Assembly: GCF_029813115.1 (NCBI RefSeq)
Contig: NZ_JAPZDS010000023.1
Location: forward strand, 1-41,428
Direction of reading: 5' to 3'
DNA length: 41,428 nt
Source of the DNA: Aureimonas sp. SK2
GTDB taxonomy: Bacteria > Pseudomonadota > Alphaproteobacteria > Rhizobiales > Rhizobiaceae
Shown: positions 1-41,428 of the stretch, one piece after another
Numbering within the stretch: the stretch's first letter is position 1
Layout of the letters: the number at the start of each line of letters is the position of its first letter
The notes under the pieces: model-generated
Seen by the model: only the letters and a program-made list of their open reading frames with translations
Told to the model about the DNA's origin: nothing
The model's database searches: none
Translations under genes and position numbers: made by a program

Positions 1-1
1 C

Positions 2-46
2 GCCGCCGTCGCCAACTACGTCTCGATCCTCGAACGCACGCGCTGA
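2..46 (+). CDS. C-terminal end of an upstream gene (partial)
   Basis: An open frame enters from the left edge and ends at TGA 44-46. Only 14 residues are visible (AAVANYVSILERTR), too few to assign a family. It ends 8 bases before the acyl-CoA ligase ATG and is on the same strand, so it is probably the preceding gene of the same operon. Confidence 0.5.
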   Translation, partial: AAVANYVSILERTR

Positions 47-54
47 GGCCGACC

Positions 55-1686
55 ATGCACACGATCCACCCGAGGGGCGGCGTCGCCCCGGTTTCGCGCC
101 GCGTCATGAATCTTTCGCGCTTCGTCACCCAGGCCGCTCGGCGCGAGCCCGACGCCGTCGCCCTCGTCTGGGGCGAGCGGACCTGGAGCTGGGCCGAGTT
201 CGACGCGCGCATCGACGCGCTGGCCGGCGCGCTGCGCGGGCGCTTCGGCGTGAAGAAGGGCGACCGCATCCTCGTCCAATCGCAGAACTGCAACCAGATG
301 TCGGAGGTCATGTTCGCGTGCTTCCGCGTCGGCGCCGTCTATGTGCCGGCGAACTTCCGGCAGACGCCGGAGGAGGTCGCGCAGGCCGCCCAGTCGAGCG
401 GAGCGAGCGGCCTTGTGTGCAACGCGAGCTTCCCCGCCCATGCCGAGGCCGTGCGCGCCGCGATGCCGGGCCTTGCCTTCACGCTGGCGATCGGCGAGGC
501 GCCGTTCGGCCCCTCCGTTGATGCCGTGATCGCCGAACATGCGGGGACGACGGCCGCGCCCGAGCCGGTGGAATACGACGACCCCGCCTGGTTCTTCTTC
601 ACCTCCGGCACCACCGGCCGGCCGAAGGCCGCGGTGCTGACGCACGGGCAGATGGCCTTCGTGGTCAACAACCATCTCTGCGACCTGATGCCGGGCACGA
701 CGTCGGCCGACTCCTCGCTGGTGGTCGCGCCGCTCTCGCACGGGGCGGGCGTCCACCACCTGATGCAGGTGGCGCGCGGCGCCAAGACGATCTTGCTCCC
801 GACCGAGCGCTTCGACATCGACGCCGCGTTCGCGCTCATCGAGCGCTGGCGCGTCACCAACCTCTTCACCGTGCCTACCATCCTGAAGCTCATGGTCGAG
901 CATCCCGCCGCCGCGGCCCACGACCATTCCTCGCTGCGCTACGTGATCTATGCCGGCGCGCCGATGTATCGCGAGGACCAGAAGCGGGCGCTGAAGGTTC
1001 TCGGCCCCAAGCTCGTCCAGTATTTCGGGCTCGGCGAGGTGACGGGCGCCATCACCGTCCTCCCGCCCGCGCTCCATGCGGCCGAGGACGCGGAGGGCGT
1101 GCGGATCGGCACTTGCGGCTTCGAGCGGACGGGCATGGAGGTGCAGATCCAGGACGAGACGGGCCGCGAGCTGGCGCCGTTCGAGACCGGCGAGATCTGC
1201 GTGATCGGCCCGGCGGTCTTCGCCGGCTACTACGACAACCCGGAGGCCAACGCGAAGGCCTTCCGCGACGGCTGGTTCCGCACCGGCGATCTCGGCCACC
1301 GCGACGCCGAGGGCTTCGTCTACATCACCGGCCGGTCGTCGGACATGTACATCTCGGGCGGCTCCAATGTCTATCCGCGCGAGATCGAGGAGAAGATCCT
1401 CACCCATCCCGCCGTGAGCGAGGTGGCCGTTCTGGGCCTCCCCGATCCGATGTGGGGCGAGGTCGGCATCGCCGTCTGCGTTCTGGCGGAAGGGCAGACG
1501 GTGGACGAGGCGGCGCTCCTCGCCTTTCTCGACGGCAAGCTCAGCCGCTACAAGATGCCAAAGCGCGTCACCTTTTGGGAGGCGCTGCCGAAATCCGCCT
1601 ATGGCAAGATCACCAAGAAGCTCGTGCGCGAGGAGCTGGAGCGGCGCGGCGAGACGAGCGATCCGGCGCTCCGGAAGGCGAGCTGA
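55..1686 (+). CDS. AMP-dependent acyl-CoA synthetase/ligase
   Basis: This 543-residue adenylate-forming enzyme should activate a carboxylic acid to its CoA thioester with ATP, in the cytoplasm. The phosphate-binding motif TSGTTGRPK is at residues 183-191. The adenylate motif YFGLGEVTG, the hinge region GWFRTGDLGHRD and the C-terminal GKITKK motif with the expected catalytic lysine (about Lys518) are all present, so the protein looks complete and active. Start: ATG 55 has a GAGG about 8 bases upstream; a second in-frame ATG at 106 lacks a Shine-Dalgarno sequence but gives a more typical N-terminus. The stop overlaps the next start as TGATG, so the two genes are probably translationally coupled. 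Chain-length specificity cannot be read from sequence; a fatty, aromatic or branched acid is possible. Confidence 0.93.
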   Translation: MHTIHPRGGVAPVSRRVMNLSRFVTQAARREPDAVALVWGERTWSWAEFDARIDALAGALRGRFGVKKGDRILVQSQNCNQMSEVMFACFRVGAVYVPANFRQTPEEVAQAAQSSGASGLVCNASFPAHAEAVRAAMPGLAFTLAIGEAPFGPSVDAVIAEHAGTTAAPEPVEYDDPAWFFFTSGTTGRPKAAVLTHGQMAFVVNNHLCDLMPGTTSADSSLVVAPLSHGAGVHHLMQVARGAKTILLPTERFDIDAAFALIERWRVTNLFTVPTILKLMVEHPAAAAHDHSSLRYVIYAGAPMYREDQKRALKVLGPKLVQYFGLGEVTGAITVLPPALHAAEDAEGVRIGTCGFERTGMEVQIQDETGRELAPFETGEICVIGPAVFAGYYDNPEANAKAFRDGWFRTGDLGHRDAEGFVYITGRSSDMYISGGSNVYPREIEEKILTHPAVSEVAVLGLPDPMWGEVGIAVCVLAEGQTVDEAALLAFLDGKLSRYKMPKRVTFWEALPKSAYGKITKKLVREELERRGETSDPALRKAS

Positions 1687-2546
1687 TGGACGCGCCCGTG
1701 CGCCGCACGCTGCGCCATCCAGGCCCCGTCGCGCCCGCGCGCGTCGCGGCCGCCCCGGTGCGCCTACGCGCCATTGAGGGCGAACTGCGGCCCGGCTTCA
1801 CGGTGCTCGCCGAGGTCGCGCGCGTGTTCGCTGAGGCGGGCGGCGCGAGCGGCGTCCTGACGCTCCAAGGCGGACGCTGCCGGCCCTATCGCTACGTCAT
1901 TCCGGCCTGGAGTACGGACGGCGTTCACGCCGCCTGGTACAGCGACACGTTCGAGGCGCCGGACGGTGCGGAGATCGAGGAGGCTGTCGCCATCGTCGGC
2001 CTGGAGAACGGCCGGCCCTTCCTGCATTGCCACGGGCGCTGGCAGGCCGGCGCCGGGATGCCCGAGGCCGGCCACATGCTGCCGGGCGAATGCGTGGTGG
2101 ACGAGGCGATCCCGTTTCGCGGCCTCGTAGCCGACGGCGCAGCCTTCGAGCGCCTGCCCGACTTGGAGACCGCCTTCTCGCTGTTCACGCCGGTGGCCGA
2201 TGCCGCGCCCGAGCGGCCGGACGGCCTCCTCCTGCGCCTTCTGCCCGGCGAGGACGTGGTGACGGCGGTGGAGCGCGCTTGCGAGGCGGCCGGCATCGGC
2301 CGCGCGCGCATCCACGGGATCGGCAGCGTCGACGGCGTGCGCTTTGCGGACGGCGCGCGCGTCGATTGCGCGGCGACGGAGATCTTTTTCTCGAATGGCC
2401 GCCGGGTGGCGGACGGCCGGGTGGACCTGCCGGCGGTGGTCGTGGACGTCGACGGCGCGGTCGGCGAAGGCACGTTCGCGCGGGACGACAACCCGGTCGG
2501 CGTGACCTTCGAGATCGTCGTGGAAGCTTTGGGAGACATGGAATGA
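1686..2546 (+). CDS. PCC/DUF296 domain protein with two domain copies
   Basis: This 286-residue protein has two regions resembling the PCC (plants and prokaryotes conserved, DUF296) domain, at about residues 28-140 and 165-285. The first copy has a likely metal-binding His set (H114, H116, H130, in HCHGRW and EAGHMLPGE). The second begins with the typical LLRLLPGEDVV strand and has HGIGSVDGVRFADG, but lacks a matching His set. In plants such domains accompany AT-hooks; bacterial stand-alone versions have no well-defined role. Start and stop overlap the neighbours (TGATG and ATGA), so it is made together with the ligase and dehydrogenases. That argues for a metabolic rather than DNA-binding role, but this is inference. 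Confidence 0.85.
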   Translation: MDAPVRRTLRHPGPVAPARVAAAPVRLRAIEGELRPGFTVLAEVARVFAEAGGASGVLTLQGGRCRPYRYVIPAWSTDGVHAAWYSDTFEAPDGAEIEEAVAIVGLENGRPFLHCHGRWQAGAGMPEAGHMLPGECVVDEAIPFRGLVADGAAFERLPDLETAFSLFTPVADAAPERPDGLLLRLLPGEDVVTAVERACEAAGIGRARIHGIGSVDGVRFADGARVDCAATEIFFSNGRRVADGRVDLPAVVVDVDGAVGEGTFARDDNPVGVTFEIVVEALGDME

Positions 2547-3283
2547 CCAGGAACCTCGTGATCGTCACCGGGGCGGCGTCGGGCATCGGCCTCGCCACCG
2601 TGGAGCGCTTTCTGGCCGAAGGCTGGCCCGTCACCGCGCTCGACCGCGACGCGGCGGGGCTGGACACCTTGGCGGAGCGGCTCGGCGACGAGGCCCTGTC
2701 CGTCCACCCGATCGACCTGACGGACGAGGCGGCCATCGCCGCCTTCGTCGCCGGCCTCGGGGGGCGGCCCGTCGCCGGCCTCGTCAACAGCGCGGGCGTC
2801 GGCTTCAACACGAGCTTCCGCGACACGACCCCGGACATGTTCCGGCGCATCTACGAGATCAACGTCATCGCCGCCTTCGCGCTGGCCAAGGCGCTCCTGC
2901 CGGCGCTGGAAGCGGGCGAGGGCTCGGTCGTCAACGTCGCCTCGGTGTCGGGCATGGTCGGCAATGCCGGGCGCTCGGCCTATGGCGCGTCGAAGGGCGC
3001 GCTCATCACGCTGACCAAGATCATGGCGGTGGAGCTGGCGCCCGCGGGCGTGCGCGTCAACGCCGTGTCGCCCGGACCGATCGAGACCGCCATGGTGCGC
3101 GAGTTCCACGACGCGGGAACGCGCGAGCGCTGGCTCAACCGGGTCGCTATGCGCCGCTACGGCCAGCCGGAGGAGATCGCCGGCACGATCGGTTTCCTCG
3201 TCGATCCCCGCGCTTCCTCCTACGTGACGGGCCAGATCCTGGCGGTGGATGGGGGCTTTGCCACGGCGGGCCTCCTGCCATGA
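2543..3283 (+). CDS. SDR family NAD(P)-dependent oxidoreductase
   Basis: A classical short-chain dehydrogenase of 246 residues, interconverting a hydroxyl and a carbonyl with NAD(P). It has the cofactor motif TGAASGIG at residues 9-16, the structural NSAG at 82-85, and the catalytic triad Ser134, Tyr147, Lys151 (YGASK). Asp59 in the second acidic motif and the C-terminal GQILAVDGG are also typical. The ATG overlaps the PCC gene stop by four bases (ATGA), and its own stop overlaps the alcohol dehydrogenase start in the same way. It likely acts on the hydroxyacyl or alcohol intermediate of the pathway begun by the ligase; substrate unknown. Confidence 0.92.
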   Translation: MTRNLVIVTGAASGIGLATVERFLAEGWPVTALDRDAAGLDTLAERLGDEALSVHPIDLTDEAAIAAFVAGLGGRPVAGLVNSAGVGFNTSFRDTTPDMFRRIYEINVIAAFALAKALLPALEAGEGSVVNVASVSGMVGNAGRSAYGASKGALITLTKIMAVELAPAGVRVNAVSPGPIETAMVREFHDAGTRERWLNRVAMRRYGQPEEIAGTIGFLVDPRASSYVTGQILAVDGGFATAGLLP

Positions 3284-4410
3284 GCCTGTCCACCCGCGCC
3301 GCGCTTCTGCAGGCCTCCCCGGTCGAGCGCCCGTTCGACCGGACGCGGCCGCTGTCGATCGAAACGGTGGAGCTCGACGCGCCGGGTCACGGCGAGGTCC
3401 TGGTCCGGGTGCGGGCCGCCGGGCTCTGCCATTCCGACCTGTCGGTCATCGACGGCGCGCGCCTTCGCCCCGTGCCCATGGTGCTCGGCCACGAGGCGGC
3501 GGGCGAGGTGGAGGCGGTCGGACCGGGCGTCGAGGATTTGGGCCCCGGCGACCATGTCGTGATGGTCTTCGTGCCCTCCTGCGGCCATTGCAGCCCCTGC
3601 GCGGAGGGCCGGCCGGCGCTCTGCGAGCCGGGCGGAGCGGCCAACGGGCAGGGCACCCTCCTGTCGGGTGCGCGGCGCCTGCGCTGGCACGGCGAGCCGG
3701 TCCACCACCATATCGGCGTCTCGGCCTTCGCCGAGCGCGCCGTCCTGTCGCGCCGCTCCCTGGTGCGTATCGACAAGGACATCCCGTTCGAGATCGCCGC
3801 CCTCTTCGGCTGCGCGGTGCTGACGGGCGTCGGCGCCGTCATCAATACGGCGGGCGTGAGGGCCGGCGAGAGCGTCGCGATCGTCGGGCTCGGGGGCGTC
3901 GGGCTCGCCGCGCTGATGGGCGCGCGCGCGGCGGGCGCCGCGCGTGTCGTCGCCCTCGACCTGTCGCCGGAAAAGCTGGCGCTCGCCCGTGAGCTGGGCG
4001 CGACCGACGCCTTCGACGCGGCCGATCCGCAAAGCGTCGAGGCCGTGCGGACGTTGACCGGCGGCGGTGTCGACCATGCGATCGAGCTGGCCGGCTCGGC
4101 ACGGGCTCTGGAACTCGCCTTCTCGCTCGCCCGTCGCGGGGGCTCCACCGTCACCGCCGGCCTCGCCCCTCCTTCGGCTACGATGGCCCTGTCGCCGCTG
4201 CGCCTCGTCGCGGAGGAGCGGACCCTCAAGGGATCCTACGTCGGAAGCTGCATTCCATCGCGAGACATTCCCCGCTTCATCGCGCTCTATCGAACGGGGC
4301 GTTTGCCGGTCGACAAGCTGATCACCAGTACCGGCACGCTCGACGACATCAACGAGGGGTTCGAGGCGCTCGCGGCGGGCCGGACGGTTCGACATATCCT
4401 GCGGATGTGA
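3280..4410 (+). CDS. Zinc-dependent alcohol dehydrogenase (MDR family)
   Basis: A 376-residue medium-chain zinc alcohol dehydrogenase. Catalytic zinc ligands are visible as Cys50 (GLCHSD) and His71-Glu72 (GHEAAGEV). The structural zinc site is intact with Cys101, Cys104, Cys107 and Cys115. A Rossmann motif GLGGVGLAAL follows near residue 205. The length and the loop between the zinc site and the cofactor domain resemble class III-like enzymes. It is the last gene of the four-gene coupled operon (ATGA overlap with the SDR). With two alcohol-type dehydrogenases and an acyl-CoA ligase, the operon may convert an alcohol to aldehyde to acid to acyl-CoA. The convergent aldehyde dehydrogenase could supply the missing step, though it is transcribed separately. 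Confidence 0.93.
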   Translation: MSLSTRAALLQASPVERPFDRTRPLSIETVELDAPGHGEVLVRVRAAGLCHSDLSVIDGARLRPVPMVLGHEAAGEVEAVGPGVEDLGPGDHVVMVFVPSCGHCSPCAEGRPALCEPGGAANGQGTLLSGARRLRWHGEPVHHHIGVSAFAERAVLSRRSLVRIDKDIPFEIAALFGCAVLTGVGAVINTAGVRAGESVAIVGLGGVGLAALMGARAAGAARVVALDLSPEKLALARELGATDAFDAADPQSVEAVRTLTGGGVDHAIELAGSARALELAFSLARRGGSTVTAGLAPPSATMALSPLRLVAEERTLKGSYVGSCIPSRDIPRFIALYRTGRLPVDKLITSTGTLDDINEGFEALAAGRTVRHILRM

Positions 4411-4428
4411 ACGGCATGCCGATGCGCC

Positions 4429-4442
4429 GGGGACGCGTCCCC
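4429..4442. other. Perfect 14-bp palindrome after the alcohol dehydrogenase
   Basis: GGGGACGCGTCCCC lies 18 bases past the stop, between two convergent genes. It could form a hairpin on either transcript, but no run of T follows, so I do not call it a Rho-independent terminator. The rest of 4411-4763 shows no gene or repeat I can support. Confidence 0.4.
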
Positions 4443-4763
4443 ATCTCTCGCACCCCCTAGATTTCTCGGCGCCGAACGGTGGTCATGCCGGACGGATCGC
4501 ATCCCGAGCAGGGAAATCCTGACACAAGGGGCGTAAGCCATCGTGTCTGGGTTAAGGCGGTCACGGGGTGAGCCTTCGATCGCGCCCCGATCCTCGACCG
4601 ATCAAGACATCGGCCGAGTTTCAGCGTACCCGGCGTTCGGCCAGGTCTCCGCTGGGGCCGGCGATCTCGGCGCTTCCCGCACGGATGCGAGGGGCTCTTT
4701 CCACGAAAGGAACCGGTGGGGTCCATTTACCGAGACAGGCATGACCATGGACCCAAGCCCTCG

Positions 4764-6230
4764 TCAGGCCGGATTGGGAAAGAAGCCGAGGACGGCCTTG
4801 GTTTCGAGATATTCTTCCATCCCTTCAGGGCCGTACTCGCGCCCGTTGCCGGATCGCTTGTAGCCGCCGAAAGGTGCCTGGGGGTCCCAGGCCGGCGCAT
4901 TGATGTGGACCTGCCCCGCGCGGATCCGAGAGGCGACGAAGCGCGCCTGATCGAGATCGGCGCCATGCACATGCGCGCCGAGACCGTAGATCGTGTCGTT
5001 TGCGATCTCGATCGCCTCCTCAAGGCTGTCGTAGGGCAGAATGACAAGGACCGGACCGAAGATCTCCTCCCTTGCGATCGCCATGTCGGGATGCACGTCC
5101 GAGAAGACGGTCGGCCGCGCGAACAGCCCGGCGTCCCGACCGTCCGGACGCCCCGGCCCGCCAGTGACGAGCTTGGCGCCTTCCGCGATGCCGGTCTCGA
5201 TCATGGTCTGGACGCGGTCGAACTGTGCCCGGTTCGCGATGGGGCCATGGGTCACTTGCGCGTCCGAAGGGTCGCCGACGCGGAAGCTCTCGGCCGTTCG
5301 GGCCGCCAGCGCCTCGACTTCGGCGAGCCGTGCGCGCGGCACCAGCATGCGGGTCGGCGCGCTGCAGGACTGGCCGAGGTTGCGCATGGCCGCCGCGACG
5401 CCAAGCGGGATGCAGCGGGCGAGATCGGCGTCGGCCAGGACGATGTTCGGCGATTTGCCGCCAAGTTCCTGCGCGATCCGCTTGACCGTCGGTGCGGCTG
5501 CCTGCGCCACCATGACGCCCGCCCGCGTCGACCCGGTGATCGAGATCATGTCGACGTCCTCGTGCGCTGCGAGGGCTTCGCCGACCACGGGACCCGAACC
5601 ATGAACGAGGTTGAAGACGCCCGGCGGGCAACCGGCTTCCTCCATGATCTCCGCGAAGAGAAGAGCGCTCAGCGGAGAAAGCTCGCTCGGCTTCAGAACC
5701 ACCGTGCAGCCGGCTGCCAGCGCCGGGGCGACCTTGGCGGTGATCTGATAGAGGGGCCAGTTCCAAGGTGTGATCAGCGCGCAGACGCCGATCGGCTCCT
5801 TCAGGATCGCCGTGGTTCCCCGCTTCGAGACGAAGGGGAAGGTCGCGAGATTGTCGGCCGCCACGCGCACATGCGCCGCTGCCAGCGGAACTTGTGCCTC
5901 CCGCGCATAGGTGATGGCCGCCCCCATCTCCAGACGGATCGCATGCGAGAGAAGATCCAGCCGCTCGAGCACGAGCGTATGAACGCGGCCGAGCAGTTCG
6001 GAGCGTTCGCTCAAGCTCGTGCGCGACCATGGGGCGAAAGCGCGACGAGCCGCCGCAACGGCCCGGTCGACATCCGTCCGATCGCCGAGCGGCAGGTCCG
6101 CGATCGATGCTTCCGAGGCGGGATCGATCACCGGGACGCTCTGCCGGCCCGCCGGGGGGCACCAAGCGCCGTCGATGAAGAAGTGCCCGAGGTGTCCCGA
6201 ACCTTGGAGGTGCGAGATAGGGTCGATCAT
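4764..6230 (-). CDS. Aldehyde dehydrogenase (NAD(P)-dependent)
   Basis: A full-length 488-residue aldehyde dehydrogenase oxidising an aldehyde to its acid. The oxyanion-hole Asn157 (PWN), cofactor-binding Lys180 (LKPSE), general base Glu255 (ELGGKSP) and nucleophile Cys289 (GQSCSAP) are all present. Start: ATG 6230 is preceded by GAAGGA and matches the family N-terminus; the frame is open further upstream, but that segment is low-complexity and unlike the family. It is convergent with the alcohol dehydrogenase operon and divergent from the MarR gene, so it may be controlled by MarR or serve the ligase/dehydrogenase operon. The substrate cannot be told from sequence. Confidence 0.93.
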   Translation of the reverse strand: MIDPISHLQGSGHLGHFFIDGAWCPPAGRQSVPVIDPASEASIADLPLGDRTDVDRAVAAARRAFAPWSRTSLSERSELLGRVHTLVLERLDLLSHAIRLEMGAAITYAREAQVPLAAAHVRVAADNLATFPFVSKRGTTAILKEPIGVCALITPWNWPLYQITAKVAPALAAGCTVVLKPSELSPLSALLFAEIMEEAGCPPGVFNLVHGSGPVVGEALAAHEDVDMISITGSTRAGVMVAQAAAPTVKRIAQELGGKSPNIVLADADLARCIPLGVAAAMRNLGQSCSAPTRMLVPRARLAEVEALAARTAESFRVGDPSDAQVTHGPIANRAQFDRVQTMIETGIAEGAKLVTGGPGRPDGRDAGLFARPTVFSDVHPDMAIAREEIFGPVLVILPYDSLEEAIEIANDTIYGLGAHVHGADLDQARFVASRIRAGQVHINAPAWDPQAPFGGYKRSGNGREYGPEGMEEYLETKAVLGFFPNPA

Positions 6231-6815
6231 GGAACGCAGTCCTTCAAACGGTTGCAGGCGCCGGCCGCCGGCGGCAACCCGAGGCTTGCCGAAAGGGCGG
6301 GAATGGCGGGTGGGATGCGGCGCCGAGCATGACGGTGCGTCGCGACAGGTACGGCGGACGTCGGTCCGGCCGCTCCCTGTGTGACGCGTGGGCACGGGGC
6401 GAACGCTCAGCGAGTTGGGGGCCACCGACAATTCGGGCCTTATCGGTTCTTCGGCTGTTTCGCCGCGAGAGCAATCACTGGCCGTTCGTTGGATCAAGAT
6501 CGGAGCTCGTACTTCGTCAGCCGCCGCGCATGGCCGCTTCTCAGCTTCCAGCGTGATCCAGGCGGCGCCGAAGATTCTGCCGCAGTTGAAAAACTCCCGG
6601 CATCATCGTTCGAAGTTTCGTTTTCGATCGCAGGAATGGCCCTTCCACTGTTCCTGCCGAAACGGACTTCCATCCGCTCTCGAGCGCATTTCCTCAGTTT
6701 GAGGAGGTCAAGGCGGACGGGCGCCCCGTGCTCGGCTCGGCAACGCCGAGCGGAACCATCCGGGACCTCGCCAATTATCGACAACAGGCTGTCAAATTGA
6801 AAGTCTATTGCGGAA
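6231..6815. other. 585-bp divergent intergenic region
   Basis: This stretch separates the aldehyde dehydrogenase start from the MarR start. Several open frames cross it, but none has a recognisable family or good ribosome site. Around 6777-6800 the sequence GACA-N6-TGTC gives a short imperfect dyad within AT-richer DNA just upstream of MarR. It is a weak candidate operator. Nothing else is supportable. Confidence 0.35.
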
Positions 6816-7277
6816 ATGGCCGACCTCGATCCCGACGTGCGCGAGTTCGCGTTATCGATCTTCGAAGCCAATGGCCGTTTGGTCAGTGCAGGCAATGACC
6901 TTGTCGCCCATCTGGGTCTCACCAGCGCGTGGTGGCAGGTTCTTGCCGCACTTCGATACTCGCCAGTTCCGCTCGCAGTCGCCTCGATCGCTCGCAACAT
7001 GGGGCTGACACGGCAGGCGGTCCAACGCATCGTCGACCTCCTCGCCGAGCAGGGCTTGGTCGAGTTCAAGCCGAATCCGCACCACCGCCGGGCAAAGCTC
7101 GTCGTTCTGACCTCCGCAGGATCCGACGCTCTCCTTGGCGCCGAACGAGCGGTTGCACCGCTCGATCAGGCAATCGTGGATGAGATTGGCGTGGCGCGCA
7201 TCCGAGAGGCAACGGCGACCATCCGGGCGATGGTGGGCGTCATCTCGGACCGGCTGGACGGCCCGGACGACCACTGA
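6816..7277 (+). CDS. MarR family transcriptional regulator
   Basis: A 153-residue MarR-type winged-helix DNA-binding protein. The helix-turn-helix is at about residues 49-72 (SIARNMGLTRQAVQRIV) and the wing at 78-95 (NPHHRRAKLVVLT). N- and C-terminal helices form the usual dimer interface. Such proteins are normally repressors released by small ligands. The ATG has only a weak purine stretch upstream. Twenty-seven bases separate it from the NmrA-like gene, so both are probably one transcript; the aldehyde dehydrogenase across the divergent region is another possible target. Confidence 0.9.
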   Translation: MADLDPDVREFALSIFEANGRLVSAGNDLVAHLGLTSAWWQVLAALRYSPVPLAVASIARNMGLTRQAVQRIVDLLAEQGLVEFKPNPHHRRAKLVVLTSAGSDALLGAERAVAPLDQAIVDEIGVARIREATATIRAMVGVISDRLDGPDDH

Positions 7278-7304
7278 TCCAACAACCGAGAAGGACCGAC
7301 CAAC

Positions 7305-8171
7305 ATGATTCTGGTATCTGGCGCCACCGGCGGTATCGGCGGTGAAGTCTGTCGGCTGCTCCAGGCGTCCGGAACGCCGTTCCGGGCGATGGCCCGAAAA
7401 CCCGAACAGGTCGAAAGCTTCAGGCGGAACGGCATGGACGCTGTCCTCGGTGACTTCGACAAGCCCGAAACGCTGACGGATGCGATGCGGGACTGCGACG
7501 TGATGTTCCTCGTCACGCCGCCGACGCCTGACCAGTTCGCTCAGGAAACGGCTGCCATCGACGCTGCCAAGCGCGCGGGTGTGGGCCGGATCGTGAAAAT
7601 CTCGGCCTCCGACGGCAACGTGCGCTCTCCCGTGCCATGGGCCCGAACGCATGCGCTCATCGATCACCATCTGCGTTCGGCCGGCGTCGGTTGGACGATC
7701 CTCAAGCCCACCGCCTTCATGCAGAACTTCCTGTGGTTCAAGGACCCGGTCTCGAAGGGCTTCCTTCCGCAGGTGGCGGGGACGGGGTCGGTCTCCTGGG
7801 TCGATACGCGCGATGTGGCGCGTGTCGCCGCGACGGTTCTCTCCCAGGACGGTCATCGGGGAGCGACCTATTTCCTGACGGGGCCTGAGACCCTGGACAT
7901 GAGAGAGGCGGCCAAGCGCCTATCGGAGGTCTTGAAGCACAAGGTCCGCTACCTGAACCTGCCGAAGCCGCTTTTTCGCCTACTGCTCCGGCTGACGGGC
8001 AACTCACGGTGGATGACAAAGGGTCTGGTCGTGCAGTTCGCGGACGTCGTCGCCGGTCATCACGACATCGACCCCACCTTCGAGATCGAACGCCTCACGG
8101 GCCAGCGACCACATAGCTTCGCGGACTTCGTCCGAGATCACCGCAAGGAGTTCGCGAAGGCGGGCTCCTGA
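7305..8171 (+). CDS. NmrA-like NAD(P)-binding protein (atypical SDR)
   Basis: A 288-residue atypical short-chain dehydrogenase of the NmrA/QorB kind. The N-terminal cofactor loop GATGGIGGEV (residues 6-15) fits NAD(P) binding, followed by ARKPEQV typical of NADP-binding members. The Tyr/Lys pair of classical SDRs is not evident in the usual place, which is common in this subfamily: members are redox sensors or reductases such as quinone reductases. The start at 7305 has GAAGGA upstream. It is probably co-transcribed with the MarR gene and may be its regulated target. The last ORF base is 19 bp from a degraded IS end at 8190. Confidence 0.88.
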   Translation: MILVSGATGGIGGEVCRLLQASGTPFRAMARKPEQVESFRRNGMDAVLGDFDKPETLTDAMRDCDVMFLVTPPTPDQFAQETAAIDAAKRAGVGRIVKISASDGNVRSPVPWARTHALIDHHLRSAGVGWTILKPTAFMQNFLWFKDPVSKGFLPQVAGTGSVSWVDTRDVARVAATVLSQDGHRGATYFLTGPETLDMREAAKRLSEVLKHKVRYLNLPKPLFRLLLRLTGNSRWMTKGLVVQFADVVAGHHDIDPTFEIERLTGQRPHSFADFVRDHRKEFAKAGS

Positions 8172-8189
8172 GGGGAGCGGGACCTGGCC

Positions 8190-8290
8190 TGCCCCCGTTA
8201 GGTGGCCCGGTTCGAATCCGATGCATGGCGGGCTTGGCGTGCCGGAACGGGCCGGTCCGTCATCGGGGCAGCCTATATCCGAGTGCCCCC
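8190..8290 (-). mobile_element. Degraded end of an IS3-family (IS407-like) element
   Basis: TGCCCCCGTTAGGTGGCCCGG at 8190-8210 and the next 30 bases match the left boundary of the element at 40470 (about 42 of 51 positions, no gaps), including ATGCATGG and GGGCTTG. On the minus strand the codons A-L-G-Y-R at about 8272-8286 sit where the transposase C-terminal LGYR motif would lie. This is therefore a remnant of the orfB-proximal terminus. The inner boundary is uncertain, and no other transposase part is left. It fills most of the gap between 8171 and 8460. Confidence 0.7.
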
Positions 8291-8459
8291 GCCGCACGAG
8301 AGGTTGGGCGCTGCATCCCCGGCATGCCTCCGGATACCAGTCTTCGCGTCGCCCTCGCGACACGGCCTCGGGCCGGCTGGGCTGGAAGCGGTCCTCCGGT
8401 CGTCAGGGGATCGTCCCGCCCTTTCCTCGCCGTCACGGCGATGTCCTCCCGACGTCGAT

Positions 8460-9794
8460 CTACATCATCTCCGGCCGCTTGATAGCCGAGCCGTCCGAGA
8501 AGCGGCCGAGGCGGAAGGCATCGATCTCGACGAAGGGCGTGTCGTTGGTCGCCAGCTCGCTTGCCAACCGCCCGGCGCCCGGCCCCAGCGCGAAACCGTG
8601 GCCGCTGAAGCCGGTGGCGATCGTCAGGCCGCGCAGCCCGGCCGGATTGCCGATCACCGGTACGAGATCGGGCGAGGTGTCGATCAGCCCGGCCCAGGCC
8701 CCCGCGACGCCGATGCCCTTGAAGACGGGAAAGTCGGCGACGAGGGCTCGGATCGCTTCGTCCACCAAGTCCTGCTGGGGCACGGGGTCCATGATGCGGA
8801 TCCGCTCGAAGGGCGAGGTCTTGTCGAAGTCCCACGTGCCCCAGGCGTCGGGTCCGTTGAAGAACTGGCCGTTCAGCCTGTACTTGAGCTTCTTGGCGAT
8901 CTTGGCCTTCATCATCTCGCGGAACTTGGCGGCGTAGCGGATGCCCTGTGGCGCGAGATTGACGACGCCGTGGCCCGGCACGGAGATCGTGTAGCCGCCG
9001 TCGAGGCGGCGGCGCAGCGCATAGCCGGCGCCCGTCACGCAGCCCGCCTCGACGACCTCCGGGGCCGGCGTGGTGCGAAGCGCGGTACCCTCGATGTTGG
9101 CCACGGGCAGATCGATCCCGTGGCGACGCAGGAAGCGCGAGCTCCAGGCGCCGCCCGCCAGCACGGCGGCGTCGGCGCGGATCAGGCCGCGCTCGGTCCA
9201 CACGCCCGTCACCTGTCCGTTGGCGATGTCGAGGCCGCGCACGGCGCAGTTCTGGTGGAGCGAGGCACCGAGCGCCTGCGCGCCTTGCGCAATGGCAGGG
9301 GCGGCCATGCCGGGCTCGCCGCGCCCGTCGGTCGGCGACCAGAGGCCGCCGATCCAGGCGCTGGTGCTGCCCTTCATGCGCTCGAGCGCCTGCGCCTTCG
9401 TCAGGCTCTCGTTGGTGAAGCCCATGGCGCGGGCCTTCGCGCTCCATGCTTCCCATTTTGCGAGTTCGGCTTCGTCCTTGGTCACGTAGAGACAGCCGGT
9501 ACGGCGGAAGCCGAGGTCGGCGCCGATCTCCTCGCCCAGTTCTCCCCAGCGCCGAAGGCTGTACATGGCAAGCGGGAGTTCGTGTAGGTCGCGGTTCTGC
9601 TGGCGCACCCAGCCCCAGTTGCGCCCGGACTGCTCGCCCGCCACGATGCCCTTCTCGATCAGGGCGACGGACAGACCCTTGCGGGTCAGTTCGTAGGCGG
9701 TGGAAGTGCCGACGATGCCGGCCCCGATCACGACCACGTCCACCTTCCCGGGAAACGCGGGGCTGTCCTGGATACGGTTCACGACGATGCGCAT
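8460..9794 (-). CDS. DadA-like FAD-dependent oxidoreductase
   Basis: A 444-residue glycine/D-amino-acid oxidase (DAO) family protein. The FAD-binding dinucleotide motif VVVIGAGIVGTSTAYEL is at about residues 20-36 and the C-terminal FAD contact region ATGFSGHGFALGPGAGRL is present. It should oxidise an amine or amino-acid C-N bond, passing electrons to a quinone or oxygen. It is the last gene, 97 bases downstream of the permease, of the dipeptide-type ABC operon on the same strand, which suggests that its substrate is imported by that system (a D-amino acid, N-methyl amino acid or opine-like compound). The ATG at 9794 has GAGAG upstream. Confidence 0.9.
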   Translation of the reverse strand: MRIVVNRIQDSPAFPGKVDVVVIGAGIVGTSTAYELTRKGLSVALIEKGIVAGEQSGRNWGWVRQQNRDLHELPLAMYSLRRWGELGEEIGADLGFRRTGCLYVTKDEAELAKWEAWSAKARAMGFTNESLTKAQALERMKGSTSAWIGGLWSPTDGRGEPGMAAPAIAQGAQALGASLHQNCAVRGLDIANGQVTGVWTERGLIRADAAVLAGGAWSSRFLRRHGIDLPVANIEGTALRTTPAPEVVEAGCVTGAGYALRRRLDGGYTISVPGHGVVNLAPQGIRYAAKFREMMKAKIAKKLKYRLNGQFFNGPDAWGTWDFDKTSPFERIRIMDPVPQQDLVDEAIRALVADFPVFKGIGVAGAWAGLIDTSPDLVPVIGNPAGLRGLTIATGFSGHGFALGPGAGRLASELATNDTPFVEIDAFRLGRFSDGSAIKRPEMM

Positions 9795-9891
9795 GGCCTG
9801 TCTGTCTCTCGGGTATGATGCGCCGCGAGGGGCGGCTGTCTTTTCTGGCGAGGCGGCCGCGACGGGACGACCGCCTCGGATGTCCTCGGCC

Positions 9892-10773
9892 CTACTTGTG
9901 GTCGGCGCGCACGTCGAAGGCGTCGCGCAGTCCGTCGCCGATGAAGTTGAAGCTGGCGACCGCGATGGTGATGGCCGCGCCGGGAATGATGGCGAGCCAG
10001 GGGGCGCTGCCGAGATATTGCTGCGCGCCGTTCAGCATGTTGCCCCAGGAGGGAAGCGGCGGCTGGATGCCGTAGCCGAGGAAGCTGATATAGGCTTCCA
10101 TCAGGATGGCGCGCGCGACGGTCAGGGTCGCGGCCACGATGATCGGCCCGATGGCGTTCGGCAGGATCTCGCGGAACATGATGTGCGCGCCGCTGAGGCC
10201 GAGCATGCGGCCGGCCAGCACGAACTCGCGCTCGCGCAAGGAGCGCACTTCGGTCTCGACGATGCGCGCGACCTCCATCCAGCTCGTCAGCGCGATGACG
10301 ACCGTGATCATCGTGGCGCTGGGCTTGAGCGCCGCCGCGAGCGCCAGCACCAGGAAGATCGAGGGAAAGGACAGGAACCCGTCCACCGTGCGCATGAGCA
10401 CCGTGCCCACCCAGCCGCCGCGATAGCCCGCGACGACGCCGACCAGCGTTCCGATGATCGTGGACAGGAGCATGGCCGAGAAGCCGACGGCCAGCGAGAT
10501 GCGCCCGGCCTCGAAGAGACGGGCGGCGATGTCGCGCCCGAGCGGATCGGTGCCGAGATAGTGCTGGCCGGTGAAGGGCGGCGCGAAGCGCGCGCGCAGA
10601 TCGATGTTCAGCGAGGTGTAGGGCAGGAGATAAGGGCCGACGGCACAGGCCAGAACCAGCATCGCGATCATCGCCACCCCGAACAGGGCGAGGTTGTTGC
10701 GCCGGAAGCGACGGGCCGTGCGGCTGCGCCACCAGCGCTCTCGGAGGGGATGGGGGAGGGCGACGGTGGTCAT
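9892..10773 (-). CDS. ABC transporter permease, DppC/OppC type
   Basis: A 293-residue inner-membrane permease. It has the OppC N-terminal segment followed by one membrane helix (near the start), a periplasmic loop with HYLGTDPLGRDIAARL, then five more helices. The cytoplasmic coupling loop EFVLAGRMLGLSGAHIMFREILPNA is clear. It pairs with the DppB-like permease encoded immediately upstream. I chose ATG 10773 because AGGGAG lies 9 bases before it; an ATG at 10809, 3 bases after the previous stop, would add 12 residues and remains possible. Confidence 0.92.
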   Translation of the reverse strand: MTTVALPHPLRERWWRSRTARRFRRNNLALFGVAMIAMLVLACAVGPYLLPYTSLNIDLRARFAPPFTGQHYLGTDPLGRDIAARLFEAGRISLAVGFSAMLLSTIIGTLVGVVAGYRGGWVGTVLMRTVDGFLSFPSIFLVLALAAALKPSATMITVVIALTSWMEVARIVETEVRSLREREFVLAGRMLGLSGAHIMFREILPNAIGPIIVAATLTVARAILMEAYISFLGYGIQPPLPSWGNMLNGAQQYLGSAPWLAIIPGAAITIAVASFNFIGDGLRDAFDVRADHK

Positions 10774-10812
10774 GGCGGCTGACTCCCTGTCTCGAACGAT
10801 GAAGGACATGGC

Positions 10813-11763
10813 TCAGGCCAACCGGATGCGGGGGTCGATCAGGGCGACCGCGATGTCCGCGAGAAGATTGCTGACGATGACGAGGATCGCCGAGAACATC
10901 AGGAGGCCCATCACCACGGGATAGTCGCTGTAGCCGAGGCTATCGAGAAAGAGACGCCCCATGCCCGGCCAGGTGAACACCGTCTCGGTGACGAGCGCGC
11001 CCGTCAGCACGCTGGGAAGCTGGATGCCGGCGAGGGTCACCATGGGCAGGAGCGCGTTGCCGACGACGTGCTTCATCAGGATGCGCCGCTCGGACAGGCC
11101 CTTGGCGCGGGCCGTCTTGACGAAGTCCTGGTTGATGACGTCGAGCGTCGCCGAGCGCATGTAGCGGCTCCAGACGGCGACATGGACGAGGGCGAGCACG
11201 ACGCTCGGCAGGATGAGGTGGTGGAGATAGTCCAGCACCGTCTCGTCGCCGATCGTGTACATGTTGCCGGCCGGCAGCCAGCCGAGCTTCAGCGAGAAGA
11301 CGTAGATGCCGACGAGACCGAACCAGAAGGTCGGGATCGACAGGGCCACCATGGCGCCGACCGTTGAGATCGTGTCGAAGACCGAGCCGCGATGCGTCGC
11401 GCTGCGGATGCCGATCCAGGCGCCGAGGGCCACGGCGATGACGGTGGACGAGCCCATCAGGAGGAAGGTCGCCCAGAGGTGGCGGCCGATCACCTCGAGA
11501 ACGGGGTTCCCGTCGCGGAACGACACGCCCCAGTCGCCCTGCACGAGCCGCCAGGCCCATTCGGCATATTGCACGTAGAGCGGGCGGTTCAGGCCGAGCT
11601 GCTCGCTGAGGCGTGCGAGGTCCTCCTGCGTCATGCTCGAGTCGAGGCCGAACTGCGCCAGCGGACCCCCGGGCAGAAGGTTCAGCACCACGAAGCCGAT
11701 CACCGAGACGATCAGCAAAAGGACGAGGCTCTGGAAAAGCCGTTTGAGGAGGAAGCCGTGCAT
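10813..11763 (-). CDS. ABC transporter permease, DppB/OppB type
   Basis: A 316-residue inner-membrane permease with the classic DppB N-terminal helix (RLFQSLVLLLIVSVIGFVVL), the periplasmic segment with LGLNRPLYVQYAEW and the coupling loop DFVKTARAKGLSERRILMKHV. Six membrane segments are visible. It forms the heterodimeric channel with the next gene, 39 bases or fewer away depending on that start. A GAAGGG precedes the ATG. The gene is 74 bases downstream of the binding-protein gene. Confidence 0.93.
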   Translation of the reverse strand: MHGFLLKRLFQSLVLLLIVSVIGFVVLNLLPGGPLAQFGLDSSMTQEDLARLSEQLGLNRPLYVQYAEWAWRLVQGDWGVSFRDGNPVLEVIGRHLWATFLLMGSSTVIAVALGAWIGIRSATHRGSVFDTISTVGAMVALSIPTFWFGLVGIYVFSLKLGWLPAGNMYTIGDETVLDYLHHLILPSVVLALVHVAVWSRYMRSATLDVINQDFVKTARAKGLSERRILMKHVVGNALLPMVTLAGIQLPSVLTGALVTETVFTWPGMGRLFLDSLGYSDYPVVMGLLMFSAILVIVSNLLADIAVALIDPRIRLA

Positions 11764-11837
11764 TCAGCTCATGCCCTTCGGGTGGAGGCCGGAGGCGGTG
11801 CCCTCCGCCGGCGGGCGGCGGAGGGCGGCGGAGACGA

Positions 11838-13505
11838 TCAGGCCTTCCAGCGCCAGACCGCGGCGTGCGAGGACGCCGTGCGCGTGTTGGGGTTGAAGAC
11901 GAAGCCCTCCAGACCCGCTTTGTGGCCCATGACGTTCGTGTTCACGAACAGCGGCATGAAGGGCAGGTCCTCGCGAACGATCTGCTGCACCTCCTGATAG
12001 ACCGCCTTGCGTTCGTCGATATCGAAGGTGCCGCGCCCCTTGGCCAGGAGCTCGTCCACCTTCGGGTTCGCGTACTGCATCACGTTCGACCCCTTGCCGC
12101 CCTTCGCGACGCTGGAGGTGGAGGCGAAGCGGTTGGTGACGTCCGGGTCGGAGGCGATCAGGAAGTTGACGCCCGAGATGGCGGTGTCGAACTGCGACTT
12201 GACCCAGAAATCGCCCCACATCACCGCGGCCGGCAGGTTGGAGATGGTCATCTCCACGCCGAGGTCGCGATAGATCTGCTGGATGTACTGCTGAACCTGC
12301 TCGCGCAGATGGTTGCCCGCCGTGGTGGAGTTGGCGAAGGACAGGCGCACGCCGTCCTTGGCACGGATTCCGTCCGAGCCCGGCACCCAGCCCGCGTCGT
12401 CGAGCATCTTGCGGGCCGCTTCGAGGTCGAAGGCCTGAACCGGCAGGTTCGGGTCGTAGTAGGGGGACTGCGGCGGCATGAAGGTCTCGGTGACCGACGG
12501 GACGCCGTAGTAGATTCCGTCGATGATCGACTGCCGGTCGAGCGCGGCGTAAAGCGCCTTGCGCACCGCCGGGTCCTTGAACTGGGGCCGCTCGAGGTTG
12601 AAGAAGATGCCCTCGATCGAGGACCCGGTTTCGGTCTCGACCACGCGGTCGGCCAGCGTCTTGGCCTCCTCGTAGTGGTCGGCCGTGATGTAGGCCTGAT
12701 CCACCAGATCGACGTCGCCGCTCTGGAACTGGGTGTAGAGCACCGTCATGTCGGGGATGTACTTGAAGACGAGCTGCTCGATGAACGGCCCTTCGCCGAA
12801 ATAGTCCTTGTTGGCGACGAGCTCGACGCGGTCGCCCGCCACGCGCTGGCTCCACTTGAAGGCGCCGGTGCCCACGGGCGCCTGGTTGAAGGCCGCCGCG
12901 TTCACGTCGGCCTCCTTCTCCAGGATGTGCTTCGGCACGATGAAGGTTTCGGCGAGGAAGGCGAGATAGGGCGCGAAGGGGCTTTCCATGCGCCAGGTGA
13001 TCTCGGTCGGCGAGACCACGTTGATGTCACGGACCAGCGCGTGCCCGCCCGTGCGCCAGGCGCGGAACTTCGGATCGACGATCAGCTCGATCGTGTACCT
13101 CACGTCCTCGGCGGTGAACGGCGTGCCGTCGTGCCAGGTCACGCCGTCGCGCAGCTTGATCCGCCAGTTCAGGCCGTCGGCGGAGATGCCGCCGTTCTCG
13201 AGGGTCGGCACCTCGGCGGCGAGGTTGGGCTGGATCGTGCCCTGCGCGTCGATGCGGAACAGGGCGTCGAAGACCGAGAACGCGACCGCGTCGTCCACTT
13301 CGGCATGGACCATCAGCGGATTGAAGACCGTCGGTTCCTGCGACATGCCGACGACCACACGGCCCTTGGGCGCCTCGCTCCCTTGAGCGAAGGCGGCGCC
13401 GCCCAGGAACTGGGGGGCGACGAAGGCGGCAAGCCCGCTCGCCGCCATCAGGCGCAGGGCTTCGCGGCGCGAAAGGCCCGACTTCGGGGTGGTCGTGTCC
13501 GTCAT
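11838..13505 (-). CDS. ABC transporter substrate-binding protein, family 5 (Tat-exported)
   Basis: A 555-residue periplasmic solute-binding protein of the dipeptide/opine/nickel family 5. The N-terminus has a twin-arginine signal (SRREALRLMAASG, residues 10-22) with a probable cleavage after AFA about residue 40. The mature part starts with GRVVVGMSQEPTVFNPL and has the WHDGTPFTAEDV signature typical of the family. It defines specificity for the two permeases and the fused ATPase around it. Start ATG 13505 has GGAG 8 bases upstream. Placing a binding protein between the ATPase and the permeases is a less common order. Its ligand is unknown. Confidence 0.93.
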   Translation of the reverse strand: MTDTTTPKSGLSRREALRLMAASGLAAFVAPQFLGGAAFAQGSEAPKGRVVVGMSQEPTVFNPLMVHAEVDDAVAFSVFDALFRIDAQGTIQPNLAAEVPTLENGGISADGLNWRIKLRDGVTWHDGTPFTAEDVRYTIELIVDPKFRAWRTGGHALVRDINVVSPTEITWRMESPFAPYLAFLAETFIVPKHILEKEADVNAAAFNQAPVGTGAFKWSQRVAGDRVELVANKDYFGEGPFIEQLVFKYIPDMTVLYTQFQSGDVDLVDQAYITADHYEEAKTLADRVVETETGSSIEGIFFNLERPQFKDPAVRKALYAALDRQSIIDGIYYGVPSVTETFMPPQSPYYDPNLPVQAFDLEAARKMLDDAGWVPGSDGIRAKDGVRLSFANSTTAGNHLREQVQQYIQQIYRDLGVEMTISNLPAAVMWGDFWVKSQFDTAISGVNFLIASDPDVTNRFASTSSVAKGGKGSNVMQYANPKVDELLAKGRGTFDIDERKAVYQEVQQIVREDLPFMPLFVNTNVMGHKAGLEGFVFNPNTRTASSHAAVWRWKA

Positions 13506-13568
13506 GACGTCGTCTCCATTCCAGGTTGCGTTGCAGGTTTCGGGTGTCGGGCGGGTGCGCTCGGGCCG

Positions 13569-15239
<1,671 letters not shown>

Positions 15240-15606
15240 CGAACCTTTCCTTTGTCAGTGCAGCCAGTGGGATCGGCGCGACATTGGTTGGACAATTCAG
15301 CTTCCGATACCTAGGCTTCTGCTTGAAAGAGATCGGGTGCTTATGGGATATTCTTGCTTGAAGGTGGGTATCGGACGTTCCAGTGCGGCGCTTTTATTCC
15401 CAACTGCTTTGGTTCCGCGACTGAGTGTTACGCATTTGTGGCAAACTAACTTGCTGCATTTTGCGGGCGCGGCGGCACGAGCTGCTGCAAATTGTCCATG
15501 TTTCAGCATCTTTTGCTTCGTAAAGAGGTCTTCGGTCTCCTCTTAGGGGCGGGCCTCATAGTTCAGAGCCGGTGGCGCTGACCTGGAAAACTGGTCCGGA
15601 CGGCGT
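15240..15606. promoter_or_regulatory. Upstream region of the dipeptide-type operon with inverted and direct repeats
   Basis: The leader is AT-richer than its surroundings. TCCGATACC (15303-15311) and GGTATCGGA (15367-15375) form a perfect 9-bp inverted repeat around about 55 bases. Inside and overlapping it, TGCTTGAA occurs twice in direct orientation (15320-15327 and 15355-15362). These could be regulator sites, but no regulator gene belongs to this operon and no confident -35/-10 pair could be assigned. From about 15545 the sequence is merging into transposon debris. Confidence 0.35.
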
Positions 15607-16071
15607 GAGAATTTTCGGGCGCGATTTCTCGACGAGAGGAGAGAGCCGACCCTCGACTGCCATACGAGAGAGGTTCTCGCGACCTGTGCGAGGACGAACT
15701 TCCGGGCGTATCAGGTCGCCGAGGAACTTGACCGGCTGGTCGCCCATTGTGGCAAGCCGGCGAGCATTCGGGTGGACAACGGTCCTGAGTTCGCTGGTCG
15801 GATGCTCGATCAAAGGGCTTATCTGAACAAGGTCGAGCTGGACTTCTCGAAACCGGGAAAGCCGACGGACAACGGCTTCATCGAAGCCTTCAACGCCCGC
15901 CTGGGCAGCGAATGTCTGAACGCCTCCTGGTTCCTGTCCATGGCGGGCGCTAGGGTCCGGATCGAGGCCTGGCGGGAGGACTACAACCACCACCGTCCGC
16001 ACGCGAGCCTCTCGAAACTTGACCCCGGCCGAGTTCGTGGATCAACTCACAAGAGCCCTAGAACTCTCATG
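15607..16071 (+). pseudogene. IS3-family transposase remnant (5'-truncated, frameshifted)
   Basis: The reading frame gives the C-terminal half of an IS3-family DDE transposase: LDCHTREVLA, the second Asp in VDNGPEF (at 15772), the conserved DFSKPGKPTDN and the Glu in GFIEAFNARL, then YNHHRPHASL. The first catalytic Asp region and orfA are missing. Near 16015 one extra base shifts the frame; the expected ending LTPAEFVDQLTRALELS continues in the other frame and stops at 16071. The element is therefore dead. It separates the dipeptide-type operon from the TetR island. Confidence 0.8.
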
Positions 16072-16337
16072 ACACGTGGGCCAAAGTTCCGGTCAGAACC
16101 ATCGTTGGGCGGACCTTAGCGAACCGTGGCCGAAATTTAACGGGTCACGTCAGGGGGGCCTCGTTCAGCGAACGATTAATCCTGTCGTTTGATGGCGGCT
16201 TTCGGGACGGTCATCCCAACCCGCGATCATGCGTGATGGGTCGCTTGCGGATGGACTGCCGGAGGCTTGGGCACCGCTCCCTTAGATCGCGGGAGCACGC
16301 TTCCCCTTGCTGCGGACCGCACCGATCCCTGAGTCCG

Positions 16338-16889
16338 TCAGCGCACGCGCATACCGTTGAAGAGCAGATCCACCAGATGGGCAACACGCGGCGTCGGTCT
16401 GCTGTCCTTTTCGACCGCGATGGAGATGGCGCTTACGACGCAAACGACGTCGTCGAAGCTGGCGTCCTCGCGCACGACCCCGGCCTCCTTCGCGCGTCGG
16501 AGAAGGCGATGCCCCTCTTCGGTGATCGCGTTGCAGCCGGGCGTCCCATGTTGGATGACGGTCCCGAGCGAAGCGGCGAGGCTCTGATACACGCTCGTGT
16601 TCAGCGCGAGTTCCTCGATAAAGCGACGCAGGGCATCCTCCGGCTCATGATCCGCATCCCGAGCGCGGCTCGCTTCCGCGACCGACGTGAAACGTTCGTC
16701 GCTGGTGGCCGCGAGAAGCGCCTCCCGCGTCGGAAAGCGGCGGTAGAGCGTGCCGGCCCCGACCTTGGCCCGCTTGGCCACCTCGTCCAGCGACACGCTC
16801 GCCCCCCGTTCCAGGAAGAGTTCCTCCGCCGCGACGAGGATGCGTTGGCGGTTCCGTTCCGCATCGGCGCGCAGCCCACTATCGCTCAT
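16338..16889 (-). CDS. TetR/AcrR family transcriptional repressor
   Basis: A 183-residue TetR-family regulator. The N-terminal helix-turn-helix (about residues 10-55) includes RQRILVAAEELFLERG and SLDEVAKRAKVGAGTLYRRF; the C-terminal domain matches the SBP/TetR-C-type helical ligand-binding region. The ATG at 16889 follows a GGGGAG. It is transcribed divergently from the SDR gene, and two 21-bp palindromes in the 75-bp gap are positioned as operators, so it most likely represses both itself and the SDR/hydrolase transcript. The inducer is unknown. Confidence 0.92.
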   Translation of the reverse strand: MSDSGLRADAERNRQRILVAAEELFLERGASVSLDEVAKRAKVGAGTLYRRFPTREALLAATSDERFTSVAEASRARDADHEPEDALRRFIEELALNTSVYQSLAASLGTVIQHGTPGCNAITEEGHRLLRRAKEAGVVREDASFDDVVCVVSAISIAVEKDSRPTPRVAHLVDLLFNGMRVR

Positions 16890-16903
16890 GCTTTCTCCCC
16901 GGC

Positions 16904-16953
16904 TTGCAAAGTGGAGAATGTCTCCATATCGTAAGTGGAGAAACAGTCCACTT
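16904..16953 (+). promoter_or_regulatory. SDR promoter with two tandem TetR-type operators
   Basis: TTGCAA (16904-16909), a 17-base spacer and TATCGT (16927-16932) make a sigma70-like promoter reading into the SDR gene. Operator 1 (16909-16929) is AAGTGGA-N7-TCCATAT, with a perfect core TGGAGA-ATG-TCTCCA at 16912-16926, inside the spacer. Operator 2 (16933-16953) is a perfect AAGTGGA-N7-TCCACTT palindrome covering the likely start of transcription. Centres are 24 bases apart. Assigning them to the adjacent TetR protein is inference from position. Confidence 0.75.
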
Positions 16954-16964
16954 GAGCGCATGAT

Positions 16965-17711
16965 ATGATGACAAAGCGGTTCGACGACAAGGTCGTGGTG
17001 GTCACAGGCGGAAGCGACGGCATCGGGTTGGCGTCCGCGCGGCGCTTTGCGGAGGAAGGGGCTCGGGTCTACATCACCGGACGGCGACAGGAGCTCCTTG
17101 ACGAGGCGGTCGACCACATCGGTCACGGTGCCGTCGGCGTGCGGGGGGACGTTACGAATGTCGCCGACCTCGCGTCGCTCTACGAGCGCGTCGGGCGTGA
17201 CCATGGCAGGGTCGACGTCGTCTTCGCCAACGCGGGCATGCACCAGCCCGTCCCGCTCGAGGCGATCGAGGAAGCGCACTTCGACTCGACCTTCGGCCTC
17301 AACGTGAAGGGCCTGCTCTTCACCGTGCAGAAGGCGCTGCCTCTGATGTCGCAAGGAGGCGTCATCGTCCTCAACGGTTCGATCGCGGGATCGAAGGCCT
17401 ATCCCGGACAGTCGCTCTACAATGCCAGCAAGGCGGCGGTCCGGTCCTTCGCGCGAAGCTGGACCATCGACCTGAAGGACCGCGGCATCCGCGTGAACGT
17501 CGTCTCTCCCGGCGCGACCGAGACCCGGCTGATGCGCGGATACTTCGACGCCGCCCCGGGGACGGAAGAGGCAGTGGTGAGTGGGGTTCCGCTCGGGCGC
17601 CTCGGGCACCTCGAGGAGGTCGCGGCTGCCGTGCTGTACCTCGCGTCGAGCGAGAGCAGCTTCGTCGCGGGCCACGAGCTCTTCGTCGATGGCGGGGTCG
17701 CGGCGGTCTGA
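16965..17711 (+). CDS. SDR family oxidoreductase (TetR-controlled)
   Basis: A 248-residue classical short-chain dehydrogenase. The cofactor motif TGGSDGIG is at residues 14-21, NAG at 89-91, and the triad Ser139, Tyr152, Lys156 (YNASK) is complete; the C-terminal GHELFVDGG is typical. Small dehydrogenases next to divergent TetR repressors commonly respond to reactive carbonyls or quinones, but that is inference. Start: ATG 16965 and ATG 16968 are adjacent; either is possible. The exported hydrolase follows 69 bases downstream on the same strand. Confidence 0.92.
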   Translation: MMTKRFDDKVVVVTGGSDGIGLASARRFAEEGARVYITGRRQELLDEAVDHIGHGAVGVRGDVTNVADLASLYERVGRDHGRVDVVFANAGMHQPVPLEAIEEAHFDSTFGLNVKGLLFTVQKALPLMSQGGVIVLNGSIAGSKAYPGQSLYNASKAAVRSFARSWTIDLKDRGIRVNVVSPGATETRLMRGYFDAAPGTEEAVVSGVPLGRLGHLEEVAAAVLYLASSESSFVAGHELFVDGGVAAV

Positions 17712-17780
17712 TCTCGCGCCGGACTTCAGGACGCGGAGGGAGCCACGCTTGACGCTCCCACATCCTTGAAAGGACATACG

Positions 17781-18575
17781 ATGCTCATGAAGAGAACCAT
17801 GGCTGCCGCCCTGCTGGCGCTGTCGGTCACAGCACCTGCCTACGCCATGGAACCCACTGACGCCGGAGCGCCGAACAAGGTCGTCGCATCCGCCTCGTCA
17901 CCGGCGAGCCATGTCGTGCTGGTGCATGGCGGCACGACGGATGGCTCGGGATGGAAGGATGTCTTCGAAATCCTGCGATCCAGGGGACTGACGGTCACCA
18001 TCGTTCAGTTGCCCCATACCAGCCTTCAGGACGACATCGCGGCGGTGAAGCTGGCCGTCTCCTCGTCGGGCGGCCCGACCGTTCTGGTCGGCCACAGCTA
18101 CGGCGGCGCCGTCATCACCGAGGCCGGAGTCGCGCCAAACGTGAAGGCCCTGGTGTACGTCGCGGCCCTCCAACCCGACAGGGGCGAAAGCTTGGTCGAA
18201 ATCAGCAGCCGCTTTCCGATGGGCATCGATTCGACGATGCTCGACGACGAGAGGTTCGTTCCCAACCGCTCGAGCTATCACGACATGATCGGCGCCGACC
18301 TTCCCGTCGACGTCACCGACTTCATGGCGGCGTCGGCAAAGCCGATGAGGGTGGACACGTTCCGGATGCGCTTCGAGAAAGCCGCATGGCACGACAAGCC
18401 GTCGTTCGGCATCGTGACGACGGAGGACAAGGTTCTCCCGCCCGACTTTCTGCGCTGGATGTATGCCCGCACCTCGACGAAGGTGAAGGAGATCAAGTCG
18501 AGCCACATGGTCTACATGTCGCATCCGCAGGAAACGGCGGACGTCATTCTCGAGGCCGTCAACGCCGGCAGTTGA
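17781..18575 (+). CDS. Exported alpha/beta hydrolase
   Basis: A 264-residue alpha/beta-fold hydrolase with an N-terminal Sec signal peptide (MKRTMAAALLALSVTAPAYA, cleavage near residue 22). The oxyanion region is VLVHGGTTDG (46-55) and the nucleophile elbow is GHSYGG with Ser106. Asp in TTEDKVLPP and His in SSHMVYMSHP complete the triad. The family includes esterases related to salicylate- and plant-type hydrolases; the substrate is not evident. I chose ATG 17781 because AAAGGA lies 6 bases before it; a TTG at 17766 is less likely. It probably shares the TetR-regulated transcript of the SDR. Confidence 0.88.
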   Translation: MLMKRTMAAALLALSVTAPAYAMEPTDAGAPNKVVASASSPASHVVLVHGGTTDGSGWKDVFEILRSRGLTVTIVQLPHTSLQDDIAAVKLAVSSSGGPTVLVGHSYGGAVITEAGVAPNVKALVYVAALQPDRGESLVEISSRFPMGIDSTMLDDERFVPNRSSYHDMIGADLPVDVTDFMAASAKPMRVDTFRMRFEKAAWHDKPSFGIVTTEDKVLPPDFLRWMYARTSTKVKEIKSSHMVYMSHPQETADVILEAVNAGS

Positions 18576-18676
18576 CGGAGGGCACGGCCGACGAGCGTGA
18601 ACCGGGACAACCGCTCAATCCATCGCTTCCTCGGGTCCGCTTCGCCTACGCTGATCGGCGCGACTGGGTGGGAAGG

Positions 18677-18721
18677 CGACTGTCCGCTCCCTGAGCAAGA
18701 ATGGCGAGGAGCGGACAGTCG
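18677..18721. repeat. 14-bp perfect inverted repeat (hairpin)
   Basis: CGACTGTCCGCTCC (18677-18690) and GGAGCGGACAGTCG (18708-18721) are exact reverse complements around a 17-base loop, 101 bases past the hydrolase stop. There is no T tract, so it is not a textbook terminator. It could be the end of a decayed insertion element or a processed mRNA end. Confidence 0.6.
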
Positions 18722-18817
18722 GACGCCTCGGATTGAGGAGATGCACGACGGCAATGGGTTCGAGCAGTGCCCGATCGCGTCGGGCTGGTCGGCTGCGGAG
18801 ACGTGGTCGTAGGCTAT

Positions 18818-19027
18818 AGGTTGTTATGAACCTTGGACAGGTGTTGTGCTGGCCGCACGGGATCGCCGGATAGGAGCCGGGCGCAGCCACGGCAGCAGCG
18901 GCTGCCGGAGATAGCACCGCTATCGGCAAGGCCGGCGACGCCCTCCGGCGATCCCGTGCGGCCAGCCCAAAGTGTCGGATGACTTCCCTCATCCGACCCA
19001 ACGCCTGTCCAAGGTTCATAACAGCCT
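18818..19027. mobile_element. MITE-like 210-bp inverted-repeat element
   Basis: Outer arms of 29 bp (18818-18846 and 18999-19027; AGGYTGTTATGAACC then TTGGACAGGYGTTG) are reverse complements with two mismatches. Inner 22-bp arms (18849-18870 and 18944-18965) are perfect. The right arm carries an extra segment that is itself a hairpin, GTCGGATGA-N6-TCATCCGAC (18974-18997). The centre has two more small palindromes: GGCAGC-N4-GCTGCC (18891-18906) and GATAGC-ACC-GCTATC (18910-18924). No coding frame is evident. The ends resemble terminal inverted repeats of a non-autonomous element; no clear target duplication is visible. Confidence 0.6.
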
Positions 19028-19339
19028 CTGGGAACCAGCGGCCCCCGTCTGCGAGTTCGGTGCCCCCTCGATCGATTTCAGGGGCCGACCTGTATTCGCC
19101 CATGCGCGCATCAAAGATGCGTCGGAGGGCGCGTTCGGTGTTCGCAGATCTGCACGGAAGTGGCGCGCCGGCCAGAACAAAACTGCGAACACGTATGTCG
19201 TTGAGATTGCGAGATGATCGACGATCATTTCTAGTCAGGGAACTATCCAAGGTATGGCCAAGATTGACTGTGTCCATCCGCCATTGGTCGTTTGGATGAA
19301 AGTGCGATCATACGCGATCTGTGCTGGCTGTCGGAAGAG
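19028..19339. other. Non-coding gap between the MITE-like element and the IS481 copy
   Basis: About 310 bases with lower GC than the neighbours and no open frame that I can support. GATCGATTTC near 19069 is a partial match to the arm of the 43-bp palindromic insertion at 19991. I see nothing else here. Confidence 0.3.
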
Positions 19340-19402
19340 GTCTAGCTGTTTGATCCCAGGGTTTGATGGCGCGATCCTTTCCGTAGAATGGAAGGAGGCT
19401 TT

Positions 19403-20405
19403 ATGGGACAGGTTCGTCACGGCAGCGCCACGACCACGCACGCCATCCGAGCAGCAATACAGCGATCGCTTGTTTTCCTCGCGGCGCTGAGCCGAGAGTT
19501 CGGCATCAATCCGAAGACGGTAGCCAAGTGGCGCAAACGTCAGACCCTTGAGGACAGGAAGACCGGTCCGAAAGAGCCGCGTTCGACGACCTTGAGCGAG
19601 GCCGAAGAGGCGATGGTCGTCGCATTTCGCCGGCATACGCTGCTGCCGTTGGATGACTGCCTCTACGCGCTACAGCCGACGATCCCGCATCTGACCCGGT
19701 CAGCGCTGCACCGGTGCCTCCAGCGGCATGGCATATCCAGATTGCCGGATTTGGAAGGTGACAAGCCAAAGCGGCAGCGCTTCAAGCGCTACCCGATTGG
19801 CTTCTTTCACCTGGACATTGCCGAAGTGCAGACTGGCGAAGGCAAGCTCTACCTGTTCGTCGCGATCGACCGCACCAGTAAGTTCGCGGTCACCCAGCTC
19901 GTCGACAAAGCTGACAGACGGACGGCCTGGGAGTTCTTGGAACACCTGCTGCAAGCTGTGCCCTATCGGATCCACACGATCCTGACCGAGTTCGGAGGAT
20001 CAGAAATCGATCCAGTGAATCGATTTCCCGGAGAACGGCATCCAGTTCGCCGAGCAGCCGCGCAACCGTAACACCGCCTGGTCCCGGCAGATGCGCTTCG
20101 ACATGATCTGCGAGGCCAACGGCATCGAGCACCGCCTCACCAAGCCGAACCACCCCTGGACGAACGGTCAGGTCGAGCGGATGAACCGCACGATCAAGGA
20201 AGCCACCGTCGAACGCTTCCACTACGAGAGCCACGATCAGCTTCGAACGCACCTCGCCGACTTCATGGCAGCCTACAACTTCGGCCGCCGGCTCAAGACG
20301 CTCGGTGGTCTGACGCCCTACGAATACATCGCCCGGATCTGGACCTCAGAGCCAGACCGGTTCATCGTCAATCCGATCCATCAGATGCCGGGACTGAACA
20401 CCTAG
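19403..20405 (+). pseudogene. IS481-family transposase, disrupted by a 43-bp insertion
   Basis: The N-terminal part has the helix-turn-helix SLAALSREFGINPKTVAKWRK-type segment (near 19470-19530), and the catalytic core starts with the first Asp in FHLDIAEV. At 19991 an inserted 43-bp palindromic sequence breaks the second catalytic motif (expected T-D-N-G-I-Q-F): the first frame runs to a stop at 20071. The rest (ENGIQFAEQPRN onward, then the Glu in WTNGQVERMNR, ending HQMPGLNT) continues in another frame to 20405. Because 43 is not a multiple of three, no full-length protein can be made. The ATG at 19403 follows GGAGG. Confidence 0.85.
19991..20033. repeat. 43-bp palindromic insertion inside the IS481 transposase
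   Basis: The insert sits between GAG (19988-19990) and GAG (20031-20033) at the conserved TDNG codons. Its core GAAATCGAT-CCAGTGA-ATCGATTTC (20003-20027) is a perfect 9-bp inverted repeat with a 7-base loop. The structure and the clean interruption of a conserved domain suggest a short mobile palindromic element. Confidence 0.65.
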
Positions 20406-20408
20406 GCG

Positions 20409-20678
20409 GTGCTGGAGCCGCACCTGCTGAAGAACGAACCCCGCAAGCCGCGCGCCGATGACTGGCGGGTAGGCGAGGAGCGTCGCAAGACGGGCGGAAG
20501 CGGCAGGTGATCCGTGACGGCAACCGCTTCCGACGTTATAACCAGATGAGGTGGGGCTGGACGCTGAGTAGCGTTGGAGCACACGCGTTTCGAAACCGTA
20601 CGGGTTTTGGCGTTTAGCCCGAATGACGCTCCAGCGAAGCTTCTGCACGCTGGTCCAGCGACGCTTCGCCAAGCAATG
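20409..20678. other. Gap between the IS481 copy and the M20 gene
   Basis: No gene is supportable. Near the M20 stop, GCGAAGC (about 20634) and GCTTCGC (about 20662) form a 7-bp inverted repeat, and CCAGCGAMGCTTC occurs twice; this could be a weak hairpin at the 3' end of the eight-gene operon, without a T tract. Confidence 0.3.
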
Positions 20679-21998
20679 TCATCGCGATGCTGGCATTGGA
20701 GGCTTGCACCATGATCCGATGATCGTGGCCGTCACATCGATTGTACGCGACAGGTCTCGAAGGTCGACCCATTCGCCGATCCCCTTCGCCATTGTCAGAT
20801 TGCCGCATGCCGGACCGTAACCGACGGTTGGCATGGAGCGCTGGACGAGAGGGTTGCGGATGTCGCTCGACGTATGGAGCGGGTTCACCTTCGGGTTCGC
20901 TCCGGCATCCTGCAGCGTCCCCCGGACCAGTCGGTAGAGCGGCCCCTCGACGTCCGTTTCGGCGGCCGATACCCCGGAGAGCCATTCCACCACGGGCTTC
21001 TCAGCCAGAGGCCATTCCAGTTCGTGCAAGGCGCCTGATACGGCATCGTCCACGAGTGCCTTCGCGTCCGCCAGGGTCTCGCCCGGCACCAGCGACATCA
21101 CCGCCTGGATCCGGCAGGAGGCTGGGACGCGCGCCGAGGCGCCTGTTTCTCCGGCCTCGATCCGCGTCACGAGGAGGTTGGTGGAGCGGCCGACCGCGTC
21201 CTGCAGGAGGGGGTGTCGGACGCTTTCGCCTCGCACGCGGTCGAGGGCCGCCAGCGCGTTTAGGACGGCTCGCATCGCATCCAGCGGGTGACGGGCCAGA
21301 TGGGCGAAGGCTGCGTGCGAAGGCTCGTCGGTTTGCGGGGGAACTCCCTCGATCTCCACCGCGAACTCGATCTGCCCCGGCGCAAAGGCCTTGATCTCGT
21401 CGAGACCGGCGCCTGATTCCGCCGGATGCAGGTAGATCGCCGCATCCGCCACGAGCCCGCTGGCGAGCGCTGCGGCAATTCCCCGGCGATGCCGCTTCGA
21501 GGGCGCCGATACGAGGGTGACCGGTGCCGGCGGAGCCCAGCCGCGGGCCCGCAGCCGCGCGAGCGAAGCCACCATGATCATGATCCCGGCGATGTCGTCG
21601 GCTACGCCCCATCCGATCAGGCGACCGTTCTCGATCCGCGGCGTGTGCGGATCCTGGTTCCAGCCGTGATCCGCCTGACAGGGCTCCACGTCGGGATGGG
21701 CGAAGAGAAGGAGACTTTTGGCATCGACCGTCGAGACCGAGGGCACGATTCTGCCGATCAGGCATGTCTGCTCGCTGGAGACGAGATCGACGCCGGAGGC
21801 GAACTCTTCGATCAGCGGGACGGCCCGCGGATCGTAGGCGAGAGGCTCGACCTCGCAACCCACGGCCTCCATCGCCTCCGCGACGAGGCCTGCAAAGGTC
21901 GTCTCATCCTTCGCAGCCACGACGAGCCGCATCAGAAGGTCGAGCTCTTCCGGGGAAAGGTCGCCATGGCCGGGGGCTGCGGCTGCCGAGGTCATCAT
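20679..21998 (-). CDS. M20-family amidohydrolase/peptidase with altered active site
   Basis: A 439-residue M20 (ArgE/DapE/carbamoylase) family protein. Zinc ligands are visible as His101 and Asp103 (AHPDVEP), Asp134 (GWGVADDIAG), an acidic ligand in HPAES (191-195) and a C-terminal His (NPLHTSSD). The catalytic Glu-Glu pair normally found after the central strand is replaced: the segment reads SAPSKRHRRG (164-173), with no acidic residue. If sequence and alignment hold, the enzyme either uses another base or has lost hydrolysis. M20 members include N-carbamoyl-amino-acid amidohydrolases, so it could follow the hydantoinase in the same operon. Last gene, 85 bases after DUF3830; start ATG 21998 with AGGGAG upstream. 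Confidence 0.85.
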   Translation of the reverse strand: MMTSAAAAPGHGDLSPEELDLLMRLVVAAKDETTFAGLVAEAMEAVGCEVEPLAYDPRAVPLIEEFASGVDLVSSEQTCLIGRIVPSVSTVDAKSLLLFAHPDVEPCQADHGWNQDPHTPRIENGRLIGWGVADDIAGIMIMVASLARLRARGWAPPAPVTLVSAPSKRHRRGIAAALASGLVADAAIYLHPAESGAGLDEIKAFAPGQIEFAVEIEGVPPQTDEPSHAAFAHLARHPLDAMRAVLNALAALDRVRGESVRHPLLQDAVGRSTNLLVTRIEAGETGASARVPASCRIQAVMSLVPGETLADAKALVDDAVSGALHELEWPLAEKPVVEWLSGVSAAETDVEGPLYRLVRGTLQDAGANPKVNPLHTSSDIRNPLVQRSMPTVGYGPACGNLTMAKGIGEWVDLRDLSRTIDVTATIIGSWCKPPMPASR

Positions 21999-22083
21999 GG
22001 AATGCGGCTCCCTATGGGACGGTGGATCAAATCCGACGGCCGTCCGCTCGAATGCCCGGACCGCCGCTAACTCCCTTCGCCGC

Positions 22084-22497
22084 TCAGTCCAGCCGGAAGC
22101 GGATCGACTTTGCACCCGTCCACAAGGTGCCGCGGCCGAGTTCGGCCAGCGTGTCCAGCTTGTCGGTGATCGTCAGGAAATGGTTGCCCGCCAGCGGTCC
22201 GGCCTTGGAGGCGAAGGCGACCGGGCCGTAGGCGATGAGGATCTCGGTTTCCGAGACGCCACCGGGATAGAGGATCATCTGGCCGGGATGGGGGTGGCTG
22301 GTCGCGTTCTCGTAGCCGAGGCCGAAGTCCGTGTCGCCGAGGGGAATCCAGCAGGCTTCTCCCGACCAGCGGACGTGGATCACCCGTTCGGAATAGGGCA
22401 GGAGGCTGCGAAAGGCGGCCACGGTCTTGGGCGCCGTCTCGCTTTCGAAGCGCGCGGCAAACGAATGGCCGTCGATCTCGACAGTGAGATTGCTCAT
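22084..22497 (-). CDS. DUF3830 family protein (cyclophilin-like fold)
   Basis: A 137-residue protein matching DUF3830, a family predicted to have a small cyclophilin-like beta barrel. Typical features are the APKTVAAFRSLLP segment (residues 22-34), the VIHVRWSGEACWIPLGD stretch and PHPGQMILYPGG. No enzymatic residues are established. It lies 10 bases after the hydantoinase and is certainly in the same operon. Its role may be in ring opening or substrate handling by the hydantoinase/M20 pair, but this is inference from position only. Confidence 0.85.
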   Translation of the reverse strand: MSNLTVEIDGHSFAARFESETAPKTVAAFRSLLPYSERVIHVRWSGEACWIPLGDTDFGLGYENATSHPHPGQMILYPGGVSETEILIAYGPVAFASKAGPLAGNHFLTITDKLDTLAELGRGTLWTGAKSIRFRLD

Positions 22498-22507
22498 GAA
22501 GGTCTCC

Positions 22508-23929
22508 TTAAAGGGCGGTTCTCAGACCGCGTTCGAGCGGGGCCTGGATGGAACTGCGCGACCGGTAGCGTCCGGCCCCCTTTTGCCCGACCAGCGCACC
22601 GTCCTCGATCATCGTCCGACCGCCGAGAACGACCGTGGTCGGCCAGCCCCAGATCTCAAGCCCCTCGTAGGGGCTGTAGTCGGCGCCGTCGTGAAGATCG
22701 GCGTGGCGGATGGCGCGACGCTCCTCCGGGTCCCAGATCGCGATGTCGGCGTCCATGCCGACCGCGATGCGCCCTTTTCGCTCCAGCCCATAGACCTCGG
22801 CGTGGTTCGTTGCCGTCAGCGCCACGAAGCGGGGCAGGTCGATCCGCCCCTTCATCACCCCTTCGGAGAACAGGATCGGCAGGCGCGTCTCGACGCCCGG
22901 AATGCCGTTCGGGATATGGCGGAAGCCTCGGCGGCTTCCCGGATGCAGCTTGCCGGCGGGGTCGTCGTAGCGGAACGGGCAGTGATCGGAGGAGAACAGG
23001 TCGAAAACGCCGGTCTCCAAGCCGCGCCAGCAGGCCTCCTGGCTGGCCGCATCGCGCGGCGGCGGCGAGCACACGAACTTCGCCCCCTCCCAATCCATGC
23101 CGTCGAGGTCGGCGGCGGTGAGCATCAGGTATTGCGGGCAGGTCTCGCCGAAGACGTTGACGCCGCGGGCCCGTGCCGCACGGATCTCGTCGATCGCCGG
23201 ACCGTTGGAGACGTGGACGATGACGATCCTGGTGTCGACAACTTCGGCAAGCGAAAGGGCGCGATGCGTCGCCTCGCGCTCCACCACGATCGGCCGCGTC
23301 AATGCATGGAAGCGCGGCGCAATTTCGCCCGCCTCTTCGGCCCGCCCGATGAGGTAGCGGATCGCGTCCTCGTTCTCGCAGTGGACCATGACAATCGCTC
23401 CGGTCCGACGGGCGACATCGAGCGTCCGGATGATCTCGGCATCGTTCAGGCGAAGGCCCTCGTAGGTCATGAAGACCTTGAACGAGGTGTAGCCGTCGGC
23501 GACCAATGCCGGCAGGTCCTGGCCCAGTATGGCGGCGTTGATCTCGGGAAGGATCAGGTGGAACGAGAAATCCGTATAGCACTCCCCTTCGGCGAGGGCG
23601 TGATACGCGGTCAGTGCTTCCCGCAGCGGCTGCCCCCTGGCCGGCAGGCAGAAAGGCAGGACGGTCGTGTTGCCGCCGAAGAGCGCCGAGCGCGTACCGC
23701 TCTCGAAATCGTCGGCCATCACGATGCCCTCACCCGACGGCTGGGACAGGTGGACGTGGCTGTCGATGCCGCCGGGCAGGACGTAGCGGCCGGTGGCGTC
23801 GATCTCCTCGGCGCCCGGCGGCAGCGCTTCGCCGATCTGGACGATGCGTCCGTTGCGGATGCCGATGTCGGCCGTAAAGACGTCGGAGGCCGTGGCGATC
23901 GTGCCGCCGCGAATGACGAGGTCCAGCAT
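22508..23929 (-). CDS. Dihydropyrimidinase/hydantoinase-type amidohydrolase
   Basis: A 473-residue cyclic amidohydrolase that opens five- or six-membered cyclic amide rings such as hydantoins, dihydropyrimidines or lactams. All metal-site residues of the family are present: His58 and His60 (SHVH), the carboxylatable Lys151 (TSFKVFMTY), His183 (MVHCEN), His239 (VHVSN) and Asp315 (SSDHCPF). ATG 23929 starts 11 bases after the ABC ATPase stop. The product would be an N-carbamoyl or N-acyl amino acid, a fitting substrate for the M20 enzyme encoded two genes later. True hydantoin specificity is not proved. Confidence 0.92.
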   Translation of the reverse strand: MLDLVIRGGTIATASDVFTADIGIRNGRIVQIGEALPPGAEEIDATGRYVLPGGIDSHVHLSQPSGEGIVMADDFESGTRSALFGGNTTVLPFCLPARGQPLREALTAYHALAEGECYTDFSFHLILPEINAAILGQDLPALVADGYTSFKVFMTYEGLRLNDAEIIRTLDVARRTGAIVMVHCENEDAIRYLIGRAEEAGEIAPRFHALTRPIVVEREATHRALSLAEVVDTRIVIVHVSNGPAIDEIRAARARGVNVFGETCPQYLMLTAADLDGMDWEGAKFVCSPPPRDAASQEACWRGLETGVFDLFSSDHCPFRYDDPAGKLHPGSRRGFRHIPNGIPGVETRLPILFSEGVMKGRIDLPRFVALTATNHAEVYGLERKGRIAVGMDADIAIWDPEERRAIRHADLHDGADYSPYEGLEIWGWPTTVVLGGRTMIEDGALVGQKGAGRYRSRSSIQAPLERGLRTAL

Positions 23930-23940
23930 CACGGTCGCCC

Positions 23941-24669
23941 TCAATGTCGCAGGATCTTGCCGAGGAAGGTCTGCGTCCTCGGATTGGTGACGTCGGAGAA
24001 GAACGCCTCGGTCGGTCGGTCCTCGACGATCTCGCCCTGGTCGATGAAGACGACCCGCGTCGCGACGTTTCGGGCAAAGCCCATCTCGTGGGTCACGCAC
24101 ATCATGGTCATGCCCTCGCGGGCGAGGCCGACCATGACGTCGAGGACTTCGGCGATCATCTCGGGGTCGAGCGCGGAGGTCGGCTCGTCGAAGAGCATAG
24201 CCATCGGGTCCATCGCTAAGGCACGCGCGATCGCCACGCGCTGCTGCTGGCCGCCCGACAACTGGCCGGGATACTTGGCCGCGTGGTCGGCGAGCCCCAC
24301 CCGGTCGAGCAGCGCCATTCCCTTGGCCTTCGCAACGTCGGGCGTGCGCTGGAGGACCATCTCCTGCGCGATCGTCAGGTTCTCGATGATCGACAGGTGC
24401 GGGAAAAGCTCGAAGTTCTGGAACACCATGCCGATTCGCGTGCGCAGGTTCGGCAGGTCGGTCTTCGGGTCGCCGACCTCGATGCCCTGGACCCGGATCG
24501 AGCCCTCGTCGAAGCCTTCGAGCCCGTTGACGCACTTGATGAGGGTCGACTTGCCCGACCCCGACGGGCCGCAGACGACGACCACCTCCCCCTTGGCGAC
24601 ATGGGTGCTGCAGTTCTTGAGGACCTGGAACTTCCCGTAGAACTTGTTGACGCCTTGGATCTCGATCAT
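23941..24669 (-). CDS. Polar amino-acid ABC transporter ATP-binding protein
   Basis: A 242-residue GlnQ/HisP-type ATPase. Walker A GPSGSGKST is at residues 34-42, the Q-loop FQNFELFPHL follows, then LSGGQQQRVAIARAL, Walker B MLFDEPTSALD and the switch His in CVTHEMGFA. It energises the permease and binding protein encoded at the start of the operon. The start overlaps the stop of the FAD fusion gene by four bases (ATGA). Unusually, the ATPase is separated from its permease and binding-protein genes by two enzyme genes. Confidence 0.95.
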   Translation of the reverse strand: MIEIQGVNKFYGKFQVLKNCSTHVAKGEVVVVCGPSGSGKSTLIKCVNGLEGFDEGSIRVQGIEVGDPKTDLPNLRTRIGMVFQNFELFPHLSIIENLTIAQEMVLQRTPDVAKAKGMALLDRVGLADHAAKYPGQLSGGQQQRVAIARALAMDPMAMLFDEPTSALDPEMIAEVLDVMVGLAREGMTMMCVTHEMGFARNVATRVVFIDQGEIVEDRPTEAFFSDVTNPRTQTFLGKILRH

Positions 24670-27575
24670 GGGCGGCCTTTCGCGAAGCGCGTGACGGAGA
24701 AGGGGCCGATGTCGTGCGTCGCGGGCCTTCCGGCCACGAGATCGGCGGTGATGCGGCCAACGAGCGGCCCGAGGGTGTAGCCGTTGGAGGTGACGGCGTT
24801 GAAGAAGCCGGGGGCGTCGGGGTGCTCGCCGAGGATCGGCGCGCCGTCGATGTTGATGTTCATCGCCGCCCAGCTCCGGATGACATGCGCCTTGCGAAGC
24901 GCCGGCACGACGTGCTGCGCCACCCAGAGGTTGCCCTCCAGGCTGTCGAAGAGCGGGCGCGGATGCTGGTGCACCGGATCGAGCCCGGCGGTCCAGCCAC
25001 CGCCGATGATGATGTTGCCGTTCGCCGCCTGCTTCAGCGTCAGGTGGCGGCCGGCATGGGCGACGAGGCAGGATACGAGCGGTGCGACGGCTTCGGTCAC
25101 TACCATCTGCAGCGGGGCGCCGAAGACCGGCACGTCAAGCCCGAGCATGGCTCCGATGCGCGAGGCGAAGGCGCCTGCCGCGTTCACGACCCGGCGCGCC
25201 CGGATCGGGCCGCGCGAGGTATCGACGGCATAGGCGTCGCCCTCGCGCCGGATCGCCCGGATCTCGGCGTTCGTATGGAGGCGTGCGCCGGCCGAAAGGG
25301 CCGCCGATAGGACGCCTTCGGTGGCCACGAGCGGATTGATCTTGCCCTCCTGCGGGCAGAACGCGGCGCCGAGGAAGTGCTCCGACAGCGCGGGCTCGCG
25401 GCGGCGGAGCTCCGCCGCATCGATCAGGTCGCAGGCGATCCCTTGCGAGCGCTCGACCGCAGTCTTGGCTTCCAGGAAGCGTAGATGCTCCTCGGTCTCG
25501 GCGACCATCAGGCCGCCGGTGACCTTGATTTCGAAGTCCGACGCCAGCTCTCGCTCCAGCTGGCGCCACAGGTCGATCGAGTCCCGCTGCAGCGGGAGGG
25601 TGCGCGCAGCCGGCCCGCCGCCGGCTTCTGCGCGCGCGCCGTAGTCGAAGGAGAGGAGCTGCGCATGCAGGCTCCCGGCATTACCGCCCGAGGCGCCGGA
25701 ATTGGGAACGCCGCGTTCGACCACGGCGACGTCCTCGCCCGCGCGGGCGAGGAACAGCGCGGTGGACAGTCCGGCGATCCCGGCGCCGATCACCAGCGTT
25801 CCGACGGAAAGCGGCGGCAGCGGTTCGGCGTCCGGAGCCGCCCGGTCGGGCAGGAGCGCGCGGCGATGGCCGCCCCATTCCGGCTTCTCCAGCGCGAGCG
25901 CGGCGAGGGGGATCGGCCGGAGCGGCATCTGCGCGGCGAGCTTGGGCACGACCTCGCGGGCCTTGGGATCGCGCGCGGCGGCCCGCGCGAGGACCGGGCC
26001 GCAATAGCGGCCCTGGCAGCGGCCCATGCCGGCGCGGGTCATGCGCTTGAGGCTGGCGGTGTCGCCATGGGGCCCCTCTGCCAGCGCCTGCGAGACGGCC
26101 GCAAAGCTCACCGCCTCGCATCGGCAGGCCAGCGTGTCCGCGGATGGCGGCGGAGCGTCCGACGCGTCGAAAAGGGTCCAGAGCGCAGCCTGGAAGGTCT
26201 CGTGCCGGGCGAGGCGCCGGCGGTCGGCCCGCTCCTCGTCCGCCTCGGTCGCCGTGCGGGAGCCGAGCTCGCGCGATGCGGCGCGGCCCGCGAGCCGACC
26301 CTGCGCCAGCGCCACATGGGCGCCGGCGAAGCGGCCGGCCTCGCCGATCACGAAGACGTCGGGCTGGGACGTGCGGCCGGTCTCGTCACGCTCGACCTCC
26401 AGCCGGCCGCCGCGATCGCGGTGGGCGCAGCCGAGGAGCCGCGCGAGTTCGTTGGCGGAGGCAAAGCCGCTGCCGACGACCACGGCGTCGACCGCGGCGC
26501 GCCGCTCGCCCTCGGGGGTCGCGTAGACGGCGGCCTCGACCCGCCCGTCGCCCTCGACCCGCACGAGTTGCGAGGACCAGGAGAGGGGGATGCTCGACGC
26601 GCGCAGCCGGGCCATCTGCCGCATGCCGGCAAGCGCGAGCGCCGGGTGGCTGATGACAAGACGACCCGCCTCGCGCGGCCGCGTGTGCGGGGCCGGGGCC
26701 CGGTCGAGAACCGCGGCGACCGTCGACCCCGCGGCGGCAAGCTCCAGGGCCACCTGCAGGTTGAGAGGACCGTTGCCGGCCACGAGGACGCGCTGCCCCG
26801 CGGACACGCCGTAGGAGCGGATCAGCGTCTGCGCCCCGCCGGTGGTCATCACGCCCGGCAAGGTCCAGCCGGGAAGCGCAAGCGGCGTCTCGAAGGCGCC
26901 GGTGGCGACCACGAGCACGCGCGGGCGCCAGCGGGCCGCCTCGCCCCGGCTGACGGTTCCGAGAACGAGTTGGCCGTCCTTGTCCCGCTCGGCGCCCCAG
27001 ACCAGCGTCTCGTTGCGGATGGCGACGCCGAGGCCGCGCACCCGCTCGATCAGCGTCGCGCCCTCCTGCATCTGCCCGTCGCGCGCCGCCATGCCCTGGC
27101 GCTGCTTGTAGAACTGCCCGCCGGGGCCGGGACGCTCGTCGAGCACCGTCACGCTCGCCCCGTGCCGTGCCGCGGCCTCCGCGGCCGCAAGGCCCGCCGG
27201 CCCGGCGCCCACGACCAGGACGTCGACGCTCTGTTCGGCGATCTGCATCGGCAGTCCGGCGAGATCGGCAAGGTAAGGATCGAGGAGGTCGATCCGCGCG
27301 GGATGGCTCCGCACGTCCTGGCCGTCCTCCGACTTGGTGAGACAGGCGCGCTGCCCCGCGCGTCCGTTCACCACCACGAGACACTCGTGGCAGACGCCCA
27401 TGCCGCAGTAGTGGCCGCGCGGGCGTCCGTCCTTGCCGATGGACTGCGCCTTCAGGTCCGCCGCGATCAGCGTCGCGGCAAGGCTCTCGCCCGGCACGGC
27501 CGGGAGAGCGCGGCCATCGAACCGGATGGTCGCCGTCGCGCCGACGCGGGAGCTGGGGGCGGGCGCCATCGGCAT
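24666..27575 (-). CDS. Three-in-one Oox/Hcn-type FAD dehydrogenase fusion
   Basis: A 969-residue chain joins what are normally three subunits of amino-acid/opine/hydroxyproline dehydrogenases. Residues 15-95 are a ferredoxin-like [2Fe-2S] domain (Cys57, Cys62, Cys65, Cys78). Residues 117-440 are a pyridine-nucleotide-type FAD domain (VVGAGPAGLAAAEAA). Residues 480-530 are a BFD-like [2Fe-2S] motif (Cys484, Cys486, Cys520, Cys525). Residues 592-960 are a DadA-like FAD amine oxidase (VIGAGIAGLSTALF). It should oxidise a C-N bond and pass electrons internally. One base separates it from the DapA-like gene, a pairing known from cis-4-hydroxy-D-proline degradation; other D-amino acids or imino acids are possible. 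No proline epimerase gene is in the window. Confidence 0.92.
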   Translation of the reverse strand: MPMAPAPSSRVGATATIRFDGRALPAVPGESLAATLIAADLKAQSIGKDGRPRGHYCGMGVCHECLVVVNGRAGQRACLTKSEDGQDVRSHPARIDLLDPYLADLAGLPMQIAEQSVDVLVVGAGPAGLAAAEAAARHGASVTVLDERPGPGGQFYKQRQGMAARDGQMQEGATLIERVRGLGVAIRNETLVWGAERDKDGQLVLGTVSRGEAARWRPRVLVVATGAFETPLALPGWTLPGVMTTGGAQTLIRSYGVSAGQRVLVAGNGPLNLQVALELAAAGSTVAAVLDRAPAPHTRPREAGRLVISHPALALAGMRQMARLRASSIPLSWSSQLVRVEGDGRVEAAVYATPEGERRAAVDAVVVGSGFASANELARLLGCAHRDRGGRLEVERDETGRTSQPDVFVIGEAGRFAGAHVALAQGRLAGRAASRELGSRTATEADEERADRRRLARHETFQAALWTLFDASDAPPPSADTLACRCEAVSFAAVSQALAEGPHGDTASLKRMTRAGMGRCQGRYCGPVLARAAARDPKAREVVPKLAAQMPLRPIPLAALALEKPEWGGHRRALLPDRAAPDAEPLPPLSVGTLVIGAGIAGLSTALFLARAGEDVAVVERGVPNSGASGGNAGSLHAQLLSFDYGARAEAGGGPAARTLPLQRDSIDLWRQLERELASDFEIKVTGGLMVAETEEHLRFLEAKTAVERSQGIACDLIDAAELRRREPALSEHFLGAAFCPQEGKINPLVATEGVLSAALSAGARLHTNAEIRAIRREGDAYAVDTSRGPIRARRVVNAAGAFASRIGAMLGLDVPVFGAPLQMVVTEAVAPLVSCLVAHAGRHLTLKQAANGNIIIGGGWTAGLDPVHQHPRPLFDSLEGNLWVAQHVVPALRKAHVIRSWAAMNINIDGAPILGEHPDAPGFFNAVTSNGYTLGPLVGRITADLVAGRPATHDIGPFSVTRFAKGRP

Positions 27576-27576
27576 G

Positions 27577-28473
27577 TCAGGCGGCGAGTGCCCGGGTGAG
27601 GCCGAAGTGGTCGACCAGCGCCTTCATGCGGGCGTCGTCGGCCGCCGGCAGCGGCAGGCGGGGCGGGCGCGGTTCGCCGACCGCAAAGCCCATGTGGCCG
27701 AGGAGCGCCTTCGTCCCGCCGACATAGAGATGCCCGCCGACCGCCTCGATCAGCGGCAGCCATTCGAGATAGAGCCTGTGCGCCTCGGGAACGCGGTTCT
27801 CGTCCTTCACCAGCTCGAAGATGCGCGCCATCTGCCGTGGGGCGACGTTGGACGCCACGGCGACCCAGCCTTCCGCCCCTTCCACGAAGGACTCAAAGCC
27901 CAGGATGCCGCCGAAGACCGTCATGTTGGAGCCGGCCTTGCGGATGATATCGCGCACGCGCGTCACCTCAAGCGTCGACTCCTTGATGTAGTCGCAGCCC
28001 CCGATCTCGGCGATCCGCGCGACGAGATCGGGCTTAAGGTCCACGTTGGCTGTCGCCGGATTGTTGTAGACCATGATCGGGAGCTTGGTCGCTGCGGCGA
28101 TCGTGCGGTAGTGGTGGACGAGCTCGTCGTCGGTCGGCGTCGAGTAGAAGGGCGGAATGATCATCACCCCGTCGGCCCCGAGGTCCTCGGCCTGTCGCGT
28201 AAGGCGGACGGCCTCGCGCGTGTCCTCGGCGCCCGTGCCGATCAGGACGGGGACCCGGCCGGCGGCCGTCTCGATCACGGTCCTCGCGACCTCGACGCGC
28301 TCCTCCTCGGACAGGGACAGGAACTCGCCGGTGGAGCCGAGCGGGATCAGGCCGTGGATGCCTTCCCGGACCTGCCAGTCGGTGAAGGCTTTGAGCGTTT
28401 CGACGTCAAGCCGTCCGGCCTTGTCGAACGGCGTGATCATGACGGTGTAGACACCGCGAAAGGTCTTCTGCAT
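27577..28473 (-). CDS. DapA/NAL-family aldolase or deaminase
   Basis: A 298-residue (beta/alpha)8 lyase of the dihydrodipicolinate synthase/N-acetylneuraminate lyase superfamily. It has GSTGEF (46-51), the catalytic Tyr136 (MVYNNP) and the Schiff-base Lys164 (YIKEST). Members catalyse aldol condensation, cleavage or deamination, including deamination of pyrroline-4-hydroxy-2-carboxylate. Its position directly before the FAD fusion favours a catabolic lyase/deaminase over lysine biosynthesis. Twenty-six bases separate it from the permease; ATG 28473. Confidence 0.92.
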   Translation of the reverse strand: MQKTFRGVYTVMITPFDKAGRLDVETLKAFTDWQVREGIHGLIPLGSTGEFLSLSEEERVEVARTVIETAAGRVPVLIGTGAEDTREAVRLTRQAEDLGADGVMIIPPFYSTPTDDELVHHYRTIAAATKLPIMVYNNPATANVDLKPDLVARIAEIGGCDYIKESTLEVTRVRDIIRKAGSNMTVFGGILGFESFVEGAEGWVAVASNVAPRQMARIFELVKDENRVPEAHRLYLEWLPLIEAVGGHLYVGGTKALLGHMGFAVGEPRPPRLPLPAADDARMKALVDHFGLTRALAA

Positions 28474-28499
28474 GGCGATGGATCCGTTGAAAGGCGGGG

Positions 28500-29192
28500 T
28501 CAGCGCTGCTCGCTCGCGGCAAGCGGCTGGTCGGAGCGTCCGAAGCGCCGCTCGATCCGGCGCTGAACAAGGTCCCAGAGCGTGGTCAGGAGAAGGTAGT
28601 AGATCGCCGCGACGGTGAAGAGTTCGAGCACCTCGAAGCGCTCCTGGATGAGGACCTGCGTGCGGCGCAGGAGTTCCTCCATCGAGATCACCGAGGTGAC
28701 AGAGGTGGTCTTGAGGAGGCCGTTCACCGAGTTGCCGAGCGGCGGCACGATGATCTTCAGCGCCTGCGGAAGCACGATCGAGCGCATGATCTGCGGCTCG
28801 CGCATGCCGAGCGCGCGCGCGGCCCGCACCTGGCCCTTCGGCACCGCCTCGATGCCGGCGCGGATGATCTCGGCGAGATAGGCCGCCTCGTTGAGCGACA
28901 GGCCAATCAGCGCGGCCTGCCAGACGTTGAAGCGGATGCCGAGTTCGGGCAGGGCGGTGTAGATGACGATGAGCTGGACGAGTAGTGGCGTTCCGCGGAA
29001 CAGCCAGACATAGGCGCCCGCCAAGCCCGAGAGGATGCGCGACGACGAGCGCCGCATCAGGGCGAGGCCGAAGCCGAGCACGAGGCCGGCGAGGATGGCG
29101 ACGACCGTCAGCCAGAGCGTCGTGAAGACGCCCTGGAGGATGAACGGGTTCACGAGGTAGCCGAAGAAGCCCGACCAGTTCCAGTTCAGCAT
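28500..29192 (-). CDS. Polar amino-acid ABC transporter permease
   Basis: A 230-residue HisM/GlnP-type permease with an N-terminal helix about residues 20-45, the conserved FRGTPLLVQL segment and the coupling loop EAVPKGQVRAARALGMREPQIMRSIVLPQALK. About five membrane helices are visible. It is the only permease in the operon, so the channel is probably a homodimer. It lies 52 bases after the binding-protein gene and feeds the downstream catabolic enzymes. Confidence 0.94.
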   Translation of the reverse strand: MLNWNWSGFFGYLVNPFILQGVFTTLWLTVVAILAGLVLGFGLALMRRSSSRILSGLAGAYVWLFRGTPLLVQLIVIYTALPELGIRFNVWQAALIGLSLNEAAYLAEIIRAGIEAVPKGQVRAARALGMREPQIMRSIVLPQALKIIVPPLGNSVNGLLKTTSVTSVISMEELLRRTQVLIQERFEVLELFTVAAIYYLLLTTLWDLVQRRIERRFGRSDQPLAASEQR

Positions 29193-29244
29193 GCGTGCGG
29201 TCCTTCGCCGGATCGTCGCCGAGGCGGGGTGGAAAGACTGGCGG

Positions 29245-30072
29245 TCAGCCCGCCGGACCCTTCACGGCGAGCTCGCCGGACACCGGCTCGACGCCGTACT
29301 CGGCAAACAGCTTGTCGAAGGAGCCGTCGGCCTTCATGTCCGCGAGCACCTTCGCCACCGCGTCCGCCAGCGGGCGGCTCTTCATGGCGAGGGCCACCGG
29401 CGTCGGGCCGATCCCGTGCAGCGCGCGGTGGAACTGGCCGCGCTTGGCGTATTCCTCGGCCACGCCGTCGATCGAAACCATCGCGTCGACCTGGCCGGCG
29501 CGCAGCGCCTGATAGGCGAGGGCGAAATTGTCGAAGGTCCGCACCGTCGCGCCCTCGAGGCCCTTCTCGCGCAGCTGCGCGTCGATCGCCTTGGCCTGCT
29601 TCTCCTCGAAGCCGCCGATCTCGACGCCGATCGAGTGGCCGGCGAGATCGTCGAGCGACTTGACCTCGATGCCGGAATTATTGGCCGTCGAGATGCTGAT
29701 CGCCTGGTTCTCGTAGGGGATCATCTGCATCATCGCCGCACGCTCGGGCGTGTAGAAGATGCCGGTGTTGATGAGGTCCCAGCGGCCCGACTGAAGCCCG
29801 GGCACCATCGCCGAGAACTCGATGCGGATGTATTCGGGCTCAAGGCACAGCCGCTTGGCGATCTCCCTGCCGAGCTCGACGCGCATGCCCTTCAGCTCGC
29901 CCGACGCATCTACGAACTGCAGCGGCGGCAAGGTCGGGTTCGTCGACATGACCAGCTTGCCCGGTTGAATGAGTTCGCTGTCGGCGACGACGGGCTTGCA
30001 GTCCTGTGCCTGGGCCGTCGTGGCAAGGAGGAGGGCGCCGAGCGCGATCGTCAGGGAAAACCGGATGGGCAT
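29245..30072 (-). CDS. Family 3 substrate-binding protein (amino-acid type)
   Basis: A 275-residue periplasmic binding protein with a Sec signal peptide (RFSLTIALGALLLATTAQA, cleavage about residue 23). The mature protein begins DCKPVVADSEL and has the family-3 pattern PPLQFVDASGELKGMRVEL followed by GLQSGRWDLI. This places it with binding proteins for polar amino acids or related small zwitterions. ATG 30072 has AGAGG 7 bases upstream; a TTG at 30090 is in frame but less likely. It is the first gene of the eight-gene operon, behind a promoter with a GntR-type operator at 30116-30125. Confidence 0.93.
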   Translation of the reverse strand: MPIRFSLTIALGALLLATTAQAQDCKPVVADSELIQPGKLVMSTNPTLPPLQFVDASGELKGMRVELGREIAKRLCLEPEYIRIEFSAMVPGLQSGRWDLINTGIFYTPERAAMMQMIPYENQAISISTANNSGIEVKSLDDLAGHSIGVEIGGFEEKQAKAIDAQLREKGLEGATVRTFDNFALAYQALRAGQVDAMVSIDGVAEEYAKRGQFHRALHGIGPTPVALAMKSRPLADAVAKVLADMKADGSFDKLFAEYGVEPVSGELAVKGPAG

Positions 30073-30115
30073 GGTGAAACCTCTTGGCAAGATCGGGAGG
30101 AAGTGCGCATGCTAG

Positions 30116-30156
30116 TGGTATACCAATATTATGCGATGAATGCCGGAGGCTTGCAA
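30116..30156 (-). promoter_or_regulatory. Promoter and operator of the eight-gene operon
   Basis: On the minus strand TTGCAA (30156-30151), a 17-base spacer and CATAAT (30133-30128) form a sigma70-like promoter. The perfect 10-bp palindrome TGGTATACCA (30116-30125) starts two bases downstream of the -10 box and covers the expected start of transcription, a typical repressor position. The same palindrome with one change lies before the nearby GntR gene. Confidence 0.75.
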
Positions 30157-30175
30157 GATGGATTCTTCGAAGTCG

Positions 30176-30826
30176 TCAGAAGCGTTCGAGAACGCGTCGG
30201 CGGATGCCGGACAGGTGTCGCCGCATCGCGTCCGCCGCCTGGTCGGGCGCGCGAAGCGACAGCGCGGTCAGGATCTCCCGGTGCTCACCGTTGTCGACGT
30301 GCAGCGTCGCCCGCCATTTCGTCTGGCGTTCGTAGAGCGTGGTGTAGCGGCGCATATCCTGGAGGTACCGCGTCATGAACGGGTTGCCGCATTGGGTCGC
30401 GATCAGCGCGTGGAGATCGTCGTCAAACAGGAGGAGGTCGATCTCCTGGAGGTCGTCTGTCGTCTCCAGCCGCGCCATCTCGGCCTCGAGCCGGGCGACG
30501 TCGGCGGCCGCAACGGCCGTGGCCGCGAGCGACGCGGCGGCTGGCTCGACGAGCGCGCGCATCTCCAGGGTCTGCAGATAGTCCTGAAGGCTGAGGGCGC
30601 GAACCGCCAGGATGCCGGTGTTGCTGCGCACCAGCAAGCCCTCGCCGGCCAACCGGCCGAGGGCGTCGCGCAAGGGCGAGCGCGAGACGCCGATCTCCTC
30701 GGCGATACGCCGTTCCTGGATGGGAGTCCCGGCCGCCAGGCGCGCGTCGAGAATGTCCGACAGGATTTGCCGGTAGGCCTTTTCAGAGAGATTGGTGGGT
30801 TCCGCCGGGGCCGGGGGCTTCGCCAT
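30176..30826 (-). CDS. GntR family regulator, FCD/FadR type (first copy)
   Basis: A 216-residue GntR regulator. The N-terminal winged helix has AYRQILSDILDARLAAGTPI and RRIAEEIGVSRSPLRDAL; the C-terminal FCD ligand domain has DLHALIATQCGNPFM and HREILTAL with MRRHL, giving the His/Asp residues that hold a metal in this class. It lies directly upstream of the ABC/hydantoinase operon on the same strand, separated from it by the operator promoter. I chose ATG 30826; a GTG at 30853 adds nine residues but lacks a ribosome site. It is the likely repressor of the operon and of itself. Confidence 0.9.
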   Translation of the reverse strand: MAKPPAPAEPTNLSEKAYRQILSDILDARLAAGTPIQERRIAEEIGVSRSPLRDALGRLAGEGLLVRSNTGILAVRALSLQDYLQTLEMRALVEPAAASLAATAVAAADVARLEAEMARLETTDDLQEIDLLLFDDDLHALIATQCGNPFMTRYLQDMRRYTTLYERQTKWRATLHVDNGEHREILTALSLRAPDQAADAMRRHLSGIRRRVLERF

Positions 30827-30863
30827 CTGGAGCTCGACTGTTTGCTTCCGCACGGCGAAGGAG

Positions 30864-30883
30864 TGGCATACCAGTCGTGTATA
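30864..30883 (-). promoter_or_regulatory. Operator and -10 box of the first GntR gene
   Basis: TGGCATACCA (30864-30873) differs by one base from the operator at 30116. On the minus strand a -10-like TATACA (30883-30878) lies four bases before it, so the site covers the expected transcription start, the same arrangement as in the operon promoter. It lies in the gap between the two divergent GntR genes. Confidence 0.7.
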
Positions 30884-30918
30884 GGCGAGGGGCGAGTGCG
30901 GGCGAGGGCGAGGCAGTC

Positions 30919-31593
30919 ATGATTTCAAACGAAGAGGCTGCGCCGACCGCGGCCGCCGATCGCAGCCCGAACCTTGCCAATCTCGCCTACCGCTCGGTCG
31001 CCGAAATGATCCGCAGCCGTCGCCTGCGCGGCGGCGACGTGATCGTCGAGGCCAAGCTTGCCGCGACGCTCGGCGTGTCGCGAACGCCGATGCGCGAGGC
31101 GCTTCAGAGGCTGGAGGGCGAGGGGCTCGTCCACAAGGGTGAGGGGCGCAACTATGTCGTGCGTCGCGTCGACCTCGGCGAATATCTTCAGAGCCTCCGA
31201 CTGCGACTCCTGATCGAGCCCGAGGCGGCGGTGCTTGCGCTCGACAATATTCCCCGCCGCACGCTTCTCGCCGTGCGCCTCGAGATTCTGGAACTCCTCG
31301 ACGCCAAGACGTACCACACCGATCAGCACTGGTTCTCGGACGACCATCTGCACGGGATGATCATCGATCATTGCGGCAACGCGGTCATGGCGCGCGTGCT
31401 CCGCGACCTGCGGGCTGCGACACGGCTCTTTGAGATCGACCAGCTAAAGGAGCGACTGATCCCGGACTCCTCGGAGCACCTCAGGATCATCGAGGCAATT
31501 CAGGCCACGGACGCCGAGGCCACGCGGGAAAGCGTCGCCGTCCACATCCGCAGCCTCATTGCGTTCGCCTTGGCGGCCTTCCAACTGAAGTAG
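30919..31593 (+). CDS. GntR family regulator, FCD/FadR type (second copy)
   Basis: A 224-residue GntR regulator divergent from the first. The helix-turn-helix region has AYRSVAEMIRSRRLRGGDVI and AKLAATLGVSRTPMREAL; the FCD domain has DDHLHGMIIDHCGNAVM and EHLRIIEAI. ATG 30919 follows a GAGGCAG. It is not closely similar to the first copy outside the common motifs, so it may answer to a different ligand. Both genes share one 90-bp control region, and it could act on this cluster or on the esterase genes that converge on it. No operon partner follows. Confidence 0.9.
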   Translation: MISNEEAAPTAAADRSPNLANLAYRSVAEMIRSRRLRGGDVIVEAKLAATLGVSRTPMREALQRLEGEGLVHKGEGRNYVVRRVDLGEYLQSLRLRLLIEPEAAVLALDNIPRRTLLAVRLEILELLDAKTYHTDQHWFSDDHLHGMIIDHCGNAVMARVLRDLRAATRLFEIDQLKERLIPDSSEHLRIIEAIQATDAEATRESVAVHIRSLIAFALAAFQLK

Positions 31594-31620
31594 CGGGATG
31601 GCTAGGTCCCGAGCCTTGGG

Positions 31621-33201
31621 CTACTGCTCCGCCTTGGGTTGAGTGGTTGTATCCCAATGTGGCGGAGCGGAGAGGACGAGCGCGCGGAGGTCGGCGGGCT
31701 CGGCTGCGTCGTCCATCCGGGTGTCGCCCTTCGCTGCGGCAAGTGCGAACCACGCCATACGTTCGCCGGCAAGGTTCATGTTCTCCGGGGATTGCGTCGC
31801 AAGCTGATGGGGGCCGTGGAAGACGAAGATGTCCTTCAAGCCCTTCGCGCGGTTCAGGGCGACGAGGCTGCCCTCCAGCCCCTCTACGTAATCCCAAGTG
31901 CCCTTGACGATCTGCAGCGCCGGCCAGCGGACGACGCCAGCCGCGACCTCGCCATCGGGATAGTACGTCGTCGAGAACTCCTCGCGCAGCGCCGCCTCAA
32001 TCACGTCGTGGCCCTTGACGCGCGTCCCGAGACCGCCGGCGTTCGGACCGTAGAGGATCGCGCCCTTAATGTTGGCGCGCCCGAGCGCCGGGCCGCAGGC
32101 ACCATCGGGGACGTCGCGGTCGCAGGTCTCAACGAAATTCTTCTGCATGGCATAGGCGACAGCGTAGGAGCCGCGTGAATAGCCCATCAGGACGATCGGC
32201 ATCGCCACGATGTCGGCGCCGTCCATCACGGTGGAGGCCGCCCGCGCACCTTCGAGGGCCTTGCCGTCCGGCCCCAACGCCCGCATGCCTTCGCCGGACG
32301 CCAACTGCTCGAACTCGCGGACCATGTCGTTGGCCTGTTCGGCGGTATTGAAGCCGTTCTGGCCGCCCGAAATTCCGTTGCCGCGCCGGTCGGTCACGAG
32401 GACGTCGAAGCCTGCTTCATGGAAGGCGTGGGCGAAGCCGCGCCAGTGGCGCATGCCAGGCTCTTCCGACAAGCCGTCCGGCGTCTCGTTCAGCACGTAC
32501 TTGCCGCTCGCCTCGTCGTGCGCGACGGGCACCGAGTTCGGATTGTCGAGCGCGGTGATCTCGTTGCCGCCCCCGTTGTTCATCACGACCAGCGCGCGTT
32601 CCCGCTGGCCGTCGTCGGACGCGATGCCGTCACCTCGGATATACCAGCCGCGCAGCTTGATCTCGCCGTCCGTCTTGAGGTGAACGCGCTCATAAGCATC
32701 GCGCGGCGCGGTGAACTCGACCACGAAAGTCTTGTCATCGGCGTCCGCGATCGGCTCGCCGTAGGGTGCCTTGCCGAAGTCGGCCGGGCGGCGGATATCT
32801 GACAGATCGACCGTGCCCTCTGGATCGATCTTGCCCCTAGTGCCGACTGTGCCGGTCTCTCGCGTCTCGACGCGAGCAAACCCCTTGGCGCCCTTGCGGG
32901 CCGCCGCCGCGCAGGCCTCGTCCGCCTTGCACCCAAGCCAGCGCTCGCGGATCTTGGCGTCGGTGAACTCGGCCGTGTAGAAGTCGCCGGCATAGCCCTC
33001 CGGCACGAGCTGGTTCAGCGGCATGAAGGGCTGGCAGAGGCCGGCGGCGTCCCGATAGCCGGGGAGATCGGCGTTTCGGTCGTAATTGACGCGGGCCGTG
33101 CAGTCGGGAGCCGGTGTTCCAGCGTTCACGACCGGCGCTTCCTGCGCCCCCGCTGCGCCCGACAAAACAATCAGGCTCGCGGCTACCAGAGTTCGACGCA
33201 T
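31621..33201 (-). CDS. Exported alpha/beta-hydrolase, large
   Basis: A 526-residue protein with a Sec signal peptide (MRRTLVAASLIVLSGAAGA, cleavage before QEA). The second half has an alpha/beta-hydrolase core with DVLVTDRRGNGISGG (266-280), then the nucleophile elbow MGYSRGSY with Ser342. The first 170 residues include several Cys and are not recognised, so it may be a two-domain periplasmic hydrolase. I chose ATG 33201 because GGAGG is 5-9 bases upstream. It converges on the second GntR gene and is the last gene of the Tct/PrpB set, 100 bases from its neighbour; co-transcription is plausible but unproved. Confidence 0.85.
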   Translation of the reverse strand: MRRTLVAASLIVLSGAAGAQEAPVVNAGTPAPDCTARVNYDRNADLPGYRDAAGLCQPFMPLNQLVPEGYAGDFYTAEFTDAKIRERWLGCKADEACAAAARKGAKGFARVETRETGTVGTRGKIDPEGTVDLSDIRRPADFGKAPYGEPIADADDKTFVVEFTAPRDAYERVHLKTDGEIKLRGWYIRGDGIASDDGQRERALVVMNNGGGNEITALDNPNSVPVAHDEASGKYVLNETPDGLSEEPGMRHWRGFAHAFHEAGFDVLVTDRRGNGISGGQNGFNTAEQANDMVREFEQLASGEGMRALGPDGKALEGARAASTVMDGADIVAMPIVLMGYSRGSYAVAYAMQKNFVETCDRDVPDGACGPALGRANIKGAILYGPNAGGLGTRVKGHDVIEAALREEFSTTYYPDGEVAAGVVRWPALQIVKGTWDYVEGLEGSLVALNRAKGLKDIFVFHGPHQLATQSPENMNLAGERMAWFALAAAKGDTRMDDAAEPADLRALVLSAPPHWDTTTQPKAEQ

Positions 33202-33301
33202 CCTGTTCCTCCCAGTTTCTAGAAGCGACGCCGTCATTCTGCACACCGGCGATGAGATCGTCAGGTGCCCTGATCGTTAGGGGCACGCCGATCGGCGCGA
33301 C

Positions 33302-34042
33302 CTACTGCGCGGGCTCAGCTGGTGCGGCTTCCAACCGCTGTTCGGCCAGCCAGTCCCAAAGTGCGGAGTCATTCAGCGCCGCCGCCTCGACTGCCTCATG
33401 GCTGGTGTTCTCGAAGACGGTCAGGCGCGCGTCGCGCTTCAGCGCCTTCAGACGCTCGTAGAGCACGACCGAGTCCGACAGCGGGATGACCTTGTCATCG
33501 GTCCCGTGAAAGACCCAGAAGGCTGCCTTCTCGCCCGTGCGGTTCAGATAGTGGCGATTGCCGCCGCCCGCGATCGGCACCACGGCGGCGAAGGTTTCGG
33601 GATACTGCTCCGCCATGGCCCAAGCCGCGAAGGCGCCGCGGCTGTATCCCATCACGACGATGCGGGATCGATCGACGCGGAGGTTGGCGACGACCTCGTC
33701 AAGCGCCGCCTTCACCTTCTCGATGGGATAGAGCAGTTCCTCATTCGGGTTCTGCGGCGAGAAGACGAGGTAGGGCACTTCGCGTCCGCCCTCGATCATC
33801 GCCGGAAGTCCGCTCGATCGTACCTTCTCGACATCGCTGCCGCCCTGATCGCCCCCGTGCAGCCAGACGATGAGCGGAAAGGCCTCATTGGAGGTCTCGT
33901 AGCCGGGGGGGGTGGATAGGAGATAGTTCAGATCGGCCGGGATCGTGGCGGTGGACCGGGCTGCCGTCTGTTCGGCTTGAGCCATTGGCATGCCGAGCCC
34001 AACGGCTGCCGAAAGGGTGAGCGAAGCGAGTATAACGCGCAT
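33302..34042 (-). CDS. Exported alpha/beta-hydrolase, esterase/PHB-depolymerase-like
   Basis: A 246-residue alpha/beta-hydrolase with a signal peptide (residues 1-23, AQA cleavage). IVWLHGGDQGG (58-68) forms the oxyanion region; the nucleophile is Ser134 in GYSRG, the acid is in HGTDDKV (Asp182/183) and the base is His215 in NTSHEA. This pattern resembles PHB-depolymerase/feruloyl-esterase and phospholipase/carboxylesterase families. With export, it probably cleaves an ester in the periplasm or outside. It lies 46 bases after the PrpB-like gene and may supply an acid for the Tct transporter. Confidence 0.88.
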   Translation of the reverse strand: MRVILASLTLSAAVGLGMPMAQAEQTAARSTATIPADLNYLLSTPPGYETSNEAFPLIVWLHGGDQGGSDVEKVRSSGLPAMIEGGREVPYLVFSPQNPNEELLYPIEKVKAALDEVVANLRVDRSRIVVMGYSRGAFAAWAMAEQYPETFAAVVPIAGGGNRHYLNRTGEKAAFWVFHGTDDKVIPLSDSVVLYERLKALKRDARLTVFENTSHEAVEAAALNDSALWDWLAEQRLEAAPAEPAQ

Positions 34043-34088
34043 GTGGATGGGTCCTCCCTGAAGACGAGGATGTGCCGGGCGGGGGGTC

Positions 34089-34994
34089 TTAGCTCGGAAG
34101 AACGGTCGCTACGATGCTCCGGTCCAGCGCCTCGTAGTCGAAGTAGCGAATGGTCTCGTAAAGTTCGGCGCGGGTCTGCATGCGATCGAGGAGTGAGGTC
34201 GCCGTTCCCTCGGACGCCAGGCGCGCATAGAGTTCGCTCTGCGCCTTTGCGGCCACCCGCAGCGAAGTGACTGGCCAGATCACCATGGCGTAGCCGAAAT
34301 CCTGAAACTCCTGCGCCGTCAGCGGCGGAGTGCGGCCGAACTCGGTCATGTTAGCCAGAAGCTTCACGCCGGGCAGACGGCTTGCGACCTCGCGGAACAT
34401 CTCGACCGAGGTCAGCGCCTCCGGGAAGATCGCGTCGGCGCCGGCCTCAAGATAGAGCTTCGCTCGCGCGACCGCTCCCTCGATCCCCTCGCTCGCCGCC
34501 GCGTCGGTGCGTGCGATGACGACCAGATCGCGCGAGGCGCGTTTAGCGGCGTTGACCTTCGCGGCCATGTCTGACGGCGCGGCGAGCTGCTTGTCGTTGA
34601 GGTGGCCGCATTTCTTCGGCAGGAGTTGGTCCTCAATCTGCACCGCGCCGGCGCCCGCATCCTCGAAGGAGCGGACCATGTGCATGACGTTCAGCGCTTC
34701 GCCGTAGCCGGTATCGCCGTCCGCCAGCAACGGCAGGCCGGACGCTCGCGCGATCTGACGGATGAAGAAGCTCATGTCCTCGACGGTGAGAATGCCGAGA
34801 TCGGGCAGACCCATCGAGGCGCTGACCGCCGCGCCCGACAGGTACAGCGCCTCGAACCCGGCATCGCGCGCCTGGATCGCGGCGAGCCCGTTGTGCGCGC
34901 CGGGAATCCCAAGGATCTGCGGGCGCTCGATGAGCGCGCGGAACCGGGAGCCGGCGGATTGCCGGGGAAGATGGGCGGCGACGAGATAGGTCAT
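34089..34994 (-). CDS. PrpB-like isocitrate lyase/PEP mutase family lyase
   Basis: A 301-residue (beta/alpha)8 lyase of the methylisocitrate lyase family. The signature Cys motif KKCGH is present at about residue 127, with the Mg-binding DGDTGYG (about 93-99) and EDQLLPKKCGHL in the active-site loop. Family members cleave 2-methylisocitrate, 2,3-dimethylmalate or related acids to pyruvate or succinate-type products. No methylcitrate synthase or dehydratase genes are nearby, so a standard methylcitrate cycle is unlikely here. It lies 19 bases after TctA, pointing to cleavage of an imported tri- or dicarboxylate. Confidence 0.9.
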   Translation of the reverse strand: MTYLVAAHLPRQSAGSRFRALIERPQILGIPGAHNGLAAIQARDAGFEALYLSGAAVSASMGLPDLGILTVEDMSFFIRQIARASGLPLLADGDTGYGEALNVMHMVRSFEDAGAGAVQIEDQLLPKKCGHLNDKQLAAPSDMAAKVNAAKRASRDLVVIARTDAAASEGIEGAVARAKLYLEAGADAIFPEALTSVEMFREVASRLPGVKLLANMTEFGRTPPLTAQEFQDFGYAMVIWPVTSLRVAAKAQSELYARLASEGTATSLLDRMQTRAELYETIRYFDYEALDRSIVATVLPS

Positions 34995-35013
34995 GAAGTC
35001 AGGTCCTTGGGCG

Positions 35014-36522
35014 TCAGGTCTCGCTGTCGGCCATTTGGGCGACGCGCTTGCGCAGGCGGGGCGCGATCAGCGGAATCAGCAGGACGGCAAGCGCGACGAG
35101 CCAGATGACGACGGCGATCGGCGACTGGAAGAGGATGGTCGGGTTGCCGTCCGACAGCGACATGGCCCGGCGCAGGTTGTCCTCGAAGAGCCGCGCCAGC
35201 ACGAAGGCGATGAGAAGCGGGATCAGCGGGAAGCCGACCTTGCGCATGACATAGGCGAGGATGCCGAGGAGCACGGTGAGCACCAGCTCAAAGGGCGAGT
35301 TGGTGGCGGCATAGACGCCGGCGAAGCTCAAGCCGAGGATGCCGGGGAAGAGGATCCAGTAGGGAACGAGCAGCAGCCGGGCGAAGAGACCGACCAGCGG
35401 CAAGTTCAGGACCAGGAGCATGATGTTGCCGATGTACATCGACGCGATCAGCCCCCAGGCGATCTCAGGCCGTTGCGTGAACAGGAGCGGGCCCGGCGTC
35501 ACGGAATACATCATCAGCGCGCCGAGGAGGACGGCGGTGGTGCCCGATCCCGGGATGCCGAGCGCGAGCATCGGGACCATGGAAGCGGTCTGCGCGGCAT
35601 TGTCGGCGGTTTCCGGCGAGGCGAGCCCGCGCATGTCGCCCTTGCCGAAGGTGCCCTTGTCCGAGACGCGCTTCTCCACCGTGTAGGCCAGTGCGGAGGA
35701 GACGGCCGCGCCGGTGGCCGGCAGGATGCCGAGGAAGAAGCCGACACCGGTCGCGCGCAGCATGGCGGGCGTGCAGTAGCGGATCTCCGACCACTTCAAG
35801 CGCTCGCCGCCCCCATAGTTCGTCACGGTGCCGGAGCGCAGACCTTCGGCCACCACCAGAATCTCGCTCACCGCGAAGAGACCGATCGTCAGCGTCGCGA
35901 AGTCGATGCCGCCCAGAAGCTCCAGCGAGCCGAAGGTGAAGCGCTCGATCCCCGAGCCGCCGTCGATGCCGACCATAGCGAGCAGCAGGCCGAGGGCAAC
36001 CGCCGCCCAGGTCTTGGCCGGCCGCGCCTCGCCGATCGTGGCGAGCATCGTGAAGGACAGGGTCATCAGCGCGACGTATTCCGCCGGGCCGAAGGTGACG
36101 GCGATCCGGGCGAGCGGCACGGCGAGGAAGGTCAGGAGCACGACGGTGAGCGTGCCGCCGACGAAGCTGCCGATGCCGCTGATGGCGAGCGCCGCCGCCC
36201 CGCGGCCCTTCTGCGCCAGCGGGAATCCGTCCAGCGTGGTCATCACGAGGCCAGGATCGCCCGGAATGTTCAAAAGGATCGACGAGATGCGACCGCCGTA
36301 GCCGGAGCCGTAGTAGATGCCGGCCAGAAGGATGAGCGCGCTCTCCGGCGGCAGGCCTAAGGCAAAGCACAGCGGTAGGAGAAGAACGATCGAGTTGATC
36401 GGCCCGATGCCGGGCAGCGCGCCGACGGCGGTGCCGAGCGCCGCGCCAAGAAGCGCCAGCAGAAGGTTGAAGGGCGTCAGCGCGACGGAGAAGCCGTAGG
36501 CGAGTGAAGCGAGGGCATCCAT
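35014..36522 (-). CDS. tctA: Tripartite tricarboxylate transporter, large permease TctA
   Basis: A 502-residue inner-membrane protein of the TctA family with 11-12 hydrophobic segments. The family signatures ALGTAVGALPGIGPINSIVLLLPL near the N-terminus and LGIPGSGTTAVLLGALMMY at about residues 317-335 are evident. It carries the solute across the membrane using an ion gradient, with TctB and the binding protein TctC. Four bases separate it from TctB upstream. The substrate is a carboxylic acid; the neighbouring lyase suggests a branched malate/isocitrate-type compound. Confidence 0.95.
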   Translation of the reverse strand: MDALASLAYGFSVALTPFNLLLALLGAALGTAVGALPGIGPINSIVLLLPLCFALGLPPESALILLAGIYYGSGYGGRISSILLNIPGDPGLVMTTLDGFPLAQKGRGAAALAISGIGSFVGGTLTVVLLTFLAVPLARIAVTFGPAEYVALMTLSFTMLATIGEARPAKTWAAVALGLLLAMVGIDGGSGIERFTFGSLELLGGIDFATLTIGLFAVSEILVVAEGLRSGTVTNYGGGERLKWSEIRYCTPAMLRATGVGFFLGILPATGAAVSSALAYTVEKRVSDKGTFGKGDMRGLASPETADNAAQTASMVPMLALGIPGSGTTAVLLGALMMYSVTPGPLLFTQRPEIAWGLIASMYIGNIMLLVLNLPLVGLFARLLLVPYWILFPGILGLSFAGVYAATNSPFELVLTVLLGILAYVMRKVGFPLIPLLIAFVLARLFEDNLRRAMSLSDGNPTILFQSPIAVVIWLVALAVLLIPLIAPRLRKRVAQMADSET

Positions 36523-36526
36523 GGCT

Positions 36527-36967
36527 CTACAGTCCCAAGGGACCGCGAGGCAGGCCGAGGCCGAGCCCGAGGTCGATCAGCACGAAGATCACCACTGCCA
36601 TGGCCACCGAGCCCACGAGCGCGGGAATGGGCCGTCCCTTGAACGCCAGTGCGCACAGAAACCCCAGAACCGCGGTCGCCGGGACGAAGCCCAAGGGGGG
36701 CAGGATGAAGGGGTAGGCCAGCGAGGAGAGGGCCACCAGAAGGATCCGCCCATAGTCCCCGACCTCCCAAGCCATCGCAGTGGGGCCAAGGGCGATCGAT
36801 GCCCCGCAGACCACGAGGATGAGGCCGGCGATGATCGGAAAAGCCTTTGGTCCCACCGGATCGGCCGCGAAGGCGACCTCGAGACTTAAGCCATGCCAGA
36901 CCGCTCCGATGCCCAGCAGAAGAACCGCCAAACCGCTGATGCGGTCGAAGATCGCGCTCGCGGCCAT
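36527..36967 (-). CDS. tctB: Tripartite tricarboxylate transporter, small subunit TctB
   Basis: A 146-residue inner-membrane protein with four predicted helices, including ISGLAVLLLGIGAVWHGLSL and IPALVGSVAMAVVIFVLIDL, and the TctB pattern of a short periplasmic loop with DPVGPKAFP. ATG 36967 is chosen because it lies 4 bases after the TctC stop and gives the standard length; a longer upstream extension is out of character. It is the small membrane subunit of the Tct complex. Confidence 0.9.
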   Translation of the reverse strand: MAASAIFDRISGLAVLLLGIGAVWHGLSLEVAFAADPVGPKAFPIIAGLILVVCGASIALGPTAMAWEVGDYGRILLVALSSLAYPFILPPLGFVPATAVLGFLCALAFKGRPIPALVGSVAMAVVIFVLIDLGLGLGLPRGPLGL

Positions 36968-36971
36968 CAAA

Positions 36972-37955
36972 TCACTTCCCGCTGGTCGGCAGGCCGACCT
37001 CGGCGGCGAGCGCACGAAAATCCTGCGTGCGCTTCTTGGCAAAAGCGTCGAACTCGGGCCCCACGAGGTCGTATTCAAAGAGGCCCTGCTCGGTGCGCGC
37101 CTTCTGCCATTCGGGGTTGGCGTTCAGCTTCGCGAGAGCGTCCGTCCAGTAGGTGTATTCCGCATCCTTGATGCCGGGAGGCGCGTAGAAGCCGCGCACG
37201 ATCGGCCATTCGACGTCGTAGCCGGCCTCCTTGGCAGTGGGGACGTCCGCATAGGCGCCCGGCAGCCGCTCGGCCGAGAAGGTGGCGAGCACCCGGATCT
37301 CGCCGGCCTCCAGTTGGCCGAGCATCTCCGACGCGTCGCCGGGCAGCGCCTCGATCGTGCCGCCGAGGAGGGCCGCCAGAGCTTCGCCGCCGCCCTCGTA
37401 GGACAGGTAGCGCATCCCCTTGGGATCGACGCCGGCGGCCTTGGCGACGAGCGCGGGCTTCATCCAGTCCTGGCTGCCGACGGTGCCGCCGGCGCCGATC
37501 GCGACGGAGGAGACGTTCTCCTTCAGGGCCGCGACGAAGTCCTCCATCGTCTTGAAGCGGCTGTCCTTGCGCACGGCGAGGACCCCGTAGTCGGCGCCCA
37601 CGGCGCCGAGCCAGCGGACGTCGTTCTCGGAGAAGCGCCCGAACTTGCCCTGCGCGAGGTTCACCCACGAGCCCGTCGAGACGGCGACGATCACGTTGGG
37701 GTCGTTTCGCCGCTGGGCCTGGATCATGTTGTAGGCGACGGCGCCGATGCCGCCCGGCATGTTGGTGGTGCGGATCGTCGGCTCCACGATGCCGAGATCG
37801 TTGAGTTTCTGCGAGGTCAGGCGGCAGGTCAGGTCAAAGCCGCCGCCGGGCGCCGCCGGGGCGATGCATTCGGGATTACGAGGCTGGAAATCCTGGGCGA
37901 TTGCCGGTCCCGAACACAGGACCACAGCGGCGGTGAACCAGCGGGCATATCTCAT
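36972..37955 (-). CDS. tctC: Tripartite tricarboxylate transporter, binding protein TctC
   Basis: A 327-residue periplasmic binding protein of the Bug/TctC family. A Sec signal (YARWFTAAVVLCSGPAIA) ends about residue 20; the mature protein has CIAPAAPGGGFDLTCR, the first-strand ligand loop of this family, and GGTVGSQDW later. It sets the specificity of TctA/TctB. ATG 37955 has GGAGG upstream. It heads the minus-strand Tct/PrpB/hydrolase set and is divergent from the GntR gene at 38097. Confidence 0.94.
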   Translation of the reverse strand: MRYARWFTAAVVLCSGPAIAQDFQPRNPECIAPAAPGGGFDLTCRLTSQKLNDLGIVEPTIRTTNMPGGIGAVAYNMIQAQRRNDPNVIVAVSTGSWVNLAQGKFGRFSENDVRWLGAVGADYGVLAVRKDSRFKTMEDFVAALKENVSSVAIGAGGTVGSQDWMKPALVAKAAGVDPKGMRYLSYEGGGEALAALLGGTIEALPGDASEMLGQLEAGEIRVLATFSAERLPGAYADVPTAKEAGYDVEWPIVRGFYAPPGIKDAEYTYWTDALAKLNANPEWQKARTEQGLFEYDLVGPEFDAFAKKRTQDFRALAAEVGLPTSGK

Positions 37956-37989
37956 TGCGAACCGTCCTCCCAAACGATAGCCTAATGAA

Positions 37990-37999
37990 GTGTCGACAC
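37990..37999. promoter_or_regulatory. Palindromic operator 1 upstream of tctC
   Basis: GTGTCGACAC is a perfect 10-bp palindrome 35 bases upstream of the tctC ATG. It shares the core TGTCGACA with a second site 63 bases away. Position fits repression of tctC by the divergent GntR protein (inferred). Confidence 0.65.
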
Positions 38000-38052
38000 A
38001 ATCTTCCTCAATTGACCATTATGCAACCCTGGATTCAATTTTTCTGCATAGA

Positions 38053-38062
38053 TTGTCGACAA
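38053..38062. promoter_or_regulatory. Palindromic operator 2 upstream of the third GntR gene
   Basis: TTGTCGACAA is a perfect 10-bp palindrome 34 bases before the GntR ATG, downstream of a weak sigma70-like pair (TTGACC 38012-38017, 17 bases, TCAATT 38035-38040). Both sites share TGTCGACA and are about equally far from the two gene starts, a layout suited to coordinate control. Confidence 0.65.
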
Positions 38063-38096
38063 GATGGTTTAAGTGTCTCATTTCTTACGAGGGCGC

Positions 38097-38753
38097 ATGC
38101 GTTTCAATCAGTCCGCCTCCATCTATGAGAAACTCAGTCAGGCCATCCTGCAGGGCGAACTCGCCCCCGGCGCGAAGCTGAGCGAACCGGCACTCGCCGA
38201 GCAGCTCCAGGTGAGCCGCGCACCCGTGCGAGAGGCGATCCGCCGTCTTCAGGAGCGTGGGATCGTGACGCATGTGCCCAATCAAGGTGCGCGCGTCGTA
38301 TCGCCCAGCCTCGACGAGTTCCTGGCCATTCTCGACGTGCGCGAGGCGCTGGAAGCCATGGCGTGCCGGCTGGCCGCCACCACCATGAGCGATCGCGCGA
38401 TCACGGAACTGCAGGAGATCGTGGCCATGCACGGACGAGCCCTCGAGGCCGATCCAGCTGGTCCCTACCTGCAGCAGGACTTCGACACCGACTTCCATGT
38501 GCGGGTCGCCCGCGGCTGCGGCAATCCGATGCTGACCGATCTCCTCTGCGACCAGTTCTACCCGCGACTCAAGCTCTGCCGCGCTCGACATCGGTCGGTG
38601 AAGGGCCGCGGCTTCGCCGCCTGGAAAGAGCACGGACGGATCATGGAGGCGCTGGCCGAGCGCGATCCGGACGCCGCCGAGTTCACCATGCGCCGTCACG
38701 TGAGGGCCGCGAGGGCGGCCTTGATCGCCGCGACATCCGAGAGCGCCTCGTAA
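38097..38753 (+). CDS. GntR family regulator, FCD/FadR type (Tct cluster)
   Basis: A 218-residue GntR regulator. The winged helix has IYEKLSQAILQGELAPGAKL and PALAEQLQVSRAPVREAI; the FCD domain has DFDTDFHVRVARGCGNP, HGRIMEAL and MRRHV, giving the usual metal-binding Asp/His set. Carboxylates are frequent ligands of this class. I chose ATG 38097 with GAGGGCG upstream; a GTG at 38073 is in frame. It is divergent from tctC across two TGTCGACA palindromes, so it likely controls the Tct/PrpB transcript. Confidence 0.91.
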   Translation: MRFNQSASIYEKLSQAILQGELAPGAKLSEPALAEQLQVSRAPVREAIRRLQERGIVTHVPNQGARVVSPSLDEFLAILDVREALEAMACRLAATTMSDRAITELQEIVAMHGRALEADPAGPYLQQDFDTDFHVRVARGCGNPMLTDLLCDQFYPRLKLCRARHRSVKGRGFAAWKEHGRIMEALAERDPDAAEFTMRRHVRAARAALIAATSESAS

Positions 38754-38819
38754 GTGTTGGTCCGATCAGACGCGAAACGATAAGGATTGGACGAACGTCG
38801 CGAGCCGGAGGAGGGGCCA

Positions 38820-39443
38820 ATGAGAAAACCGGGGTCGGTCAAGGCGCTGGAGGACCTCGGTCGGGTTCGTCTGTCGCCGAACTTCTTCATGCGCGACTTT
38901 CTGCATTCCGAGATCGCCGACTTTCATGGGATTCCGAACATCCCCGACGACCCCGATCTTGCGGTGACAGTCGGCAAGCGCCTCTGCAAGGAGCTTCTCG
39001 AGCCGCTTCAGGCGACCTTCGGACGCCTTGCGATCCGGTCGGCCTATCGCTCTCCCGCCGTCAACGAGTTCGGTAATCGCAACGGCCTGTCATGCGCCGT
39101 CAACGAGGCCAACTACGCCGGTCACATCTGGGATCGTCGCGATAAGGCCGGCCATATGGGGGCGACCGCCTGTATCGTCGTCCCCTGGTTCGCCGATCGC
39201 TACGAGGCGGGCGATGACTGGCGCGCCCTTGCTTGGTGGATTCACGATTACCTGCCGTACTCGAGCCTCTACTTCTTCCCGAAACTCGCGGCGTTCAACC
39301 TGACGTGGCACGAACGACCGGAGCGCCGGATCGACAGCTACATCACGCCGAAGGGCTGCCTGACAAAACCAGGCATGGCCAACCACGATGGCCTCCATGC
39401 CGAATGGTACGAGGCGCTTCCGGCGCTGAGGCTCGGTCCTTGA
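38820..39443 (+). CDS. Peptidase M15-like domain protein
   Basis: A 207-residue cytoplasmic protein (no signal seen). It starts LSPNFFMRDFLHSEIAD, followed by a helical region and IRSAYRSPAVN (73-82), which resemble the N-terminal part and Arg/Ser motif of M15-type D,D-peptidases. The later region is less standard: His102 and His112 (GHIWD, GHMGA) and the LTWHE segment may provide zinc ligands, but the usual order SxHxxGxAxD is imperfect. Catalytic function is therefore doubtful. ATG 38820 follows GGAGGGG. It is not obviously tied to the Tct cluster. Confidence 0.7.
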   Translation: MRKPGSVKALEDLGRVRLSPNFFMRDFLHSEIADFHGIPNIPDDPDLAVTVGKRLCKELLEPLQATFGRLAIRSAYRSPAVNEFGNRNGLSCAVNEANYAGHIWDRRDKAGHMGATACIVVPWFADRYEAGDDWRALAWWIHDYLPYSSLYFFPKLAAFNLTWHERPERRIDSYITPKGCLTKPGMANHDGLHAEWYEALPALRLGP

Positions 39444-39472
39444 GCGAGGATGTGTGAACGAGCCAGACAGCG

Positions 39473-39533
39473 CGAACTCGTGTTTTCCGACGTCACCGGC
39501 TCAATCGCGGTCGGAACGAATTTCACGAGTTCG
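39473..39533. repeat. 61-bp nested inverted repeat after the M15-like gene
   Basis: CGAACTCGTG (39473-39482) pairs with CACGAGTTCG (39524-39533); inside, TTCCGAC (39485-39491) pairs with GTCGGAA (39510-39516), leaving an 18-base loop. Both arm pairs are perfect. It begins 29 bases past the stop. Without a T tract it is not a standard terminator; a structured 3' end, decayed element or protein site are alternatives. Confidence 0.55.
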
Positions 39534-40000
39534 AATACCCGGCCTGCACAGTAGGCTTTATCAATGTGCAGTTTGATCGCTCCCGAAGCATGGGCTGAGG
39601 AAAGTTCGTGCAGATGTGCGTCAAGAAGCGGTTGCGTCCGCAACGCCTCCGTGTAAGCATTCCATCATGGACCAAGCCGTCGCTCCTTTCGGGACCACCG
39701 CCAACCGCCGCCATGTCATGGCCCGCGGTCGCGCGTCCAAGCGGCGGCGCAGCGCTCGCTGGCATTTGCGGTCATCGCTTCTGTTCGTCGTCCTTCTTTC
39801 GGCGATCCAAGGATCAAACTCCTGATCTGAATGCCGAATCGGCTTCTTGAGTCGATCGCTTCCCTTCGCGTTTCCATCGGCCATCCGCAGTCCCGGTCTT
39901 CGATCGGGCGGCAAGCGATGCGTCCGTTCCGCCACGTGCCGTCGGGATGAAGCCCGGCCCGCGAACGGTCCTCTATACTTATCGGACAGGAGATCGATGC
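39534..40000. other. Gap without a supportable gene
   Basis: A 52-codon frame from the ATG at 39667 to 39825 has a hydrophobic end (SSLLFVVLLSAI), but it has no ribosome site and no known family, so I do not call it a gene. The last 40 bases before 40001 contain AGGAG (about 39988) for the next gene. No repeats or RNA genes were recognised. Confidence 0.3.
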
Positions 40001-40469
40001 ATGGATATCGACAGGCGTCAGGCAAAGTACTTGGTCGGCGGCGGTCTCGTGGCGCTGGGCGCGGGGCGAACCGCGCAGGCCCAGGAGGCGCGGGAGATGG
40101 TGATCGTCACCTATCCGGGCGCCCTGTCCGGGCCCCATCGCTGGCTGGCCGACCAGATCGAGGCGCGCCATCCCGGGCTTGCGATCCGGCTGGTGCCCTC
40201 CGACAGCCAGGACATCGTCGCGCAGATCAAGGCCGCCCAGGGCTATTCGCCCTACGATGCAGGGCCCAACGACGAGCCGCCGCACCTGATCGGCATGTCC
40301 GAGGGCTATCTCGCCAAGCGGGACGACGCGGCGCTGCCGAACTTGGCCAACGCCTATCCCGAGCTCCTGGCCAAAAGCGGCGGCTACGGCGTTCCCGCCA
40401 CCTATTCGCTCGTCGGGATCGCCTATAACACCGATCTCGTGAAGACGCCGCCGGTGTCCTGGGCTGGTC
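40001..40469 (+). pseudogene. Tat-exported solute-binding protein truncated by an IS
   Basis: About 156 codons remain of an ABC solute-binding protein (spermidine/putrescine or iron-type, family 1). The N-terminus DRRQAKYLVGGGLVALGAG is a twin-arginine signal with AQA cleavage near residue 27; the mature part starts EMVIVTYPGALSGPHRW and has VPATYSLVGIAYNTDLV. At 40470 the IS3-family terminus begins; only a few IS-encoded residues follow before a stop at 40501. The C-terminal half should be beyond the element, outside the window. ATG 40001 has AGGAG upstream. Confidence 0.85.
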
Positions 40470-40497
40470 TGCCCCCATCAGGTGGCCCGGATCAAAT

Positions 40498-41390
40498 CTA
40501 ATGCATGGTGGGCTTGTCGGCGACGTTTGATGTGGCCGGCGAAGCGGGTTGGGGTAGCGCAGCCGGCCATGGCGCAGCGGCAGGTGCTGGCGGACGGTAG
40601 CCCAGGCTCGAGTGTGGACGTTTGGTGTTGTAGTGCTGGCGCCAGCTTTCGATGACGATGCGGGCCTCGGCGAGGCTGTAGAAGATCTCGCCGTTGAGCA
40701 GTTCGTCGCGAAGCTTCGAGTTGAAGCTTTCGCAATAGCCGTTCTCCCAAGGCGAGCCCGGCTCGATGAACGCGGTCCTGGCGCCGACCGCCGTGATCCA
40801 CTCACGCACCGCTTTGGCCACGAACTCGGGGCCGTTGTCGGAGCGGATGTGGCCCGGCGCGCCGCGCACGATGAACAGATCCGACAAGACGTCGATGACG
40901 TCCGAGGATCTTAGCTTCCGATCGACGCGAATGGCCAGGCACTCACGCGTGAACTCGTCGATCACATTGAGCATGCGGAACTTGCGGCCGTCATGGGTTC
41001 TCGCTTCCACGAAGTCGTAGGACCATACATGGTTGGAACGCTCGGGCCGAAGCCGAACGCACGAGCCGTCGTTCAGCCAGAGCCGACTGCGCTTGGGTTG
41101 CCTGGCCGGTACCTTCAGACCCTCCTGCCGCCAGATCCGCTCAACGCGCTTTACGTTGACCCCCATCCAGCATCCCGCAGCAGGGCCGTGATCCGGCGGT
41201 ATCCATATCGACCACAGCGGGTTGCCAGCTCGATGATGTCGGCCGTCAACGCCGCATCGTCGGCTCGCCCCTTCGGCACCTTGCGCTGTGTCGACCGATG
41301 CTGCCCCAGAACCCGGCACGCCAGCCGCTCCTTCACGCCATGCTCCTTCATGACGTGTTCGATGCAGCGGCGACGCCGGGCGGGGCTTAC
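40498..41390 (-). pseudogene. IS3-family transposase orfB with a single-base frameshift
   Basis: The DDE core is complete: first Asp in VWSYDFVE, second in IRSDNGPEF, Glu in WENGYCESFNS, with LGYRPPAP at the C-terminus. N-terminal residues (RRRRCIEHVMKEHG, VLGQHRSTQRK, YGYRRITALL) lie in another frame that stops after DAGWGST. The two frames would join if the run of five G on the minus strand (41160-41164) had six. This is either a disabling deletion or a homopolymer read error. It is unlikely to be a programmed frameshift because IS3 elements use that at the orfA-orfB junction. Confidence 0.8.
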
Positions 41391-41428
41391 CAGTTTCCCG
41401 ATGCAGCCTCTTTCAGGATCAGCTTCTC
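41387..41428 (-). CDS. IS3-family transposase orfA, C-terminal end (partial)
   Basis: The last 13 codons (EKLILKEAASGNW) and stop TAA of the small orfA are visible at the window edge. The ending fits orfA proteins of the IS407 group; the helix-turn-helix part is outside. orfB begins in a different frame around this stop, as expected for the overlapping orfA-orfB design. Confidence 0.65.
   Translation of the reverse strand, partial: EKLILKEAASGNW

What the first reader, a model, noticed from the sequence alone, without database searches (positions are those of the whole stretch)
20679..31593. Eight-gene import-and-degradation operon for an unknown cyclic amide or imino-acid compound
The operon combines an amino-acid ABC transporter, hydantoinase-type ring opener (all metal ligands present), DUF3830 protein, M20 enzyme, DapA-family lyase and a full Oox-type dehydrogenase, with spacings from a 4-base overlap to 85 bases. 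Known hydantoin systems have a hydantoinase and carbamoylase; hydroxyproline systems have the Oox dehydrogenase and DapA lyase. Seeing both modules in one operon suggests a path from a cyclic amide via an amino acid to a keto acid that I cannot match to a described pathway.
Basis: partly seen in the sequence, partly recalled or inferred. Interest (0 to 1): 0.7.

Follow-up and report, generated by a model that had tools for sequence, protein, structure and literature searches.

The report
Conserved catabolic operon, substrate unknown
This is a real set of bacterial genes, kept together in many plant-associated bacteria, that probably imports and breaks down an unidentified amino-acid-like compound, and comparing its versions suggests jobs for two protein families whose function is unknown.

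Summary
The operon is real: eight genes at the stated places, with an operator-like palindrome ahead of them. It recurs elsewhere. Of 80 named loci fetched with the dehydrogenase alone (best 80 of 178), 80 carry the same DapA-like gene and 52 a hydantoinase, in alpha- and betaproteobacteria and in different gene orders. So the two modules belong together.

Corrections: the dehydrogenase is one polypeptide carrying all three Oox/opine-dehydrogenase subunits. The M20 protein belongs to a subfamily without the catalytic Glu-Glu pair. Hydantoinase and this M20 are optional. In 71 of 80 loci one more slot is filled by DUF3830 or by a Glu-Glu-type M20 protein, in none by both, so DUF3830 may do a deacylase-like job. 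Its predicted fold resembles domains of the Pictet-Spenglerases KslB and McbB.

Best reading: ring opening, de-acylation, oxidation by the fused dehydrogenase, then a Schiff-base lyase, similar to what has been proposed for lactam opines. Substrate, reactions and order are inferred. Hydroxyproline catabolism and a standard hydantoin system fit poorly.

The parts
30877..31593 (+). divergent GntR/FCD regulator
   Evidence: Pfam GntR and FCD; divergent pair also in AU20, A. vitis and many of the 80 loci
30864..30873 (-). operator-like site TGGTATGCCA between the two GntR genes
   Evidence: same place in L071-L073
30176..30853 (-). GntR/FCD regulator at the head of the run
   Evidence: Pfam; same position in many loci
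30116..30125 (.). palindromic operator-like site TGGTATACCA ahead of the SBP gene
   Evidence: 2 places in the 4.56-Mb genome; in 80 named loci 29 sites in 156,347 upstream bases against 6 in 1,451,271 others, 22 of 80 loci with one upstream
29245..30072 (-). amino-acid-type ABC substrate-binding protein; R111 invariant, column of the usual ammonium-binding Asp is Ile, Asp next to it invariant
   Evidence: SBP_bac_3
28500..29192 (-). amino-acid ABC permease
   Evidence: Pfam, HEQRo_perm_3TM
27577..28473 (-). DapA/NAL-superfamily Schiff-base lyase of an unassigned subfamily (K164; YNNPATANVDL)
   Evidence: DHDPS
24666..27575 (-). fused gamma-alpha-beta Oox/opine-dehydrogenase-like flavoenzyme, 969 aa
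   Evidence: Fer2_4, Pyr_redox_2, Fer2_BFD, DAO; motifs, and fused ORF in 80 of 80 loci
23941..24669 (-). amino-acid ABC ATPase
   Evidence: ABC_tran; best NCBIfam model GlnQ, below its cut-off
22508..23932 (-). D-hydantoinase/dihydropyrimidinase-family amidohydrolase
   Evidence: NF009941 715 bits, cut-off 647; ligands
22084..22497 (-). DUF3830, cyclophilin-like; proposed amide- or C-N-cleaving enzyme
   Evidence: PF12903; model pLDDT 89; KslB/McbB-like fold; never with Glu-Glu-type M20 in 80 loci
20679..21998 (-). M20-fold protein without the Glu-Glu pair (P166-S167-K168), optional part
   Evidence: model pLDDT 87

Best explanation
A GntR-controlled scavenging operon for a cyclic-amide form of an amino-acid-like or opine-like compound. 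The ABC importer brings in a carboxylate-bearing, probably N-substituted or cyclic amino acid. The hydantoinase, where present, opens a cyclic imide, ureide or lactam ring. DUF3830, which in other lineages is replaced by a Glu-Glu-type M20 protein, removes the exposed carbamoyl, acyl or amide group. The fused FAD/FMN/2Fe-2S dehydrogenase oxidises the resulting D-amino or secondary-amine acid to an imine or keto acid and passes electrons to the respiratory chain. The DapA-like enzyme forms a Schiff base with that keto acid and cleaves or deaminates it. The M20-SK protein (often near a phosphotriesterase-family hydrolase and an aspartate-dehydrogenase-like gene) is a second optional entry branch. 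Shown: gene set, its recurrence, operator-like sites, optional parts, residue losses, mutual exclusion in the 80 loci. Inferred: every reaction, their order, the control by GntR and the substrate.
For: 80 named loci fetched with the dehydrogenase alone: DapA 80, SBP 78, permease 77, ATPase 64, hydantoinase 52, DUF3830 47, Glu-Glu-type M20 24, M20-SK 20 of 80. 51 of 52 hydantoinase loci have DUF3830 or Glu-Glu-type M20; 0 of 80 have both. In 2 of 20 loci without whole hydantoinase (R. leguminosarum Norway, R. ruizarguesonis UPM1133) remnants of it are left in an otherwise kept operon, so it can be spared. The hydantoinase tree needs at least 3 changes between this operon and another one. Operator-like site ahead of the run. 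Motifs named by Watanabe 2015 (PMC4575208, section 22) are in the fusion, one with a longer spacing. SBP keeps the carboxylate Arg in 73 of 73 sequences (window and 72 of the 80 loci). A similar logic is proposed for lactam opines (PMC6733357, passages).
Against: I know of no substrate or activity for any member. DUF3830 was not shown to be an amidase, and its closest characterised folds are Pictet-Spenglerases, not hydrolases. The DUF3830/M20 exclusion is confounded by ancestry: 20 of the 24 Glu-Glu-type cases are one M20 type from Burkholderiales. The Glu-Glu-type M20 proteins themselves appear to lack the bridging Asp (my reading of sequences). 9 of 80 loci have neither. 58 of 80 loci have no exact operator-like site upstream. 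The three tree changes may be one gain and two losses. Dihydropyrimidinase-family enzymes usually open ureides and imides, not plain lactams (recalled). The Ti-plasmid precedent uses hydantoinase/oxoprolinase A/B proteins, another family, and is itself only a proposal.
Confidence: 0.45

Rival explanations
1. Hydantoin or dihydropyrimidine use: D-hydantoinase makes an N-carbamoyl-D-amino acid, DUF3830 or M20 acts as carbamoylase, and the dehydrogenase is a plain D-amino-acid dehydrogenase followed by a keto-acid lyase.
For: Hydantoinase matches NF009941 and TIGR02033 above cut-off with all metal ligands; 51 of 52 hydantoinase loci have a candidate second-step enzyme.
Against: No racemase or nitrilase-type carbamoylase family among the ten genes scanned; the operon's M20 lacks Glu-Glu; hydantoinase was not found in 28 of 80 loci, odd for the defining step.
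Confidence: 0.25
2. A multi-substrate cassette: the core (importer, fused dehydrogenase, DapA) handles one family of secondary-amine acids, while hydantoinase, DUF3830, M20 types and PTE-family enzymes are unrelated peripheral entries that do not act in series.
For: 15 combinations of these parts among 80 loci; hydantoinase deleted in place in 2 loci; a near copy of the hydantoinase sits in another operon with a cysteine-desulfurase-like gene.
Against: DUF3830 and Glu-Glu-type M20 never occur together in the 80 loci and one of them is present in 51 of 52 hydantoinase loci, which suggests a serial role.
Confidence: 0.2
3. [quoted passage not shown]
For: Same superfamilies; D-HypDH shares the alpha-beta-gamma plan (PMC4575208, passages).
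Against: No proline-racemase-family epimerase and no aldehyde dehydrogenase among the ten genes scanned; the S. meliloti pSymB stretch taken to hold hyp genes (place recalled, record not annotated) gives only 53 bits for DapA and 40 for the DAO part, against 345-649 bits for DapA in the 80 loci.
Confidence: 0.07

Closest known systems
Opine catabolic operons with Nox/Oox/Odh flavin dehydrogenase (octopine, nopaline, succinamopine)
   Same: amino-acid-type ABC importer plus FAD/FMN/2Fe-2S dehydrogenase with the same motifs; ring-opening genes proposed for lactam opines (PMC4575208 section 22; PMC6733357 passages)
   Different: subunits fused in one chain; DapA-like lyase, DUF3830 and M20 added; GntR rather than LysR regulators; dihydropyrimidinase-family rather than hydantoinase/oxoprolinase A/B opener; no opine specificity shown
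Hydantoin utilisation (hydantoinase plus N-carbamoyl amino acid amidohydrolase; features recalled)
   Same: D-hydantoinase-family enzyme; an M20-fold protein is encoded
   Different: M20 lacks the Glu-Glu pair; DUF3830, dehydrogenase and lyase are part of the set; hydantoinase optional
trans-4-hydroxyproline catabolism (lhp/hyp; features partly recalled)
   Same: D-HypDH-type dehydrogenase superfamily and DapA-superfamily enzyme
   Different: no epimerase or semialdehyde dehydrogenase in the operon; distant sequences
Pictet-Spenglerases KslB and McbB (for DUF3830 only)
   Different: DUF3830 is a single small domain, 16-21% identical; a shared fold shows no shared reaction

Membership tests
Oox/Odh/D-HypDH flavin dehydrogenase | C-x4-C-x2-C-x11/12-C cluster motif of the gamma part | tested here: met
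   C57 onward in the window; 79 of 80 loci
Oox/Odh/D-HypDH flavin dehydrogenase | two Gly-x-Gly-x2-Gly sites and Arg-x-Trp (FMN) motif | tested here: met
   G123, G597 and RSW at 900 in the window; narrower patterns in the 80 loci hit 21 (two glycine sites) and 59 (R-x-W-x-A-M-N)
Oox/Odh/D-HypDH flavin dehydrogenase | C-x-C-x15-20-C-x4-C of the alpha part, as printed in PMC4575208 | tested here: inconclusive
   C-x-C-x33-C-x4-C from C484; a pattern allowing 15-40 hits 80 of 80; Fer2_BFD is found
Oox/Odh/D-HypDH flavin dehydrogenase | separate alpha, beta and gamma subunits | tested here: not met
   one ORF in the window and in 80 of 80 loci
Opine dehydrogenase | activity on octopine or nopaline | not testable with these tools
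   needs enzyme assay
Hydantoin utilisation system | hydantoinase with carbamylated-Lys binuclear site | tested here: met
   H59, H61, K152, H184, H240, D316
Hydantoin utilisation system | N-carbamoyl amino acid amidohydrolase with intact M20 or nitrilase-type site | tested here: not met
   only M20-SK in the operon; no nitrilase family among the ten genes; the rest of the genome was not searched for one
M20 metallopeptidase/deacylase | Glu-Glu pair (catalytic base and metal ligand) | tested here: not met
   P166-S167-K168 (S-K opposite Glu-Glu by another alignment); PSK in 116 of 120 listed homologues and in 26 of 26 members of operon loci, none with Glu-Glu
M20 metallopeptidase/deacylase | M20 fold | tested here: met
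   Pfam 63.7 bits; model matches ArgE/DapE structures
Hydroxyproline catabolism | hydroxyproline epimerase and semialdehyde dehydrogenase in the operon | tested here: not met
   no such Pfam family in the ten genes
Dihydrodipicolinate synthase | Arg of the YNVPSRTG motif (E. coli R138, recalled) | tested here: not met
   window YNNPATANVDL; same in 54 of 80, variants without Arg in 10, pattern missed 16
Pictet-Spenglerase | beta-carboline-forming activity | not testable with these tools
   only fold similarity

The most novel reading that the evidence does not exclude
DUF3830 is an unrecognised enzyme family with a KslB/McbB-like cyclophilin fold that cleaves a C-N bond in ring-opened amino-acid derivatives and has displaced M20 deacylases. 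The M20-SK subfamily is an M20 fold with a rebuilt, possibly single-metal site (invariant H101, D134, H191) that no longer uses Glu-Glu. Together with a one-chain opine-type dehydrogenase they form an undescribed route for cyclic opine-like compounds in plant-associated bacteria.
Probability: 0.3. Interest if true: 0.7.

Novelty: new variant of a known kind. Interest (0 to 1): 0.5.

Why it matters
The operon gives testable functions to a large unknown family (DUF3830: all 7999 candidates that were scored matched, a capped list) and to a large M20 subfamily with an unusual site (1135 matches among 7998 scored, not all checked for the site). It also points to a nutrient shared by rhizobia, Azospirillum, Variovorax and Aureimonas. 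Knowing the substrate would show what cyclic amide these soil and plant bacteria compete for.

Tried and rejected
Papers. DUF3830 alone gave 0 papers; term sets joining hydroxyproline or dihydropyrimidinase with DapA-type names gave 0; cyclophilin-like plus hydantoinase 0; hydantoinase, dihydrodipicolinate synthase and operon gave 1, with both names only in its reference list. Other searches gave listings from which I opened the papers cited; only 20 of 35 were listed. I found no description of this operon that way; subscription journals are mostly missing. The 2012 hydroxyproline paper is not held.

DapA orthology to hydroxyproline deaminase was tested with S. meliloti pSymB and rejected as distant; the place of the hyp genes there is from memory. 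Promoter scan: 3 sigma-70-like sites (0.6 expected), one beside the operator-like site (30156-30128) and two inside the DapA and M20 genes; terminator scan: 3 sites against 4.2 expected. The second genomic TGGTATACCA (contig C45) lies near what I read as a GntR-like and an SDR gene; no family scan was made there and it gave no lead. Allantoin/pyrimidine systems were considered because DUF3830 also sits beside AtzD-like and allantoinase-like genes and haloarchaeal amidohydrolase and Zn-hydrolase genes; this suggests DUF3830 is used in several ring-opening pathways, not that this operon is one of those.

Counts. Hydantoinase tree: 47 of 49 loci used, L035 and L206 dropped for want of a stretch over 300 aa. 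The 80 loci are the best 80 of 178 confirmed relatives; 8 of them are not over 18 kb, so absences there are weaker. Presence means a phmmer score over set thresholds. One search lists 97 loci including duplicates of the same genomes; I count on the 80 only. The alignment for the M20 model has 49 sequences: the window and 48 of the 120 listed homologues.
Full report
Observation. Two regulators of the GntR/FCD type stand head to head at the start. The pattern TGGTATNCCA occurs at two places in the window, between the regulators (30864-30873) and ahead of the binding-protein gene (30116-30125), against 0.02 matches expected. The exact palindrome occurs at two places in the 4.56-Mb genome. In 80 named relatives, sites matching the pattern are found 29 times in 156,347 bases upstream of cluster genes and 6 times in 1,451,271 other bases; only 22 of 80 loci have one upstream, so most lack the exact form. 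Terminator-like sites over the region do not exceed chance (3 against 4.2). I take this as one transcription unit, not proven.

The organism is an Aureimonas relative: a same-genus genome (G012) has a contig of the same length as plasmid pAU20b of Aureimonas sp. AU20, with the same operon.

Conservation. With the dehydrogenase as sole query, 178 relatives were confirmed in the named genome collection and the best 80 fetched with up to 9-kb flanks. All 80 encode the same type of DapA-like protein; 78 the binding protein, 77 the permease, 64 the ATPase, 52 a hydantoinase, 47 DUF3830, 20 the M20-SK protein, 24 a Glu-Glu-type M20 protein, 14 a phosphotriesterase-family protein, 13 an aspartate-dehydrogenase-like protein (family names). 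Many Rhizobiaceae keep the window's order, without the M20 gene (for example A. vitis pAt). Most Burkholderiales loci and A. brasilense have the same parts in two divergent arms. The window's genome has 2 hydantoinase copies at E below 1e-150 in 4.56 Mb, so chance co-location in 52 of 80 loci is very unlikely.

The hydantoinase. It is intact, with all metal ligands. On a 47-sequence tree the hydantoinases of this operon are not one clade; starred branches force at least 3 changes between this operon and a second one, which may be gains or losses. The window's copy groups with that of AU20 (100/99), and these two with four copies from the second operon (95/86). That operon holds an importer and a cysteine-desulfurase-like protein (TIGR01976) and was seen in 7 of 12 same-genus loci examined. 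The closest dehydrogenases to the window's (96, 94 and 91%: Aureimonas phyllosphaerae, Leaf324, AU22) sit in operons without hydantoinase but with DUF3830 and M20-SK, so the window operon looks like a mosaic. In 2 of 20 loci lacking a whole hydantoinase, R. ruizarguesonis UPM1133 and R. leguminosarum Norway, remnants lie between ATPase and DUF3830 while the rest is kept; the other 18 show none. It is thus an optional part that has been lost more than once and probably gained more than once.

The M20-SK protein. Alignments put P166-S167 or S167-K168 (ArgE alignment) where other M20 enzymes have Glu-Glu. By my reading of these alignments the first-metal His (H101) and the bridging Asp (D134) remain, an invariant His (H191) stands at the third ligand, and the C-terminal His is gone. 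All 26 members of operon loci have PSK and none Glu-Glu; a C-terminal His-like motif was found in 1 of 26 (L098). PSK is found in 116 of 120 listed homologues. The model keeps the M20 fold. It is thus a coherent subfamily, not a decayed gene; whether it is catalytic is open. Of the 20 M20-SK loci among the 80, 13 also have a phosphotriesterase-family gene and 12 an aspartate-dehydrogenase-like gene. The two Glu-Glu types (M20b, M20c) also seem to lack the bridging Asp (sequences), so 'ordinary deacylase' should not be assumed for them either.

Dehydrogenase and lyase. The 969-aa protein contains the gamma (2Fe-2S), alpha (FAD, BFD-type 2Fe-2S) and beta (DAO, Arg-x-Trp) parts of the Odh/D-HypDH enzymes in one chain. 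The motifs listed by Watanabe et al. 2015 are present, one with a spacing of 33 instead of 15-20; 80 of 80 relatives are fused. A 41% relative in Roseicitreum has two separate genes. The DapA-like protein keeps the Schiff-base Lys and the Tyr but not the carboxylate-binding Arg of dihydrodipicolinate synthase, and has YNNPATANVDL instead (DHDPS residues recalled). Its reaction is unassigned.

Binding protein. The Arg that holds the alpha-carboxylate in amino-acid receptors is invariant (73 of 73 sequences: window and 72 of the 80 loci). The aligned column of the usual ammonium-binding Asp is Ile in 72 of 73, with an invariant Asp one place on (ligand roles recalled). This would fit a carboxylate-bearing ligand with a masked or displaced amine; it is weak evidence.

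Mechanism. Import; optional ring opening (hydantoinase); removal of the exposed group (DUF3830 or M20); oxidation (fused dehydrogenase); Schiff-base cleavage (DapA-like). The order is inferred from which parts are optional. The nearest printed precedent for the logic is the proposal that hydantoinase/oxoprolinase A/B proteins open lactam opines beside an Oox-type dehydrogenase on pTiEU6 (PMC6733357, passages), and a passage on lactamase/hydantoinase genes near a supposed rideopine region (PMC10410297, one passage). The aspartate-dehydrogenase-like gene near M20-SK would suit an opine-like compound that releases aspartate; this is speculation.

Verdict. Real and conserved, a new variant of known catabolic kinds rather than a new kind of system. 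Its main value is the handle it gives on DUF3830 and M20-SK. Substrate unknown.

Noticed in passing
own genome, L172 (G000:C3) 2181-7150: Second hydantoinase, 84% identical, in an importer operon with a TIGR01976 cysteine-desulfurase-like protein; such an operon in 7 of 12 same-genus loci examined.
   Followed up: partly
own genome, L035 (G000:C34): Second DUF3830 gene in a cluster with AtzD-like ring-opening amidohydrolase, allantoinase-like, SDR and ABC genes; similar clusters in some other same-genus genomes and Skermanella.
   Followed up: partly
window 20091-20405: Integrase-core (rve_3) fragment just beyond the 3' end of the operon.
   Followed up: no
L134 11898-13140 and L107 7797-8952: Glu-Glu-type M20 proteins of this operon in other bacteria seem to lack the bridging Asp (AAVSKSD, SNCKG).
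   Followed up: partly
L083, L104, L079, L075 and similar loci: M20-SK sits near a phosphotriesterase-family hydrolase and an aspartate-dehydrogenase-like gene; 3 operator-like sites lie ahead of PTE genes.
   Followed up: partly
window 33302-38018: Neighbouring cluster with TctA/TctC tripartite transporter, PEP mutase/isocitrate-lyase family protein and an alpha/beta hydrolase; the 541-aa frame at 31621-33246 has no Pfam match.
   Followed up: no
L152 7504-8423: Two DUF3830 genes in tandem in Paracoccus pantotrophus, near ureidoglycine aminohydrolase and Zn-dependent hydrolase genes.
   Followed up: no
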